DNA from: Aliiroseovarius sp. Z3
Lineage (GTDB): Bacteria > Pseudomonadota > Alphaproteobacteria > Rhodobacterales > Rhodobacteraceae
Assembly (NCBI RefSeq): GCF_029105185.1
Contig: NZ_JAFMZK010000003.1
Location: 62,001 to 126,000, forward strand
DNA: 64,000 nt
Direction of reading: 5' to 3'
Shown: positions 1 through 64,000 of the stretch, piece by piece
Numbering within the stretch: the stretch's first letter is position 1
Layout: each line of letters starts with the position of its first letter
Notes under the pieces: generated by a model
Seen by the model: the letters and a program-made list of their open reading frames with translations, nothing else
Database searches by the model: none
Told to the model about the DNA's origin: nothing
Program-made: the position numbers and the translations under genes

Positions 1-1
1 C

Positions 2-325
2 CTTTTCGCCGGTGTCGGCGTTCTGTCGGTGCTGGCGCAGTTCATGATCATCGCCGCCTATCGGATCGCACCAGCCGCGGTGATCGCCCCAAGCCAATAC
101 AGCCAGATCCTTTGGGCCACCCTGTTCGGCGTCCTGTTCTTCAACGAATGGCCGGATAGCTGGGTGGGCGTCGGCGCCTCGGTCATCATTGCGTCGGGCA
201 TCTTTATCGTCTGGCGCGAAAGCCGCCCGTCGGTCTCGATGCGCAACCCAATCCTGCGCAACCCCAATCCGCGTTATGACGCGGGGCCAAGCCCCAAACC
301 GAAACACCGCAGACCGACAAGCTGA
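2..325 (+). CDS. EamA/DMT-family transporter, C-terminal fragment
   Basis: This is the end of a gene that enters from the left edge; the reading frame is open from base 2. The visible part has two or three hydrophobic segments and the stretch PSQYSQILWATLFGVLFFNE, which is typical of the last helices of EamA (drug/metabolite transporter) proteins. These are 10-helix inner-membrane exporters of amino acids or metabolites. The protein ends in a hydrophilic, proline- and arginine-rich cytoplasmic tail of about 35 residues. The substrate cannot be inferred. It precedes aroC by 63 bases on the same strand, but aroC has its own strong ribosome binding site. Confidence 0.8.
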   Translation, partial: LFAGVGVLSVLAQFMIIAAYRIAPAAVIAPSQYSQILWATLFGVLFFNEWPDSWVGVGASVIIASGIFIVWRESRPSVSMRNPILRNPNPRYDAGPSPKPKHRRPTS

Positions 326-388
326 CGCCGTCACGCTTCCCTTTCGCACGGGGCTTCGCTATCACCCTGACAACGAAGGAGCATCCCC

Positions 389-1498
389 ATGTCGATGAAC
401 AGCTTTGGTCACATCTTCCGCGTCACCACCTGGGGTGAAAGCCACGGTCCAGCATTGGGGGCGACGGTGGACGGCTGCCCGCCGAATATCCCGCTTGAGG
501 CCGAGATGATTCAGGTCTGGCTGGACAAGCGCCGCCCCGGCCAGAACAAACACACCACCCAGCGCAACGAACCCGATCAGGTGCGTATTCTGTCAGGTGT
601 CTATGAAGGCAAGACCACCGGCACGCCGATCCAGTTGATGATCGAAAACACCGATCAGCGGTCGAAAGACTATGGCGAGATCGAAAAGACTTTTCGCCCC
701 GGCCATGCCGACATCACCTACTGGCAGAAATACGGCATCCGCGATCCGCGTGGCGGCGGGCGATCCTCGGCCCGCGAAACCGCGGCGCGTGTTGCCGCCG
801 GAGGGATTGCCCGTGAAGCGTTGAAGGCACTGGTGCCGGGGCTTGCGATCAAGGGCTATATGACCCAGATGGGTGCCCTGCACCTGGACCGTGACAGGTT
901 TGACTGGGATGCCATTGATCAAAACCCGTTCTGGCTGCCTGACAACACCGCGGTCAAGGACTGGGAAGATTATCTGCACCGGTTGCGGACCAAGGAACAT
1001 GACAGCGTCGGCGCCGCGATCGAGGTTGTTGTGCGCGGGGCACCTGCCGGGCTGGGCGCACCGATCTATGCCAAGTTAGACACCGACCTTGCGGCCGCGA
1101 TGATGTCAATCAACGCCGTGAAAGGCGTCGAGATCGGTGAGGGTATGGCAGCGGCCGGCCTGAAAGGCACCGAGAATGCCGACGAGATCTTCATGGGGAA
1201 TGACGGGCAGCCGGTGTTCACCTCCAACCACGCGGGTGGCATTCTGGGTGGCATTTCCAGCGGTCAGGACATCGTGGTTCGCTTCGCCGTGAAGCCCACG
1301 AGTTCGATCCTGACACCGCGCCAGTCGATCACCAAATCGGGCGAACCGATTGAAGTCGTCACCAAGGGCCGCCACGACCCCTGCGTTGGCATACGTGCGG
1401 TGCCGGTTGGGGAAGCCATGGCGGCCTGCGTGGTCCTTGACCACGTGATGCTGCACCGGGCCCAGATGGGCGATGGTCCGCGCGGCAAGATCGGGTAG
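389..1498 (+). CDS. aroC: Chorismate synthase
   Basis: AroC converts 5-enolpyruvylshikimate-3-phosphate to chorismate, the last step of the shikimate pathway, using reduced FMN. The 369-residue protein has the usual family length. It begins with [20 protein letters not shown] and contains the hallmark GESHGPALG near the N-terminus, the [15 protein letters not shown] segment near residue 130 and a C-terminal [13 protein letters not shown] block. The start at 389 is supported by AAGGAG seven bases upstream. It appears to be monocistronic: a GC-rich hairpin and an interspersed repeat follow it, and the next gene is on the other strand. Confidence 0.98.
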
Positions 1499-1503
1499 GG
1501 GAA

Positions 1504-1520
1504 GCCGGGCAGAGCCCGGC
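1504..1520. terminator. GC-rich hairpin after aroC
   Basis: A perfect GCCGGGC-AGA-GCCCGGC hairpin lies directly downstream of the aroC stop. There is no T-run right after it, so it may act as a weak or factor-assisted terminator or as an mRNA 3-prime end protector. Confidence 0.5.
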
Positions 1521-1562
1521 GGATTCAATGCCTCCGGCGGGGATATTTCCGGCCAGAAGAAG
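1521..1562. repeat. Roseobacter-type interspersed intergenic repeat (GCCTCCGGCGGGGATATTT)
   Basis: The stretch ends in a short purine-rich AGAAGAAG. From memory it matches a short element seen many times between genes in Rhodobacteraceae genomes, with a CCTCCGGCGGG core followed by an A/T-rich TATTT and a GAAGA-like tail. Only this copy was noticed in the window. It sits between the convergent ends of aroC and the thioredoxin gene, a usual place for such elements. Confidence 0.5.
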
Positions 1563-1564
1563 CC

Positions 1565-1972
1565 CTAGGCGGTGGCCGCGACCAATGCAGTATCCATCAG
1601 CGCCTTGATGTCCTTCGTCGATGTTCCGGCGACGATCCGACCGAGTTCTTTATCGCCTTTCAAAACCACAAGGGTGGATCGGCGTGGAATACGCAGTGAC
1701 TTTGCCAACGCCGATTTGCCGTGCTGATCCCAGTCAACATCAATGAAGGTGATGGCTTTCTCATAGTTGGGATTTTCGGCTTTCAGGGCGTTGATGACCC
1801 GTTCCTGGGCCGCACATGTGCTGCACCAGCTGGCCTTGAAGTCCAGAAACACGGTGGCGCCGTCGTTCAGCGCTTTGGTGACCAGTCCGGGCGAATAGTC
1901 CGCCGCGGCCTGAGCAGCCCACGGAGCAAGCGAGGCTGCGGCTGTCAGGGTCAGGAAGTCGCGTCGTTTCAT
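1565..1972 (-). CDS. Thioredoxin-family protein, periplasmic (Tat-type signal)
   Basis: This is a thioredoxin-fold protein of about 135 residues with active site ASWCSTCAAQ. The start at 1972 (MKRRDFLTL) is chosen because AAGGAGA lies just upstream; a longer reading from 2008 would include that site in the coding sequence. The N-terminus has an RRDFL twin-arginine-like motif, a hydrophobic stretch and AQA, so export to the periplasm is likely. The partner gene ccdA lies 13 bases upstream on the same strand. CcdA passes electrons from cytoplasmic thioredoxin across the membrane, so this protein is probably its periplasmic client in cytochrome c maturation or disulfide reduction. The exact client is unknown. 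Confidence 0.85.
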   Translation of the reverse strand: MKRRDFLTLTAAASLAPWAAQAAADYSPGLVTKALNDGATVFLDFKASWCSTCAAQERVINALKAENPNYEKAITFIDVDWDQHGKSALAKSLRIPRRSTLVVLKGDKELGRIVAGTSTKDIKALMDTALVAATA

Positions 1973-1985
1973 TTGGGTTCTCCTT

Positions 1986-2699
1986 TCAAAGGGAAACTGA
2001 GAAGTCATTGAGCCAGGCAGGCAGGTTCTGAACCGCCCAGGCCTCGGCGATGTGGTGTAATCTGAAAAGGATGGCCATACCGACCAGCAGGAAGACTGCC
2101 CCCATGATCGGGCGCGATTTCTGAGCGATGCGCCGCATCAGGGCCTGCCTGCGCAGGATGGTCGCCCGCGCCCCGTATCCAAGCGCCAGAATGATGGTCG
2201 AGACGCCCAGCGCAAAGGCCAACATGATAGCTGCAGCCCAAGGGATGCTTTTGCCCTGGGACGCCAACGATATCGCTCCGCCCAGCGTTGGGCCGATACA
2301 TGGGCTCCAGACTGCGCCCAACAGGGCGCCACCCAAAAACTGGCCCCCGAGGCTGGCCCGGTCAACATCGTCAAGATTGGCATCCGCATGGGACGACACG
2401 CCAGCGGTGGCCGTGGCAAAGCGTTCGGACAGCGCTGGTGTCATCAGGATCAGGCCAAAACCGATCATCAACACCGCCCCGGCTTGCGCGACCATGTCTT
2501 CGGTCAGCCCAATGGCGTAGCCCGCAACGGTGATGATCAGACCAAGCGTGACAAAGGAGGCGCTCATCCCGGCTGCAAGGGCCAGAGGACCGAACCGGCT
2601 GGACTGAAGCGCGGTCGCCAGCACGATGGGCAACACGGGCAAAACGCAGGGATTGATCAGGGTCAGCAATCCCGCAAGATATCCAAACAACAGTTCCAT
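1986..2699 (-). CDS. ccdA: CcdA/DsbD-like cytochrome c biogenesis transmembrane protein
   Basis: A 237-residue membrane protein with about six hydrophobic segments. It has the CcdA opening GYLAGLLTLINPCVLPVLPI, which holds the first redox cysteine, and a second cysteine in VWSPCIGPTLGGA. Family knowledge: CcdA relays reducing equivalents from cytoplasmic thioredoxin to periplasmic thiol proteins. It is followed after 13 bases by the exported thioredoxin, so the two form a functional reductant-export pair. The ribosome binding site before ATG 2699 is weak. Confidence 0.92.
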   Translation of the reverse strand: MELLFGYLAGLLTLINPCVLPVLPIVLATALQSSRFGPLALAAGMSASFVTLGLIITVAGYAIGLTEDMVAQAGAVLMIGFGLILMTPALSERFATATAGVSSHADANLDDVDRASLGGQFLGGALLGAVWSPCIGPTLGGAISLASQGKSIPWAAAIMLAFALGVSTIILALGYGARATILRRQALMRRIAQKSRPIMGAVFLLVGMAILFRLHHIAEAWAVQNLPAWLNDFSVSL

Positions 2700-2756
2700 G
2701 GCGCTTAGCGTAAGGAAACGAAGCGCCGTGTCATCTCACGATAGCCCCGCGCCGCT

Positions 2757-3632
2757 TCACGTCTGTGTGGGATTTTGTTTCGAAAGCTGCACCGCAAGTA
2801 TGCCGAAAGCAATGATCCCGACGCCTATGAAATCAATGACCGTCAGCGCCTCGCCCAGCAGGAGCCACGCAATGGCGACGCCAAAGAAGGGATTGAGAAA
2901 GTGGAATGTTGCCGCCTTGACGGCGCCAATCCGCCCGACCAGCGTGAACCAGACCCACGTGGCAAGAACACCCGGCACAAGAACGGTATAGCTGAACGCA
3001 AGACCAAGGCGCAGGCTGGGTTCAAAGGCTGGATTTTCCAGAAACAGGGCAGCGATGGCAAGAACGGCGGATCCCACGAACATCTGCAATCCGACGATCA
3101 TCATAAGATTGCCGCCGGACGACGCTGTGCGCACCGCCAGTGTCGCCGCTGTCAGGGCGGCAGCCGCAATGAAGCAAAGCACAACACCCAACACATCGAC
3201 ACCACCTGACAGGCGCGATCCCATGATCAGGGCGACGCCGACAATCCCGGCCAACAGGCCGATCATCGCCAAGGGACGCATTCGATCACCCATCAGGATC
3301 CATCCCGCAAAAGCCACCATCAGCGGCATGGTGGAGGCGATGATGGACGCAAGACCGGCTTCGATCCATTGCATGGCCACGAAATTCAGGCCCAGATAGA
3401 GCGCGTTCTGACAAACGCCAAAGACAACAACCGCCCGCCATTGGTTGCGCGTCAGCGACCAGCTTTGACCCAGCGCGCGGGCAATGATCACCGCAAGCAG
3501 TCCCGAAATCAGAAACCGCAGGGCCAGTGAATAAAGCGGCGGCGCATCGGCAACGATTATTCGGGCCGACGTGAAAGCCGAGCTCCACATCAGGGCAAAA
3601 GCCAGCCCCATAAAGATCGCGCGCAGATCCAT
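2757..3632 (-). CDS. EamA/DMT-family transporter
   Basis: A polytopic membrane protein of about 291 residues with two EamA repeats of roughly five helices each. The second repeat contains the usual SYTVLVPGVLATWVWFTLV and PFFGVAIAWLLLGE blocks. The start at 3632 (MDLRAIFMG) is preferred over an upstream in-frame ATG because GGAGG lies seven bases before it and the upstream part overlaps the HU terminator. It probably exports amino acids or small metabolites; the substrate is unknown. Its mRNA would begin just after the HU terminator. Confidence 0.88.
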   Translation of the reverse strand: MDLRAIFMGLAFALMWSSAFTSARIIVADAPPLYSLALRFLISGLLAVIIARALGQSWSLTRNQWRAVVVFGVCQNALYLGLNFVAMQWIEAGLASIIASTMPLMVAFAGWILMGDRMRPLAMIGLLAGIVGVALIMGSRLSGGVDVLGVVLCFIAAAALTAATLAVRTASSGGNLMMIVGLQMFVGSAVLAIAALFLENPAFEPSLRLGLAFSYTVLVPGVLATWVWFTLVGRIGAVKAATFHFLNPFFGVAIAWLLLGEALTVIDFIGVGIIAFGILAVQLSKQNPTQT

Positions 3633-3649
3633 GCTACCTCCGCAAAAGA

Positions 3650-3676
3650 AAAGGGCCGCCACGTGGGCGACCCTTT
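3650..3676 (-). terminator. Rho-independent terminator of the HU gene
   Basis: Hairpin AAAGGG-C-CGCC / GGCG-A-CCCTTT with a 5-base loop. On the minus strand it is followed by TTCTTTTGC. It lies 40 bases after the HU stop codon and immediately before the EamA ribosome binding site. Confidence 0.7.
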
Positions 3677-3716
3677 CCGAAATTCCATCCGGGGACAAGC
3701 CCCGACAGGCAGAAGA

Positions 3717-4004
3717 TCAGCCGTTCACGCTGTCTTTCAGGGCCTTCGCGATGGTCATCTTTACAACCTTGTCAGCATCCTTGTGGATCTGTTCGCCGGT
3801 GGCGGGGTTGCGCACCATGCGGGCAGGACGTTCACGGCAGTAAATCTTGCCAACGCCCGGCAGAGTCACGGCGCCACCACCGGAAACTTCCTTGGTGATG
3901 ATGTTGATGATACCGTCCAGCGCGCTCGACGCCGATTTCTTGTCCGAGCCCATTTCTTCGGCCAAGGCAGCGACCAGTTGGGTCTTCGTCATAGGTTTCG
4001 ACAT
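3717..4004 (-). CDS. hupB: HU-family DNA-binding protein
   Basis: A 95-residue histone-like protein. It opens with MTKTQLVAALAEEMGSDKKS and has the HU core TLPGVGKIYCRERPARMVRNP, containing the R-x-R-x-RNP DNA-binding arm, then a KDADKVVKMTIAKALKD C-terminus. HU bends DNA and organises the nucleoid as a dimer. The start at 4004 has GAGGAG upstream. In many relatives a HU copy follows lon; here it stands alone, with its own terminator, so it is an independent transcription unit. Confidence 0.93.
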   Translation of the reverse strand: MSKPMTKTQLVAALAEEMGSDKKSASSALDGIINIITKEVSGGGAVTLPGVGKIYCRERPARMVRNPATGEQIHKDADKVVKMTIAKALKDSVNG

Positions 4005-4143
4005 GTATTACACTCCTCACATTTGCCCATTGATTGGGCTTCATTGGGCGCATTTAACTGTATGTAGCGGGGGGACACAACGATTTGTTGTGCAGATTTC
4101 CCCAATAAATAGCGGTTTTTTACCTGTTTTCGCGCTTCTTTCC

Positions 4144-5628
4144 CTAAAGGAAAGCCGTCTCTTCGAAACTTCTGAGCTTCCGACTGTGGATTCGCTCGAT
4201 CGGCATTTCGCGCAAAGTCTCCATCGCCTGGATGCCAATCAGCAGGTGACGCGCCACCTGTGACTTGTAGAAATCCGATGCCATTCCGGGCAGTTTCAGC
4301 TCGCCATGGAGCGGTTTGTCCGAGACGCAAAGAAGCGTGCCATAGGGGACGCGAAAGCGAAATCCGTTGGCGGCGATGGTGGCGCTTTCCATGTCCAGAG
4401 CAATGGCGCGTGACTGGCTGAGACGCTGCACCGGCCCCGATTGATCGCGCAATTCCCAATTGCGGTTGTCCAGGGACGCCACCGTGCCGGTCCGCATGAT
4501 CTGCTTCAGGTCATACCCCTCAAGTTCAGTGACTTTGGCCACGGCTTTTTCCAGCGCGATCTGGATTTCCGCCAGCGGGGGGATCGGCACCCAGATCGGA
4601 AGATCATCGTCCAGAACCTTATCCTCGCGCAGATAGGCATGGGCCAGAACGAAATCACCCAGCCGCTGGCTGTTGCGCAGACCGGCGCAATGACCAACCA
4701 TCAGCCACGCGTGGGGGCGTAGCACGGCAATATGGTCGGTCGCGGTTTTCGCGTTGGACGGGCCAACACCGATATTCACCAAGGTAATGCCTGACCCATC
4801 GGCCCGTTTCAGGTGATATGACGGCATCTGAGGCAGTTTTTCGGGCGCTGGCAGCTTTTGATCCGGTGCCGTGATGCTCTGATAACCGGGACCGACGAAA
4901 GACGTGTAGCCCGTTTCGGGATCAGCCAGCATCTGCCGGGCATAGGCTTCAAATTCCTCGACATAGAACTGGTAGTTGGTGAACAGAACGTGGTTCTGAA
5001 AATCCTCGGGCTTGGTGGCGGTGTAATGGGACAACCGAGCCAACGAGTAATCCACCCGTTGCGCCGTGAAAGGAGCCAGCGGAGAGGCCCCGTCGTCGCT
5101 CATCTGGGCAACACCATTAACGATGTCATCATTGGTACTGGACAGGTCCGGCACATCAAAAACATCGCGCAAGGGAAACCCCATCGCGCCTTCCTGAGGC
5201 ACCGTTATGTTCGGATCATTGGCCACGGCGAAGTGCACAGGCATGGGGGTGTTGGACCATCCCACCTGAACAGGTACGCCGTGATGCTCCAGCAGCAAAG
5301 ACACCTGCTGTGTCAGGTAGTGCTCGAACAGATCAGGGCGCGTGATTGTTGTGCTGTAAGTGCCCGGTGCCGGCACGTGCCCGAAACTCAGGCGCGTGTC
5401 AATTTGCGCGTGAGTGGTCGTCGTCAGGCTGATTTGCGGATAGAAGGCACGATAGCGGGTATCGGGCTGATCGCCGGACACGGATTGTTCGAAGGTCTCA
5501 CACAGAAAGGCGCTGGCTTCTGCATACAGCTCTTTCAACCGCTGAACGGCAGCCTTGGCATCCGTAAACGTTTCATGTGCGCCATGCGGCGGCGTGATCA
5601 CGGGCAGAGAGTTTCCGTTCGACAGCAT
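4144..5628 (-). CDS. amn: AMP nucleosidase
   Basis: Hydrolyses AMP to adenine and ribose 5-phosphate. The 494-residue protein has the two-part layout of long Amn proteins. An N-terminal AMP-regulatory region (about 1-180) is followed by a nucleoside-phosphorylase-like catalytic domain with NIGVGPSNAKTATDHIAVLRP, VGHCAGLRNSQ and LDMESATIAANGFRF. The ATG at 5628 overlaps the stop of ade as TGATG, so translation is coupled. Together the pair takes AMP to adenine and then hypoxanthine. Confidence 0.95.
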   Translation of the reverse strand: MLSNGNSLPVITPPHGAHETFTDAKAAVQRLKELYAEASAFLCETFEQSVSGDQPDTRYRAFYPQISLTTTTHAQIDTRLSFGHVPAPGTYSTTITRPDLFEHYLTQQVSLLLEHHGVPVQVGWSNTPMPVHFAVANDPNITVPQEGAMGFPLRDVFDVPDLSSTNDDIVNGVAQMSDDGASPLAPFTAQRVDYSLARLSHYTATKPEDFQNHVLFTNYQFYVEEFEAYARQMLADPETGYTSFVGPGYQSITAPDQKLPAPEKLPQMPSYHLKRADGSGITLVNIGVGPSNAKTATDHIAVLRPHAWLMVGHCAGLRNSQRLGDFVLAHAYLREDKVLDDDLPIWVPIPPLAEIQIALEKAVAKVTELEGYDLKQIMRTGTVASLDNRNWELRDQSGPVQRLSQSRAIALDMESATIAANGFRFRVPYGTLLCVSDKPLHGELKLPGMASDFYKSQVARHLLIGIQAMETLREMPIERIHSRKLRSFEETAFL

Positions 5629-7433
5629 CAATGATCCTCAATCAGATTGGTCAGCTCAAATCTGGTGACGTCCACAAGTCCCAGATCAGAAATACGTAAC
5701 TCGGGAATGACGACAAGCGCCAAAAGGGAATGCTGCATATAGGCATTGTTCAACGAACAGCCGCACCGCTCCATCGCTGCCACCATCGCATCCGCCTTCG
5801 CGGCCACCTGGCGCGCAGGGGCGTCCGACATCAGACCTGCCACGGGAAGTTCAACCAACGCCAGTTCCTCGCCGTCTTTGAAAACGGTAATGCCGCCACC
5901 AACCTCGCCCAGACGATTTGCGGCCAGTGCCATATCTTCACGGCTGGTGCCGACAACGATCATGTGGTGGCTGTCATGCGCCACGGTCGAGGCGATGGCC
6001 ATCCGCCCCTTGTAGCCAAAGCCCGACACAAGCCCGTTCACAACTTCGCCTGTGGCCCGATGGCGCTCGACAAGCGCGATCTGGCAGACATCCTGCGCCT
6101 CGTCCGTTTCCACCAAACCGTCGACCACACCAAGGTCGCGGGTCAGCGCCTTGGTCGGGGCCTGGTTTTCAACCACGCCGATCACCTTGGCGCGGACGGA
6201 ATTTGCCCCCTCGGGCGCGGCGATCTCGAAATCGACAGCGTCCAGCACGCGGCCCAGATGCACGGTCTTGCGAGCGCATTCGGGCCAGTCGAGATGTGGA
6301 CACTCGACCGTGACCTCTCCACCTTCGGCCACCGTCACACCGCGCGCAATCACCCGGCTGATCGGCAGGGTCGTCAGATTGTCGGTCAGGATCACATCTG
6401 CCCGCCGTCCGGGCGAAATAGAGCCTAATTCACGCTCTAACCCGAAATGCGTGGCCGTGTTGATCGTTGCCATTTGAAGCGCGATAAGCGGATCGCACCC
6501 GCACGAGATCGCGTGGCGCACCACCCGGTTCATATGGCCGTCATTGACCAAAGTGCCTGAATGGCAGTCATCGGTACAGAGGATAAAGTTGCGCGGGTCC
6601 AGACCCTTTTCCGTGACCGCCGTGATCTGGGTTTCAACGTCATACCACGCCGATCCCAGCCGCATCATCGACCGCATCCCCTGCCGCACACGGGCAATCG
6701 CGTCTGCCTCGCACGTGCCTTCGTGATCGTCAGCCGGGCCGCCAGCCGCATAGGCATGAAAATCAGGGCCAAGGTCTGGGCTTGCGTAATGCCCGCCCAC
6801 GGTCTTGCCCGCCTTTTGCGTCGCCGCAATCTCGGCCAACATCTTGGCGTCACCATTCACCACACCCGGGAAATTCATCATCTCGCCCAGCCCGATGATG
6901 CCCGGCCATTCCATCGCCTCGGCCACGTCCTCGGGGGTGATCTCATAGCCAGTGGTCTCTAACCCTGGCGCAGACGGCGCGCAGGAGGGCATTTGCGTGA
7001 AAATATTGACGGACTGCATCAGCGCCTCGTCATGCATCAATTTCACACCCTCAAGCCCCATCACATTCGCAATCTCATGCGGATCGGTAAACATGGTGGT
7101 GGTGCCATGCGGGATCACGGCGCGCGCGAACTCGGCCGGCGTCAGCATCCCGCTTTCAATATGCATATGCGCGTCACACAGACCGGGGATCAGGTATTGG
7201 CCTTCGGCGTCGATCACTTCGGTCCGATCACCGATACAATGGCTCGCATCCGGGCCGACATAGGCGAAACGTCCATCGGCAATGGCTACCTGCCAGCCGT
7301 CCAGCACCTCGCGTGTATGAACATTCACCACGCGACCGCCCCGGATCACCAGATCGGCAGGTTCGCGTCCTGCTGCCACCGCGACAAGACGGGGCGCAGA
7401 TGTAGACCATGATTTGAAACTTGGGTTTTCCAT
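5628..7433 (-). CDS. ade: Adenine deaminase
   Basis: Deaminates adenine to hypoxanthine and ammonia. The 601-residue protein has the amidohydrolase fold. The metal-binding HMHIESGM motif follows LIPGLCDA (about residue 90), with TDPHEIANVMG next, then GHYASPDLG, and a DDCHSG segment. The C-terminal domain carries GGGITVFKDGEE. The protein has the length of ordinary Ade enzymes. It lacks a clear Shine-Dalgarno before ATG 7433. It is the first gene of the ade-amn purine salvage operon, translationally coupled to amn. Confidence 0.95.
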   Translation of the reverse strand: MENPSFKSWSTSAPRLVAVAAGREPADLVIRGGRVVNVHTREVLDGWQVAIADGRFAYVGPDASHCIGDRTEVIDAEGQYLIPGLCDAHMHIESGMLTPAEFARAVIPHGTTTMFTDPHEIANVMGLEGVKLMHDEALMQSVNIFTQMPSCAPSAPGLETTGYEITPEDVAEAMEWPGIIGLGEMMNFPGVVNGDAKMLAEIAATQKAGKTVGGHYASPDLGPDFHAYAAGGPADDHEGTCEADAIARVRQGMRSMMRLGSAWYDVETQITAVTEKGLDPRNFILCTDDCHSGTLVNDGHMNRVVRHAISCGCDPLIALQMATINTATHFGLERELGSISPGRRADVILTDNLTTLPISRVIARGVTVAEGGEVTVECPHLDWPECARKTVHLGRVLDAVDFEIAAPEGANSVRAKVIGVVENQAPTKALTRDLGVVDGLVETDEAQDVCQIALVERHRATGEVVNGLVSGFGYKGRMAIASTVAHDSHHMIVVGTSREDMALAANRLGEVGGGITVFKDGEELALVELPVAGLMSDAPARQVAAKADAMVAAMERCGCSLNNAYMQHSLLALVVIPELRISDLGLVDVTRFELTNLIEDH

Positions 7434-7528
7434 TGACCCATTGTTCTAAATTTCGATGTTAGCGCAACCCCCAAAAACGCTTCGATATTTGCGCTTTTCA
7501 ATTGCGCCACGACGGCGATACTGCGCGC

Positions 7529-8362
7529 ATGGACAAGACACTTTTCGTTTTCGGTTTTGGGTACACAGCCCGCGCTCTGGCGCGTCTGCTGGGGGATGAG
7601 CTCACCATCATCGGCACCTCGCGTGAGGCGGGGCCGGATGTGATCCAATGGCCGGGCGCGGATATTTCCGAACCCCTGTCACAGGCAACGCATCTGCTGA
7701 TTTCAGCCGGCCCAGATGCAGACGGAGACCCCGTTTTGCGGCAGGTTAGAGACGAAATCGCTCGCATCGCCCCGCAACTTGAGTGGGTCGGCTACCTGTC
7801 CACAACCGGGGTCTATGGCGACCATGATGGCGGTTGGGTGGATGAAGATACACCCCTAACGCCGTCAACCAAACGCGGCCAGCAACGGGTCGAGGCCGAG
7901 GCGGCGTGGCAAGAGCTTGCCGCCGAGGTGGAGTTGCCGCTGCACATCTTTCGACTGGCAGGCATCTACGGCCCCGGTCGCGGACCGTTTGCCAAGGTGC
8001 GGCGCGGCACCGCGCGCCGGATCATCAAGCGAAACCAGGTGTTTTCGCGTATCCACGTCGATGACATCGCACAGGTGCTTGCCGCGTCCATCGCAAATCC
8101 AAACCCCGGTCGCATTTACAATGTCTGCGACGACAACGCTGCACCACCAGAGGACGTGCTGGCCCATGCCGCCGATCTTCTGGGCTTGCCGCACCCCCCG
8201 GCCGAGAATTTTGAGACCGCCGAGATGACCCCGATGGCGCGCAGCTTCTATGCCGAAAGCAAGAGGGTAAGAAACGACCGGATCAAGGACGAACTGGGCG
8301 TGAAGCTGCTCTATCCCACCTATCAGGATGGATTGGCGGCGCTGCTGAAAACCGAGGGTTAG
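7529..8362 (+). CDS. NAD(P)-dependent epimerase/SDR-like protein
   Basis: A protein of about 277 residues with an N-terminal Rossmann motif [16 protein letters not shown], a shortened form of GxxGxxG. It also has [16 protein letters not shown] (about residue 90) and [14 protein letters not shown], as in extended-SDR sugar-epimerase relatives. The usual YxxxK catalytic pair is not obvious: the region after GVYG reads [18 protein letters not shown], where the Tyr is absent. It may therefore bind a nucleotide without epimerase activity. Start MDKTLFVF at 7529 is preferred over an upstream ATG. It divergently faces ade and converges with dxs with a 4-base overlap. Confidence 0.8.
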
Positions 8363-10287
8363 GCCCGCTTTTCACCGATTTGTGCCACGCCCAAGACATC
8401 CAGCACCTTGGCTTCGATGTCCTTGGCTGACAGGCCAGCTTCTTCATACATCCGCGCGGGGGACGCATGGTCGATGAACGTATCGGGCAGCACCATTGAC
8501 CGGAATTTCAGACCCGTATCGAACACACCTTCATCCGCCAGAAGCTGCGCGACATGGCTGCCAAAGCCACCAATCGCGCCTTCTTCGATGGTGATCAACG
8601 CCTCGTGATCGGCGGCCAGCTTCAGGATCAATTCGCAATCCAGCGGCTTGGCAAACCGGGCATCTGCAATCGTCGGGGTGATCCCACGGGCGGCCAGCGC
8701 CTCAGCGGCTTTCTCGACCTCGGACAATCGCGTTCCGAAGGACAGGATCGCCACGCGCGACCCGTCGCGGATCATCCGCCCCTTGCCGATCTCAAGCACC
8801 CGGCCTTGCTCGGGCAGTTCGACCCCGACCCCTTCACCGCGTGGATAGCGGAAGGCGCAGGGGCCATCGTTGATGGAATGTGCGGTCGCGACCATGTGCA
8901 TTAATTCGGCCTCGTCCGCGGCGGCCATAACGACCATTCCGGGCAGGTTAGACATGTAACCGATATCGAAGGCACCCGCATGGGTGGCCCCATCCGCCCC
9001 AACCAAACCGGCACGGTCAATCGCGAAGCGGACAGGCAAACGCTGCACCGCCACATCATGCACCACCTGATCATAGCCACGTTGCAAGAAGGTCGAATAC
9101 ATCGCGCAAAACGGCTTCATCCCGCCAGCCGCCAGTGCTGCCGAGAAGGTCACGCCATGCTGTTCGGCGATCCCCACGTCAAAGCACCGCGACGGATAGC
9201 GTTCAGACATCAAGTTCAGCCCGGTGCCATCCGGCATCGCCGCCGTCACCGCGCAAACCTTGTCATCCTTCCCGGCCAGATCGACCAGACCCTTGCCAAA
9301 GACCGAGGTATAGCTGGGCGCGTTCGATGGCGCCTTGTGCTGCTTGCCGCTGGCCACGTCAAACTTGGCGGTGGCATGGCCCCGATCGCGCGCCGCTTCC
9401 GCAGGGGCATAGCCTTTGCCCTTCTTGGTGATCACATGGATCAGCATCGGCCCGGTGGCCCGGTCATGCACCGTGCGCAGGATCGACAGCAGGCTTTCCA
9501 TGTCATGCCCATCAATCGGACCGACATAGGAAAAGCCCAATTCCTCGAACAAGGTGCCGCCGACAGTCATGGATTTGACCATCTCTTTCGCCCGGCGCGC
9601 CCCTTCCTGAAACGGCTCGGGCAGCAGGCTGACCGCGCCCTTGGCGGCAGCTTTCAATTCCTGAAACGGCTCGCCTGCATACAGGCGGCTCAGATAGCTG
9701 GACATTGCGCCAACAGGGGGCGCAATCGACATTTCATTGTCGTTCAGGATCACGAACAGGCGGCGATCCAGATGACCTGCGTTGTTCATGGCTTCAAACG
9801 CCATACCAGCCGACATGGCCCCGTCGCCAATCACCGCAACGGCGTCGCCGATCCCGTGTTCGGGCGCACCCCCCAGATCGCGCGCCACCGCAAAGCCCAG
9901 CGCGGCGGAAATCGAGGTCGAGCTGTGACCAGCCCCAAATGGGTCAAAAGGGCTTTCCGACCGCTTGGTGAAGCCTGACAGCCCACCTTCGGCCCGAAGG
10001 GTGCGAATGCGGTCGCGGCGCCCGGTCAGGATCTTGTGCGGATAGCATTGGTGGCCCACATCCCAGATGATCCGGTCGCGCGGCGTGTCAAAAACAGCGT
10101 GCAGAGCCACGGTCAGTTCAACGACCCCCAACCCGGCCCCGAGATGCCCGCCGGTTTCCGATACCGCCGAAATGGTTTCGGCCCGCACCTCTTTCGCCAG
10201 CGCGTAAAGCTCGCGGTCGGTCAGGGATTTCATGTCGGCCGGAACCGTCACGCGATCAAGAATGGGTGTCTCGGGTTTATCGGCCAT
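8359..10287 (-). CDS. dxs: 1-deoxy-D-xylulose-5-phosphate synthase
   Basis: Thiamine-diphosphate enzyme that condenses pyruvate and glyceraldehyde 3-phosphate, the entry step of the MEP isoprenoid pathway. The 642-residue protein has the family length. Motifs include [39 protein letters not shown], the thiamine motif [18 protein letters not shown], and [21 protein letters not shown] in the pyrimidine domain. It lies 14 bases downstream of ispA and shares its operon, so precursor synthesis and prenyl elongation are co-expressed. Confidence 0.98.
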
Positions 10288-10301
10288 ATGCGCCCCGCTG
10301 C

Positions 10302-11156
10302 CTATCTGTCGCGCTGGATAACGAAACGGGCGGCGTCCCGCAAGGTTTCGGCATCCTTACCATGGGGGGCCAAAGCGTCACAGGCCTGCTCCACCAGCTC
10401 GGCTGCGCGGGTTTTTGCCGCCTGCAGGCCCAGCAGGGATACAAAAGTCGCCTTGCCAGCGTCCGCATCCTTGCCAACGGCCTTGCCAACCGCCGCCGCA
10501 TCCCCTTCCACATCCAGAATGTCATCAGCGATCTGGAAGGCCAGACCCAACGCGGTGGCATAGTCGCGCATCGGCTTGGGATCGGCGCCTGCCAGAAGCG
10601 CCCCCGCCTCAGCCGACCAACGGATCAATGCCCCGGTCTTCCCGGCTTGCAGCGTAATGATTTCATCCAGACCCAAGGGCGTGGTCGCTGTTTCTGCGGC
10701 GATGTCCAGCGCCTGACCATGGACCATCCCCATCTGCCCGGAAGCCTGCGCAAGCGAGGCAATCAGCGCCACCCGCGCATTGCCCACGCCATCGTGCGTC
10801 AGCAGCTCAAACGCCAAAGTTTGAAGCGCATCCCCGACCAAAACCGCCGTCGCCTCGTCCCATTTCCGGTGGACGGTGGGCAGGCCACGGCGTAGGTCGT
10901 CGTCATCCATGCAGGGCAGGTCGTCATGCACCAGCGAATAGGCGTGAACCGCCTCGATCGCCGCAGCGGGCCAGACAGAGACCGCGTCATCGACACCATG
11001 CAATCGCGCGCTTTCCATCACCAGAAACCCACGCAATCCCTTGCCGCCCGCCGTCGCATACCGCATCGCTTCTGCCAGCGCGCCTTCAGGTCGAATAGCA
11101 CCATGCAGGCAAGCCCGCGCCAACCCGCTTGTCTCGATCAGCCGTGTTTGAAACAT
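10302..11156 (-). CDS. ispA: Polyprenyl (farnesyl/geranylgeranyl) diphosphate synthase
   Basis: Trans-prenyltransferase of 284 residues that elongates DMAPP/GPP with IPP. The first aspartate-rich motif is [14 protein letters not shown], the second is [13 protein letters not shown], and [10 protein letters not shown] carries the IPP-binding residues. Its length and motifs fit IspA (farnesyl diphosphate synthase); product chain length cannot be read with certainty. Its ATG directly abuts the xseB stop, and the binding site GAAGGGC lies inside xseB. The order xseB-ispA-dxs is a common proteobacterial arrangement. Confidence 0.94.
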
Positions 11157-11399
11157 TTACAGCCCTTCGACCGGCGTCGTTCCCGCAGGGTTTCCGTTGG
11201 GATCAAGCGTGATCGCCGCCACCTTTTCTTCGGCTTCCTTCAGCTTCTTTTCGCACCGCGCCTTCAACTCGGCCCCGCGTTCATAAAGCTTGATCGAATC
11301 TTCAAGCGCGACATCCCCGCGCTCCAACTGACCGACCACGGTTTCCAGCGCGCGCATGGCCTCTTCGAAACTCATTTCGCCTACGGGTTTGTCGCTCAT
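11157..11399 (-). CDS. xseB: Exodeoxyribonuclease VII small subunit
   Basis: An 80-residue, highly charged helical protein. It contains the family signature MSFEEAMRALETVVGQLERG followed by DVALEDSIKLYERGAELKARCEKKLKEAEEKV. XseB binds XseA in the single-strand-specific exonuclease VII. It overlaps the deacetylase gene by 4 bases (ATGA type) and abuts ispA. Confidence 0.95.
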   Translation of the reverse strand: MSDKPVGEMSFEEAMRALETVVGQLERGDVALEDSIKLYERGAELKARCEKKLKEAEEKVAAITLDPNGNPAGTTPVEGL

Positions 11400-12331
11400 G
11401 CGCCTCGCTCCATCATCACTTTGACATAAGCCCCGACACTGTCGCCAAGGGCCTGAAGATCATAGCCGCCTTCCAGCGACGATACCACCCGGCCTTCGCA
11501 GCATTTATCTGCCAGATCACAGATCCGATGCGCCAGCCACGCGAAGTCCTCGGTTTCCCATTGAAGCCCCGCCAAAGGGTCGCGGCGATGGGCATCAAAC
11601 CCGGCCGAGACCAGCACCAATTGCGGCTCATAAGGCTCTAACACAGCGGAAAACACTTCTTCCCACGCTTCTTGCATGACCTCGCCACCTGTCGCCTCTT
11701 CCAAGGGGATATTGATGATCTGGCCGAACGCGCCTTTCTGGTGCAGCCCGCCCGAGCCGGGGTAAAGCGGCATCTGATGCGAAGATACGAACCGCACCCG
11801 GCTTTCATGCCACAGAACATCCTGCGTGCCATTGCCATGGTGCACGTCGAAATCCAACACCGCGATCCGGTCAAGCCCGTGATGTTCCGCCGCATATCGC
11901 GTGGCGATGGCGACGGTTGAAAACAGGCAGAAGCCCATCGGTGTCGCCTTTTCCGCATGGTGACCCGGCGGGCGGCAGGCGACAAAGGCATTCTGTGCCT
12001 CGCCTGCCAAAACAGTGTCTATTGCAGCCACATTCGCCCCTATCGCCCGAAACGCAGCCTCCAGTGATCCGGGGGACATAAACGTGTCACCATCCAGTTG
12101 CGCCCAGCCTTCGACCGGCGCAGCGTCATCAAGCTTTTCAAAATACCGTCGCGAATGCCCAAGGCGCACATGGTCCAACGTGCCCATGGGTGCGGTTCGC
12201 CGATCCAGCACGGCGAAGTCAGACGCGGACAGAGCGGTTTCGATTGCGTCCAGCCGTGCCACCTGTTCGGGATGACCCGGTGGCGTCACGTGTTCGCGGC
12301 AAACCGGGTGCGTGTACAGCAGAGTTGTCAT
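11396..12331 (-). CDS. Histone-deacetylase-family (AcuC/HdaH-like) amidohydrolase
   Basis: A zinc deacetylase of the arginase/deacetylase fold, 311 residues. Visible active-site blocks are ACRPPGHHAEKA (His-His pair), LDFDVHHGNGTQDV (zinc Asp and His), SSHQMPLYPG and SAGFDAHRRDP (second zinc Asp), then SLEGGYD. The physiological substrate is unknown: protein lysine, acetylpolyamine and acetoin-related compounds are family possibilities. It is the first gene of the operon with xseB, ispA and dxs, and is coupled to xseB by a 4-base overlap. Confidence 0.9.
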   Translation of the reverse strand: MTTLLYTHPVCREHVTPPGHPEQVARLDAIETALSASDFAVLDRRTAPMGTLDHVRLGHSRRYFEKLDDAAPVEGWAQLDGDTFMSPGSLEAAFRAIGANVAAIDTVLAGEAQNAFVACRPPGHHAEKATPMGFCLFSTVAIATRYAAEHHGLDRIAVLDFDVHHGNGTQDVLWHESRVRFVSSHQMPLYPGSGGLHQKGAFGQIINIPLEEATGGEVMQEAWEEVFSAVLEPYEPQLVLVSAGFDAHRRDPLAGLQWETEDFAWLAHRICDLADKCCEGRVVSSLEGGYDLQALGDSVGAYVKVMMERGA

Positions 12332-12389
12332 GGCGCGACGCTAGGACAATCCGATCCGATCAACAAGGCGATGTGCACCCCTGCGACGA

Positions 12390-13091
12390 TCAATCAGGTG
12401 CAAGCATATACCCGGCCCCACGCACGGTCTGCAGATAGCGGGGCTGCTTGGGATCGGTTTCCAACTTGCGCCGCAGCCGCGTGATCTGCACGTCCACAGC
12501 GCGTTCCTGTGCCTGCCCCTGATCGCGCCCGAGCTGTTCAACCAGCGAGGTCCGGCTGACCGCATCACCTGGCGTCGCCGAGAATATCCGCATCAACTGC
12601 GCCTCGGTCGCTGTCAGACGCACAAGATCTTCGCCGCACCAAAGCTCACCGCGTTCGGTGTCATAATGCTTGTCGCCCAGATTCAGCACTTTTGGCGTCA
12701 CCTCATCTGCCACCACCGGCATCCGGCGCAGGATGGCATTGATGCGCAAAAGCAGTTCTTTCGGCTCGAACGGTTTTGCCAGATAATCATCCGCACCGGC
12801 TTCCAGCCCTTTGATGCGATCCTCGGTGTCGCCTTTGGCGGTCAGCAGCAGAATTGGTGTCGCCAAATTCTCGCGCAGTGACCGGGTCAGGCTGATCCCA
12901 TCTTCACCCGGCATCATCACATCCATGACAATCAGATCAAAATCCAGCCCTTCCAGCAACCGTCGTGCATGCGATGCGTCCCGCGCGGCACTGACCCAGA
13001 AACCCTGCCGGATCAGGTATTTTTGCAACAGCCTGCGAATGCGTTCGTCGTCATCGACGATCAACAGATGGGCTTCGGTCAGGTCATTCAT
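12390..13091 (-). CDS. petR: OmpR-family response regulator PetR
   Basis: A 233-residue two-domain regulator. The receiver domain (about 1-120) has acidic DDD near residue 20, phosphoacceptor LIVMDVMMPGEDG and KPF. The C-terminal winged helix (about 140-230) has VDVQITRLRRKLE and LQTVRGAGYML. With the MarR-like gene upstream (8-base overlap) it matches the Rhodobacter petP-petR pair, which is linked to cytochrome bc1 genes in R. capsulatus. No sensor kinase or petABC genes are adjacent here. Symbol assignment rests on synteny and similarity recalled from the family. Confidence 0.8.
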   Translation of the reverse strand: MNDLTEAHLLIVDDDERIRRLLQKYLIRQGFWVSAARDASHARRLLEGLDFDLIVMDVMMPGEDGISLTRSLRENLATPILLLTAKGDTEDRIKGLEAGADDYLAKPFEPKELLLRINAILRRMPVVADEVTPKVLNLGDKHYDTERGELWCGEDLVRLTATEAQLMRIFSATPGDAVSRTSLVEQLGRDQGQAQERAVDVQITRLRRKLETDPKQPRYLQTVRGAGYMLAPD

Positions 13092-13590
13092 CGCTACTAT
13101 CCTTGGCCCGGTTAAAGTGATGTCGTAATTCGGGGTCCATCATCGCCTCCAACACCGTGCGAAAGCCCTGCACCGCTTCCGGCCCGGCTTCGCGATAGGC
13201 CTGGCGCATTCGTTCGCGCTGCGCGGTGGACAGCTCCTGCTCCAACGCCGTGCCGCTTTCGGTCAGAAACAGATGCCGCTCGCGTTTGTCGCGGGTGCCC
13301 ACGCGACTTTCAACCAACCCATCGTCGATCAGCGTACGCAACACGCGGTTCAGCGATTGCTTGGTCACGCCCAGAATGGACAATAGGTTGTTCACGGTGG
13401 TGCCCGGCGCACGGCTAATGAAGTGAAGCGCCCGGTGATGCGCCCGCCCCAACCGATACTCGTCAAGAATACGGTCGGGATCGGCTGTAAATCCGCGATA
13501 GGCGAAGAACATCGCCTCGATCCCTTTGCGCAGCTGTTCGTCCGTCAGGAACAGCAGCGTCTGACCACCCGGTGTCTGTGTATCCGCCAT
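13084..13590 (-). CDS. petP: MarR-family winged-helix regulator PetP
   Basis: A protein of about 168 residues with a MarR winged helix: LGRAHHRALHFISRAPGTTV, then LLSILGVTKQSLNRVLRTL (recognition helix) and the wing VGTRDKRERHLFLTESG. Start ATG 13590 (MADTQTPGG) is preferred because GAGG lies six bases upstream; the ATG pair further upstream has no binding site. It overlaps petR, and is divergent from ilvE. The 178-base gap holds a perfect GTCCG-ATA-CGGAC palindrome that may be its operator. Confidence 0.8.
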   Translation of the reverse strand: MADTQTPGGQTLLFLTDEQLRKGIEAMFFAYRGFTADPDRILDEYRLGRAHHRALHFISRAPGTTVNNLLSILGVTKQSLNRVLRTLIDDGLVESRVGTRDKRERHLFLTESGTALEQELSTAQRERMRQAYREAGPEAVQGFRTVLEAMMDPELRHHFNRAKDSSDE

Positions 13591-13695
13591 TGCCGGCCTC
13601 ATCACAATTCATGTTACAGGTTCCAGTTTTATGTCAGCGTTGTTGACTTTCCAAGAATCAATTGTTAGCGAAATGCTGATTTTGCGTAATTTAAT

Positions 13696-13708
13696 GTCCG
13701 ATACGGAC
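13696..13708. promoter_or_regulatory. Perfect palindrome between petP and ilvE
   Basis: GTCCG-ATA-CGGAC, a 13-base perfect palindrome in an A/T-rich intergenic segment. It lies 60 bases before the ilvE start and about 106 before petP. Its position suits an operator for one or both divergent genes, possibly autoregulation by PetP (inference). Confidence 0.4.
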
Positions 13709-13767
13709 CTAATCTGCGCAACTTTTGCAAACATGCCCAAGGGCGACAGACTGGAAAGGACTGGAAG

Positions 13768-14634
13768 ATGAGCGGATATGATGACCGTGACGGCAAGATC
13801 TGGATGGACGGCCAGTTGGTCGAATGGCGTGATGCAAATGTGCATATTCTGACCCATGCGCTGCATTATGCGTCCTCGGTTTTCGAAGGCGAACGTCTGT
13901 ATGACGGCAAGATTTTCCTGAGCCGCAAACACTCGGAACGCCTGCTGAAATCGGGCGAGCTGATGGATATGCCGATCCCCTATACCGTCGACGAAATCGA
14001 AGCCGCCAAGCAGGCCGTGGTCGAGGCGAACGGGTTGACCAACGCCTATGTGCGGGTCGTGGCGTGGCGTGGTGCAGGCGAAGACATGGGGGTTTCCTCC
14101 GCGCGCAACCCGGTGCGCATGGCCGTCGCGGCCTGGGCCTGGGGGGATTACTATGGTGACGCCAAAATGCAGGGTGCGAAGCTCGACATCGCCAAGTGGA
14201 AACGTCCGTCACCCGAAACCATCCCGACCGCCGCAAAAGCCGCCGGTCTTTACATGATCTGCACCATGTCCAAACACGCGGCCGAGGCGAAAGGCTGCTC
14301 GGACGCGCTGTTCATGGATTATCGCGGCTATGTGGCCGAAGCGACCGGCGCCAACGTCTTTTTCGTGAAAGACGGCGAGGTGCACACGCCGCTGCCCGAT
14401 GCGATCCTGAACGGGCTGACCCGTCAGACCGTGATCGGGATGTTGAAAGATCGCGGGATCACTGTGCATGAGCGCCACATCATGCCGGAAGAACTGGAAG
14501 GGTTTGAACAATGCTGGCTGACCGGATCGGCCGCAGAAGTGACCCCGGTGGGCCAGATCGGTGAGCATACGTTCGAAGTCGGTGCTTTGACCCGCGAAAT
14601 TGCGGAAAGCTATGAGAAGCTGGTGCGCAGCTAA
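13768..14634 (+). CDS. ilvE: Branched-chain amino acid aminotransferase
   Basis: PLP-dependent class IV aminotransferase of 288 residues that interconverts Leu, Ile and Val with their 2-oxo acids. The N-terminus has the family block ILTHALHYASSVFEGER. The PLP lysine lies in TIPTAAKAAGLY (about residue 155-160), and YVAEATGANVFFV and LTGSAAEVTPV follow. A GGAAAGGA-like site precedes ATG 13768. It is transcribed away from petP and followed by a long hairpin that covers the next start codon. Confidence 0.95.
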   Translation: MSGYDDRDGKIWMDGQLVEWRDANVHILTHALHYASSVFEGERLYDGKIFLSRKHSERLLKSGELMDMPIPYTVDEIEAAKQAVVEANGLTNAYVRVVAWRGAGEDMGVSSARNPVRMAVAAWAWGDYYGDAKMQGAKLDIAKWKRPSPETIPTAAKAAGLYMICTMSKHAAEAKGCSDALFMDYRGYVAEATGANVFFVKDGEVHTPLPDAILNGLTRQTVIGMLKDRGITVHERHIMPEELEGFEQCWLTGSAAEVTPVGQIGEHTFEVGALTREIAESYEKLVRS

Positions 14635-14654
14635 GGTGATTTAACCTTTCGTGA

Positions 14655-14703
14655 ACATGTCCGTCCCTATCCTGCCTGTATCGCAGGTTAGGGACGGGCA
14701 TGT
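14655..14703 (+). promoter_or_regulatory. Long hairpin that covers the start codon of the next gene
   Basis: Two 21-base arms (14655-14675 and 14683-14703) pair at 19 positions plus one G-U, with one T-T mismatch and a 7-base loop. The right arm contains both the Shine-Dalgarno-like AGGGA and the ATG at 14700 of the small unknown protein, so the folded RNA would hide its translation start. No T-run follows, so it is not a standard terminator. It may act as translational control, ilvE mRNA 3-prime protection, or both. Confidence 0.6.
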
Positions 14704-15137
14704 TTGCGCGACGCGGGGTCAGATTGCTAGCTGTGATCATCGGAGTGATCGCCCTACCCAGCGTGGCCGCGTTGGTATGGTATCACCACACCCGGGATCC
14801 AACCTTGCGACCGCTTGGCATCACCAAAGCGGCATTAAGCGAACATGAAGTAACCAGGTCTTCCGAAGTGGTCGCCCATCTGTTCTGGAACGCCACGGGT
14901 GAAACTGGCCTCAGCAAGGACTTCGCACAGTCACTGGTGCAAGCCTTCGACATCAAACAGGTCGATCTGCGTGTCATCGTGACCGACAGCAATGGGGCGG
15001 ACACCACGGTTCTGTTTACTGTTGGCGCTTCGCGGATCGGTCCTTTTCCGAAAGACAGGGCCGTCAAAGGGGTGAATGCAGCGATTGCAGCCTTTCACAT
15101 GCTGACCAACAACGAGCTGGAAGCACCGGGCAACTAG
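14700..15137 (+). CDS. Small membrane-anchored protein of unknown function
   Basis: A 145-residue protein not recognised as a characterised family. It has an Arg-rich start [10 protein letters not shown], one hydrophobic segment (about residues 9-27) that reads as a signal anchor or signal peptide, and a soluble remainder that should face the periplasm. The middle includes an alternating strand-rich part ([20 protein letters not shown]). The gene overlaps the convergent queG end by 4 bases. Its start codon is buried in a strong hairpin. Confidence 0.65.
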
Positions 15138-16171
15138 TCCTTGGACAGCTTCCCCACCGCCCAACGCGCAGCATCTGCCACGACCGGATCGGCGCTGTCC
15201 ATATGCGCCCGCGCCGGGACAACCAACGACGGATCACCCGAGTTGCCGATCGCATAAAGCACATTTCGCAAAAACCGCGACAACCCAATCCGCTTGATCG
15301 GACTGCCGGAAAAATGCGCCCGGAACGCGGCATCATCGAACCGCACAAGGTCCGCCAGTTTTGGCGCGATCAGATCGTCGCGCGCGGCGTATCGCATCTC
15401 GGACGCCTCGACGGCGAACTTGTTCCACGGACAGGCGGCAAGGCAATCGTCACATCCATAGATGCGGTTGCCCAGTTGCGACCGCAGCGGCTCGTCCACC
15501 GGACCTTTATGCTCGATCGTCAGATAAGAGATGCAACGCCGTGCATCCAGTTGGAAGGGGGCCGGAAAAGCGTCGGTCGGGCAGGCTTCAAGGCAAGCGG
15601 TGCACGACCCGCAATTCTCGCGCCCCCGCGCATCGACGGGCAAATCGAGCGTGGTAAAGATCGCGCCCAGAAAGAACCAGTTGCCCAGTTCGCGCGACAG
15701 AAGGTTGGTGTGCTTGCCCTGCCACCCCAGACCCGCCGCCTCGGCCAAGGGTTTTTCCATAACCGGGGCGGTATCGACGAACACTTTGATCTCGCCCCCA
15801 AACTGTTCGATCATCCAGCGCCCCACCCGCTTCAGACGCTTCTTGACGATATCGTGATAATCACGGTTCTGGGCATAAACGCTGATCGCGGCGCGGTCGG
15901 GCATTCCGATCACCTCCATCGGATCATGCGACGGGGTGTAGGGTTCGGCCAGCATGATGACGGTGCGTGCCTCGGGCCACAACGCGGCAGGGTTACCCCG
16001 CCAGTTCATACGCTCGCCCATCCAGCCCATGTCGCCGTGCCGACCCTCATTGACATAGGTTTCCAGCCGCTCGGCAATCTGGGGCACGCTCTCAGGCCGA
16101 CAGAACCCGGCCTGCGCGAAACCTTCTTCAAGGGCTTTGTCAGTGATCTTCTGCCGTGTCTCGGCGGTCAA
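15134..16171 (-). CDS. queG: Epoxyqueuosine reductase
   Basis: Cobalamin- and iron-sulfur-dependent reductase that makes queuosine from epoxyqueuosine in tRNA. Two ferredoxin-like clusters are visible, [18 protein letters not shown] and [15 protein letters not shown]. The [20 protein letters not shown] segment carries the conserved catalytic Asp region, and a HEAT-like C-terminus follows. The frame is open to 16297, but the first 42 residues are disordered and overlap the GST gene. A TTG at 16171 overlapping the GST stop (TTGA) gives 345 residues, the normal length, so I prefer it. The TTG start is an inference. Confidence 0.93.
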
Positions 16172-16833
16172 AAATCCAGGTCCGCGTAGTGGGGCGGCTG
16201 TGGGAAACCGGGAATCTGGTCTGCGAGGATCGACCGGAAGGCCGGGCGCGATTTGATCTTGGCATACCATTCGCGCACGTTCTCGTTCCGGTTCCAATCA
16301 ACATCGCTGATATAGTCCAGTGACGACAAATGCGCCGCCGCCGCAAAGTCGGCCAGCGTCATCGTGTTCCCTGCCAGCCAGCGGCGCTGCTCCAACAACC
16401 AACCCATGTAATCTAGGTGAAACTTGATCGCCTTGGCGCCCGCCTTGATGTTGCGGCTTTCAGGATAACCTGCGCCCATCACCTTCTTGTTGACCCGCTC
16501 GTACAGAAGGTTCGACGTCACTTCGTTGTGGAACTTGTCGTCAAACCAACTGACCAGACGGCGCACCTCGTATCGGCCGTCAGGATCGGCGGGCAGAAGC
16601 GCGGGGTCGGGAAAACGCTCTTCGATATACTCACAGATCGGGCCGCTTTCCGTCAAAAGCTGTCCATCCATTTTCAGGATCGGCACCTTCCCAGCGGGAT
16701 TGCGGCGCAGAAAGTCCGAACTGCGTTCCCAATACTTCTCCTCGACCAGCTCGACCTCGATCTTCTTTTCGGCAAGCGACAGGCGCACCTTGCGGCAGAA
16801 CGGAGAGAGGGGGACGTGGAAAAGTCGGTTCAT
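16168..16833 (-). CDS. Glutathione S-transferase family protein
   Basis: A 221-residue protein with an N-terminal thioredoxin-like GST domain ([20 protein letters not shown], about 1-80) and an all-helical C-terminal domain. PFCRKV carries the position that binds glutathione, and [20 protein letters not shown] is the conserved cis-Pro and Glu-Ser region. The substrate is unknown. It is coupled to queG through the stop/start overlap. The ribosome binding site is weak. Confidence 0.88.
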
Positions 16834-16887
16834 GGTGTGTATCAGTGATCTTTCTTTTGTCCGTATTGCCGCGTTTGCGTCACGGGA

Positions 16888-17628
16888 TCAATCCTCGAAA
16901 CAGGAAGCACGTCCATCCGCGCGGATCGTAGCCGCCCCGTCTACAATAGATTGCGCCCGTTTGCGCACAAATGCCGAAGGACGCGAGGCGGATCGTTCCT
17001 TGGGATTGGGCAGAAGGGCTGCCAGACGCGCGGCCTGCACGGCGGTCAGCTTGTCTGGCCCGACGCCGAAATAATGATGTGCGGCAGCTTCGACGCCAAA
17101 GACACCTTCATCGAACTCGGCCACATTAAGATAAACCTCGATGATCCGGCGCTTGGTCCAGACCAGTTCGACAAAGGGTGTGATCGCTGCCTCAAGTGCT
17201 TTGCGCGGCCATGATCGCCCGTGCCACAAATAGACATTCTTAACGACCTGCTGTGTCAGCGTCGATGCCCCGCGCGACCCGCCATCATCAATCGCGGCCC
17301 GGATGGCACGCATATCGAACCCCCAGTGACGGCAGAAATTCGCATCCTCGGCCGCTACCACCGACCGGGCCATGACCGGGGCAATTTCGTCCAGATCGAC
17401 CCATTGCCGATCTGCCCAGCCCAGGCGCATTTTCTCGCTTATGATGTGTGGTGTCGTCGGTGGGTTGATGAAGGCATAGCCCACGATGCCCAGCGCGAAA
17501 AAGCAAAGGACAGCCAGAACAACACGCCTTAACCAAAGCCTGATCCACTCGATTGGATGAAGCTTTATGCGCTTTTTCTTTGGCGCCTTCTTTTTGCCTG
17601 CCGGCTTCTTTTTTGCTGCTCGTGCCAC
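16888..17628 (-). CDS. mtgA: Monofunctional peptidoglycan glycosyltransferase
   Basis: GT51 enzyme that polymerises lipid II glycan strands at the periplasmic face. It has a lysine-rich cytoplasmic tail, one membrane anchor (VVLAVLCFFALGIVGYAF), then the catalytic blocks VVAAEDANFCRHWGFD with catalytic Glu, GASTLTQQVVKN, and RRIIEVYLNVAEF. The frame extends to 17688. That first ATG lies against the gltB terminator hairpin without a binding site, so I chose the GTG at 17628 (VARAAKKK, giving 246 residues). ATG 17655 is another option; the start is uncertain. Confidence 0.9.
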   Translation of the reverse strand: MARAAKKKPAGKKKAPKKKRIKLHPIEWIRLWLRRVVLAVLCFFALGIVGYAFINPPTTPHIISEKMRLGWADRQWVDLDEIAPVMARSVVAAEDANFCRHWGFDMRAIRAAIDDGGSRGASTLTQQVVKNVYLWHGRSWPRKALEAAITPFVELVWTKRRIIEVYLNVAEFDEGVFGVEAAAHHYFGVGPDKLTAVQAARLAALLPNPKERSASRPSAFVRKRAQSIVDGAATIRADGRASCFED

Positions 17629-17691
17629 GTATCTTTCAGACCATGATGCGCCCATCCGGTCAAGGTAAGTGATTGGTTGAGGCGACACATG

Positions 17692-17719
17692 AAAACGCCC
17701 ACCAAAAGGCGGGCGTTTT
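17692..17719 (-). terminator. Terminator of gltB
   Basis: Stem AAAACGCCC with GGGCGTTTT, extended inward by CC/GG around an AAAA loop and one mismatch. It starts 14 bases after the gltB stop, between gltB and mtgA. Confidence 0.7.
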
Positions 17720-17732
17720 GAAGAATTGAGGC

Positions 17733-20700
17733 TTATTGGGCCGGAATTGCGTCTGCTTCCATGCTCAGGGGCGCCGGCAGCTTGTCCAACATCTCGATCG
17801 GGCAGACCTGAATGAAGTTGCCGATTTCAAGATCCCAGTGGCGTAGGATTTCCGTCGCCAACTGGCTGCGGGTTTCTTCCGCGTGACGTTCCACCAGCGT
17901 TTTCAGTTGCGCTTCCCAGTGGTCGACCGTGACCGGGTTGGTCACAAGGCTTTCCATGTTCATGTATTTCTGCGCAACGCCGTCCGGGTCGTAAAGATAG
18001 GCCATACCACCCGTCATACCCGCGCCGAAGTTGGACCCGATGGACCCAAGAATAACCGCAACCCCGCCGGTCATGTATTCGCACCCGTTCGAGCCACAGC
18101 CTTCGATCACCACCTGTGCGCCAGAGTTGCGCACCGCAAACCGTTCACCAGCGCGCCCGGCGGCGAACAGATAACCATCCGTTGCACCGTAAAGCACCGT
18201 ATTGCCGATGATCGTGTTGTCCTTGGCCACCAGCGGGCTGGACAGCGGCGGACGCACGACAACGGTGCCGCCCGACAAGCCCTTGCCAACATAGTCGTTG
18301 GCATCGCCCGACACTTCGACCTTCAGGCCCGGTGCCGCAAAAGCGCCCAGCGACTGCCCGGCGGACCCTTGCAGCTTCACCGTCAGGTGGTCAGGTTGCA
18401 GGCTGTTGCGCATCCCGAACCGCTTCACGATGTGGCTGGAAATTCGCGTGCCGACCGTCCGGTGCGTGTTCTGCACGGTATAGGACAGCTGCATCTTCTC
18501 ACCATCCTCAAGGAAGCGATGGGCGTCGCGCACGATCTCGGCGTCCAGTGTATCTGGCACCGCGTTGCGATCGCGATTGCGGTCATAGACAATCTTGTCC
18601 GCGCCATCGACGACCAGCAGAAGCGGGTTCAGATCAAGATCATCCAGGTGGGCCGAACCACGGCTCACCTGACTCAACAGGTCCGCGCGCCCGATCACCT
18701 CGTCCAGCGACCGTGCCCCGATCGAGGCAAGGATTTCACGCACTTCCTGCGCATAGAAGGTGATCAGGTTGACAACCTTGTCCGCGTTCCCGGTGAACTT
18801 CTTGCGCAGGTCGTCGTCCTGCGTGCAGACACCAACGGGGCAGGTGTTCGACTGGCACTGCCGCACCATGATACAGCCCATCGCGATCAGGGCAGCGGTG
18901 CCGATGCCGTATTCCTCGGCCCCCATCATCGCGGCCATGACGATGTCACGCCCCGTGCGCAGCCCACCATCGGTGCGCAATGTCACCCTGTCGCGCAGGT
19001 TGTTCATGGCAAGCACCTGATGCGCTTCGGTCAGACCCATTTCCCACGGCAGACCCGCAAACTTGATCGACGTCGAAGGTGACGCGCCCGTGCCGCCATT
19101 ATGACCCGAAATCAGGATGACATCAGCCTTGGCCTTGGCCACACCGGCGGCAATCGTGCCCACGCCGGACGCCGCCACCAGTTTCACCGTCACCTTGCAG
19201 CGCGGGTTGATCTGTTTGAGGTCATAGATCAGCTGCGCCAAATCCTCGATCGAATAGATATCGTGGTGCGGCGGCGGCGAAATCAGCGTCACCCCTTTGG
19301 TCGAATGGCGCAGTTTGGCGATCAGGTCCGTGACCTTCATCCCCGGAAGCTGGCCACCCTCACCGGGCTTGGCGCCCTGCGCGACCTTGATCTCAAGCTC
19401 TTCGCAGTTCAGCAAATATTCGGCGGTCACACCAAACCGACCAGAAGCAACCTGTTTGATTTTGGCCGAGGCATTGTCGCCGTTGGGTTCGGGTGTGAAA
19501 TCATCCGGGCTTTCGCCGCCCTCGCCGCTGTCTGATTTGGCGCCGATACGGTTCATCGCAATCGACAGGGTCCGGTGCGCTTCGGGGCTGAGCGCCCCCA
19601 GCGACATACCCGGCGTCACGAACCGTTTGCGGATCGCGTTGATGCTTTCGACTTCTTCAATCGGCACTTCCTTGCCCAAGGGTTTGATGTCCAGCAGATC
19701 GCGCAAATGGATCGGCGGGTTGGCCCGCATCCGTGCAGAATACTGCTTCCACATCTCGAACGAGGCACGATCACAAGCCGACTGCAACAAGTGCATCGTT
19801 TGCGCTTCCCAGGCATGTGTTTCGCCCGACCGACGCGCCTTGTAGAACCCGCCCACAGGCAGAACCTGATTGCCACCGCCAAATCCTGCGGCGTGCACCT
19901 CTTCCAGTTTTTTCTGGATGCCGTTCACACCGATGCCGGAAATGCGCGAGGTCATGCCGGGGAAGAATTCGGCCACCATCGCGCGGCTCAGGCCCACAGC
20001 CTCAAAATTCAATCCACCACGATAGGACGAGATCACCGAGATACCCATCTTCGCCATGATTTTCAGCAAGCCCTGATCAATAGCTTCGCGATATCGATGC
20101 ACGGCTTCCGTCAGCGAGCAATCCAGCAACCCGCGATTTATGCGATCAGCGAGCGAATCCTCGGCCAGATAAGCGTTTACCGTGGTTGCCCCACAACCCA
20201 CCAATACGGCGAAGTAATGCGGGTCCAGACATTCCGCCGACCGCACATTGATCGAACAGAAGGTGCGCAGACCTTTCTTCACCAGCCAGCTATGAATGGC
20301 CGATGTCGCCAGGATCATTGGCATGGCAATACGATCCCCGCCCTGCGCCTGATCGGTCAGAACAAGATGCCCCGCACCCGACCGCACGGCGTCTTCGGCC
20401 TTGGCACGAATATCATCCAGCGCGATACGCAGTGCGCCTTCTCCTCCGTCTACGGGGAAGGTGCAATCAATCTCGGCCATCTGGGCGTTGAACGACTCGG
20501 TCAGTTTGTTGAATTGCTCGTTTGCGATGAACGGGCTTTCCAGAACGATGATTTCTGTCTGTGTGCCACTTTCATCCAGAACATTCTTCAGGTTGCCGAA
20601 GCGGGTCTTCAACGACATCACACGGAATTCGCGCAGACTGTCGATGGGTGGGTTCGTCACCTGGCTGAAGTTCTGGCGGAAGAAATGGCTGAGCGGTCGG

Positions 20701-22271
20701 TATTTCGTCGACAGCACCGCAGACGGTGTGTCGTCGCCCATGGATGCCAGGGCTTCCTTCCCATCTTCGGCCATCGGCGCAAGGATTTGCTCCAACTCCT
20801 CTAACGTGTAACCTGCGGCCAACTGGCGCCGGCGCAGTTCCTCGCCCGAGTAGATCGGCTTTTCTTCGACCCCGGTAAACACTTCGTCCAGGTCGTTGAT
20901 TTTACCGACCCATTCACCGAATGGCTGGGACGCGGACAGACGATCCTTGATTTCGGTGTCATGGTACAGCTTGCCCTCGACCGTATCGACGGCCAGAAGC
21001 TGCCCCGGTCCCAAAGCACCTTTTTCCACGATACCGGCCTCGTCGATCGGCACCATTCCAGCTTCGGACCCCGCGATCACCAGCCCTTCACCTGTCACGA
21101 CATACCGCATCGGGCGCAAGCCGTTCCGGTCAAGCCCGGCGCAAACCCAGCGCCCATCGGTCATGGCAAGGGCGGCAGGGCCGTCCCACGGTTCCATTAC
21201 CGAGTTGCAGTAGGAATACATGTCCTTCCACGCCTCGGGCAGTTCGACCGCCTGCTTCGACCAGCTTTCGGGCACCAACATGGTTTTTGCCATGGGGGCG
21301 GACCGACCGGCGCGCACCAGAACCTCGAACACAGCGTCCAAAGCGGCCGAGTCAGACGACCCGCTGGGCACGATCGGTTTGATGTCTTCGGCCAGGTCGC
21401 CAAAAGCGGACGACGCCATGCGAATTTCATGGCTTTTCATCCAGTTCAGGTTGCCCTTCAGCGTGTTGATCTCGCCGTTATGGGCCAGCATGCGGAAGGG
21501 CTGAGCCAGCCACCACTGCGGGAACGTGTTGGTCGAGTAACGCTGGTGATAAATCGCGAAGGTCGAAATGAACCGCTCGTCCATCAGGTCGGGATAGAAA
21601 ACGGCAACCTGTTCGGCCAGCATCATGCCTTTGTAGATGATCGAGCGGCAGGACAGGGATGCGATATACAGCCCATTGATCTGCGACGCCGCGGCGGCTT
21701 TCTCGATCCGACGGCGGATCACGTAAAGCTCGCGCTCGAACGTGACTTCATCGACGCCTTTCGAGTTCGAGATCATGATCTGTTCGATCTCGGGCCGCGT
21801 GGCATTGGCCTTTTCACCAAGGCAGGTGATGTCCACGGGAACGTGACGCCAGCCATAGATGTGATAGCCCATGCGCAGAATCTCGGATTCCACGATGGTC
21901 CGGCAGGCTTCCTGCGCCCCAAAATCCGTGCGTGGCAGGAACACCTGACCAACCGCTATCAGCTGGTCTTCATGCGGTTCGTGCCCGGTGCGGCGGATCT
22001 GATCATAGAAGAACGGAACCGGGATCTGAATGTGGATACCTGCCCCATCGCCGGTCTTGCCATCGGCATCCACGGCACCACGGTGCCAAATGGCTTTCAA
22101 GGCAGCGATCCCTGCTTCGACCACATCACGCGACGCTTTACCTTCGACCGAGACAACCAAACCCACACCGCACGAGCTGTGCTCGTCTTCTTCGCGATAC
22201 AGGCTGTGTTCGGCCATGAATTTGCGCTTGGCTTCCTCGCGGCGGACCCAATCGGCATCATATTTCGTCAT
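17733..22271 (-). CDS. gltB: Glutamate synthase (NADPH) large subunit
   Basis: Transfers glutamine amide nitrogen to 2-oxoglutarate. The protein has about 1512 residues. Class II glutaminase has its nucleophile Cys34 in HSSCGVGLVVSV after a short propeptide. A central domain follows, then the FMN-binding TIM barrel with SGHNGGTGASPSTSIKFAG and the 3Fe-4S cysteines in QCQSNTCPVGVC, then the beta-helix domain. Start 22271 (MTKYDADW) has GAGGAG upstream; the frame is open 24 residues further. gltD precedes it by 58 bases on the same strand, giving the order gltD-gltB. Confidence 0.98.
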   Translation of the reverse strand: MTKYDADWVRREEAKRKFMAEHSLYREEDEHSSCGVGLVVSVEGKASRDVVEAGIAALKAIWHRGAVDADGKTGDGAGIHIQIPVPFFYDQIRRTGHEPHEDQLIAVGQVFLPRTDFGAQEACRTIVESEILRMGYHIYGWRHVPVDITCLGEKANATRPEIEQIMISNSKGVDEVTFERELYVIRRRIEKAAAASQINGLYIASLSCRSIIYKGMMLAEQVAVFYPDLMDERFISTFAIYHQRYSTNTFPQWWLAQPFRMLAHNGEINTLKGNLNWMKSHEIRMASSAFGDLAEDIKPIVPSGSSDSAALDAVFEVLVRAGRSAPMAKTMLVPESWSKQAVELPEAWKDMYSYCNSVMEPWDGPAALAMTDGRWVCAGLDRNGLRPMRYVVTGEGLVIAGSEAGMVPIDEAGIVEKGALGPGQLLAVDTVEGKLYHDTEIKDRLSASQPFGEWVGKINDLDEVFTGVEEKPIYSGEELRRRQLAAGYTLEELEQILAPMAEDGKEALASMGDDTPSAVLSTKYRPLSHFFRQNFSQVTNPPIDSLREFRVMSLKTRFGNLKNVLDESGTQTEIIVLESPFIANEQFNKLTESFNAQMAEIDCTFPVDGGEGALRIALDDIRAKAEDAVRSGAGHLVLTDQAQGGDRIAMPMILATSAIHSWLVKKGLRTFCSINVRSAECLDPHYFAVLVGCGATTVNAYLAEDSLADRINRGLLDCSLTEAVHRYREAIDQGLLKIMAKMGISVISSYRGGLNFEAVGLSRAMVAEFFPGMTSRISGIGVNGIQKKLEEVHAAGFGGGNQVLPVGGFYKARRSGETHAWEAQTMHLLQSACDRASFEMWKQYSARMRANPPIHLRDLLDIKPLGKEVPIEEVESINAIRKRFVTPGMSLGALSPEAHRTLSIAMNRIGAKSDSGEGGESPDDFTPEPNGDNASAKIKQVASGRFGVTAEYLLNCEELEIKVAQGAKPGEGGQLPGMKVTDLIAKLRHSTKGVTLISPPPHHDIYSIEDLAQLIYDLKQINPRCKVTVKLVAASGVGTIAAGVAKAKADVILISGHNGGTGASPSTSIKFAGLPWEMGLTEAHQVLAMNNLRDRVTLRTDGGLRTGRDIVMAAMMGAEEYGIGTAALIAMGCIMVRQCQSNTCPVGVCTQDDDLRKKFTGNADKVVNLITFYAQEVREILASIGARSLDEVIGRADLLSQVSRGSAHLDDLDLNPLLLVVDGADKIVYDRNRDRNAVPDTLDAEIVRDAHRFLEDGEKMQLSYTVQNTHRTVGTRISSHIVKRFGMRNSLQPDHLTVKLQGSAGQSLGAFAAPGLKVEVSGDANDYVGKGLSGGTVVVRPPLSSPLVAKDNTIIGNTVLYGATDGYLFAAGRAGERFAVRNSGAQVVIEGCGSNGCEYMTGGVAVILGSIGSNFGAGMTGGMAYLYDPDGVAQKYMNMESLVTNPVTVDHWEAQLKTLVERHAEETRSQLATEILRHWDLEIGNFIQVCPIEMLDKLPAPLSMEADAIPAQ

Positions 22272-22329
22272 CTCGGTTCTCCTCTCGGACGGGCGGGGGT
22301 GCTGTGACCCGGCTGGCCCGGAAAATTCG

Positions 22330-23763
22330 TTATTCGGCAGCAAGCGCTTGGGCAGCGTTCAGCGAGGCAAGGATATTGGCCCCGGCTTCGCGCCCGTCGC
22401 GAATGGCCCAGACCACAAGCGAGGCACCGCGCACGATGTCGCCAACAGCCCAGACGCCTTCAAGTTCGGTCTGATGCGTCTCGAACGCGGCCTTAACGGT
22501 CCCCCAGCGGGTGACGGAAAGGGCTTGCTCGCCCCACAGGGTCGGCAGGTCTTCGGGTTCAAAGCCCAGCGCCTTGATCACCAGATCAGCCTCTTCCGTA
22601 TATTCCGATCCTTCAATCACCTCGGGGCTGCGACGGCCCGTGGCGTCGGGCGCACCAAGGCGCATTTTCTGCACGACCACGCCCGTGACCGGATCACCCG
22701 TGAACCCTTTTGGTGCAGACAACCAGACAAATTCCACGCCCTCTTCTTCGGCGTTCTGTGTCTCGCGTTGTGAGCCCGGCATGTTGGCGCGGTCGCGACG
22801 GTACAGGCATTTCACCGATTTGGCGCCCTGACGGATCGCCGTGCGCACGCAGTCCATCGCCGTATCGCCACCGCCAATCACCACGACATTCTTACCCTCG
22901 GCGTTCAACTCTCCGCTGTCGAAGGCAGGCACCGCATCACCGAATCCCAGCTTGTTTGAACAGGTCAGGTATTCCAGAGCGGGCACAATGCCTTTGGCAC
23001 CTGCCCCCGGACCAGACAGATCGCGGCCTTTGTAAACGCCGGTCGCCAGCAATACGGCGTCATGAATGGCGCGAATATCCTGAAAGCTGATGTCCTTTCC
23101 GACATTGCAGTTCAAAACAAACTCAACCCCGGCATCTTCCAGAAGCTTCACGCGGCGCAAGACGACATCTTTCTCAAGTTTGAAGCCGGGAATGCCGTAT
23201 GTCATCAAGCCGCCCGCCCGGTCGTGCCGGTCATAGACGGTGACGTTCACGCCAGCGCGCACCAGAACATCCGCCGCGGCCAGACCACCCGGACCGGCCC
23301 CGATGATCGCGACGCTTTCGTCGCGCTTTGCGGTGGGTTTGATCGGCTCAACCCAATCATTATCCCATGCTGTGTCGGTAATATATTTCTCAACCGCGCC
23401 GATGGTGACGGTGCCGTGGCCCGATTGTTCGATAACGCAATTGCCTTCGCACAGGCGATCCTGAGGACAGATTCGGCCACAGATTTCCGGGAAGGTGTTG
23501 GTTGCCTGACTCAGCTCATAGGCTTCTTTCAGACGGCCCGTCGCCGTCATGCGCAGCCAATCAGGGATATTGTTGTGCAAGGGGCAATGCGTCTGGCAGT
23601 AGGGCACACCGCATTGGCTGCACCGGCTGGCTTGCTCGGCAGCTTTCTGCGCCGCAAACTCGGCATAGATTTCGTGGAAGTCTTCCTTGCGGTCGTCAGC
23701 CGCCCGCTTTTCGGGCATATCCCGCGCGACATCCACAAATTTCAACATAGGCTGCTTGGCCAT
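22330..23763 (-). CDS. gltD: Glutamate synthase (NADPH) small subunit
   Basis: A 477-residue FAD/iron-sulfur protein that takes electrons from NADPH to GltB. The N-terminal cysteine clusters are RCSQCGVPYCQTHCPLHNN and CGRICPQDRLCEGNC. FAD binding is in AIIGAGPGGLAAADVLVRAG (about residue 150), and NADPH binding is in NVVVIGGGDTAMDCVRTA. It has GGAGAG before ATG 23763 and is the first gene of gltD-gltB. The divergent gap to uppP is A/T-rich and carries a CAGTA-T-TACTG palindrome. Confidence 0.97.
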   Translation of the reverse strand: MAKQPMLKFVDVARDMPEKRAADDRKEDFHEIYAEFAAQKAAEQASRCSQCGVPYCQTHCPLHNNIPDWLRMTATGRLKEAYELSQATNTFPEICGRICPQDRLCEGNCVIEQSGHGTVTIGAVEKYITDTAWDNDWVEPIKPTAKRDESVAIIGAGPGGLAAADVLVRAGVNVTVYDRHDRAGGLMTYGIPGFKLEKDVVLRRVKLLEDAGVEFVLNCNVGKDISFQDIRAIHDAVLLATGVYKGRDLSGPGAGAKGIVPALEYLTCSNKLGFGDAVPAFDSGELNAEGKNVVVIGGGDTAMDCVRTAIRQGAKSVKCLYRRDRANMPGSQRETQNAEEEGVEFVWLSAPKGFTGDPVTGVVVQKMRLGAPDATGRRSPEVIEGSEYTEEADLVIKALGFEPEDLPTLWGEQALSVTRWGTVKAAFETHQTELEGVWAVGDIVRGASLVVWAIRDGREAGANILASLNAAQALAAE

Positions 23764-23827
23764 CCTGGCTCTCCGTCAATTTGGCTCGGTCCTGCGCTTG
23801 TAATGAAGGCGCTCGCACATTAAAAGA

Positions 23828-23910
23828 CAGTATTACTGACCTATATGCCTTTCTCAGGAAGTTTTTTACGCAATCCCGCTAAAGAATGTCAAATTATAAG
23901 TCAGTATCAT
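23828..23910. promoter_or_regulatory. Divergent promoter region of gltD and uppP with GTCAGTA repeats
   Basis: A 221-base A/T-rich gap between divergent genes. It contains the perfect palindrome CAGTA-T-TACTG (23828-23838), with GTCAGTA reading on the minus strand, and a second GTCAGTA at 23900-23906 on the plus strand. These may be sites for a nitrogen or amino acid regulator of gltD-gltB. The regulator is unknown. Confidence 0.35.
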
Positions 23911-23984
23911 TTACCTTTTATCCCCCTTTCCTTTCCAGACGGCTTGTTTAGCTTGCGCCACAACGCATTTCAGAAGGCCCGCGC

Positions 23985-24788
23985 ATGACCCTTGCCCATT
24001 TGTTTCTTGTTGCCGTGATACAGGGAATCACTGAATTTCTGCCGGTTTCCTCGTCAGGGCACCTTGCCTTGATCCCGCACCTCACCAACCTTCCGGATCA
24101 GGGGCAAACCATTGATGTCGCCGTGCATGTGGGCACTTTGGGAGCGGTGGTTCTGTTCTTCTGGCAGGACGTACGGATGGGGCTTGCAGGCGTGCCGCGC
24201 ATGTTGACCGGGCGGATTGACACGCCCGGCGCGAAACTCGCCTTCCTGCTGGCCATCGCGACGATCCCCGCCATCGCAATCGGCCTGGTTCTGAAACTGA
24301 CCGGGCTGAACGACGCCATGCGGTCTGTGAAAGTCATCGCCTGGACGATGATCCTGTTCGGGCTGGTGCTGTATTGGGTCGATCAGAAAGGCCCTGCGGA
24401 AAAGAAAGCCGACGACTGGACGCTTCGGGATGCGATCGTCATGGGTCTTTGGCAGGCGCTGGCCCTGATCCCCGGCACTTCGCGATCCGGCGCGACCATC
24501 TCGGGCGCCCGCGCATTGGGATACGCGCGCCATGACGCGGCAAAACTGTCGATGCTGATGTCAATCCCGACGATCTTTGCCTCGGGCGTCCTGCTGGGGT
24601 CCGAGGTCGTGGCGACCGCCAACATGCAGGTCGCCAAGGATGGAGCCATCGCAGCGGTGCTGGCCTTCGTATCGGCGCTTCTGGCGCTCAGCCTGATGAT
24701 GCGCTTGCTGCAATCCGTCAGTTTCACACCCTATGTGATCTATCGGATTGTGCTTGGGGCCGTACTTCTGTTCATTGCCTATCAATAA
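23985..24788 (+). CDS. uppP: Undecaprenyl-diphosphatase
   Basis: Integral membrane phosphatase of 267 residues that regenerates undecaprenyl phosphate for cell-wall synthesis (BacA family). It begins with the conserved AVIQGITEFLPVSSSGHLAL, the first active-site block. A second block lies around ALALIPGTSRSGATISGARALG, with the PGTSRSG motif. There are about eight hydrophobic segments. It is monocistronic and followed by a shared hairpin with the next convergent gene. Confidence 0.97.
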   Translation: MTLAHLFLVAVIQGITEFLPVSSSGHLALIPHLTNLPDQGQTIDVAVHVGTLGAVVLFFWQDVRMGLAGVPRMLTGRIDTPGAKLAFLLAIATIPAIAIGLVLKLTGLNDAMRSVKVIAWTMILFGLVLYWVDQKGPAEKKADDWTLRDAIVMGLWQALALIPGTSRSGATISGARALGYARHDAAKLSMLMSIPTIFASGVLLGSEVVATANMQVAKDGAIAAVLAFVSALLALSLMMRLLQSVSFTPYVIYRIVLGAVLLFIAYQ

Positions 24789-24789
24789 A

Positions 24790-24815
24790 AAAGGCGCGGA
24801 CCATGCCGCGCCTTT
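24790..24815. terminator. Bidirectional terminator between uppP and the NDUFA9-like gene
   Basis: Perfect stem AAAGGCGCGG / CCGCGCCTTT with a 6-base loop. An A-run on the left makes a T-run for the minus-strand transcript. Confidence 0.8.
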
Positions 24816-24836
24816 CCGATCTCATACCGCCAGATA

Positions 24837-25823
24837 TCACCCGTTGGCACGCAGGTTCTTGGCCGAATTCTGGATCGCCGCATACTGACCATTGTGGCGG
24901 AACCGCCAAAGGTAACCCGGCAGGATCGCCTCCATCGCCGTGGGGGTAATGCCCAGTTCGGCAAAACCCTTGGCATCGTCAGCCACCACATTGTCGTGGG
25001 CCAGCGACCGCACCTGATCGCGGGTCAGCGGAGCCTTGATCAGACCGCCCGAAATCCACTGGATAAAGTCGAACACAGCCGCTTGCAGCTTCGCTATCCC
25101 GAATGGAAGATTGATAACGGCGCGGCGGCGCTGAACCTCTTCCAGCATCTCGTCGATCAGTTCGCGCAAGGTCGCTACATCCGGGCCACCCAGCTCGTAA
25201 ATCCCCGGCTCAACCTGCCCCAGAACAGCCTTTTCGGCGGCGGCGGCCACGTCGTCGACAAACACCGGCTGGAACTTCGTATCCCCACCCGTGATCGGCA
25301 GGATCGGGCCAAAGCGTGTCATACCGGCGAACCGATTGAAGAACTCGTCCTCGGACCCAAAAATGACCGACGGGCGAAGGATCACAGCGCCCGGGAATGC
25401 CGCTTGCACACCTTCTTCACCCTGCGCCTTCGTTTGCGCATATTCGCTGTCACTGTTCACGTCAGCGCCGATGGCCGACAATTGCACCAGTTGGGCCACG
25501 CCCTGCTCTGACGCAATCCGCGCCACACGCTCGGCACCCTCGTGATGCACCGCGTCAAAGCTGTTCTTGCCGATCGAGTTCAGGACACCCACGCAGTTGA
25601 CCACCGCATCCGCACCCATCATCGCATCCCGCACAGAAGCGTCATCGCGGATGTTGCAGAGAATCGGCTCAACCTGTCCGACCGCGCCATAGGGCTTGAC
25701 GAACAGGGCTTCGTTTGGCCGACGCACCGCAACGCGCACGCGCCACCCCTGCTTGGCCATGCGGCGCGCGATATAGCGCCCGACAAAGCCCGAACCGCCA
25801 TAGATGGTGACAAGCTTGGACAT
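24837..25823 (-). CDS. Complex I NDUFA9-like NAD(P)-binding protein (extended SDR)
   Basis: A 328-residue protein with N-terminal Rossmann motif VTIYGGSGFVGRYIARRMAK. ILRPSVIFGSEDEFFNRF follows, which matches the NDUFA9 (39-kDa complex I subunit) branch of atypical SDRs. The catalytic SDR Tyr-Lys pair is replaced by YAQTKAQGE, which keeps a Y-x-x-x-K. Alphaproteobacteria often carry such a protein away from the nuo operon; a role in complex I or ubiquinone-linked metabolism is family inference. Start 25823 has AAGGAGAG upstream. Confidence 0.85.
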   Translation of the reverse strand: MSKLVTIYGGSGFVGRYIARRMAKQGWRVRVAVRRPNEALFVKPYGAVGQVEPILCNIRDDASVRDAMMGADAVVNCVGVLNSIGKNSFDAVHHEGAERVARIASEQGVAQLVQLSAIGADVNSDSEYAQTKAQGEEGVQAAFPGAVILRPSVIFGSEDEFFNRFAGMTRFGPILPITGGDTKFQPVFVDDVAAAAEKAVLGQVEPGIYELGGPDVATLRELIDEMLEEVQRRRAVINLPFGIAKLQAAVFDFIQWISGGLIKAPLTRDQVRSLAHDNVVADDAKGFAELGITPTAMEAILPGYLWRFRHNGQYAAIQNSAKNLRANG

Positions 25824-25963
25824 GGTAGCTCTCCTTGAAAACCTTGACGATTGCATAGCTTTCCAAGCCGCCCAGAGCAAGGCGCAAACCGAATTCGCAA
25901 AAACCCCGTGAATCCGGTTGACACTATCGGCGACGCACTTTACATCGCGGCTTCACCAACCGT

Positions 25964-26050
25964 GCCCAGATGGCGGAATTGGTAGACGCGCTAGCTTCAG
26001 GTGCTAGTGTCCGTATGGACGTGGAGGTTCGAGTCCTCTTCTGGGCACCA
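25964..26050 (+). tRNA. tRNA-Leu (CAG)
   Basis: An 87-base class II tRNA. The acceptor stem GCCCAGA pairs with TCTGGGC and is followed by A and encoded CCA. The D-arm includes TGGTAGACGC, the anticodon stem CTAGC/GCTAG has loop TTCAGGT (anticodon CAG), there is a long variable arm, and the T-arm is GAGGTTCGAGTCCTC. Confidence 0.97.
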
Positions 26051-26098
26051 TTTCCCCAAGATCATTCAGTTGGAACCCAGTGCATTGAATGCGGTTGG

Positions 26099-26383
26099 CT
26101 ATTTCGTCGCCCAAACTGTGTAGCGGTCCACCAGTTCATGCTCGCAGATCTTGAAAAGAACCCAGCATGACAGGGAAAGCAGCCCCCAGACCAACAATTC
26201 AAGCAATTGCCAAAGCACACCATGCCGAACCGCCTCACGCCCAAAATTGCTGAGAAATTCAAAGCTGGCCATCGACTGTGAGAACAGGTTTATCGACACG
26301 AAGGCAAAGACCGTCGCCGTGCAGCCTGCAAGCAAGAAGACAAGGAATGAGGGCCAGCGGTTGATTTTCAGGATCGTCATCAT
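26099..26383 (-). CDS. Small two-helix membrane protein, unknown
   Basis: A 94-residue protein with two strong hydrophobic segments (about 10-32 and 55-80) and a charged tail, KICEHELVDRYTVWATK. It is not recognised. GGAG six bases before the ATG supports translation. It lies between tRNA-Leu and phaC on the opposite strand. It may be a lineage-specific small membrane protein. Confidence 0.55.
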   Translation of the reverse strand: MMTILKINRWPSFLVFLLAGCTATVFAFVSINLFSQSMASFEFLSNFGREAVRHGVLWQLLELLVWGLLSLSCWVLFKICEHELVDRYTVWATK

Positions 26384-26697
26384 GAGGTCTCCGGTTCGGA
26401 AATGGAAATGTCACAAAGGCTTTGGGCCCAATTGAAACACAGTCGGCCTGGTATTGCATCACATCTCAATGATAGCTTCCGACCGGCTCGTTCATTTCCG
26501 GATCGCTGCCCTTTCTGCCCCTGACACGACGATTTGCTGCCACCGACCCTCTGTGTCTTGACGATGTCTGTTGCCTTCTTTCTTCCGCACGTCGCTGATA
26601 CAAAAAACCGCGCGCAGTTGCGGGGCTTGCAAAATTCGTGAAGCATTTCCCTGACAAGGTCGCGCGCGACCAAGGTGCACGCGGAAAGGTGGAAGCT
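26384..26697. other. 314-base gap before phaC
   Basis: No convincing gene is seen. Short open frames on the minus strand here continue into the phaC coding region in antisense and lack binding sites. The segment should hold the phaC promoter and the promoter of the small membrane protein; no clear operator was recognised. Confidence 0.4.
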
Positions 26698-28320
26698 ATG
26701 TCCAAAGATCTCTTCAAACTGTTCGAAGCGATGAGCAAAACGAACGGTTCTGCCTTTGCAGACTGGGCCAACACAATGCTCAAATACCAGAATGACATGG
26801 CAAAACTGTGGATGGGCGCCGCCCTGCATGGGGAAGCCGCCGCCGCAGAAACACGCGACCGTCGATTTGGAGGTGAGGCATGGAACGAAGGGATTTTTCC
26901 GCTTCTGCGACATTCATACGAGCTGACATCCAAGGCGATGGTGGATATGGCCGATAAGGCCGGACTGCCCGATCAGGAACAAGAGAAGCTCAGCTTCTAT
27001 GCCCGGATTGCGGCTGACAATATGGCGCCGTCCAACTTCCTTCTGACCAATCCCGAAGCCCAGCAGCTTGCAAAAGAAACCGGTGGGCAGAGCCTGTTTG
27101 ATGGATATCGGAATCTGCTGTCCGACCTTGAGAAGGGCTATATCTCGACCACGGATGAAGAAGCATTCGAGGTGGGTAAGAACCTTGCGACAACACCCGG
27201 TGCGGTGATTTACCGCAACGAGCTGATCGAACTGGTCCAATACGAGCCGATGACCGCCAAGACCCGCAAGGCCCCGATCCTGATCGTGCCGCCCTGCGTC
27301 AACAAGTTCTATATCTTCGACCTGAGTGAGAAGAAGTCGATGATCCGCTATCTGCTGGAACAAGGGCAGAGCGTCTATACCATCGCCTGGCGCAATCCGG
27401 GCCCCGAGATGGGGGATCACAGTTGGGATGACTATATCGCGGACGGGATATTCGAAGCGATAAAGGTCACATCATCTGTCAGCAAATCCAAGTCCATCGA
27501 CATTCTGGGCTGGTGCAATGGCGGCACGATGCTGACCGCCGCCCTGGCCGTCATGCCGAAGAATCTGAAATCCAAGCTGGGCACAGCGACCTTCCTGTCG
27601 TCGTTGATCGACTTTTCCGATCCCGGTCAGATCAGGGTCTTCATCGACGAACCGCAGGTCAAAGCCTATGACCAACGCCTGAAGGCGGAAAAACTCGCCC
27701 CCGGACGAGATATCGCCAATGCGATGGCAATGCTTCATGTCAACGAGTCGATTTGGAACTTCGTGGTGTCTAACTATCTGATGGGGAAATCCCCTGCGCC
27801 GTTTGACGTGCTGTATTGGAACGCCGACACCTCGAACCTGCCCGCGAAATGGTACAGCTATTTCGTCGAGGAAATGTATATGGCGAACAAGCTGAAAGAC
27901 CCGGGCGCGCTGACCCTGTGCGGCACGCCCGTTGATACGCGCAACATCGACCTGCCATGCTATTTCCTTGCCGCAGATGGCGACCATATCGTGCCGTGGA
28001 AGACCTCGTACACCGCGACCAAACTGGTTTCGGGTCCGACCGAGTTCGTGTTGACCACCGGTGGCCATGTCTCTGGCACGGTGATCAACCACCCTGCCAA
28101 AAGCCGGCGCCAGTTCTGGACAGGCGGGAAGACAACGGGCGATGCTGAAAACTGGCAGGACACGGCAAAGCAGACGGACGGCAGCTGGTGGCCGCATTGG
28201 CTGGACTGGCTGGATGCACAGAACCCGGCGGAACGCGGTGCGAAGCCCAAAGCGCTTGGCAACAAGACCTATGCCCCGATGGACCCGGCCCCCGGCACAT
28301 ATGTGCTTGAGGATGTGTGA
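26698..28320 (+). CDS. phaC: Polyhydroxyalkanoate synthase (class I/II-like)
   Basis: A synthase of 540 residues that polymerises hydroxyacyl-CoA into storage polyester. The catalytic Cys273 lies in the lipase-like box LGWCNGG, Asp429 is in FLAADGDHIVPW and His457 is in TTGGHVSGTV; the WRNPGPEMGDHSWDDY block is typical. Start 26698 (MSKDLFKLF) has AAAGGTGGAA upstream. The depolymerase-like gene follows after 3 bases. The protein is shorter than many class I enzymes (about 580-600), so it may be a second, divergent synthase with a broader chain-length range (inference). Confidence 0.93.
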   Translation: MSKDLFKLFEAMSKTNGSAFADWANTMLKYQNDMAKLWMGAALHGEAAAAETRDRRFGGEAWNEGIFPLLRHSYELTSKAMVDMADKAGLPDQEQEKLSFYARIAADNMAPSNFLLTNPEAQQLAKETGGQSLFDGYRNLLSDLEKGYISTTDEEAFEVGKNLATTPGAVIYRNELIELVQYEPMTAKTRKAPILIVPPCVNKFYIFDLSEKKSMIRYLLEQGQSVYTIAWRNPGPEMGDHSWDDYIADGIFEAIKVTSSVSKSKSIDILGWCNGGTMLTAALAVMPKNLKSKLGTATFLSSLIDFSDPGQIRVFIDEPQVKAYDQRLKAEKLAPGRDIANAMAMLHVNESIWNFVVSNYLMGKSPAPFDVLYWNADTSNLPAKWYSYFVEEMYMANKLKDPGALTLCGTPVDTRNIDLPCYFLAADGDHIVPWKTSYTATKLVSGPTEFVLTTGGHVSGTVINHPAKSRRQFWTGGKTTGDAENWQDTAKQTDGSWWPHWLDWLDAQNPAERGAKPKALGNKTYAPMDPAPGTYVLEDV

Positions 28321-28323
28321 CGC

Positions 28324-29154
28324 ATGAAAGATCTGAACGCCCCCAGCGCGCATCCTGACATCACATTCAACACCGTCACGGTCGGCGATACCTCTGTCCG
28401 TTATTTGCAGCGCGACGGTGTGGCGGGTTCACCGCCCCTGTTGATTTTCAACGGGCTGGGCCAGTCGTTAGAAGTTCTGTTGCCGCTGATCGACGAGTTG
28501 AAAGACCGCTCCATCGTCGCCTTCGACATGCCCGGCATCGGGCGCACCCCGATGATCGAGGATATCACCACAATTCCCGATTATGCCAAGTTTACCTTGC
28601 GCCTTCTGGACGAACTGAAAATCGAAACTTTCGATGTGCTTGGTATTTCCTGGGGTGGTGCGGTTGCCCAGCAATTGGCGCGAGACGCATCCAGCCGCGT
28701 GAACAAGCTGGTGCTGGCGATCACATCAGCGGGTGGTATCGGCAGTTGGTGGGGCACCCCCATTGCCCTGTCTGAAATCATGTTTCCGATGCGCTATATC
28801 AGCAAAACCTACGGGAACTTTATCGGTCCTTTGATGTATGGGGGCGAGGCGATCTTTGCCCCCGCCGATTTCCGCGAATACTCAAAACACGCCATCGCGC
28901 CCAGCCCGGAAGGGTATTTCACGCAGGTGCGCGCCATGTGCAGCTGGACCAGCCTGCCATGGCTGCGCCAGCTGTCGCAAAAAACCCTGATCATCGCGGG
29001 GCAATATGATGGGCTGATCCCGATCACCAACCAAATCCTGCTGGCCAACATGATGCAGAATGCCCGGCTTGAGGTTTATCCCGCCGGGCATTTGCTGATG
29101 TATTCCCAGCGCAAGGATGTGGGCGTGACCATCGGCGCATTTCTGGGCGGCTGA
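28324..29154 (+). CDS. phaZ: Alpha/beta hydrolase, probable intracellular PHA depolymerase
   Basis: A 276-residue alpha/beta hydrolase with LIFNGLGQS near residue 40 (oxyanion region), nucleophile Ser109 in LGISWGGAVAQQ, Asp in IAGQYDGLIP and His in YPAGHLLMYS. These features and the pairing with phaC match medium-chain-length PHA depolymerases (PhaZ) of pseudomonads, which mobilise stored polymer. The gene starts 3 bases after phaC in the same operon. No phasin or phaR is in the window. Confidence 0.8.
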   Translation: MKDLNAPSAHPDITFNTVTVGDTSVRYLQRDGVAGSPPLLIFNGLGQSLEVLLPLIDELKDRSIVAFDMPGIGRTPMIEDITTIPDYAKFTLRLLDELKIETFDVLGISWGGAVAQQLARDASSRVNKLVLAITSAGGIGSWWGTPIALSEIMFPMRYISKTYGNFIGPLMYGGEAIFAPADFREYSKHAIAPSPEGYFTQVRAMCSWTSLPWLRQLSQKTLIIAGQYDGLIPITNQILLANMMQNARLEVYPAGHLLMYSQRKDVGVTIGAFLGG

Positions 29155-29162
29155 AACGAATA

Positions 29163-29191
29163 CCTCCCCGCCTTATTGAAAGGCGGAGAGG
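29163..29191. terminator. Hairpin between convergent phaZ and aldehyde dehydrogenase
   Basis: Arms CCTCCCCGCCTT and AAGGCGGAGAGG pair at 11 of 12 positions around a 5-base loop, followed by TTGTTTG on the plus strand. It probably serves both convergent transcripts. Confidence 0.65.
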
Positions 29192-29216
29192 TTGTTTGCG
29201 CGGTCTTCCGGTTGGC

Positions 29217-30740
29217 TTAGAAGAAGCCCAGCTTGTTGGGGTTGTAGCTCATCAAGATGTTCTTGGTCTGCTGATAATGACCCAGCATCATCTTGTGGTT
29301 CTCGCGTCCGATGCCCGATTGCTTATAGCCGCCGAAGGCCGCATGTGCCGGATAGGCGTGATAGTTGTTCACCCAGACACGACCGGCTTCGATCGCACGG
29401 CCAAAGCGATAGCAACGGTTGGCGTCGCGCGACCAGACGCCAGCCCCAAGGCCGTACATCGTGTCATTGGCGATCGCCAGGGCTTCCTCTTCATCTTTGA
29501 ACGTGGTCACGGAAACGACCGGGCCAAAGATTTCCTCTTGGAAGACGCGCATCTTGTTGTGGCCTTTCAGGATCGTCGGTTGGATATAGTTACCGCCTGC
29601 AAGTTCACCGTTAAAACGGGCCGCATCGCCACCGGTCAGCACTTCTGCACCTTCTTCGCGACCGATGGTCAGATAGGACAGGATCTTTTCTTGCTGTTCG
29701 GTCGAGGCTTGCGCACCAACCATGGTTTCCGGGTTGCGCGGATCGCCGTGCTTGATCGCTTCGACGCGCTTGATGCAGCGGGCGATGAACTCGTCATAGA
29801 TGTCTTCCTGGATCAGCGCACGCGACGGGCAGGTGCAGACCTCACCCTGGTTGAAGGCAAACAGCACGAAGCCTTCGACCGCCTTGTCAAGGAAAGCGTC
29901 GTCTTCGGCCATGATGTCCGAGAAGAAGATGTTGGGGGACTTTCCGCCCAGCTCCAGCGTCACGGGGATCAGGTTGACCGTTGCGGCCTCCATGATCTTG
30001 CGACCGGTTGCGGTCGAGCCGGTGAAGGCGATCTTGGCAATACGGTTGCTGCGGGCCAGTGCGTCGCCGACCTCGGCACCGAAACCATTGACGATGTTCA
30101 GAACACCGGCTGGCAGGAATTCATTCATGATCTCGGCAAGGATCATGATCGCTGCCGGGGTTTGTTCGGCGGGTTTCAGCACGATACAGTTGCCAGCCGC
30201 CAAAGCCGGGGCCAGCTTCCACGCCGCCATCAGGATCGAGAAATTCCACGGAATGATCTGGCCAACAACACCCAGCGGTTCGTGGAAGTGATAGGCGATT
30301 GTGTCCGAGTCAATCTCGGACATATTGCCTTCCTGACTGCGCAGGACGCCAGCGAAATAGCGGAAATGGTCCACCGCCAGCGGAATATCTGCGGCCATTG
30401 TTTCGCGGATCGGCTTGCCGTTGTCCCATGTTTCCGCTTGGGCGAGACGCTCCAGATTGGCCTCGATTGCATCGGCCATTTTCAGGATCAGGTTCGACCG
30501 CTCGGCCGCCGAGGTTGCGCCCCATGCGTCTTTGGCGGCATGTGCGGCATCCAGAGCCAGTTCAATATCAGCAGCGTCAGAGCGTGCACATTCGCAAATC
30601 TTTTCGCCCGTGATCGGGGTCACATTGTCGAAATACTGCCCGTTTACCGGCGGCGTGAACTTCCCGTTGATGAAATTGTCATAGCGGTCAGCGAAAGGCG
30701 ACACATAGGTGCCTGCCTCGGTATGAGTCATGTCGTTCAT
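29217..30740 (-). CDS. exaC: NAD-dependent aldehyde dehydrogenase, ExaC/AcoD type
   Basis: Cytoplasmic aldehyde dehydrogenase of 507 residues that oxidises acetaldehyde or similar aldehydes. Visible are the [20 protein letters not shown] cofactor region, [12 protein letters not shown], catalytic Glu in [12 protein letters not shown], and a Cys region where [12 protein letters not shown] carries the catalytic Cys. The C-terminus YNPNKLGFF is characteristic of ExaC-type enzymes. Start 30740 has AAGGAGG upstream. In pseudomonads ExaC acts after the quinoprotein ethanol dehydrogenase ExaA. Here the dehydrogenase and its regulators lie just upstream on the same strand, with a 105-base promoter gap. 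Confidence 0.92.
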
Positions 30741-30845
30741 GATTGTCCTCCTTGATTCCCGAAACCTCCATCGGGCTACGTCATAATTTGACGCGTCAGA
30801 GGGCATGTGTCTGTGCGACTTTAGGCTAATACGTCGCCGAACGTG

Positions 30846-33071
30846 TTAAGCGGAGGGCGTCTTCAATCGTGCCAGATACTCGCGCAGCAATTTCGGTTGC
30901 AGCGGCTTGTAAAACAGCTTCACGTCTTCCTCGGCGGTTTTTGTCACAAGGTGATCCGACCGATTGGCGGTGATCAAGGCGGCAGGTATTTGACCATGAG
31001 CGGCGCGCAAAGCACGGATCGCGTGCATACCGGTATATCCGTTGTCCAAATGATAATCTGCCAGAATGACATCCGGGACCACGCCGATTTCCTGTATGAT
31101 TACATCCGCTTGCTCTAGATTCTCAGCTTCGATCGGGCTTGCGCCCCAACTGTCCAGCAGGGTCATCATGCCAAGCCGGACCGCAGCCTCGTTTTCGATG
31201 ACAAGGGGGATCATGTCCGTCAAGGCCACCCGGTCGATGCCCGGCTCGACCGGCGGGGCAACATCTGCCGCGCCTTGCGGTTTGTGGAAGGGAACACGAA
31301 CGGTAAAGCGGGTGCCCACACCCTCGACGCTTTGCAGTGTCAGATCATGCCCCAGCAAATCGCAGGCCCGGCGCACGATGGCAAGACCAAGACCCATGCC
31401 CGGTGCGGTCTCGGCCGGGCGCTTGATCCGGTGAAATTCGTGAAACACCCGGTCATGCTGGTCGTCGGGTATGCCCTGCCCGGTATCAATCACCTCGATC
31501 AATGCGTCCGTTCCCCGACGGCGCACCCCAACCAGAACCTTGCCCCTGTCCGTGTATGACACCGCGTTTGCCGCCAGATTCTGGATGATCCGGCGCAAGA
31601 AGGCCGGGTCACTTTCGACATCAAGACCACAGTCAACCACATGAAACTGTACCCCCTTGGCGCGGGCCAGCGCCTGAAACTCTTCACGCAACGGCACAAG
31701 CAACCGGCTGAGCGGAAAGACCGAGATATTTGCCTGCGTGCCCGCGTCCAGTTTGGAGATGTCCAGAAGCGCGCCCAGAATGGTTTCGACACTGTCAAAA
31801 GCACTTTTCACACGGCCTGCGATCTGTGACTGCTCTGGGTTCAAATCGGCTTCCTCAAGCGACGAAATGAACAGCTTGGCTGCATTCAAGGGTTGCAACA
31901 GATCGTGGCTCGCGGCCGCAAGAAACCGCGATTTTGACGTGTTCGCGCGCTCGGCGGCATCGCGGGCCTTTTGCATCTCGGTCGTGCGTTCCTGGACGCG
32001 CAGTTCCAGCGTCTCGTTCATTTCATGCAAGGCAGCGGTCGTGGCGCGTTCGTCCGTCACATCGGTAAAGCTGATCACGAACCCGTTGTCGGGGGTCATA
32101 TCGCTGAACACATCCAGAATCGTGCCATCCGCGCGGTGCAGTTCGACTTTCAATGGATCGCGGGTCCGGCGGTTCTGTACCCATTGCACCAGCGTCTGTG
32201 GCGCTTTGGGCATTGCAAACCCCTGGGTGTCTGCAAAGTAAGACACGAACCGTTCAAAGCTGGTTCCAGCCCGCATCAACTCCATCGGTGGGCTCATCAG
32301 ATCCTGAAAGCGGGCGTTCCACCCGGCAAGCCGATCTTCCTCATCGAAGATGCACACACCCTGATTGATATGGTCCAAAGTCGCCCGCACGATCTTGGCC
32401 TGATCGTCCAGAAGTTTGTCACGCTCCTGCCGCGCCTGCCGAACCATGTCAGTCACTTCGGTCTGAAGAATGGCCGTGCCATCATTGGGTGTGCGCTGCT
32501 GGCTGATCTGAACCCAGCGATCGCCCTTTATCTCGACAACAAAATCCGCGTGCTTCTGGGTCAGCTTCGTCGCCCTGTCGCGACGCCAGACCCAAGGGGT
32601 GACATCCTTTGCAAGCACCAAAGCCGAGCTGTTCGACACTTTCTCGAAATAACTATCCAGCGTCAGCCCCGGCGCGATATCTGACACAACGTCGGGAAAC
32701 ATGCGGGCGAACCGCTGGTTCGACAGGATCAAGCGGCCAGCGGCATCGAACAGCGCAAACCCTTCCCTGACGGCCTCAAGCGCGCCCGCCAAATCGGCAC
32801 GCGCGTTTTCGGCTTCAACCTTCGCATCCGCCAGATGCGCCTTGGACTGGTTCAGCTGGGCAAGCGCGACTTCCAGATCCTGCGTGCGCGCCTTGACCTG
32901 CTCTTCAAATTCAACCGCCGCCTGGAAATAGGCATAGCTGTCAAAACTCTCGTCACCCCCAGCTTCGACACGGCGCATCAGAACATCAACGATACGCTGA
33001 AGTTTTTCCAACTTGCGCTCGGCCCCATCGTCGGGCCGCAGAAGCGGGACGGGGGACAGGCCGCTAGTCAT
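30846..33071 (-). CDS. Hybrid sensor histidine kinase, NahK/ErcS-prime-like
   Basis: A 741-residue soluble kinase. It has an N-terminal coiled coil (about 45-100), two PAS domains (about 100-215 and 230-345), a HisKA box with phosphoacceptor His389 in FLAAASHDLLQPLNAAKLF, a HATPase domain (about 490-600, DTGQGIPDDQHDRVFHEFHR), and a C-terminal receiver with Asp672 in VILADYHLDNG. No membrane segments are seen. The layout matches Pseudomonas NahK/ErcS-prime. It overlaps the FIST gene by 8 bases, so the pair is a sensor-kinase unit, and the adjacent LuxR-type regulator is the likely phosphorelay partner (inference). Confidence 0.88.
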   Translation of the reverse strand: MTSGLSPVPLLRPDDGAERKLEKLQRIVDVLMRRVEAGGDESFDSYAYFQAAVEFEEQVKARTQDLEVALAQLNQSKAHLADAKVEAENARADLAGALEAVREGFALFDAAGRLILSNQRFARMFPDVVSDIAPGLTLDSYFEKVSNSSALVLAKDVTPWVWRRDRATKLTQKHADFVVEIKGDRWVQISQQRTPNDGTAILQTEVTDMVRQARQERDKLLDDQAKIVRATLDHINQGVCIFDEEDRLAGWNARFQDLMSPPMELMRAGTSFERFVSYFADTQGFAMPKAPQTLVQWVQNRRTRDPLKVELHRADGTILDVFSDMTPDNGFVISFTDVTDERATTAALHEMNETLELRVQERTTEMQKARDAAERANTSKSRFLAAASHDLLQPLNAAKLFISSLEEADLNPEQSQIAGRVKSAFDSVETILGALLDISKLDAGTQANISVFPLSRLLVPLREEFQALARAKGVQFHVVDCGLDVESDPAFLRRIIQNLAANAVSYTDRGKVLVGVRRRGTDALIEVIDTGQGIPDDQHDRVFHEFHRIKRPAETAPGMGLGLAIVRRACDLLGHDLTLQSVEGVGTRFTVRVPFHKPQGAADVAPPVEPGIDRVALTDMIPLVIENEAAVRLGMMTLLDSWGASPIEAENLEQADVIIQEIGVVPDVILADYHLDNGYTGMHAIRALRAAHGQIPAALITANRSDHLVTKTAEEDVKLFYKPLQPKLLREYLARLKTPSA

Positions 33072-34248
33072 CCGGTTGATCCGCAGAATAAATCGCCACG
33101 CCAGTGAAAGTCTGGTTCACGTGCAGCATGTTGATCTGTTCGCCATAGGTGTGAAATCCGATGACATTGTTGTCAGACAGGATCGACGAAATCTTACCCT
33201 TTGCCTGAATCTGGTCGATCTCAAGCCGCCGCAGGATACATTCGCAGGCGATGATGGCATCCGGCTTGCCATTCTCAGAAAGCTTCGCCATCTCGCGCTC
33301 CAGATGCGCCACGATGTCATCGGCCACCGCAACGGTCAGCACCAGCCCTTCGTCGATGGCGCTGAAAAACCGCAGCTCGCCGGTCGCTTCGACCTTCTGG
33401 ATCGACCGAACGTGATAACGCCCACCGACCTGCACCATCACAGGGCTGGCGGCAAAGACGAACGGCGACAACTGCCCGGGATCCTTGCCCACCATGCGCG
33501 CATATTCTGCCGCAGCGGGTTCGGCATTGATTTCGCGCACCAACCGTGCTTCCGGGTCGGCACCGGTGACAACCATCCGCGTGTCCGTTGGCAGGAAATG
33601 GTCGAAATGGAAGACTTTGATGCGGCAGCGCGTGCGAAACACCGTCAGGATCGAGGCCCGCTGGTGGAATTTCCCACCATGGAAAATCGCGGTTTCGGTG
33701 AAGTTCAGGCCATCCCCGGCTGACCCGCCAAACAGTTGTACGGTGCCCAGCGCCGGGTTGATCAAAGACACAATCCTGTCTTCGTTGCGCGCCAACCCGT
33801 CATTCAACAGAAATGCAAACTCGCTGGTCCAATCCGGGGCCTGCCGCGCCACATCATTCAACTGATCCAGTACACGCAGCGGCACCGCACTTTGGGCGTC
33901 CTTTTCTGTATGATCGAAAAACTGGACCGAGGCGCAGAAATGCGCGGCGGGAAACCCGACTGCGACGATCTGATGTTCTGAAATACCGTCCGGCGTGATC
34001 TCTCCGGCGGTGGTGCACCCAATGACTTTCACCCCTTCGAAAACACTGTTCAGCGCATCAGCAGTATCCTGGTTCAGAAATTCGGGCGACAAAAACACAG
34101 CGACAAGGGCGAAGGTGGCATCGCCCAATTGCGTGCGCAGATCCTGCACGGCGGCAAGGCTGTCGGTTTTATCGGAAGACGCCTTTTGCACCAAACGGCC
34201 AAAGTCGGGCAACGCAGATTGTGTTTGACGCGGTGCTATCACGGCCAC
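33064..34248 (-). CDS. FIST-domain signal sensor, NosP-like
   Basis: A 394-residue protein with FIST_N (about 30-230; VIGCTTAGEITPDGISEHQI, LFGGSAGDGLNF) and FIST_C (about 230-380; ending in NVIGFHTYGEQINMLHVNQT). FIST proteins are sensory input modules. In P. aeruginosa a FIST protein, NosP, is a haem-based NO sensor encoded next to the kinase NahK, which it inhibits. This gene sits in the same relation to a NahK-like kinase. Haem binding and NO response here are inference. It starts with GTG at 34248 after GGAGG and is coupled to the kinase by an 8-base overlap. Confidence 0.85.
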   Translation of the reverse strand: MAVIAPRQTQSALPDFGRLVQKASSDKTDSLAAVQDLRTQLGDATFALVAVFLSPEFLNQDTADALNSVFEGVKVIGCTTAGEITPDGISEHQIVAVGFPAAHFCASVQFFDHTEKDAQSAVPLRVLDQLNDVARQAPDWTSEFAFLLNDGLARNEDRIVSLINPALGTVQLFGGSAGDGLNFTETAIFHGGKFHQRASILTVFRTRCRIKVFHFDHFLPTDTRMVVTGADPEARLVREINAEPAAAEYARMVGKDPGQLSPFVFAASPVMVQVGGRYHVRSIQKVEATGELRFFSAIDEGLVLTVAVADDIVAHLEREMAKLSENGKPDAIIACECILRRLEIDQIQAKGKISSILSDNNVIGFHTYGEQINMLHVNQTFTGVAIYSADQPDD

Positions 34249-34271
34249 CCGCCTCCGTTGTGGTCTTTCAA

Positions 34272-34967
34272 TCAGACCACCTTATCCGAATTCGCGATCG
34301 TGTCGAACTTGGCTTTCTGCGCGACCAGAACCGCCTGAGTCCGACTGTGCACACCCAGCTTGCGCAGGATGGCGGTCATGTGCGCCTTGACCGTGGTTTC
34401 AGCAATCGACAGGTCATAGGCGATCTGTTTGTTCAGCTTGCCTTCGCAAATCAGGCGCAGAATGCAGGCTTGTTGCGGGGTCAGGGATGCAAGACGGGCC
34501 GGCGCGTCATCTGTGTCCGACCCGTCATTATCGACAGGAGCGATGTAGTCGGCAGGTGTGTAGATGCCACCATCGCGGATCTGTCGAAATGCCTCGGTAA
34601 TCATTGCCTTGTCAGAATCCTTGGGAATAAAGCCCGAAGCACCGGCGCTTAGAACACTTGTGACGATCGCGCTGTCCGACAGGGACGAGACGACAATGAC
34701 CGGTGTATCCGGAATGGCTGATTTCAGGCGCACCAGCCCGTCCAGACCATCGACATCCGGCAAGTTCAGGTCCAACAACACGATATCCGGGGCGTCCCGC
34801 CCTTTGAGAAGGCTCAGAGCCTCGGTCAGATTGTTGGCCATAATCACTTCTGGCACCGACAACGCGCCGCGTAAGGTCATCGACAGCGCCTCGCAAAACA
34901 GGGGGTGATCATCGACAACCAGAACCTCCTTCAACGCAGGACGGTGAATTGGTTGAATAGACGCCAT
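34272..34967 (-). CDS. LuxR/NarL-family response regulator (ErbR/ExaE/AgmR-like)
   Basis: A 231-residue regulator. The receiver domain has DD at 19-20 and phosphoacceptor Asp66 in IVLLDLNLPDVDG, followed by VSSLSD and IPKDSD. A C-terminal LuxR HTH (about 160-220) reads LTPQQACILRLICEGKLNKQ, then IAYDLSIAETTVKAHMTAIL. It is transcribed first in an operon with the FIST and kinase genes. Homologues ErbR/AgmR control quinoprotein ethanol oxidation in pseudomonads, so it is the best candidate to bind the repeated TACGACC sites of this region (inference). AAGGAG precedes ATG 34967. Confidence 0.9.
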   Translation of the reverse strand: MASIQPIHRPALKEVLVVDDHPLFCEALSMTLRGALSVPEVIMANNLTEALSLLKGRDAPDIVLLDLNLPDVDGLDGLVRLKSAIPDTPVIVVSSLSDSAIVTSVLSAGASGFIPKDSDKAMITEAFRQIRDGGIYTPADYIAPVDNDGSDTDDAPARLASLTPQQACILRLICEGKLNKQIAYDLSIAETTVKAHMTAILRKLGVHSRTQAVLVAQKAKFDTIANSDKVV

Positions 34968-35096
34968 GGAACCGGCTCCTTCTTAGGGTGCTTCATTCAA
35001 TGCTAACACAGTTCTTTTTTTCCCGCCTTGCGACCAAAGAAGTAGGGACCGCCCAGCCTCACTATGCACCGCCTCGGTCGGGGCTTGAACGAAAAA

Positions 35097-35121
35097 CACG
35101 CGCTCGGAGACCGAACGCGTG
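35097..35121 (-). terminator. Rho-independent terminator of the PQQ alcohol dehydrogenase gene
   Basis: Stem CACGCG/CGCGTG with inner TCGG/CCGA, a 3-base loop and one C/A mismatch. The minus strand then reads GTTTTTCG. It lies 25 bases beyond the stop codon. Confidence 0.8.
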
Positions 35122-35145
35122 CCTGATTGTCATAGTTTTTAGTGC

Positions 35146-36912
35146 TCAGTTGGCGGCAGCCAACTGACGTGGCAGCTTGAAAGTCCAGAGCATTCCGCCT
35201 TGGTTCAGGAAGCTGACCTCTTTCGCCACTTCGCCACCCCAGAGCGGCACAGCACCACCCCAGCCGGAAATAACCGAGACATATTGCTCGCCATCCTGCT
35301 CCCAGGTCACAGGCTGACCGACGATGCCGGATCCGGTCTGGAACGACCACAGCTCTTCGCCCGTTTCATCATCGAACGCGATGAATTTGCCTTCCGGTGT
35401 GCCAGTGAACACCAGCCCACCCGCCGTGGTCATCACACCACCCCAAAGCGGTGCCGGGTTCTTGAACTCCCACTTGATCTCACCGCTCAGCGGATCAATT
35501 GCTTTCAGCGACCCGATATGATCCTCGAACAGCGGCTTGATGGTGAAGCCCGCGCCCAAATAGGCCGCGCCCTGTTTGTAGGAAATCGGCTCGTTCCAGA
35601 TATCCATGCCCCATTCGTTTGACGGCACATAGAACAGCCCGGTCTTCTGGCTGAACGCCATCGGCATCCAGTTCTTACCGCCAAGGAAGGACGGAACGGC
35701 AAAGATTGTCTCGCCTTTGTTGCCTTCGGTCGCGGCCGTCGGATCACCGGGGCGATTATCCTCGTTGTAGATCGGACGCCCGGTCTCATCGATACCCGAA
35801 GCCCACGTAATGTCTTTGACGAAGGGGTTGGCCGTCACGAACGACCCATCCTCGCGGTTCAGGACATAGAAGAACCCGTTCCTGTCGGCAGTGGCGAAAT
35901 AGTCCTTCCCATCCTGACCGGTGAAGGCGACGACCTCGTTCACACCGTCAAAATCCCAGCCTTCACGTGGGGTTGTCTGAAAATGCCACTTGATCTCGCC
36001 GGTTGCGGGGTCAATACCAAGGCGGCTGGCGGCATAGAGGTTATCGCCCTTGTTGCCTTCCACCGGGGTGCCTGCGTTGCGCAAATGGCTGTTCCATGGG
36101 GCCGGGTTGCCTGCGCCAAACACAAGCGTGTCGGTGTCCGCATCATAGGATCCGCCCAACCAGGTTGCCCCGCCACCGGTTTTCCACATATCGCCGGGCC
36201 ATGTGGCATTCAGTTCGCCGGTCATGGTGCTTTCTTCACCATTCAACGTGCCCATGTGACCTTCAATCACCGGACGGGTCCAGACCAGGTCACCGGTTTC
36301 GGCATCGCGTGCCTGAACCTCGCCAACCACGCCGAATTCACCGCCGGAATTGCCGGTAATAACCAAACCGTTCACGATCAATGGGGCGGCCGTATAGGAA
36401 TATCCAGCCTTGTAGTCGGCGATCTTCTTGTTCCACGCCACATCACCCGTTTTCAGGTCCAGCGCCACAATCCGGGCGTCCAGCGTGCCGAAATAGATCT
36501 TGTCGCCATAAATGGCACCACCGCGGTTCACAACATCACAGCAGGGCAAAATGCCTTCGGGCAGACGCGCGTCGTACTGCCAAAGCTCTTGCCCTGTCAA
36601 AAGATCAATCGCGTAGAGCCGCGAATATGACCCGGTGATGTACATCACCCCGTCATAGATCAGCGGCTGCGTTTCCTGACCGCGCTGCTTCTCGCCACCC
36701 AGCGAAAAGGCCCAGGCGGGCACCAGGTTATTGACGTTGTCCTTGTTCAGGATATCCAGCGGGCTATAGCGTTGAAGGTGCCGCCCCATACCGTTGGTGA
36801 CGATCTGGTTGGTAATCGTCTGATCATTTCGAAGATCATCCTCGGTCACCTCGGCCTGCGCGATCCCCGCCGCAATCAGGCCAACCGTGACAGTTGTTAA
36901 AAACTTGTTCAT
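35146..36912 (-). CDS. exaF: PQQ-dependent alcohol dehydrogenase with lanthanide-type Asp-x-Asp site
   Basis: Periplasmic quinoprotein of 588 residues (signal peptide to about residue 20), an eight-bladed propeller. Vicinal cysteines 124-125 in GILPCCDVV form the disulfide over PQQ. Glu192 (SGGEFG), Asn269 (GAGNP) and catalytic Asp320 are the metal/active-site positions. Residue 322 is also Asp ([11 protein letters not shown]), the extra ligand that marks lanthanide-using enzymes (XoxF, ExaF, PedH); calcium enzymes have Ala or Ser there. Start 36912 follows GGGAGG. A cytochrome c gene lies upstream on the same strand. Symbol exaF is by analogy; xoxF-like naming is possible. Confidence 0.9.
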
Positions 36913-37011
36913 GTCTTTCCTCCCGGTCCATTCCAAGCCAGCCGGATCCACCTTGCGACCGCACGGCTTTCGGCTTGCGGGTATTATTGGAAGTGATGTG
37001 CAGCAGCGAAA

Positions 37012-37027
37012 TTGCACAAAGGTCGTA
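37012..37027. promoter_or_regulatory. Putative shared operator (half-site GGTCGTA) upstream of the PQQ dehydrogenase
   Basis: TTGCACA-AA-GGTCGTA. The right half matches the regional consensus TACGACC-NN-GGTCGTA completely, the left half at 3 of 7. It lies about 107 bases before the dehydrogenase start. Confidence 0.4.
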
Positions 37028-37070
37028 GAGGTGAGCGGCACCCGTCGACTTTCCGTGCAACCAAGGGTAA

Positions 37071-37099
37071 GGGAACCGATAGCAGCTGCTCCGGTTCCC
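37071..37099. terminator. Inverted repeat between cytochrome c and PQQ dehydrogenase genes
   Basis: Perfect 8-base arms GGGAACCG and CGGTTCCC enclose the self-complementary GCAGCTGC. It lies 49 bases after the cytochrome stop and before the dehydrogenase, on the same strand. It may be a terminator, an attenuator, or an operator; no T-run is obvious. Confidence 0.45.
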
Positions 37100-37147
37100 C
37101 ATTGAACTAGTGACTAATCAAGCCCAATATTACAATTATCCGGGCAG

Positions 37148-37570
37148 CTATTCGGAAATCGCAGTCCCATCGCGCATTGAAATGCTGTCCAAGTAAGCCA
37201 GGATGAAATCCTGTACGGTCCGATCTTCAATTCCGACGTGACGCATCTTGGTTCCGGGCATGAACCCGTCATTATCCTCGATCCACGCGCGCAATGCAGC
37301 CTGCGTCCAGACAATGCCGGACGCCTCAAGCGCGACCGAGTAATCATAGCCGTCATAGCTGCCTGCGGCTCGATTCAGAATGTTTTCCAACGGCGGGCCA
37401 TAGCTGTCGTGATCTGCATCCGGGGCGTGACATCGTCGGCACTCGGCCACAAACAGTTTTTCTCCTGCTTCGATCTTGATGTCGTCGAATGCGGACTCCG
37501 CCGCCGCTTCGATGGGTGCCCCGCCAGCAAGCGCGACGCCAAATAACAACGAGGTCAGGGTTTGCTTCAT
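37148..37570 (-). CDS. Periplasmic c-type cytochrome (XoxG/ExaB-like candidate)
   Basis: A 140-residue class I cytochrome c. It has a signal peptide (about 1-25, ending APIEAAA), haem motif Cys44-Arg-Arg-Cys47-His48 in VAECRRCHAP, and axial Met in PGTKMRHVG. Start 37570 is chosen because GGAGA lies seven bases upstream. It lies 235 bases upstream of the PQQ dehydrogenase on the same strand, so it is a natural electron acceptor for that enzyme (inference). Confidence 0.88.
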   Translation of the reverse strand: MKQTLTSLLFGVALAGGAPIEAAAESAFDDIKIEAGEKLFVAECRRCHAPDADHDSYGPPLENILNRAAGSYDGYDYSVALEASGIVWTQAALRAWIEDNDGFMPGTKMRHVGIEDRTVQDFILAYLDSISMRDGTAISE

Positions 37571-37659
37571 ATCAATCTCCAATATGCATCACCCGGCAGA
37601 GCCGGTTTGTTATTCGCGCTTTCATCCGATGTAGAACAGCAACACAGACGGCTTGCATA

Positions 37660-37675
37660 TCGTGCTTTGGTCGTA
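37660..37675. promoter_or_regulatory. Putative shared operator between cytochrome c and binding-protein genes
   Basis: GGTCGTA at 37669-37675 is a full match to the regional half-site; the left half is poor. It sits in the 154-base divergent gap, about 57 bases before the binding-protein gene and 97 before the cytochrome gene. Confidence 0.4.
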
Positions 37676-37724
37676 TTTGTGACCTGCGCGAAGTCGGTAT
37701 CCTTGTCCCAATTGGGAGGATTCC

Positions 37725-38702
37725 ATGAAAACCATCTTGCAAAGAATGACCGCCGTGCTCTCGGTCGCCCTGACCACCGCGCTGTCCCCCGCTTTTGCCG
37801 GACCCGATGTCCTTCGGGCGTCGGTTCTGGAGTTTGGGACCGTGAATTGGGAGCTTGATACAATCAAGTCTAACGGGCTGGACACCGCGAACGGTTTCAC
37901 GTTGGAGGTGACGGGTGTCGCAGGGGGTGCCGCCGCCAAGGTCGCGTTTGAAGCAGGCGAGACAGATGTCATCGTATCCGACTGGCTGTGGGTTGCCCGG
38001 CAACGAGCGGCAGGACGTGACTTTGTGTTCCTGCCCTATTCCAAAGCGGTTGGCGGATTGATGGTGCCAGCAGACAGCACCGCGCAGACCCTGGCCGACC
38101 TTAAAGGTGGCAAGATCGGCATCGCGGGTGGTCCGCTGGACAAAAGCTGGTTGATCCTGCGCGCCTATGCGGATCAGCAATACGAGCTGGATCTTGTGGA
38201 AGAAACCGAGCAAGTGTTCGGTGCGCCGCCCCTGATTTTCAAAACCGCCACCTCCGGCGACTACGACGGTGCGATCAACTTCTGGCACTTCATGGCCAAG
38301 ATGGAAGCGGGAGGGATGCGCCAGCTGGTGTCCGTCTCTGAAGCCGCTGAAGCGCTTGGATTAGACCCTAACACGCCCCTACTGGGCTATGTGCTGCGTG
38401 GTGACATGGCGCGGGAGAACCCCGATTTGGTCGCTGGTCTGTCTGCTGCATCCCGGGCGGCGAAAGAGCTTTTGATGCAAGACGCGGCGTGGGAACCACT
38501 GCGCGAACGGATGCGGGCCAAAACGGATGCACAGTTCAAAGCACTGATCGCCGGATTTCGCGCTGGCATCCCCGACCCCGGCCCGGTCGATGAAGGCGCC
38601 GCTGACAAGATTCTGCGCCTGATGGCCAAGCTGGGCGGAACGGACCTGTTGGGTGATGTCGAATCATTACCGGCAGGGGTGTTCCTGACGCCGGGAAGTT
38701 GA
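37725..38702 (+). CDS. ABC transporter substrate-binding protein (nitrate/taurine-type)
   Basis: A 325-residue periplasmic protein. A signal peptide (about 1-25, ending SPAFA) is followed by a NitT/TauT-type two-lobe fold with GVAGGAAAKVAFEAGETDVI, SDWLWVARQRAAG, LADLKGGKIGIAGGPLDKSW and GAINFWHFMAKME. The ATPase gene follows directly. The probable permease lies 8 kb away at 47,443 and also carries the shared operator. The ligand is unknown; because the region serves a PQQ enzyme, the cofactor, a lanthanide complex, or an alcohol-derived compound are possibilities (inference). Confidence 0.85.
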   Translation: MKTILQRMTAVLSVALTTALSPAFAGPDVLRASVLEFGTVNWELDTIKSNGLDTANGFTLEVTGVAGGAAAKVAFEAGETDVIVSDWLWVARQRAAGRDFVFLPYSKAVGGLMVPADSTAQTLADLKGGKIGIAGGPLDKSWLILRAYADQQYELDLVEETEQVFGAPPLIFKTATSGDYDGAINFWHFMAKMEAGGMRQLVSVSEAAEALGLDPNTPLLGYVLRGDMARENPDLVAGLSAASRAAKELLMQDAAWEPLRERMRAKTDAQFKALIAGFRAGIPDPGPVDEGAADKILRLMAKLGGTDLLGDVESLPAGVFLTPGS

Positions 38703-38704
38703 CC

Positions 38705-39358
38705 ATGACCGCGGCGGATCACGCTGTCTTCGGCAGCACAGAGGGGGCAATTACGCCTTCTGGCGCCGACGTCGTGTCTTTGGATCTGACATCTGCCAGC
38801 TATGGCAGCACGCAAGTTCTGGGCAAAATTAAACTGCGGCTCAAACCCCATGAAACGGTGGCAATATGCGGGCCATCCGGTATCGGAAAGTCTACTCTTT
38901 TGCGTATTCTGGGTGGATTAGAGACTGGTTTTTGCGGTGAGATTAACACGCCCGACCGTCTGGCCTTCGTGTTTCAGGAACCAATCTTGTTGCCGTGGCG
39001 GTCGGTGCGGGACAACCTTGTGCTGACCACTCAGATCAGCACCGAAGAAGCTGACGCGGCCCTGGCTGATGTCGGATTGTCGCATTGCGCCGACCGGCAG
39101 CCCGATCAGCTGTCACTTGGCCAGCAGCGGCGCGTGGCACTGGCGCGTGCCTTCGCACTGCGCCCACAGCTCCTGTTGTTGGATGAACCCTTCGTATCGC
39201 TTGACCCAGACCTAAGCGACGAGATGATGCGGGTGTTCGAACGTCTCCGCGCCCGGTCAAATGTGGCAACTGTGCTGGTGACACACACAACAAACGAGGC
39301 ACACAGATTGGCCGACCGCATCTTGACCTTGCACGGATCGCCGGCATTGCTTGTGTAG
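38705..39358 (+). CDS. ABC transporter ATP-binding protein (nitrate/taurine-type)
   Basis: A 217-residue ATPase with Walker A AICGPSGIGKSTLLRILGG, Q-loop FVFQEPILLPW, signature LSLGQQRRVALARA, Walker B LLLLDEPFVSLD and VTHTTNEAHRLAD. The EPxLLPW Q-loop is typical of SsuB/TauB. ATG 38705 is preferred; a TTG two codons earlier overlaps the stop of the binding protein. No permease follows; the next gene is convergent. Confidence 0.88.
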   Translation: MTAADHAVFGSTEGAITPSGADVVSLDLTSASYGSTQVLGKIKLRLKPHETVAICGPSGIGKSTLLRILGGLETGFCGEINTPDRLAFVFQEPILLPWRSVRDNLVLTTQISTEEADAALADVGLSHCADRQPDQLSLGQQRRVALARAFALRPQLLLLDEPFVSLDPDLSDEMMRVFERLRARSNVATVLVTHTTNEAHRLADRILTLHGSPALLV

Positions 39359-39363
39359 ATCGA

Positions 39364-40155
39364 CTAGACCTTCCGCCGGATCATCCCACGCGCAGGGTCA
39401 TAACCCCAAAGCGCAAGCAACAGAAACACCAGTCCCGCCACAGCGGTCCATACCGCCGCCATCAGATTGAATTGTGCGTAAAGGGCAAAGCGGATCAACT
39501 CGACCGCATGAGTAAACGGGTTCACGGCGCAGATATCGTGCAGAACCCGCGAACTTTCGGCCATCTTCCACAGAGGATACAGCGCCGAAGATAGGAAGAA
39601 CATCGGGAAGATAACGAAATTCATCACACCCGCGAAGTTCTCCAATTGCTTGATCAGAGAGGATAGCGCCAGCCCCAGTGCGCCCAGCATCATCCCGGCA
39701 ACGATTAAAGCTGGAAACACCAACGCATAACCAAGCATCGGCAGTTGAATGCCGAAAACAGCGGCGATCGCCAGAAAGCAATAGACCTGTAAGATCGAGA
39801 TCAAAGTACTTGCGATCAATCGACATGTCAGCAGCCACCAGCGTGGCAAAGGCGACGTCATAAGCAACCGCATCGACCCCATTTCGCGGTCATAGACCAA
39901 GGATAGAGACGATTGCATGCCGTTGAACAACAGGATCATGCCACATAAACCGGGCACGATATAAACCTCGTAGGTAATATAGGTCTGATAGGGCGGACTG
40001 ATCGACAGGCCCAGCGCCGCGCGGAACCCGGCGGCGAAAACCAAAAGCCAGATCAGCGGGCGCACAAGGGCCGAGATGAACCGCCCCCGCTGCCGCACAA
40101 ATCGTAGAGCTTCGCGGAGCACGATGGCCCGCAGGGCGATCAGGGCGGGGGTCAT
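39364..40155 (-). CDS. ABC-2 type permease of the PQQ alcohol dehydrogenase system
   Basis: A 263-residue membrane protein with about six segments, of the ABC-2 (DrrB/NodJ-like) exporter type; FNGMQSSLSLVYDREMGSMR is the family loop. It overlaps the ATPase gene by 4 bases. In Pseudomonas ped/exa-type clusters an ABC-2 permease (PedC-like) with ATPase, binding protein and beta-propeller protein accompanies quinoprotein alcohol dehydrogenases. Its cargo is unknown. Confidence 0.85.
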   Translation of the reverse strand: MTPALIALRAIVLREALRFVRQRGRFISALVRPLIWLLVFAAGFRAALGLSISPPYQTYITYEVYIVPGLCGMILLFNGMQSSLSLVYDREMGSMRLLMTSPLPRWWLLTCRLIASTLISILQVYCFLAIAAVFGIQLPMLGYALVFPALIVAGMMLGALGLALSSLIKQLENFAGVMNFVIFPMFFLSSALYPLWKMAESSRVLHDICAVNPFTHAVELIRFALYAQFNLMAAVWTAVAGLVFLLLALWGYDPARGMIRRKV

Positions 40156-40874
40156 GTTGCTTCCTCACCCGTCATCTGAAGAAACACCTCTTTCAGCGGG
40201 CGGCCACAGGTGACATCTGAAACCTGCCCTTCCGCGCGCACCTGCCCACGATCAAGGATCACCAACCGATCCCGCGTCCAAACCTCATCCGTCAGATGGG
40301 TGGCCCAGAGAACGGTCAAATCGCTTTCCGCAGCCAGCTCATGCACGTGAGTTACGATCCCGTTACGCGACGCCGCATCCAGCCCAACCGTGGGTTCGTC
40401 CAGCAACAACACCGCCGGATCATGCAGCAATGCGCGGGCAATCTCGGCCCGGCGGCGGTGGCCACCATTCAGATCACGGGCCCGTTCCTGCGCCCGTTCA
40501 GCCATGCCCAGACGATCCAGCGCCGCATCGGTACGCCGCGCGGCGTCCCGACCCCCAATCCCATGTAACGCGGCGAAATAGTGAAGGTTTCGGCGCACCG
40601 TCAGATCAAGATCCAGCGTCTGTTGCTGAAACACGATCCCGATCTGCGCCAGTGCCGCGCGCGGGTTTTTCCCCAGATCAAAGCCAGCAATCTCGATCCG
40701 CCCCCGATCAGTGGTGAACAGTCGGCTCATTAGGCCAAACAACGTGGATTTGCCTGCCCCGTTCGGCCCGAGAAGCGCACAGAATTCGCCCGGTTCAACC
40801 GAGAAGCAGACGTCTTTCAACGCCTGCTTTTGGCCGTAGTGATGGCTCAGGTTATGAACCCTGAGACCGTTCAT
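40152..40874 (-). CDS. ABC transporter ATP-binding protein of the PQQ alcohol dehydrogenase system
   Basis: A 240-residue ATPase. Walker A is LLGPNGAGKSTLFGLM and the Q-loop is GIVFQQQTLDLDLTV. The signature region reads RDLNGGHRRRAEIARALL, with LNGGH in place of LSGGQ as in this subfamily, and Walker B is VLLLDEPTVGLD. It is coupled by 4-base overlaps both to the permease and to the 148-residue protein before it. It matches the family annotated as the ATP-binding subunit of a PQQ-dependent alcohol dehydrogenase ABC system. Confidence 0.9.
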   Translation of the reverse strand: MNGLRVHNLSHHYGQKQALKDVCFSVEPGEFCALLGPNGAGKSTLFGLMSRLFTTDRGRIEIAGFDLGKNPRAALAQIGIVFQQQTLDLDLTVRRNLHYFAALHGIGGRDAARRTDAALDRLGMAERAQERARDLNGGHRRRAEIARALLHDPAVLLLDEPTVGLDAASRNGIVTHVHELAAESDLTVLWATHLTDEVWTRDRLVILDRGQVRAEGQVSDVTCGRPLKEVFLQMTGEEAT

Positions 40875-41317
40875 TCGATGGTGATATCCAGCCTCTGTGT
40901 GTCACCGGAAGACCCCGGAACGGACAGCGCGTAGCGCCCCGGCTTGATGGCTAGGAAACCTATTTCCATGGTGCCAGCTTCATCGAATTCGACACTATCA
41001 AGGCCCAATGGGCGGATTTCCAACCCTTCGATCACGATCTCATCAATCCAGATTGCGCGAAAGAAGCCAGCGCCTTCAAGGGCAAGTTCCTGACTGCCAT
41101 CCGCCTCGATCTCGATCTCGTAATAGGTGCCGGATTTCAACAGCAAAGGCGCATCGGCCAAGGGCATGCCAGACGACAGTTGAATCGGCGGCAGGTCTTC
41201 TTTGTTATTCGCGGACAAGACCCCGGCAAGACCGAAACTGTCCTGATCCGCCCACGCCCGTGCTCCGCCGAGGGAGGCGGCGAGGCACGCGGACAGCAAG
41301 AAAGTGGAGATACGCAT
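40871..41317 (-). CDS. Exported small protein of unknown function in the ABC operon
   Basis: A 148-residue protein with a clear signal peptide (about 1-23, ARAWA). The mature part is beta-rich and acidic, with repeated G-x-Y-x-x-x and E-L-x-L-E patterns (SGTYYEIEIEADGSQELALE; IKPGRYALSV) that resemble a cupredoxin-like sandwich, though no copper ligands can be assigned. It is not recognised as a characterised family. AAGGAA precedes the ATG, and its stop overlaps the ATPase start, so it is part of the operon. Confidence 0.75.
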   Translation of the reverse strand: MRISTFLLSACLAASLGGARAWADQDSFGLAGVLSANNKEDLPPIQLSSGMPLADAPLLLKSGTYYEIEIEADGSQELALEGAGFFRAIWIDEIVIEGLEIRPLGLDSVEFDEAGTMEIGFLAIKPGRYALSVPGSSGDTQRLDITIE

Positions 41318-41338
41318 GATGGGTTCCTTTCAAAATTC

Positions 41339-42295
41339 TCATGGACGAAGGGCTGCACCCCACGGAAAGCGCCCGACCTTGATGGATTTGACGGCTTCAC
41401 GGCGGGCCACGTCGATGACGGTGACGTCACCCGACACGCCGTTGGTGGTGAACAACAGGGATTTGTCTGCGGAAAACGCCATGTGCCAGACCCGGCGGCC
41501 GACCAGGATGTAATCCTCGACCTCATAGGTTTCGGCGTTGACCACCGCGACGTGGTTCGACGGCCCAAGGGCGACAAAGGCGGTCTTGCCGTCTTCGGTA
41601 AATTCAAACCCCACGGGCTGCACCCGATCGAGATGCACGCCCTGGACCTCGAACTTCATATCTGCCAATTCGGCCTGCGTTTCCGTATCAAAGACCGAGA
41701 TCGTGCCGCCAATTTCAGAACTGACCCAGAGCGCCGCGCCGTCATGTGTGAACTCGGCGTGGCGCGGGCGGCTTTCGACCAGCGTGTTGGCGAAAATCTC
41801 GTGGCTCTCGGTGTTGATCCAATGCGCCATATTGGTGGTTTCAGAAGTCGCGATCACGGTGCTGCCATCGGGCGACACCGCCATCCCTTCAGGCTCAATC
41901 CCCACATTGATCTGGGCCACGACTTTCCGGGTCTCAACGTCCACAACCGTGGTGACGGCGTCGTCTTCGTTGGCGATGTAAAGGTGACGGTCATCAGGGT
42001 GCAGCACGAACTGTTCGGGATCTTCGCCCGAGGGCAGATCATTCAGAATCTTCCCGGTCTCGGGGTCCATCACCTGAACCGCATCGCTGTCGGACGCGCA
42101 GATATAGACTCGGCTGAAATCATGCGAGAACGTTATACCGCGCGGGCGTTCACCGGTTGGAATGGTGCGCGTGACTTCCAGCGTGGCGACATCAATCACA
42201 CTGATCGTGTCGTCCTTCTCGTTCGTGACCCAAATTTCTTCAGCGTATGAAGGGGTCGCCAGAAGCATTCCAAGCAAGGTTAGTGTCTTTTTCAT
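41339..42295 (-). CDS. YVTN-type beta-propeller protein, PQQ-catabolism associated
   Basis: A 318-residue periplasmic protein with a signal peptide (about 1-18, PSYA) and about seven YVTN/PQQ-like propeller repeats, for example VTNEKDDTISVIDVATLEV, YICASDSDAVQVMD and FTTNGVSGDVTVIDVAR. It matches the family annotated as PQQ-dependent catabolism-associated beta-propeller protein; its exact role is unknown. It follows the binding-protein gene by one base and has GAGGA before ATG. Confidence 0.88.
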   Translation of the reverse strand: MKKTLTLLGMLLATPSYAEEIWVTNEKDDTISVIDVATLEVTRTIPTGERPRGITFSHDFSRVYICASDSDAVQVMDPETGKILNDLPSGEDPEQFVLHPDDRHLYIANEDDAVTTVVDVETRKVVAQINVGIEPEGMAVSPDGSTVIATSETTNMAHWINTESHEIFANTLVESRPRHAEFTHDGAALWVSSEIGGTISVFDTETQAELADMKFEVQGVHLDRVQPVGFEFTEDGKTAFVALGPSNHVAVVNAETYEVEDYILVGRRVWHMAFSADKSLLFTTNGVSGDVTVIDVARREAVKSIKVGRFPWGAALRP

Positions 42296-42296
42296 A

Positions 42297-43463
42297 CTAG
42301 TCCTCGTATGCGGTGCATTGGCTTTCGGGCTGGTCCAGACCCAGGCTGTCCAACTCGTTGCGTTGGTGCAGAAACCCCTCTAGCGGGGCTTGGGCAACCA
42401 GCGCACGGGACGTGGACAAGGGAATGGGTTGGCGCAGCTGGCCGTTCCATTTACGGAAGCTCATGGAGCGGCCTTTGAAACCCGCCAATTCGAACTCATC
42501 AGACAGAATGTAGGCCCGCAGGACATCTGGCGCGGCGCTTCCGGTGCGCGTCACAGCCTCGCCAATCGTGCGGATGGCGGCCCATGCGGCATAATCCTGT
42601 GGGCGCATCGTGCGCCCTGCACCATCTGTGAAGCGACTTTGCAACTGGGCCGCGCCCCATTGCTCTACCACCGGGGACCACGCCGCCGGAACGACGCCTT
42701 CGGTGCCGACAACAGGCCGTGCAAGCCATGTATTGTAGGGAATGTACCGCCCGTAATCATCGCGCGTATCTGCCACCAAAAGCACATCGTGATCGCCAAG
42801 GTCTTGCGTAAAGACGGGCACTTCCTGGGCGGCATTGCGACGCATGTCAGTATCAAAGTTCCACGCTTTCTCGGCCGCGATGCTCAGCCCGTATTTCTCG
42901 GCTGATGCACGAAACACATCTGCAAGCGCCGCATCCTTGTCATGGGCACCCGATATCATCGCCAACCGCACCCATTTCTTCTTTACGAGAAACTGCATCA
43001 GGGCATCCGCGCGCATCGCATCTGATGGCAGCGTGTGAAACACATTGGCGCGGCAATCGGCATTGCGCAGCGCCACGTCCGCAGCCGCCACGTTCAGCAG
43101 GATTGCACCTTGCGCCTCGGGCATATCGGCAATTCGCAGCAGCGCGGCAGCAGGCGCGTCTACTATCAAGAGCGATGAGACTGCCAACATATCCCGAGCA
43201 GCGGCGAGCACATCCCCTCCCACCGGCACATCAGTATGGCTCAGGGTGTATTCGTGGCCCAGAAAGCCACCCGTCGTCTGGTTGTCAGCCAAACCCACCT
43301 GCGCACCCGCAAGCCCCAGATCGTCCGGCACCGGATCGAGATTCGACAAGACAGGTGGCCGGTCGAGCATCTGGCGCAGATAGCCCACCTTGACCGAAAC
43401 CTCGGCTTGCAATGACGAAACCGACAGCCAGAAAATGACGCTGGTGTAAGCAATCAGCCGCAT
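42297..43463 (-). CDS. ABC-type substrate-binding protein of the PQQ alcohol dehydrogenase system
   Basis: A 388-residue periplasmic protein with a signal peptide (about 1-20, SLQA) and a type I periplasmic-binding fold (branched-chain amino acid receptor like). Segments include GLAGAQVGLADNQTTGGFLG, ADCRANVFHTLPSDAMRADA, and DHDVLLVADTRDDYGRYIPY. It is the first gene of the operon with the propeller, the small unknown protein and the ABC-2 ATPase and permease. AGGAAAAC precedes ATG. Pairing a type I binding protein with an ABC-2 exporter-like permease is odd but is known in PQQ clusters. Confidence 0.87.
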   Translation of the reverse strand: MRLIAYTSVIFWLSVSSLQAEVSVKVGYLRQMLDRPPVLSNLDPVPDDLGLAGAQVGLADNQTTGGFLGHEYTLSHTDVPVGGDVLAAARDMLAVSSLLIVDAPAAALLRIADMPEAQGAILLNVAAADVALRNADCRANVFHTLPSDAMRADALMQFLVKKKWVRLAMISGAHDKDAALADVFRASAEKYGLSIAAEKAWNFDTDMRRNAAQEVPVFTQDLGDHDVLLVADTRDDYGRYIPYNTWLARPVVGTEGVVPAAWSPVVEQWGAAQLQSRFTDGAGRTMRPQDYAAWAAIRTIGEAVTRTGSAAPDVLRAYILSDEFELAGFKGRSMSFRKWNGQLRQPIPLSTSRALVAQAPLEGFLHQRNELDSLGLDQPESQCTAYED

Positions 43464-43525
43464 GGTGTTTTCCTACCGAAAGAGTGTTCAACACCCACGT
43501 TAGCAGCGGCAATTGCCCCCCGACA

Positions 43526-43541
43526 TACGACCAAGGTCCCA
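43526..43541. promoter_or_regulatory. Putative shared operator, copy 1 of the divergent gap
   Basis: TACGACC-AA-GGTCCCA: left half 7 of 7, right half 5 of 7 to TACGACC-NN-GGTCGTA. It is centred about 70 bases upstream of the minus-strand binding-protein gene. Confidence 0.55.
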
Positions 43542-43565
43542 TTCCAGCCGGCGCGGGCGTGGACC

Positions 43566-43581
43566 TAAAACCAAGGTCGAA
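43566..43581. promoter_or_regulatory. Putative shared operator, copy 2 of the divergent gap
   Basis: TAAAACC-AA-GGTCGAA: left half 5 of 7, right half 6 of 7. It is centred about 73 bases upstream of the plus-strand cytochrome gene and exactly 40 bases from copy 1, so each divergent gene has a site at nearly the same distance. Confidence 0.5.
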
Positions 43582-43646
43582 TACCGGGGCAATGACACCA
43601 GCGGTAAAACAATCTCGAATGAACGAGAATTTGGGAGGACAAGAAG

Positions 43647-44330
43647 ATGCTGAACAAGCATTTGCTGACCATCGGTTTTATCGCGCTGGCTGGTTTTGCC
43701 TATGCGCATGGTGACGTTGCACCGCAGCCGGTTGACACCGACGCTTTGCCAGATGTGGGCGAGGAATGGTTGATCGAAAACCCGTATCGCGATGCCGGAC
43801 CCGAGGTCTGGCAACTGGCCGTCGATATCGGCAACAGTGGCTATACCCAGAACTGCGCGCGCTGTCATGGGCTGGGTGTCGTGTCGGGCGGGTTGGCCCC
43901 CGATCTGCGCTATCTGGAAGCGGCGGAATATGGTGATGAATGGTACGTTGAGCGATTCCAGCACGGTATGACCCAGAACGGAATCACCAAGATGCCTGCG
44001 TTTGGCGAATTGCTGGGCCAGAAAGCCGCGTGGGCCATCCGAACCTATATCGAAGCCCGCCCGGATGACGGCGCGCTGGATGAGTTTGAGGATCGGCTGA
44101 AGACCTTCCGCGACCAGCTTGCGGCGTGGTCGGACAACGCCCCGGAAGCTAACGAGGTATCTCAGCTGCAAGAAGAGCTGGCGGCAATTGCCGCAAAGGT
44201 TGAAACCGGATCCGGCGCCCCGATTGCTGACAGCGTCGCTTATCGTGCGGCGGCGCTTATTTCTGGCGATCAGCCAAAATTCAAGCAGGCGGCCGAGACC
44301 CTGACCATTGGGTTGTCCGCAGCCGAATAA
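43647..44330 (+). CDS. pedF: Cytochrome c-550 PedF-like
   Basis: A 227-residue periplasmic cytochrome. It has a signal peptide (about 1-20, FAYA) and the mature N-terminus HGDVAPQPVDT typical of PedF. The haem motif Cys70-Ala-Arg-Cys73-His74 is followed by GLGVVSGGLAPDLRY, and TKMPAFG supplies the axial Met. A helical C-terminal part of about 90 residues extends past the haem domain. Family members accept electrons from quinoprotein alcohol dehydrogenases. GGAGGA precedes ATG, and the MxaJ-like gene follows in the same operon. Confidence 0.85.
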   Translation: MLNKHLLTIGFIALAGFAYAHGDVAPQPVDTDALPDVGEEWLIENPYRDAGPEVWQLAVDIGNSGYTQNCARCHGLGVVSGGLAPDLRYLEAAEYGDEWYVERFQHGMTQNGITKMPAFGELLGQKAAWAIRTYIEARPDDGALDEFEDRLKTFRDQLAAWSDNAPEANEVSQLQEELAAIAAKVETGSGAPIADSVAYRAAALISGDQPKFKQAAETLTIGLSAAE

Positions 44331-44345
44331 GATGGGGTGAAGCAT

Positions 44346-45248
44346 ATGATGCGCAATGGGTTGAGCCTTTGCCTGATGGCGACCGTGTTCACGGTCCTGG
44401 GCGGTGCTGCCCATGCGCGTTGTGAAGATCATGTGCCCCAAGCCAAACCTCAGAACACCGCGCGCGATATTGTCGGCACCGATCTGGACACGATCGTCGA
44501 GCGCGGTTTCATCGAGTTTGCCGCCTATCGCGACTTCCCCCCTTGGTCGTTTGAAAAGGATGGCAAACCCACCGGAGTCGACATCGAGATCGGCAAAGTG
44601 ATCGCTGAATACCTTGGTGTCGACGCACGGTTCAACCTGGTCGCCGCTGGCGAAAATCTGGACGAGGATCTGCGCAATTGGGTTTGGAAAGGTCCAATCA
44701 TAAGCGGTCGCGTCGCCAATGTGATGCTGCATGTCCCCTATGACAGCAACTATGCCTGCCGTGTTGAACAGGTGGTATTCACCGGTCAGTATCACGTTGA
44801 AGGCATCGCCATCGCCTATCGCAAGGATGTCTATCCCGACGACGCGCCGGTGCCGGCCTATTTCCGATATGATCAGGTGGCGGTGGAAAATGACACGATT
44901 GCCGATTTCTATCTGACCAATCTTCTGGGGCCGCAGGCCGGACCGAACATCCACCGCTTTCCCACAATGGGCGATGCGATGGCGACCCTGTCGGACGGGC
45001 AGATCGGTGCCGCCATGGGGCCACGCAGCCAGTTGGAATATGGGCTGACCGGTGACAGCGTCGTTCACGAACCACCGATGCCGGGCTTTGGTGTGGGCAA
45101 GTGGACGCTGGGCGTCGGCGTTCACTTTGCGTATCGCCCGCTGGCCTATAGTGTGGATGACGCCATCCAGGCGGCGATCAGCGATGGTCGAATGGCCCGG
45201 ATCTTTGCCGATTACGGGCTGACCTTTTCCCCCCCAGAACTGCGCTGA
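44346..45248 (+). CDS. MxaJ/XoxJ-like quinoprotein-associated periplasmic binding protein
   Basis: A protein of about 300 residues with a signal peptide and a type II periplasmic-binding fold (AAYRDFPPWSFEKDGKPTG, VDIEIGKVIAEYLGVDARF, GRMARIFADYGL). It belongs to the quinoprotein-dehydrogenase-associated binding protein family that includes MxaJ and XoxJ, thought to help assemble or activate the dehydrogenase rather than serve transport. Start ATG 44346 follows GGGGTGA; a GTG at 44337 is an alternative. It lies 15 bases after pedF. Confidence 0.82.
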   Translation: MMRNGLSLCLMATVFTVLGGAAHARCEDHVPQAKPQNTARDIVGTDLDTIVERGFIEFAAYRDFPPWSFEKDGKPTGVDIEIGKVIAEYLGVDARFNLVAAGENLDEDLRNWVWKGPIISGRVANVMLHVPYDSNYACRVEQVVFTGQYHVEGIAIAYRKDVYPDDAPVPAYFRYDQVAVENDTIADFYLTNLLGPQAGPNIHRFPTMGDAMATLSDGQIGAAMGPRSQLEYGLTGDSVVHEPPMPGFGVGKWTLGVGVHFAYRPLAYSVDDAIQAAISDGRMARIFADYGLTFSPPELR

Positions 45249-45265
45249 TCGAAGACGCCTTCCCG

Positions 45266-47338
45266 TTACTCGGCCGCCTGCCGCCGCTCGGCTTGCCGCC
45301 GCGCCAGAATCAGCGGTACGCATTGTGCCGGATCGTCATGGATGGTGACACAATCCAGACATTGAAAACACTCGCTATAGGTCACGTCGCCGCTACGCTC
45401 GATGGCCCCGTATTTGCAGCGCACCTTGCACAGCTGGCAAGGGCTGCCGCAATCCACGCGACGCGGGATCCAGTCCCGGCCCCGCAGCACCCCGCCCAAC
45501 GCCATGAACGCCCCCAAGGGGCAGACATAGCGACAGAACCCCTTGAACGTGACAAGTGCCAGACCCAACCAGAACGCAGCATAGACCACGTAATACCAGT
45601 CGCGGACGAAGAAGACGGTGATGGCGGTCTTGAACGGCTCGACCTCGGCCACGGTATCCACGTGATCGGGGGCGATAAAGACGGTGGCCACCAACCCGGC
45701 CAGCAGCACATATTTCACCCGCTTCAAGCGCCGATCCCAAGGGGCGGACGGCTCGACCTGCGGCAGGCGCAGAGCTTGCCCGATATGGTGCATGAACTCC
45801 TGCAACGCCCCGAAGGGGCACAGCCAGCCGCAGAAAAATCCACGGCCCCACAGGATCAACCCCACCAGCGCCACGCCCCAGACCAGAAGCGAGAACGGAT
45901 CATAGAGCAGATAGGCGAAACTGGCGCCCTCGACCAAGGTGCGCAAGCTGGCCAACACGGTGACAATGGACAGCTGACCCTGCCCCCACCAGCCGATGAA
46001 ACCGGTGACAAACGCCAACACGGTCAGCCGCAGGGGCGTGAAGGCTGCAAGACCCGCCAACGGGCTTTGGGCCAGCGCCAGCCCCCCCACCAACAGCGTC
46101 AGGAAGCCTCCCAGAACGATCAGATCACCTTGCCGATTGCGGATCGCATCCAGCCATGGCGGAGTAATGCTGACTTCGTCCGGGCGATGAAAGAACCGCG
46201 CGTCGGTGGCGTGCGGAACCTCAAGCGTCACTGCGCCAATTTCGGGCTGAAACATCCCGTGGCTGCGCTGCGCCTGAAGCTGCAAAACCCATTCGGATGT
46301 CGGGTCAAACCCCAACCGCCGGTCCGTACGCAGGATAAGCGCGGTGCCGTCCGGCACATCAGCGGCGAGTTCAACCAGAATATCGGCGTCTCGCAGGGCA
46401 ATCGGCAATCCATCCTGTTGCGCGAGGATCAGATCGGGCGAGGTATTGCGCACGAAATCCTCGGACACCAACCCGTGCCGCGCCCGTTCTATCAGCAAGA
46501 TAGGCTCGGCCTCGGGCGAAATGCGCAGGAACGCCTGCAATTCGTCGAACGTGTCAGATGACAACGCCGCCCGCGCAATCGACGGCGGGCCGATATCCAC
46601 AAGCCAGAGGTCCAGATAGGCACCGTCCGGATCAGCCCGCCCATCCGGGTCGTCATCCGCCCAAAGCGTGCCCGCAAACTGCGCGTCCACCTCGGCGTTC
46701 GATACCACGTGATGCGTAGCGATCCCCTGATCCACCAGATCCTGCCATGTCAGCGTCTCATCATAATCCGGGTCTGGGGCGGCGGATGATCGCGCAGCCA
46801 GCCCCTGCATCTTTTCCCGTGCCACGGCCAGCGTCGCGGCCATGATAGATTCATGGGCGATCCGCACGCTGGCGGTGGCTTTGGTCACTCCATCCAGATA
46901 AACCAGCGACGACGCACCCGAACCGCCGCCGTATGGTGACCCGACCACCATTGAAGACGAGATCGACAGCCCTGCATATTGTTCGAAGAACCGGTGAAAC
47001 GGCGCCTCGCCCAGACCCGAAACAAAGATCGGCTCGTTATGGTTGATCAGCCGGGCATCCATGAACCGGCCATCAAGATCCAGCATCACCAGAACATTGA
47101 TCGCGGCTCCTGAAAACCCCGGCAAAGGCGCCAAAGGTTCGGTTTCAAACACATACCCCGCCTCTGCCCCACCGGAGTTTAGAAGCGACCAAACCCCGTT
47201 ATCGTTCAGAGGATCACCCAGTGAAAACGGCGGCACGATATAGCCCTCAAGCTCGGCCCGTTCCATCGGCCCTGCCTGCGCTGCGGTGGTTTGCAGGCAC
47301 AGGGTCAAAAGAAGTCCAAAGAGCAACCGATAGATCAT
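45266..47338 (-). CDS. NosR/NirI-like FMN-binding, polyferredoxin membrane protein
   Basis: A protein of about 690 residues. A signal peptide is followed by a periplasmic FMN-binding-like domain (about 60-180) with YLDGVTKATAS, which resembles the S/T-GAT flavinylation motif but has Lys for Gly. Then come a long periplasmic part, about six membrane helices (from residue 410) with two CxxxCP motifs (FCGWLCPFGALQEF; FCRYVCPLGAF), and a cytoplasmic iron-sulfur tail (CGSPCQLCKVRCKYGAI; CFQCLDC). NosR itself moves electrons to nitrous oxide reductase; no nos genes are here. The role in this cluster is unknown. ATG 47338 is preferred over TTG 47347. Confidence 0.85.
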   Translation of the reverse strand: MIYRLLFGLLLTLCLQTTAAQAGPMERAELEGYIVPPFSLGDPLNDNGVWSLLNSGGAEAGYVFETEPLAPLPGFSGAAINVLVMLDLDGRFMDARLINHNEPIFVSGLGEAPFHRFFEQYAGLSISSSMVVGSPYGGGSGASSLVYLDGVTKATASVRIAHESIMAATLAVAREKMQGLAARSSAAPDPDYDETLTWQDLVDQGIATHHVVSNAEVDAQFAGTLWADDDPDGRADPDGAYLDLWLVDIGPPSIARAALSSDTFDELQAFLRISPEAEPILLIERARHGLVSEDFVRNTSPDLILAQQDGLPIALRDADILVELAADVPDGTALILRTDRRLGFDPTSEWVLQLQAQRSHGMFQPEIGAVTLEVPHATDARFFHRPDEVSITPPWLDAIRNRQGDLIVLGGFLTLLVGGLALAQSPLAGLAAFTPLRLTVLAFVTGFIGWWGQGQLSIVTVLASLRTLVEGASFAYLLYDPFSLLVWGVALVGLILWGRGFFCGWLCPFGALQEFMHHIGQALRLPQVEPSAPWDRRLKRVKYVLLAGLVATVFIAPDHVDTVAEVEPFKTAITVFFVRDWYYVVYAAFWLGLALVTFKGFCRYVCPLGAFMALGGVLRGRDWIPRRVDCGSPCQLCKVRCKYGAIERSGDVTYSECFQCLDCVTIHDDPAQCVPLILARRQAERRQAAE

Positions 47339-47374
47339 GTCTTTCAAACTAGTTGCGTGCCCGCGCTTGCGACA

Positions 47375-47390
47375 TACGACGTTGGTCGCA
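47375..47390. promoter_or_regulatory. Putative shared operator between NosR-like gene and ABC permease
   Basis: TACGACG-TT-GGTCGCA: 6 of 7 in each half. The 11 bases CGACATACGAC that include it are also present at the 43,526 site. It is centred 44 bases before the NosR-like start and about 60 before the permease start. Confidence 0.55.
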
Positions 47391-47442
47391 AACGCCTGTG
47401 TTCGACGTTGACAGGTTCAAGAAGGGCGCGTTTGATTTTGGA

Positions 47443-48231
47443 ATGCAGGGAAACAAGGGACATATATCTGACACGGGTGTCGTCGCCCTGTCCTTGTCAT
47501 CACTGGTCGCAATGTGGGCGCTTGCGGCATGGATGATGGCAGACCCGACGGTCCTGCCCACACCCATGGCGGTGCTGCGGATCATGTGGGACCAAACACT
47601 TTCCGGTGCTCTGCCCTATCACCTTGCCGCCACCCTTGGCCGCGTTCTGATCGCGTTCTTTCTGGCAATGGTGATCGGCATGGCTTTGGGCATCACCCTT
47701 GGCCTGTCACCCCGGCTGAACCGGTGGGTTAACCCGTGGATTGTGGTGTTTCTGAACGTCCCTGCTCTTGTTGTTATCGTTCTTTGCTACCTGTGGCTTG
47801 GGTTAAACGAAGTGGCGGCGCTGATCGCGGTGTCGGTTAACAAAACCGCGATGGTGGTCGTCATGCTGCGCGAAGGCACCCAGAACCTAAGCCGCCCGAT
47901 TGGCGAAATGGCGCAAGTGTTCAAGATGCGGCGGCTGACCATCCTGCGTCACGTCATCCTGCCGCAACTGGCCCCCTATATCTCGGCCAGTGCGCGCAAC
48001 GGTTTGGCGGTGATCTGGAAGATTGTTCTGGTGGTCGAGTTTCTGGGGCGCGGCAATGGCATCGGGTTCCAAATCCACATGTATTTCCAGCTGTTCGAGA
48101 CGGGCTATGTCATGGCTTATTCGCTGTCGTTTGTCGCGGTGATGCTGCTGATTGAATACGCAATTCTGGTGCCGCTTGAGGGGCGGTCGCGGCGGCCCTT
48201 TTCGGCGAAAACAAGCGTCGCACAGACTTGA
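47443..48231 (+). CDS. ABC transporter permease (nitrate/taurine-type)
   Basis: A permease of about 262 residues with six hydrophobic segments. The inner-membrane EAA-like loop is in EMAQVFKMRRLTILRHVILP, as in SsuC/TauC. The reading frame is open to a TTG at 47353 and a GTG at 47398; ATG 47443 (MQGNKGHISD) gives the normal family length and lies after the putative operator, so it is preferred. No ATPase or binding protein adjoins it. The binding-protein and ATPase genes at 37,725-39,358 are of the same transporter class and lack a permease, so they probably form one transporter. Confidence 0.82.
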   Translation: MQGNKGHISDTGVVALSLSSLVAMWALAAWMMADPTVLPTPMAVLRIMWDQTLSGALPYHLAATLGRVLIAFFLAMVIGMALGITLGLSPRLNRWVNPWIVVFLNVPALVVIVLCYLWLGLNEVAALIAVSVNKTAMVVVMLREGTQNLSRPIGEMAQVFKMRRLTILRHVILPQLAPYISASARNGLAVIWKIVLVVEFLGRGNGIGFQIHMYFQLFETGYVMAYSLSFVAVMLLIEYAILVPLEGRSRRPFSAKTSVAQT

Positions 48232-48269
48232 CGCCCAAATGCGCATGACATATGTCGTCATCCTACTGG

Positions 48270-48343
48270 GCGGGCGTTGTGTAGTGGTAAGACCTTAGCC
48301 TTCCAAGCTAATGACGCGGGTTCGATTCCCGCCGCCCGCTCCA
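48270..48343 (+). tRNA. tRNA-Gly (TCC)
   Basis: A 74-base tRNA. Acceptor stem GCGGGCG pairs with CGCCCGC, followed by T and encoded CCA. The anticodon stem TTAGC/GCTAA has loop CTTCCAA (anticodon TCC), and the T-arm is GCGGGTTCGATTCCCGC. Confidence 0.97.
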
Positions 48344-48372
48344 GTCATTTTCCGAACTCTGAACACACACCG

Positions 48373-51300
48373 TCAAGCTGGTTGCGCCGCCAGTTCCCGT
48401 GCCTCGTCACGTTTGAAAAACACGTAGTAGAAGACTGGCGCAGCGACCAGGGTCAGGACCGAGGCAAACGCCAGACCGCCCATGATCGTCACCGACATCG
48501 ACACAAAGAACGCGTCCGACAACAGCGGGGCCATGCCAAGGATTGTGGTCACGGCGGCCAGGACGACCGGGCGCACCCTTGACGCGGATGCCTCGATGAT
48601 CGCCTGTCGCAAGGGCACACCTTCGGCGCGAACAAGGTCGATTTCCTCGACCAGCACAATACCGTTCTTGATCAACATCCCCGACAGGCTCAGTAACCCA
48701 AGCAAGGCGGTAAAGCTGAACGGCAATCCCGTGCCCAACAGGCCGACAACCACCCCGTTCACGGACATCGGCACCAGAAGCCAGATGATGATGGGTTGCC
48801 TGATCGCGTTAAACAGCAGGATCGAGATCATCACCATGATCAATGCGCTCAGCGGCAGTTGCGCCCCAAGGCTGGCCTGCGCTTTCGACGCATTTTCGAA
48901 CTCGCCGCCCCATTCCATCGAATATCCGGCTGGCAGCTCGATTGCCTCGACCGCAGCGCGAATTTCGGTATGCGCCTGCGCGGCCGTCACATCTGTCGCG
49001 ACATCCGCACCAACCGAAATCGTCGGCACCCGATTGCGCCGCTGCACCAAGGTGTTTTCGACGCGATAGTCAAAACCTTCGATCAGCTGTTCAATCGGTA
49101 GATAGGTGCCCGTGATCGGCGAGAATACAAGCTGGTCGTTCAGGTTGAACTCGTCAGGTTGGGGCCGGCGCATGATGATGGGGATTTGCCGTTCCCGCTC
49201 GCGATACACGCCCGCACGCAAACCATCCGTTGCATAAAGAAGCGAGGCCGCCACATCATCCCGGTTGATCCCGGCCGTCTGGGCGCGCTGGGTGGCATAG
49301 ATCGGCTCGATCACCAGTTCCTGCTCGCGCCAATCTGTGCGGAGGTTCAGAAGGTTTTCAGAACTGTCAGCCATGACCTGCATGGCCTGATCCGCCAGCT
49401 CGCGCAGCACGGCTGGATCAGCGCCCGAAAAACGCACCTGAACAGGGTCGCCGCCACCGGGACCAAAGACCAGCCGCTGCACACGGAATTCAGCTTCGGG
49501 GAAGTTTTCCTTCCCGAACGTTTCCAGCCGCGCATGGATGTCGGGAATGTCATCCAACGCCTCGGTGCGAATGATCAGGTGGCCATAGCTCTGATTGTCC
49601 TTGCCACCGTCATAGGTCAGCATGAACCGCACCGCCCCGCGCCCCGCATAGGAGGCAACCGAGGTGACGTTCTCCTCGTTCAGCAACCAGTCTTCCATCA
49701 CCTCAAGATCGTCCGAAACCTGCTGGATCGAACTGCCCTGCGGCAGTTTGTAATAGACGAAAAACAGCGGCGTGTTCGAATTTGGGAAGAACTGCTGTTT
49801 CACTGACCCGAAGCCGACAAAGCAAACCATCGTGATGGCAACCAACCCCGCAATCACTGGCCAGCGGAAAGTCAGGGATCTGTCCAGTATCTTCTTGTAA
49901 AGCACGAAGAACCGGCCCGAATAGGCATCGCCCGCATCCTGATTGCTGACCTTGAACAGATAATGACCCAGCAGTGGTGTCACCGTCAGCGCCAGAAGCC
50001 ATGACAGCAGCAAGGAAATCCCGATCACTGCGAACAGCGAGAACAGGAATTCACCCGTTGAATCCGGCGACAGACCGATCCCGGCAAAGGCCATGATCCC
50101 GATCACAGTGGCCCCCAGAAGCGGAATCTGGGTCTTCTTCGCGGCATCATCCGCCGCTTCGTGCGAATTGCGCCCCCTGAGCATCGAGATTTGCATCCCT
50201 TCGGCAACAACGATGGCGTTGTCCACCAACATCCCCATTGCAATAATCAGCGCGCCCAGCGAAATCCGTTCCATCTCGATCGAGAAGATCGCCATGAACA
50301 GAAGCGTGCCCACGACGGTCAGAAGCAGCGTCGCCCCGATGACAATGGCGGCACGCCATCCCATGAACGCACCAAGGACGACAATCACGATGCCGACCGA
50401 CATGGCCAGGTTTTTCAGAAAGTCATTCGAGCTTTGTTCGACAACAAGGTGCTGCTGGTAGATCGGGTGCAGTTCAATACCATGCGGAATGTCCGCCGAC
50501 AGCTCGGCCAACCGCGCGTCGACACGGTGACCGACTTTCACGATGTCTTCGGTATCCAGCCCGGCGATCCCAATTGTGAACGCCTCTTCCCCATTGAAGC
50601 GAATGATCTGATCGGGCGTTGCGACCCTTTGACGACTGACCGTTGCCACATCCGCAATGTTCAGCAGAAGCCCGTTCACACCGATGCTGAGCGAGGCAAT
50701 GTCCGATACGGTTTCAGACCCTTCCGGCGCCTGAAACATAAGACGCGCACCGTCTTTGTCCAGCGACCCGGCCGAGGTCACGGAATTGGCGGTGGACACG
50801 GCGCCAATGATGGCGTTCGGCGGAATACCCTGATTGACCGAAAGGGTCATGTCGGGTTCGATATAGATCGCTTCCTCGGGCAATCCCGACAGATCAACGT
50901 CGGCAACGCCATCAACGACAAGAAGCTCTCGCCTCAGATAAGTGCCCAGATCATACTTTTCGGCGTCCGTGAATCCGGGCGCGGTGACAGCGTAATAGAG
51001 GCCGAACACATCCCCGAAACTGTCGTTCACAAAGGGCGGAAGCGCATTGTCCGGCAATTGACGCGACGTGTCGCGCACGCGTGCGCGCAATCGGGTCCAT
51101 ATGTCCGGCAGCGCGTCGGCGGGATAAGTCGATTTGATCTCGACATCGATACGGCTTTCGCCGGGTCGGTTGGTCGATGTGATCTTTTCGACCTCTTCCA
51201 TTTTTTGAAGCGCACTTTCCAGCGGCTCGGACACCTCGGTCGCAACCTGCGCAGCACTTGCGCCGGGATAGTGTGTCACAACGACCGCTTGCTTGATGGT

Positions 51301-51423
51301 AAAGGCCGGGTCTTCCAGCCGTCCGAGATTCAGAAACCCCCAGATGCCGCCCAACAGCATGGTGAGGATGATCAGCCATGTATAAAGCGGCTTTTCGATC
51401 GAGGCACGGGCTATGTTTGGCAT
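48373..51423 (-). CDS. RND efflux transporter permease (HAE1-type)
   Basis: Inner-membrane proton-driven pump of 1016 residues, with 12 helices in two halves and two large periplasmic loops. The N-terminus ARASIEKPLYTWLIIL and GRLEDPAFTIKQAVVVTHYPGAS, GMLVDNAIVVAEGM in TM4 and SLSGMLIKNGIVLVEEIDL near TM10 are characteristic. Start 51423 follows GAGGGGG; a longer frame exists. It follows the adaptor gene by 10 bases. No outer-membrane channel gene is nearby. The substrate is unknown. Confidence 0.95.
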   Translation of the reverse strand: MPNIARASIEKPLYTWLIILTMLLGGIWGFLNLGRLEDPAFTIKQAVVVTHYPGASAAQVATEVSEPLESALQKMEEVEKITSTNRPGESRIDVEIKSTYPADALPDIWTRLRARVRDTSRQLPDNALPPFVNDSFGDVFGLYYAVTAPGFTDAEKYDLGTYLRRELLVVDGVADVDLSGLPEEAIYIEPDMTLSVNQGIPPNAIIGAVSTANSVTSAGSLDKDGARLMFQAPEGSETVSDIASLSIGVNGLLLNIADVATVSRQRVATPDQIIRFNGEEAFTIGIAGLDTEDIVKVGHRVDARLAELSADIPHGIELHPIYQQHLVVEQSSNDFLKNLAMSVGIVIVVLGAFMGWRAAIVIGATLLLTVVGTLLFMAIFSIEMERISLGALIIAMGMLVDNAIVVAEGMQISMLRGRNSHEAADDAAKKTQIPLLGATVIGIMAFAGIGLSPDSTGEFLFSLFAVIGISLLLSWLLALTVTPLLGHYLFKVSNQDAGDAYSGRFFVLYKKILDRSLTFRWPVIAGLVAITMVCFVGFGSVKQQFFPNSNTPLFFVYYKLPQGSSIQQVSDDLEVMEDWLLNEENVTSVASYAGRGAVRFMLTYDGGKDNQSYGHLIIRTEALDDIPDIHARLETFGKENFPEAEFRVQRLVFGPGGGDPVQVRFSGADPAVLRELADQAMQVMADSSENLLNLRTDWREQELVIEPIYATQRAQTAGINRDDVAASLLYATDGLRAGVYRERERQIPIIMRRPQPDEFNLNDQLVFSPITGTYLPIEQLIEGFDYRVENTLVQRRNRVPTISVGADVATDVTAAQAHTEIRAAVEAIELPAGYSMEWGGEFENASKAQASLGAQLPLSALIMVMISILLFNAIRQPIIIWLLVPMSVNGVVVGLLGTGLPFSFTALLGLLSLSGMLIKNGIVLVEEIDLVRAEGVPLRQAIIEASASRVRPVVLAAVTTILGMAPLLSDAFFVSMSVTIMGGLAFASVLTLVAAPVFYYVFFKRDEARELAAQPA

Positions 51424-51433
51424 GACAGCCCCC

Positions 51434-52483
51434 TCAGTTCGCGAAGCCGGTGAAGCGACGCACAGCGTCACCATCACGCAGCGCAGATGCGCCCGCCGCC
51501 ACGATCACATCGCCCGCCGACAGACCGGACAACAGTTCGAAATCGCCATTGGGGGCGGGCTTAACCGTCACGGGTGTTGCGCTGACATTCCCCAAATCAC
51601 CGTCTCCGCCAATGAAACGCATGACCGACAAGGCCCCGTCGGGGGCTGCGACAATGGCTGTTGAAGGGATCAGGATACCGGGGCTTTCATGGGCCGCTGA
51701 CACCCGCACATTCACCGACGATCCGGGCAGCACGTTCAGCTCGTCACGTGGGGCCATGCCCAAGGTCAGGCGATAGGTCTGACCGGCCGTGGCAGCTTCG
51801 GCATTGAATTCACGGATCTCGACAGGGAAAGGCGTTTCATGGGCCGGAAACTCGGCAACGAACCTGACGTTTTTTTCCTTGGATGCCGTTTGAAACAGAA
51901 TTTCCGGCACGTCGATCTCGATCCGGATCTCGCTCATGTCATGCAATCGCACAACGGGGGCGCCGGCACCGATTGTAACGTAGTTATCGACATCCCGCGC
52001 TGCGACCAGCGCATCAAACGGGGCATAAAGTGTCGCGTTGTTCAGGTTCCGCTCGGCTTGCCGGAAAGCGATATCGGATAGGTTCAGTTGAGTTGTTGCG
52101 TCATCCAATGCCACTTGGCTGACGGTATTCCCGCGCAATTTGGTCAGACGGTCCAACGTCCGCTCTGCCAGATCCTTTTGAACCGCAGCCTGCTCCAGCG
52201 CCAACGAGAACTGTTCCTGATCCAGCTGCGCCAGCATATCGCCTTCGGACACCAACTGCCCTTCGATGACAGGGAATTCGACGATCTGACCGCCCACCTG
52301 AAAGGCCATGTCGACGCTTTGCCGCGCGACCACTTTGCCGAAGAAAACACGGCTTAGCGTGTCATCATCCGCCGCGACTGTCATGAGCTTCACGGGCTTC
52401 ACAGCTTCTTCGGCGAAAACACCGGACGTGGTGGCGATGATCGCAGCGGCGGCGGCTGCCAAAAGGCGCATGAATACGGGCAT
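51434..52483 (-). CDS. RND periplasmic adaptor (membrane fusion protein)
   Basis: A 349-residue adaptor with a signal peptide (about 1-24, GVFA). The lipoyl-like halves are VGGQIVEFPVIEGQLVSEGD and NATLYAPFDALVAARDVDNY, with a helical hairpin between (QFSLALEQAAVQKDLAERTL) and a C-terminal beta-barrel. It links the RND pump to an outer-membrane channel. AAGGAC precedes ATG. It is between the MarR regulator and the pump in one operon. Confidence 0.93.
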   Translation of the reverse strand: MPVFMRLLAAAAAAIIATTSGVFAEEAVKPVKLMTVAADDDTLSRVFFGKVVARQSVDMAFQVGGQIVEFPVIEGQLVSEGDMLAQLDQEQFSLALEQAAVQKDLAERTLDRLTKLRGNTVSQVALDDATTQLNLSDIAFRQAERNLNNATLYAPFDALVAARDVDNYVTIGAGAPVVRLHDMSEIRIEIDVPEILFQTASKEKNVRFVAEFPAHETPFPVEIREFNAEAATAGQTYRLTLGMAPRDELNVLPGSSVNVRVSAAHESPGILIPSTAIVAAPDGALSVMRFIGGDGDLGNVSATPVTVKPAPNGDFELLSGLSAGDVIVAAGASALRDGDAVRRFTGFAN

Positions 52484-52492
52484 GTGATGTCC

Positions 52493-52972
52493 TTAGCAGG
52501 TGGTGTATTTTTGTATGTTACGATGAATCTTCAACGACGTTTTGGCAAAACTGTTCAGCTCGTCGTCGGTCAGTTCCAGTGTTTCACAAAGCAAGGTGCG
52601 CGCCATGACCACCATCGCAGACCGCAGATTTGCACCGTCGCCCGTCAGCTTCAAAAGCCATGCCCGACGGTCATCAGGGTCACGCTCGCGCACGACAAGA
52701 CCGCGCGCTTCCAGCTGATCGGCAGCGGTTGTCATGGTCGAGGGCAGCACATTCAACTCGCGTGCCAGCGTGCCAAGCCTTTTTGGGTGATCCAACCAGA
52801 CCAGTATCTTCCGTTCAAAATAGGGCACGTCAATCTTGCTGTCGACCTTGCGGTCGACGTCTTCCATCAGCGATTCGATAAAACCGTGCAGGGCAAAAAC
52901 GCCCAGCAAGGCACCCAGCTCCGGTTCGATCGGTGCATCATGTGAATGGTTGGTTTCATCTGGATGGGTCAT
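52493..52972 (-). CDS. MarR-family repressor of the RND efflux operon
   Basis: A 159-residue winged-helix protein with LGTLARELNVLPSTMTTAAD (recognition helix) and the wing LVVRERDPDDRRAWLLKLTG, where DPxDRR is a MarR hallmark. It is the first gene of the operon with adaptor and pump, 9 bases upstream of the adaptor. An ATTTCA-TTTTC-TGAAAT inverted repeat 38 bases upstream of its start is a candidate autoregulatory operator. Confidence 0.9.
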   Translation of the reverse strand: MTHPDETNHSHDAPIEPELGALLGVFALHGFIESLMEDVDRKVDSKIDVPYFERKILVWLDHPKRLGTLARELNVLPSTMTTAADQLEARGLVVRERDPDDRRAWLLKLTGDGANLRSAMVVMARTLLCETLELTDDELNSFAKTSLKIHRNIQKYTTC

Positions 52973-53009
52973 GGAATGAACTGCGTGAGTCGCGTTGGCG
53001 GTTCTATAA

Positions 53010-53026
53010 ATTTCATTTTCTGAAAT
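53010..53026. promoter_or_regulatory. Candidate MarR operator upstream of the efflux operon
   Basis: Inverted repeat ATTTCA-TTTTC-TGAAAT in an A/T-rich segment 38 bases upstream of the marR start, the usual place for a MarR autoregulatory site. Confidence 0.45.
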
Positions 53027-53105
53027 ATCCAGTACTAAAAATAATTTTCTCGCCGTTAGCGTACGACACCAGCCCGCGTGCCGCGCAACTCAATGGTGCC
53101 CCGAC

Positions 53106-53122
53106 GTAAACTGCCAGTTTAC
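53106..53122. promoter_or_regulatory. Perfect 17-base palindrome in the marR-TRAP gap
   Basis: GTAAACTG-C-CAGTTTAC, with both 8-base arms perfect. It lies in the 390-base divergent gap, about 134 bases before marR and 241 bases before the TRAP binding-protein gene. It is a good operator candidate. Confidence 0.45.
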
Positions 53123-53211
53123 ATTGCGTTGCAGAAATTCCTCCGCAATCATCAGCGCGTTAGCCACTTGTCACCGCACGTTCGCGTCGCGGCCAATTGC
53201 CTCGCATAACG

Positions 53212-53240
53212 CAAATTGGTAAAAAATTATTACCAGTTTG
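53212..53240. promoter_or_regulatory. 29-base inverted repeat upstream of the TRAP transporter
   Basis: Arms CAAATTGGTAA and TTACCAGTTTG match at 10 of 11 positions around an A/T-rich 7-base centre. It is 123 bases before the TRAP binding-protein start and not downstream of any gene, so an operator is more likely than a terminator. Confidence 0.5.
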
Positions 53241-53362
53241 CGAAATATCAATTGAAATCTGGTTTTATCTACGTAGTAATTGCGTGGCAGCGTAAAGTTG
53301 ACCGTTGGTCGGCCCGCGTTCGATCAAGAAAAAAATCGAAAACTCGGAGGAGAATTTAAGAC

Positions 53363-54445
53363 ATGGAACGCCGTAAGTTTCTAAAAGGCGCAGCAATTGG
53401 TGCTGGCGCAACTGCCCTTGCCACGCCGGCACTGGCGCAAGGTGGCAAGACAATGACGATTGTGTCGACCTGGCCACGCGACTTTCCGGGTCTCGGTGTG
53501 TCGGCCCAACGTCTGGCAGCACGTATCGGCGAGCTGTCCGAAGGCGCTCTGAACGTCGAATACTTTGCCGCGGGCGAACGTGTTGGCGCACTGGACGTGT
53601 TTGACGAAGTCGCGTCGGGCAACAGCCAAGCCTATATCGGTGCCGACTATTACTGGACCGGTAAGCACCCCGCGCTGGCCTATTTCACCGCTGTTCCCTT
53701 CGGTATGTCCTACGCCGAGATCAACGCCTGGATCCTGTATGGTGGCGGCATGGAAATCTGGGACAAGGTTCAGGATCAATTCGGTCTGAAAGGTCTGCCC
53801 GCAGGTAACACCGGCACCCAAGCCGGTGGCTGGTTCAACAAGGAAATCGAAAGCGCCGACGACTTCAAAGGTCTGAAAATGCGCATTCCGGGTCTTGGCG
53901 GTCAGGTTCTGGCCAAACTGGGCGCGTCGACCGTATCGCTGCCGGGTGGCCAGATTTATGAAAACCTCGTCTCGGGCACCATCGACGCGACCGAGTGGGT
54001 TGGCCCCTATAACGACTACTTCATGAAGTTCTATGAAGCCGCCAAATACTATTATACCGGCGGTATGCACGAGCCCGGCGCACAGCTGTCGCTGACCTCG
54101 AACAAGTCGTGGTGGTCCAGCCTGTCGGATTGGGAGCGTTCGGTGATCACCGCAGCCGCTCTTGAAGAGAACTCGAACTCGTATTTCGAGGCGATGGCTC
54201 TGAACGGTGAATACCTGACCAAACTCGTTGACGAGCAAGGCGTGGAAGTGCGCAGCTTCGACGAGGATACATGGGACGCCATGGGCGAAGCCGCTCAGGA
54301 AGTGTTCGAAGAAACCGCAAGCTATGACGCATTGGCCGCCGAAGTGAACGATGCCGTTCAGGCCAAGATGCGCGAAATCGGTCGCGGTATCTCGCTCTTC
54401 GAAGGTCAGTTCGTGAACCAGCGTAACCGGATCCTGGATCTGTAA
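53363..54445 (+). CDS. TRAP transporter substrate-binding protein (TakP-like)
   Basis: A 360-residue DctP-type protein. A twin-arginine signal, MERRKFLKGAAIGAGA, ends at about residue 25 (PALA). The mature part has GNTGTQAGGWFNKEI, KMRIPGLGGQVLAKLGAST with the substrate-binding Arg, and TIDATEWVGPYNDYFMKFYE. These features fit the TakP branch that binds 2-oxo acids; other carboxylates are possible. GGAGGAG precedes ATG. A hairpin with T-run follows before the permease genes, so the binding protein should be made in excess. Confidence 0.92.
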   Translation: MERRKFLKGAAIGAGATALATPALAQGGKTMTIVSTWPRDFPGLGVSAQRLAARIGELSEGALNVEYFAAGERVGALDVFDEVASGNSQAYIGADYYWTGKHPALAYFTAVPFGMSYAEINAWILYGGGMEIWDKVQDQFGLKGLPAGNTGTQAGGWFNKEIESADDFKGLKMRIPGLGGQVLAKLGASTVSLPGGQIYENLVSGTIDATEWVGPYNDYFMKFYEAAKYYYTGGMHEPGAQLSLTSNKSWWSSLSDWERSVITAAALEENSNSYFEAMALNGEYLTKLVDEQGVEVRSFDEDTWDAMGEAAQEVFEETASYDALAAEVNDAVQAKMREIGRGISLFEGQFVNQRNRILDL

Positions 54446-54474
54446 GCAGTTCCATAGACGAACCAAAAAACCAA

Positions 54475-54500
54475 GGGCGGGGAGGGTTCCCCGTCCTTTT
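54475..54500 (+). terminator. Attenuating terminator between TRAP binding protein and permease genes
   Basis: Stem GGGCGGGGA / TCCCCGTCC (one G-U pair) followed by TTTT. It lies in a 103-base gap inside the operon, the usual place for partial termination that raises binding-protein levels. Confidence 0.7.
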
Positions 54501-54548
54501 CCAAAGGATCACCCAAAATACTGATCCGACGGCCGTTCGGGAGGCGAT

Positions 54549-55547
54549 ATGGCACAAGACAGCACCCATCCAGAGATTCCAAGACACGGTGACCCCGCGA
54601 TCCTAGCGCGGTTGTTCGGCTGGTGCACGCTGACCATATTGGCGGCGTTCCTGATCAACAACGTGTTGATCGTCGGGTTTGGCTATCCTGGCACACAATC
54701 CATCGTAAGCGGTGCAGCACCGGGCGGATGGGTTCACCTTGCGCTGTATGTGACAGCCATCGTCGCGGCTGTGGCCATCGTCCTGCGCGACAAAACAACG
54801 TCACTGCGCTGGGATGCGCATCGGGTCCATAACTTTAACGTCTATCTCATCCGTGCCTTGTTTTGGGCGGTGTTCCTGATTGGAATCGCCGACGCGACAA
54901 TTGCGTTCATGCGAGCCGAGGGATTGATCGAGCCGCTATTGGGGGCCTCAAACGCCAGATTGTTCAGCCGCCCAAGCTGGGTGGGATCTTACGTGCATAT
55001 TCCGCTGCTTGTCATCGCGTTTGGCATAGCGACCGTGACACGAACACTTGGATTTTTCTGGCTGGCTTTCTTGATCGTGATTGCCGAGCTTCTGATCGTG
55101 ATCTCGCGCTTCATGTTCAGCTATGAACAAGCCCTGATGGGCGATCTTGTGCGCTATTGGTATGCTGCGCTTTTCCTGTTCTCATCCGCCTATACGCTTT
55201 TTGACGAAGGGCATGTGCGCGTTGACGTTCTGTATGCCGGGTTCGGTCGAACAACCCGCGGCATCGTCAACGGGATCGGGACGATCTTGCTGGGAATGTC
55301 GACCGCATGGGTCATTCTGGCCGTCGGGTTCGGTGGCAAGCAGTCCATTATCAACGCCCCGGTCAGCAGCTTCGAAATTTCGCAGGCTGGCCCCTTCGGT
55401 CTGTATACCAAATACCAGATGGCCGCCTTCATAGGCCTGTTCGCCATCACGATGCTGATCCAGTTCGTCAGCTATTTCTTCGATGCCGTGGCAGATAAAC
55501 GGGATGAACCCGGCCACCGCGAAATTGCCCAATCTTCCGCGCACTGA
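54549..55547 (+). CDS. TRAP transporter small permease, extended DctQ
   Basis: A 332-residue membrane protein with about eight hydrophobic segments. Ordinary DctQ subunits have about four and 150-200 residues. The C-terminal half (SRFMFSYEQALMGDLVRYWY, DEGHVRVDVLY, about residues 190-320) looks like the standard DctQ domain, and the N-terminal half adds about four helices. GGAGG precedes ATG 54549. It is 10 bases before the large permease. Confidence 0.85.
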   Translation: MAQDSTHPEIPRHGDPAILARLFGWCTLTILAAFLINNVLIVGFGYPGTQSIVSGAAPGGWVHLALYVTAIVAAVAIVLRDKTTSLRWDAHRVHNFNVYLIRALFWAVFLIGIADATIAFMRAEGLIEPLLGASNARLFSRPSWVGSYVHIPLLVIAFGIATVTRTLGFFWLAFLIVIAELLIVISRFMFSYEQALMGDLVRYWYAALFLFSSAYTLFDEGHVRVDVLYAGFGRTTRGIVNGIGTILLGMSTAWVILAVGFGGKQSIINAPVSSFEISQAGPFGLYTKYQMAAFIGLFAITMLIQFVSYFFDAVADKRDEPGHREIAQSSAH

Positions 55548-55557
55548 GGTCTGACAC

Positions 55558-58212
55558 ATGGAACTTTTCTTTCTTTTCCTGCTGATCGTGATCATGGCGG
55601 GTGCGCTGGGGTCCGGTTATCCGGTCGCCTTCGCCCTTCCCGGTGCTGCGATCATCACCATCGGTCTTGCGGCTGGCGCTGGTTACATGTTTGCCGGGTC
55701 AACCGATGCCTATTTCCACAGCGGTGGCCCGAACCAGTGGCTGTCTGCAGGGGTGACCAACCTCAGAGGGGTTTATTGGGAGGTCGAGCGAGACACGCTG
55801 ATCGCCATTCCCTTGTTCATCTTCATGGGCATCATGCTGCAACGGTCAAAGATCGCCGAAGACCTGCTGGTGACGATGGCGCAACTGTTTGGCCCCGTGC
55901 CGGGCGGTCTGGGCATCTCGGTCGTGTTCGTGGGCGCGCTACTGGCCGCCACGACAGGGATCGTGGGTGCGACCGTGGTCGCAATGGGCCTGATCTCGCT
56001 GCCGGCCATGTTGCGTAACAATTACTCACAGTCGCTGGCCACCGGCACGATCGCGGCATCTGGCACATTGGGGCAGATCATCCCGCCGTCGATCGTGTTG
56101 ATCATTCTGGCCGACCAGTTGGCATCCGCCACCGACCAAGCGGGCACCGCGCGTAAAATCCTGCACAAAGAAGCCACGGGCGAGCTGTCCATGCCGTCCA
56201 TGTTCGACGTGGTGTCCACTTCGGCGGGCGAGATGTTTCTGGGGGCCTTCATTCCGGGCATCCTGCTTGTTGGGCTGTATATGCTCTACATCCTGTTTTA
56301 TGCCATTTTGCGCCCGAAACATGCCCCAGCCGTTCATTACGAGGGTGCTTATAACCTCGACTTCCTGAGAAATGTTCTGCTGACGCTGGTGCCACCACTT
56401 GCGTTGATCTTCCTTGTTCTTGGGTCGATCATTGCGGGCATCGCAACGGTGAACCAAGCAGGCGCCATCGGTGCCGCGGGCGCCATGATCATGGCCGGGT
56501 ATCGTCTGCCCAAACCAAGCAGATCGCTTTATTATCCCGCGCTTCTTGCAATCGCCGCCCTGGTCCTTGCCGGGTTCGCTCTTTCCAACTTCGAGATGAA
56601 TGTGAAAGGCGTGACCGACAGCACCGATCAGCTGGGCATCACATTGGGTGTCATCGCGACCATCATGTTGCTTGTCGCGCTTGGCTGGTCCTGCTGGCGC
56701 ATCTTCAAGATTGAAGACACGCTGGCGGGCGTCATGCTGGAAACGGCCAAGACAACTTCGCTGGTGTTTATCATCCTTCTGGGTGCCGCCATGCTGACCG
56801 CAGCCTTCCGCGCCTTTGGCGGCGAAGAGCTGGTGCGTGAGTTCCTGTTGGGCCTGCCCGGCGGGTTCTGGACCCAGTTCCTGATCGTGATGCTGGTGAT
56901 CTTCATCCTTGGCTTCTTCCTTGATTTCATCGAGATCGCCGTGGTCGTGGTGCCAATCGTAGCGCCCATTCTGCTGGCCGATCCAGAAGCCAACATCACC
57001 GCCGTCTGGCTGGGTGTGATGATTGGTCTGAACATCCAGACCAGCTTCCTGACACCACCGTTCGGATTTGCCCTGTTCTATCTGCGCGGGGTGGCCCCGG
57101 CCATCGTCAAAACGGTGCAAATGTATAAGGGCGTAGTTGCCTTCATCCTGTTGCAATTGACGGCGCTGGCGATCGTGGGGTCATATCCTCCGCTGGTGAA
57201 CTATCTGCCGAACCGGGTCAGTTTCCTGTCTGAAACCAGCCCGCCGCCACGCAACCCCCGGCTTCAAATCTGCCTTGAGGAATATGTGGGGCAGAAGCTG
57301 TCGGAAAGCACCGAGATTCAGGACGCGATCGCAACCGCGCGCAACTTCGATCTGGCGGTTCTGCCCGAAGATCTGTCGGACGATTTTACCGACGCGTTGG
57401 AGTCTGCGGACACAGCCGTAGCCGAACTTGAGGCCGCGTTCGCTGGCGCAAGCGATGTAGAGGCTGCTGCCGATGACTATCGCCCGCAGTTGCGTCTGGT
57501 GCGCGGGATCGAGAAACAGATCCGGAGCGCGAATGGCGAGATCGAAAAACTGCAAACGCGGATCAGTCGGATGCGTGACGAAAGTCAGACCTCGGCACGG
57601 ACCGCGTTGGAAGGCGACGTTGCCGCTTTGACCTCAGAGGTCGAGCATCTGCGCGAACAAATCCCTGAAAGCTGGAAAGAGGTTCACGAAACGTTCCAGG
57701 GTCTGACCAACGCCGAAAACGCGGCGCGGACACGCTATCGCCGGGCCGCCGATGGTGCTTATGAGGACGCGCTGGATGTTCTCGCCGTTCTCGAGGCGAC
57801 CGAGGCCTTTACCGCGATGGAGCCACAGTTGCGCGACCTGGAGGCAACGATCAACACCACGCCGGAAGCCGATGCGGAAGAGCTGGTCGATGAGCTGTCC
57901 AAGGCTTTCGGCAAGATTGACGGCGCGGATGATGTCGAAGACGCCCTGAAAGACGCCGCGAAGGCTCTGAAAGGCAGCAAGCCAGACCGGGCCGAGGCAA
58001 TGGAAGCCTATAATACAGCCCTGTCCGCATTCGAAGCACAGATCGCATGGCGCGGGCAGGCAGACGCATCTTTGCGCCCCGGTCTGACAAGCTATGTGGA
58101 CACGATGCGCGGCAGCTTTGGCATCCGCGTTCAGGATCGCTTTACCCGCGAACAAGCCTTGGCCATGGCATCCTGTTCGTCACGCCATCGCGATATATCG
58201 TTGAATTTCTAA
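55558..58212 (+). CDS. TRAP transporter large permease with long C-terminal extension
   Basis: An 884-residue protein. Residues 1 to about 545 are the DctM domain with LIAIPLFIFMGIMLQRSKIA, ASGTLGQIIPPSIVLIILAD and LGFFLDFIEIAVVVVPIVAP, with extra helices in the middle. After the last membrane segment (about residue 545) come about 340 hydrophilic, strongly charged residues rich in Ala and Glu, predicted coiled coil (EIEKLQTRISRMRDESQTSA; VAALTSEVEHLREQIPE). Ordinary DctM has about 430 residues. The extension could be a scaffold or sensor domain; its function is unknown. A strong terminator follows. Confidence 0.9.
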   Translation: MELFFLFLLIVIMAGALGSGYPVAFALPGAAIITIGLAAGAGYMFAGSTDAYFHSGGPNQWLSAGVTNLRGVYWEVERDTLIAIPLFIFMGIMLQRSKIAEDLLVTMAQLFGPVPGGLGISVVFVGALLAATTGIVGATVVAMGLISLPAMLRNNYSQSLATGTIAASGTLGQIIPPSIVLIILADQLASATDQAGTARKILHKEATGELSMPSMFDVVSTSAGEMFLGAFIPGILLVGLYMLYILFYAILRPKHAPAVHYEGAYNLDFLRNVLLTLVPPLALIFLVLGSIIAGIATVNQAGAIGAAGAMIMAGYRLPKPSRSLYYPALLAIAALVLAGFALSNFEMNVKGVTDSTDQLGITLGVIATIMLLVALGWSCWRIFKIEDTLAGVMLETAKTTSLVFIILLGAAMLTAAFRAFGGEELVREFLLGLPGGFWTQFLIVMLVIFILGFFLDFIEIAVVVVPIVAPILLADPEANITAVWLGVMIGLNIQTSFLTPPFGFALFYLRGVAPAIVKTVQMYKGVVAFILLQLTALAIVGSYPPLVNYLPNRVSFLSETSPPPRNPRLQICLEEYVGQKLSESTEIQDAIATARNFDLAVLPEDLSDDFTDALESADTAVAELEAAFAGASDVEAAADDYRPQLRLVRGIEKQIRSANGEIEKLQTRISRMRDESQTSARTALEGDVAALTSEVEHLREQIPESWKEVHETFQGLTNAENAARTRYRRAADGAYEDALDVLAVLEATEAFTAMEPQLRDLEATINTTPEADAEELVDELSKAFGKIDGADDVEDALKDAAKALKGSKPDRAEAMEAYNTALSAFEAQIAWRGQADASLRPGLTSYVDTMRGSFGIRVQDRFTREQALAMASCSSRHRDISLNF

Positions 58213-58236
58213 GCAAGTTCATACACGCGCAAGATG

Positions 58237-58263
58237 GGGCCGGTGTCTGCACCGGCCCTTTTT
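58237..58263 (+). terminator. Rho-independent terminator of the TRAP operon
   Basis: Perfect stem GGGCCGGTG / CACCGGCCC with a TCTG loop followed by TTTTT, 25 bases after the stop. Confidence 0.92.
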
Positions 58264-58430
58264 CTTTGTGGACAGGGTGGCAATTTCGGCCCGGACATAG
58301 GATAAGTGTCGGAAATGCGTGATATACGGTCGGTATAAAACCTTGCGAAATCCGACCATCTGGTGAACCTTGGGGTCGATCCAGAAAACGGGCCGAACAA
58401 GGCTCGAACGCTTCACACAGGGAGTCCTCA

Positions 58431-60014
58431 ATGTCCAAAGAACTAGAATATCTGTCAAAACAGTTTGTCGCGCGCAAACTGTCGCGTCGCCATTTCATGG
58501 GCCGTGCGGCGGCACTCGGCATGACCGCCGCAGGGGCAAGCACGATGCTGTCGTCAGCCGTTTATGCGCAAGGGCCGGTCAAAGGCGGCACGATCCGTGT
58601 CGGCCTTCCGGGCGGTTCGACCACCGACAGTCTTGATCCCGCAACCACAACCAACACGACCGGCACGATGGTCAGCCGCCTGTGGGGCGAGCCGTTGGTA
58701 GAGCTCGCACCCCATGGAGGGCTCGAATATAAGCTGGCAGAGGAAGTGACCGCCTCGACAGATGCCAAGGTGTGGACATTCAAGATCCGCTCGGGTGTTC
58801 AATTTTCAAATGGTAAAACACTAACTGCCGACGACGTGCTGGCAACGATGGAACGCCATGCGGGGGAAGACACGAAATCTGGCGCACTTGGCATCATGCG
58901 CGGCATCACCGGGATGAGCGTCGATGGCGACAAGTTCATCGTTGAACTGGAAACGCCGAACGCCGACCTGCCGTACCTGATGACCGATTATCACCTGATG
59001 ATCCAACCGGACGGCGGCAAAGAAAACCCCGCAGCCGCGATCGGCACCGGCCCATATATTCTGAAAGACGTGGATATGGGCGTGCGCTTCGTGGCCGAAA
59101 AGAACCCCAACTATTGGGGTGATCTGGGCCATGCAGACTCGATCGAGGTGGTGGTGATCAACGACGACACCGCACGCATGGCGGCAATTCAGTCCGGACA
59201 GGTCGATTTGGCTGCACGCGTACCGCCACGGACTGCCGATCTTGTGGCCCGCGCACCCAACATCAATGTCTATTCGACACCTGGACCGGGTCATTACGTA
59301 TTTATCGCCCATTGCAACACCGCTCCGTTTGACAACAACGACCTGCGACTTGCGTTGAAATACGGCATCAATCGCGAAGAGATGGTCGAGAAAATCCTGT
59401 TTGGATATGGCTCGATCGGGAATGACACACCAATCAACAGCTCTTACCCACTGTTCACCGAAATGGAACAGCGCACGTTCGATCCCGACAAGGCCAAGTT
59501 CCACTTTGACAAATCGGGGCATGATGGAGCGATCCTGCTGCGCACGTCTGACAACAGCTTCCCAGGTGCGCCGGATGCTTCGGCGCTGTTCCAGCAATCG
59601 ATGGCCACGGCAGGGATCACGCTTGATATCAAGCGCGAGCCGAACGATGGCTATTGGTCCGAGGTCTGGAACGCTCAACCCTTCTGCACCAGCTATTGGA
59701 GTGGACGACCAACCCAAGACCAGATGTATTCAACCGCCTATCTGTCGACGGCGGACTGGAACGACACCCGGTTCTTCAACGAGCAATTCGACCAGTTGTT
59801 GCTGGCAGCGCGGGGCGAGTTGGACGAGGCCAAACGGACCCAGATGTATGCCGATATGGGCTCACTGGTGCACAATGAAGGCGGTTTGATCTGCCCGATG
59901 TTCAATGACTTCATCGACGGAACAACCAATCGCGTCGCAGGCTGGGTCGAGAACCATAAGGGCTTCGACATGATGAACATGTACGCCCCGATGAAGATGT
60001 GGGTCGTCGGCTGA
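58431..60014 (+). CDS. ABC transporter substrate-binding protein (peptide/nickel-type)
   Basis: A 527-residue SBP_bac_5 (DppA/OppA-like) protein. A twin-arginine signal, ARKLSRRHFMGRAAALG, ends near AVYA (about residue 43). The mature part has VRTGLP-like GGTIRVGLPGG, YKLAEEVTASTDAKVWTFKI, VQFSNGKTLTADDVLATMER and DNNDLRLALKYGINREEMVE. It binds a peptide or a related solute. GGGAG precedes ATG 58431. It is the first gene of a five-gene run that includes two permeases, a fused ATPase and a phosphatase-like gene. Confidence 0.93.
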   Translation: MSKELEYLSKQFVARKLSRRHFMGRAAALGMTAAGASTMLSSAVYAQGPVKGGTIRVGLPGGSTTDSLDPATTTNTTGTMVSRLWGEPLVELAPHGGLEYKLAEEVTASTDAKVWTFKIRSGVQFSNGKTLTADDVLATMERHAGEDTKSGALGIMRGITGMSVDGDKFIVELETPNADLPYLMTDYHLMIQPDGGKENPAAAIGTGPYILKDVDMGVRFVAEKNPNYWGDLGHADSIEVVVINDDTARMAAIQSGQVDLAARVPPRTADLVARAPNINVYSTPGPGHYVFIAHCNTAPFDNNDLRLALKYGINREEMVEKILFGYGSIGNDTPINSSYPLFTEMEQRTFDPDKAKFHFDKSGHDGAILLRTSDNSFPGAPDASALFQQSMATAGITLDIKREPNDGYWSEVWNAQPFCTSYWSGRPTQDQMYSTAYLSTADWNDTRFFNEQFDQLLLAARGELDEAKRTQMYADMGSLVHNEGGLICPMFNDFIDGTTNRVAGWVENHKGFDMMNMYAPMKMWVVG

Positions 60015-60015
60015 T

Positions 60016-60972
60016 ATGCCCTTGCTTGTAAAACTGCTGGCCCAACGCATCGCGTTGGGCCTTCTTCTTCTGCTTCTGGTCTCGGCCCTTATCTTTTGGG
60101 GAACGAACATCCTGCCGGGCGATGTGGCGCAATCCATTCTGGGTCAGTCCGCCACCCCTGAAGCGTTGGCCAATATCCGCGAAGAACTGGGCCTGAACGA
60201 ACCTGCAATCAGCCGCTATTTCGACTGGCTGGGCGGGTTGGTGCAAGGCAATCTTGGCACTGCCCTGACCTCGGGTCAGGATATCGCCTCAAGCCTTGGC
60301 TCGCGCCTGAAAAACACCTTGTTCCTGGCCTTCTGGGCTGCCGTGGTCGCCGTACCCCTAGCCATCTTCCTGGGCCTTCTGGCGGTGCGCTATCGCGAAC
60401 GCTGGCCCGACAAGCTGATTTCGGCGGTCACGCTGGCCTCGATTTCCGTCCCCGAATTCCTGATCGGTTATATCCTGATGTATTTCATTGGCGTGAAGCT
60501 GGGCTGGGCGCCCACCGTGTCGATGATCCATGACGGCATGACCCTTGGGCAAAAGCTAAGCTCAATCGCGCTGCCTGTTGCCGTGCTGACCATGGTGGTG
60601 CTGGCCCATATGATGCGCATGACCCGTGCCGCGATCCTGAACGTGATGCAATCGGCCTATATCGAAACGGCCGAGCTAAAGGGTCTGTCGATGTTCACGA
60701 TCATCTGGCGCCACGCGTTTCCGAACTCTATCGCACCGATCGTCAATGTGGTGATGTTGAACCTCGCCTATCTGGTTGTGGGTGTTGTGGTGGTCGAGGT
60801 CGTGTTCACCTATCCCGGCATGGGCCAGTATCTTGTCGACCACGTCTCGAAACGCGATGTGCCTGTGGTGCAGGCCTGTGGGTTGATCTTCGCAGCGGTC
60901 TATATCGGACTGAACATGGTGGCCGATATTGTGTCGATCCTTGCAAACCCAAGGCTGAGGCATCCGAAATGA
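60016..60972 (+). CDS. ABC transporter permease (DppB-like)
   Basis: A 318-residue permease with about six membrane segments. The N-terminus ends in FWGTNILPGDVAQSILGQSA, the typical DppB opening. The EAA-like loop is in YIETAELKGLSMFTIIWRHA, followed by FPNSIAPIVNVV. One base separates it from the binding protein, and its stop overlaps the next start by 4 bases (ATGA). Confidence 0.95.
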   Translation: MPLLVKLLAQRIALGLLLLLLVSALIFWGTNILPGDVAQSILGQSATPEALANIREELGLNEPAISRYFDWLGGLVQGNLGTALTSGQDIASSLGSRLKNTLFLAFWAAVVAVPLAIFLGLLAVRYRERWPDKLISAVTLASISVPEFLIGYILMYFIGVKLGWAPTVSMIHDGMTLGQKLSSIALPVAVLTMVVLAHMMRMTRAAILNVMQSAYIETAELKGLSMFTIIWRHAFPNSIAPIVNVVMLNLAYLVVGVVVVEVVFTYPGMGQYLVDHVSKRDVPVVQACGLIFAAVYIGLNMVADIVSILANPRLRHPK

Positions 60973-61784
60973 CCAGAATTCCCCCAGCCGCTTTGTTCGG
61001 CCTGTTTTTCACCGGCCTCTATTTTTTCATGGCGATCTTCGCGCCATGGATCGCACCCTATACGATGACGGAAGTTGTCGGAGGTGTGTGGGAACCATGG
61101 TCCGCAGACCACTGGATCGGCACCGACAATATCGGTCGGGATCTGCTTAGCCGTATGATCTATGGCGGGCGCACAACGATTTTCATTGCCACCGCTGCCA
61201 CCATTCTCAGCTTTACGATGGGATCCATTCTTGGCTTTACCGCCGCCGTGATCGGCGGATGGATTGATCAGGTGCTCAGCCGGTTTGTCGATCTGGTCAT
61301 GTCGATCCCAACGCTTATCTTCGCGTTGGTCGTGCTGTCTGTCATGCCGGTAACGCTGCCGATCCTGATCCTTGTCATGGGGCTTCTGGATTCAACGCGC
61401 GTCTATCGATTGGCCCGCGCGGTTGCCGTGGACATCAACGTGATGGACTTCGTTGAAGCCGCCAAGCTGCGCGGTGAAGGGCGTGTTTGGATCATCTTTC
61501 GGGAAATCCTGCCCAATGCGCTGTCACCGCTGGTCGCAGAGATGGGGCTGCGCTTCATCTTTGCGGTGTTGTTTGTTTCAACCCTTTCGTTCCTTGGGCT
61601 GGGCGTTCAGCCACCCAACGCGGACTGGGGCGGTATCGTGAAAGAAAACAAAGACGGTATCGTCTATGGCATCCCGGCCGCCCTTGTGCCCGCCGTTGCC
61701 ATCGCGACATTGGCGATCTCGGTTAACCTTGTGGCGGACTGGGTGCTGAACCGGACCACCAGCCTGAAAGGAGGCCGGGGATGA
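60969..61784 (+). CDS. ABC transporter permease (DppC-like)
   Basis: A 271-residue permease. It has the DppC hallmark DHWIGTDNIGRDLLSRMIYG near residue 50, MSIPTLIFALVVLSV, and EAA loop FVEAAKLRGEGRVWIIFREI with LPNALSPL. It overlaps the neighbours on both sides by 4 bases. Confidence 0.95.
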   Translation: MTRIPPAALFGLFFTGLYFFMAIFAPWIAPYTMTEVVGGVWEPWSADHWIGTDNIGRDLLSRMIYGGRTTIFIATAATILSFTMGSILGFTAAVIGGWIDQVLSRFVDLVMSIPTLIFALVVLSVMPVTLPILILVMGLLDSTRVYRLARAVAVDINVMDFVEAAKLRGEGRVWIIFREILPNALSPLVAEMGLRFIFAVLFVSTLSFLGLGVQPPNADWGGIVKENKDGIVYGIPAALVPAVAIATLAISVNLVADWVLNRTTSLKGGRG

Positions 61785-63418
61785 GCGACAATCTTGTGGC
61801 AGTACGCGACCTCAAGATCGGGGCGCGCGTCTTTCCGCCCGGTGAAAAACCGCATGATATCGAAATTGTGCACGGTGTGTCCTTCGACCTTCAGAAGGGG
61901 AAAGTGCTTGGCCTGATTGGTGAAAGCGGCGCGGGCAAATCCACCATCGGCCTTGCCACCATGGCCTATGGTCGTGGCGGGGTCGAGATCACGGGCGGCG
62001 AGGTCTGGGTCAACGGACGTGAAATCCTGAACACCAGCTTGCGCGATCTGCGCAAACTGCGCGGGACCGAGGTGACATATGTCTCGCAATCCGCCGCGGC
62101 CAGCTTCAACCCGGCCAAGAAGATCATGGATCAGGTTATCGAAGCCTCTGTTCACGCGGGCAAGTTCTCGAAAAAAGACGCCGAGGCACGCGCCGTTGAG
62201 CTGTTCACCAAATTGGGGCTTCCCAGCCCTGAAACCATTGGCGATCGCTATCCTCACCAGGTGTCAGGCGGGCAGTTGCAACGCTGCATGACGGCGCTGG
62301 CCTTGTGCCCCGAGCCGGATCTTGTGGTGTTCGACGAACCCACCACCGCGCTGGATGTGACCACGCAGATTGACGTCTTGATGGCGATCAAGGACGCGAT
62401 CCGCGACACGGGTGTTGCCGCGCTTTACATCACGCATGATCTGGCCGTTGTGGCACAGGTGTCAGATGAAATCATGGTGCTGCGAATGGGCGACATGGTC
62501 GAACATGGCACCACCGATCAGATCATCAATGCGCCGGTCGAGGATTATACCCGCGATCTGGTCTCGGTCCGATCAAGGGTTCACGAGGGCAAGCCCCCGA
62601 CCGACAATCCGGTTCTGACGATTGAAAACGTCACGGCACGTTATAAAGGCACCAACTTTGACGTTTTGCACGACGTGTCGATGGAACTGCATGCGGGCCA
62701 AACACTTGCGGTGGTCGGTGAAAGTGGTTCGGGGAAATCAACAACCGCGCGCGTTATGACAGGGCTTTTGCCCGCACGGGAAGGGCGGATCGTGTTCGAA
62801 GACCGTACGCTGTCTGCGGACCTTGCTGGCCGGTCGCGTGACGAATTGCGCGAGATCCAGATGATCTATCAAATGGCAGATGTCGCGATGAATCCGCGCC
62901 AAACCGTTGGCACGATCATCGGGCGTCCATTGGAGTTCTATTTCGGAATGCGCGGCGCCGAGAAGCGCAAACGCATTGAGGAGCTTCTGGACGATATCGA
63001 GATGGGCTCCGAGTTCAAGGACCGCTATCCGGCCGAGCTTTCGGGCGGACAGAAACAGCGGGTCTGCATCGCGCGGGCCTTGGCAGCAAAACCCAAGATC
63101 ATCATCTGTGACGAGGTGACATCTGCGCTCGACCCATTGGTTGCCGAGGATATTCTCAGGCTGTTGCACAACCTTCAGCAGCGGGAAAATGTCGCTTATC
63201 TGTTCATCACTCATGATCTGGCCACGGTGCGCGCCATCGCGGATAGCATTGCGGTGATGTATCAGGGTCGCGTTGTCCGTTACGGCACCAAGGCCGACGT
63301 TTTGTCACCGCCGTTTGATGACTACACCGATCTTCTGCTCAGCTCGGTTCCGGAAATGCGGCTTGGCTGGCTGGAAGAGGTTGTGAAACACCGCAAAATG
63401 GAAAGCGCCGGAAACTGA
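61781..63418 (+). CDS. ABC transporter ATPase, two fused domains (DppD-DppF type)
   Basis: A 545-residue protein with two ATPase domains. Domain 1 (about 1-275) has Walker A LIGESGAGKSTIGLAT, signature VSGGQLQRCMTALAL and Walker B LVVFDEPTTALD. Domain 2 (about 285-545) has VVGESGSGKSTTARVM, LSGGQKQRVCIARAL and IIICDEVTSALD. A fused DppDF is common in rhizobia and roseobacters. It overlaps dppC-like by 4 bases. It should power the two permeases before it. Confidence 0.96.
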   Translation: MSDNLVAVRDLKIGARVFPPGEKPHDIEIVHGVSFDLQKGKVLGLIGESGAGKSTIGLATMAYGRGGVEITGGEVWVNGREILNTSLRDLRKLRGTEVTYVSQSAAASFNPAKKIMDQVIEASVHAGKFSKKDAEARAVELFTKLGLPSPETIGDRYPHQVSGGQLQRCMTALALCPEPDLVVFDEPTTALDVTTQIDVLMAIKDAIRDTGVAALYITHDLAVVAQVSDEIMVLRMGDMVEHGTTDQIINAPVEDYTRDLVSVRSRVHEGKPPTDNPVLTIENVTARYKGTNFDVLHDVSMELHAGQTLAVVGESGSGKSTTARVMTGLLPAREGRIVFEDRTLSADLAGRSRDELREIQMIYQMADVAMNPRQTVGTIIGRPLEFYFGMRGAEKRKRIEELLDDIEMGSEFKDRYPAELSGGQKQRVCIARALAAKPKIIICDEVTSALDPLVAEDILRLLHNLQQRENVAYLFITHDLATVRAIADSIAVMYQGRVVRYGTKADVLSPPFDDYTDLLLSSVPEMRLGWLEEVVKHRKMESAGN

Positions 63419-63441
63419 CGGCAGATTTTGGGGCACGCATC

Positions 63442-64000
63442 ATGGATCGCAAGCTGCTTCTGATCATCCTGGACGGTGTGCCGTGGCGCAATTGGCGCAG
63501 GTTGTTCGGCAACTTGGAAGGCTGGGTCGACAGCGGCGATGCGCAGCGTTGGAAAGTGCGGTCTGTTCTGCCGTCGACCTCGGCCAGTTGCTATGCGTCG
63601 ATCCATACGGGCGTGACACCACAGGAACATGGCTGCACAGGCAACAACAACGTGTTCCGACTGGCCCAGCCCGATGTGTTTGGTCAAGTGCGCAAGGCGG
63701 GCGGCATAACCGGCGCGGTGACCCACAGCTTCTGGTCCGAGTTCTTCAACCGTGCCCCCTTCGATCTGGTGCGCGACATAGAGTATGACGAGCCGGACAG
63801 CCCGACGATCAACCATGGTCGGTTTCACACGATGACAGGCTATGGGCTGATCAACCAAACAACGCCTGCGGATATTGATCTGTTCGCGACGCTGACCATG
63901 CTGTGTGAACGGTTCAGGCTGAACTACGGCATCCTGCACACCTGCACATTGGACTGTATGGGCCACAGATTCGGCCATGAATGCCGGGAAATGGACCATG
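63442..64000 (+). CDS. Alkaline-phosphatase-superfamily protein (nucleotide pyrophosphatase/phosphodiesterase type), partial
   Basis: The reading frame starts at ATG 63442 and is open to the right edge (186 residues visible). MDRKLLLIILDGVPW gives metal ligand Asp11, LPSTSASCYASIHTGVTPQE has the Ser/Thr nucleophile region followed by HG, and CTLDCMGHRFGHECREMDH has the D-x-x-G-H and later metal ligands. This is the type I phosphodiesterase/nucleotide pyrophosphatase fold. No signal peptide is seen, so it is probably cytoplasmic. It follows the ATPase by 23 bases, so it may process the transported solute (inference). Confidence 0.8.
   Translation, partial: MDRKLLLIILDGVPWRNWRRLFGNLEGWVDSGDAQRWKVRSVLPSTSASCYASIHTGVTPQEHGCTGNNNVFRLAQPDVFGQVRKAGGITGAVTHSFWSEFFNRAPFDLVRDIEYDEPDSPTINHGRFHTMTGYGLINQTTPADIDLFATLTMLCERFRLNYGILHTCTLDCMGHRFGHECREMDH

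Follow-up and report, generated by a model that had tools for sequence, protein, structure and literature searches.

The closest described system to the one analysed here is that of Pseudomonas putida KT2440, in which the PQQ-dependent alcohol dehydrogenase PedH (PQQ-ADH type 2b) is described as having an aspartate at the position where PedE has a calcium-coordinating serine, and as being active with lanthanides (PMC5487730). In the same bacterium, the loss of the PedA1A2BC importer is reported to raise about 100-fold the lanthanum needed for PedH-dependent growth (PMC6839425), and P. aeruginosa PAO1 is described as having no REE-dependent dehydrogenase and as being without the PedA1A2BC transporter (PMC12997753). 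An ocean survey gives the lanthanide motif for 61% of 6,328 marine PQQ dehydrogenases, and rare earth at about 1e-11 M in seawater (PMC11996626). With respect to the cofactor, PQQ enzymes in organisms lacking PQQ synthesis are known, as in E. coli, and the account of the PqqU survey depicts the Alphaproteobacteria as likely primarily producers (PMC12124388). In Methylobacterium extorquens, itself a PQQ maker, the protein PqqT is reported to bind PQQ with a Kd of 50 nM and to help in its capture (PMC12124388, PMC12828617).

We have analysed a window of 64,000 nucleotides from Aliiroseovarius sp. Z3, in which the minus-strand gene running from its ATG at 36912 to the stop at 35146 encodes a PedH-type PQQ alcohol dehydrogenase of 588 amino acids, with boundaries identical to those of the initial annotation; the plus-strand reading of 35146–36912 is interrupted by stops, and inspection by eye evidences a signal-peptide-like stretch at the N-terminus. 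The protein scores 776.5 bits against TIGR03075, the PQQ-dependent methanol/ethanol dehydrogenase family (curated cut-off 480). Its best matches among solved structures are PedH of P. putida (6zcv/6zcw; 842 and 838 bits), to which it is 64.8% identical over 565 residues, and then ExaA of P. aeruginosa (1flg; 696 bits), with 57.4% identity and the same fold; the entries which we take to be XoxF and MxaF score 317–333 and about 250–275 bits, respectively. The lanthanide motif initially proposed at Asp320-x-Asp322 is borne out by HMMER, in whose gap-free alignment both residues (codons 35953–35955 and 35947–35949, spanning 35947–35955 on the minus strand) fall within a GWDFDGVNE stretch that PedH shares letter for letter, whereas in the same alignment the calcium enzyme ExaA reads WDFSGNNE, with a serine in place of Asp322. 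Same-fold controls from the bacterial family read D-x-S (L031), D-x-A (L054) and D-x-T (L034).

The phylogeny is in line with the motif. In a tree of 19 rows, assembled without ExaF and PedE, our enzyme, together with its relatives, falls in one clade with PedH (support 96/93, starred), whereas ExaA joins the D-x-S enzyme of G002, a member of the same bacterial family, in a separate starred clade (100/100). The protein thus belongs to the PedH/ExaF lanthanide clade (type 2b), as D-x-D replaces D-x-S/A/T and as the tree places it with PedH, a proven lanthanide enzyme, and away from the calcium enzyme ExaA. Along with Asp320 and Asp322, residues Glu192 (36337–36339, minus strand) and Asn269 (36106–36108, minus strand), which are putative metal ligands by the role of these residues in the enzyme family, are unchanged in 32/32 aligned enzymes, a set made of our enzyme and 31 relatives picked from 69, three of them just 35–39% identical. 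The AlphaFold model has pLDDT below 50 at the metal site (residues 190–193 and 316–324), and for this reason no metal-site geometry was taken from it. That the enzyme is of the lanthanide-dependent type, as the initial annotation had put forward, is at the level of sequence well supported by its position in the PedH clade, the invariant set of four residues and the PedA1A2BC genes that lie alongside.

Taking together the gene content, the motif, the clade, the missing pqqB, pqqC and pqqE and the missing TonB plug and barrel matches, all of which are presented below or above as observations, we consider it likely that this bacterium carries out lanthanide-dependent periplasmic alcohol oxidation on PQQ made by other microbes, the use of lanthanide, the uptake of PQQ and its route, and the substrates being predictions. 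The genome comprises 3.52 Mb in 11 contigs and is 99.99% complete, and in it the enzyme is the sole match to itself at an E value of at most 0.001. This search thus gave no XoxF and no calcium partner of the PedE kind and, the enzyme being the only match, no calcium back-up was found. This contrasts with the PedH system of P. putida, from which the present one differs in that neither a partner like PedE nor PQQ-synthesis genes were found.

We have extended the analysis to 149 genomes of the bacterial family, one per genus and with our own included, reading the motif site in enzyme matches of about 160 bits and over. Orthologues with at least 78% identity occur in 30 of the 149 and carry D-x-D in 30/30 cases, which argues against a chance occurrence of the motif. 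A XoxF-like D-x-D enzyme is present in 19 of the 149 genomes, five of which also have PedH, and a twentieth (G008) has a fragment. In a scan of named genomes, the best 80 of at least 464 loci with a relative of the PqqT homologue described below were inspected for an enzyme within 10 kb: 70 have a match, 69 of these are readable at the site and 69/69 read D-x-D, three of the readable enzymes being only 33–37% identical. The ten loci with no enzyme match comprise six that end at a contig edge and four with full flanks (L092, L139, L148, L164). As a separate observation, distant quinoproteins also read D-x-D, in six of eight cases (L055–L062) in loose alignments; among L056–L061 and L171, which come from G014, G048, G074 and G042 and read D-x-D, genomes G014, G048 and G074 are yet without PedA1 over the cut-off, so that D-x-D in those families may not imply a PedA1-type lanthanide supply.

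The cofactor sets a distinct scenario. Profile searches of the genome for three proteins of PQQ synthesis, PqqB, PqqC and PqqE, returned no match for PqqC, a best score of 29 bits for PqqB (cut-off 245) and one of 61.6 bits for PqqE (cut-off 381). The PqqE-like matches were rejected as PQQ synthesis, as the genes at the two top-scoring places encode NirJ and MoaA. As a positive control, the cut-off of the PqqC profile is exceeded in 31/149 family genomes, and that of PqqB also in 31/149, these being the same genomes except for G008, G047, G110 and G119, in which one gene is broken or partial. With PqqB, PqqC and PqqE all missing, the genome does not class as that of a PQQ producer, and from these profiles the bacterium appears unable to make PQQ; as no PQQ-synthesis genes were found, the enzyme would depend on PQQ from outside.

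That the cell makes its own PQQ for an ordinary PedH system, the pqq operon having been missed through a gap in the assembly or the loss of a plasmid, or the synthesis resting on unrecognised genes, seems unlikely to us, although the assembly is in 11 contigs and 16 of the 30 PedH genomes carry pqqC (split in two pieces in G110), several of them on the contig of the dehydrogenase and within about 15 kb of it. Against it stand the 99.99% completeness of a genome in which the three genes are all missing and the number of similar cases, too many for gaps alone: pqqC is absent from the other 14 of the 30 PedH genomes and from 27 of 40 named strains taken from the best 80 of at least 464 PqqT loci, 24 of these 27 having a PedH-type enzyme at the locus. 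The proportion of 27/40 is not a survey figure, because these strains were picked by their PqqT homologue, have no completeness given and overlap in part with the family sample. Cultured relatives without pqqC include Primorskyibacter aestuariivivens, Amylibacter kogurei and Marivita hallyeonensis. The genes pqqB, pqqC and pqqE lie near PqqT in only 2/80 of those best loci (of at least 464). On the PedH tree the pqqC state needs eight changes and leaves 15 of the 28 inner branches open, and losses and gains are on this account indistinguishable. In a few genomes the genes are damaged: the pqqC frames of G110 and G047 are split, the PedH frame of G110 contains a stop, and G020 has, beside its PqqT gene, the remnant of an alcohol dehydrogenase gene interrupted by three stops; the impression is of PQQ genes that are decaying.

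The setting of a PQQ enzyme with no PQQ synthesis is shared with PqqU-based scavenging, as in E. coli and others, the difference being that no TonB-dependent receptor was found here. In fact, neither the barrel (PF00593) nor the plug (PF07715) profile has a match in our genome, so that no PqqU-type receptor is recognised, and both profiles do match in the controls, namely E. coli, Caulobacter and Bacteroides. The plug search of 36 pqqC-minus genomes, comprising 14/14 from the family sample and 22/27 named strains (G151 and G187 were set aside because they probably repeat G099 and G120, and G168, G171 and G184 for having no PedH-type enzyme at the locus), gave no match in 16/36 and one to four matches in 20/36. 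A PqqU-like receptor is thus possible in pqqC-minus genomes other than our own.

The gene at 37725–38702 (plus strand), separated from the dehydrogenase start by 0.8 kb in which a cytochrome gene lies, encodes a PqqT homologue of 325 amino acids. Among solved structures it has strong relatives only in the PqqT entries 9b1u, 9b1v and 9ooz (E about 1e-62; 1.7e-62 for 9b1u), the titles of which include 'with PQQ and Gd3+ bound' and 'Y161W Variant with PQQ bound', and its identity to PqqT of M. extorquens is 39–40%. The predicted model has a mean pLDDT of 91.9, and its top three folds are the structures of PqqT with PQQ, with TM 0.82–0.83 and fold-search E values from 5e-33 to 4e-32; the fold ranked after them is at 3.5e-15. 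Sequence and fold thus agree on the kinship, and the product is likely a periplasmic PQQ-binding protein. Within it, K140 of the LDKxW motif is kept in 16/16 aligned sequences and would correspond to K142 of PqqT, judging from an offset of 27. In M. extorquens the protein is described as a supplement to own synthesis (PMC12124388, PMC12828617), whereas here it lies beside PedH in a genome with no PqqB, PqqC or PqqE.

An identity of just 40%, within a wider fold class that includes binders of sulfonates and of thiamine precursors, leaves room for a protein sharing only the fold of PqqT and binding something else, such as a different aromatic acid or a product of substrate breakdown. We regard this as improbable, as in the fold search 17 orders of magnitude in E-value separate the PqqT structures from the next fold, and in view of the genomes that carry the gene. 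Counting matches at E 1e-30 or better, PqqT homologues occur in 38/149 family genomes. A D-x-D alcohol dehydrogenase is present in 33 of these, and the other five show a D-x-A enzyme in G083, a broken alcohol dehydrogenase in G020, a split pqqC in G047, and only a weak quinoprotein-like match in G050 and G094 (E 5e-17 and 1.5e-15).

The PqqT homologue is also more frequent where pqqC is missing. Among PedH genomes it is found in 14/14 lacking pqqC versus 8/16 having it (Fisher 0.0027, kinship ignored), and for genomes in which PedH is the only D-x-D enzyme the counts are 14/14 versus 2/10; both of the two pqqC-minus XoxF genomes carry it as well. Counted before G008 and G048 were added, 16/16 versus 17/29 results in a Fisher value of 0.003, again with kinship ignored. 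When the association is examined on the PedH tree, just two independent supported pairs result, with a median p of 1. PqqT is not a scavenger-only gene, since half of the pqqC-bearing PedH genomes also carry it.

Next to the PqqT homologue, the gene at 38699–39358 (plus strand) encodes the predicted ABC ATPase of a PqqT-type transporter, found with PqqT in 79/80 of the best loci (of at least 464). The inner-membrane permease at 47353–48231 (plus strand) is probably part of the same transporter: it is present in 19/80 of the best neighbourhoods (of at least 464) and in some loci lies directly between PqqT and its ATPase. The placement of a PqqT-type transporter inside the island is a further difference from the PedH system of P. 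putida. Since the cofactor is used in the periplasm, a transporter in the inner membrane is unexpected, which counts against our preferred reading, as does the possible existence of a PQQ route via unrecognised genes. We have also considered that the PqqT-type ABC transporter might capture lanthanide–PQQ complexes shed by other microbes, obtaining cofactor and metal in one, and carry them inward for sensing or storage. This is thinkable because PqqT was crystallised with PQQ and Gd3+ together, and it would explain the presence of a transporter in the inner membrane, which otherwise would be of no use to an enzyme of the periplasm; we nevertheless hold it to be quite doubtful.

The initial annotation had also mentioned accessory transport genes nearby, and these turn out to be the lanthanide importer cluster: by gene content, the four adjacent minus-strand genes at 39364–43463 are PedC, the permease (39364–40155; TIGR03861, 454 bits, cut-off 241), PedB, the ATPase (40152–40874; TIGR03864, 339 bits, cut-off 302), PedA2, a beta-propeller protein (41339–42295; TIGR03866, 526 bits, cut-off 287) and PedA1, the solute-binding protein (42297–43463; TIGR03863, 488 bits, cut-off 414). 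Between PedB and PedA2 lies a gene for a 148-aa protein of no known family (40871–41317, minus strand), seen in 61/80 of the best loci (of at least 464), which is possibly a further part of the importer. A role of PedA1A2BC in lanthanide transport in this bacterium is suggested by the profiles and by the co-occurrence with D-x-D enzymes. Indeed, in the 149-genome sample PedA1 exceeds its cut-off in 44/47 genomes with a D-x-D alcohol dehydrogenase versus 0/102 of the others, a count which leaves out the distant quinoproteins L055–L062 and the G020 remnant and which becomes 44/50 upon adding G014, G074 and G020. On 44/45, the count before the weaker D-x-D matches of G008 and G048 were added, the Fisher value is 3e-37, kinship being ignored. 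The three D-x-D genomes with no PedA1 over the cut-off are G098 (84% complete), G008 (82% complete), which has a XoxF-like D-x-D fragment at a contig end, and G048, whose D-x-D enzyme has vicinal cysteines and which encodes a diverged PedA1 relative (123 bits, cut-off 414) on the same contig, about 7 kb off. That the enzyme works with calcium, D-x-D being a relic or permissive, is very improbable: the ocean survey does call the dependence marked by D-x-D 'at least facultative', and it predicts mixed metal use for a glucose dehydrogenase (PMC11996626), but the calcium reading finds no sequence support in the motif alignment, the D-x-D survey or the tree, PedH, the closest solved relative, is described as active with lanthanides and as having an aspartate instead of the calcium-coordinating serine (PMC5487730), and PedA1 goes along with D-x-D enzymes and is missing in G083, which has pqqC and a D-x-A alcohol dehydrogenase.

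The likeness to the P. putida ped cluster goes beyond enzyme and importer, as PedF and genes of the NosP, kinase and regulator types, described for that cluster (PMC12997753), are near the enzyme here too. A periplasmic cytochrome c of c-550-like type, likely the electron acceptor, is encoded at 37148–37582 (minus strand; in 36/80 of the best neighbourhoods, of at least 464), and a PedF-type cytochrome c-550 at 43647–44330 (plus strand; TIGR04494, 188.5 bits, cut-off 122). The latter is followed by a family-3 solute-binding protein, named by position as possibly XoxJ/ExaJ-like (44337–45248, plus strand; in 57/80 of the best loci, of at least 464). An ExaC-type acetaldehyde dehydrogenase, predicted for the next oxidation step, is at 29217–30806 (minus strand; NF050026, 912 bits, cut-off 900); an ExaC homologue lies nearby in only 2/80 of the best loci (of at least 464).

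Between ExaC and the dehydrogenase there are, on the minus strand, a hybrid histidine kinase (PAS-HisKA-HATPase-receiver) of NahK/PedS1-like type (30846–33071; in 32/80 of the best loci, of at least 464), a NosP-like protein with FIST domains which, at 401 bits, is under the curated NosP cut-off of 450 (33064–34248; in 31/80), and a LuxR-type response regulator resembling ErdR/AgmR, with 185.6 bits and under the cut-off of 390 (34272–34967; in 35/80). Upstream of the dehydrogenase, a NosR-like membrane iron-sulphur protein is encoded at 45266–47347 (minus strand; NF046105, 430 bits, under the cut-off of 1000; in 17/80 of the same loci), and the genome also encodes NirJ (heme d1). Nitric oxide may regulate alcohol oxidation in this bacterium. 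At 26638–29154 of the window, next to ExaC, there are genes which, from the look of their sequences, we presume to encode polyhydroxyalkanoate synthase-like and alpha/beta hydrolase-like proteins, and whose products are a possible sink for the acetyl units from alcohol oxidation.

Returning to lanthanide-dependent alcohol oxidation on PQQ of other microbes, the island would work as follows. Upon entering the periplasm, short alcohols would be oxidised to aldehydes by the PedH-type enzyme carrying PQQ and a light lanthanide, to which Asp322 would provide an extra ligand. The electrons would leave via the two c-type cytochromes, the aldehyde would be handled by the ExaC-type dehydrogenase, and PedA1A2BC would carry lanthanide to the cytoplasm, as in P. 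putida. The PQQ would probably diffuse through porins to get past the outer membrane, given that no TonB receptor was found, and the PqqT homologue would hold it in the periplasm and help to load the enzyme. PQQ is described as small enough to diffuse, inefficiently at low concentration (PMC12124388), and therefore near neighbours, for example in biofilms or on algal surfaces, are the likely setting of the supply. A marine habitat of the bacterium is suggested by its named relatives.

The enzyme itself is to be expected, because its motif, the meaning of this motif and its marine prevalence are published. Among the matches listed in the open-licence literature, we found no title or abstract reporting PedH in Rhodobacteraceae lacking pqq genes. 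If our reading is correct, the view of the Alphaproteobacteria as mainly PQQ producers would be corrected, and the bacterium analysed here may have a double dependence, on a scarce metal and on a vitamin-like cofactor made by others; the reading is directly testable in named cultured strains. Many bacteria of the Rhodobacteraceae type would then oxidise alcohols by the PedH route only when outside rare earth and PQQ leaked by neighbours meet, and lanthanide-dependent carbon oxidation would be a community trait.
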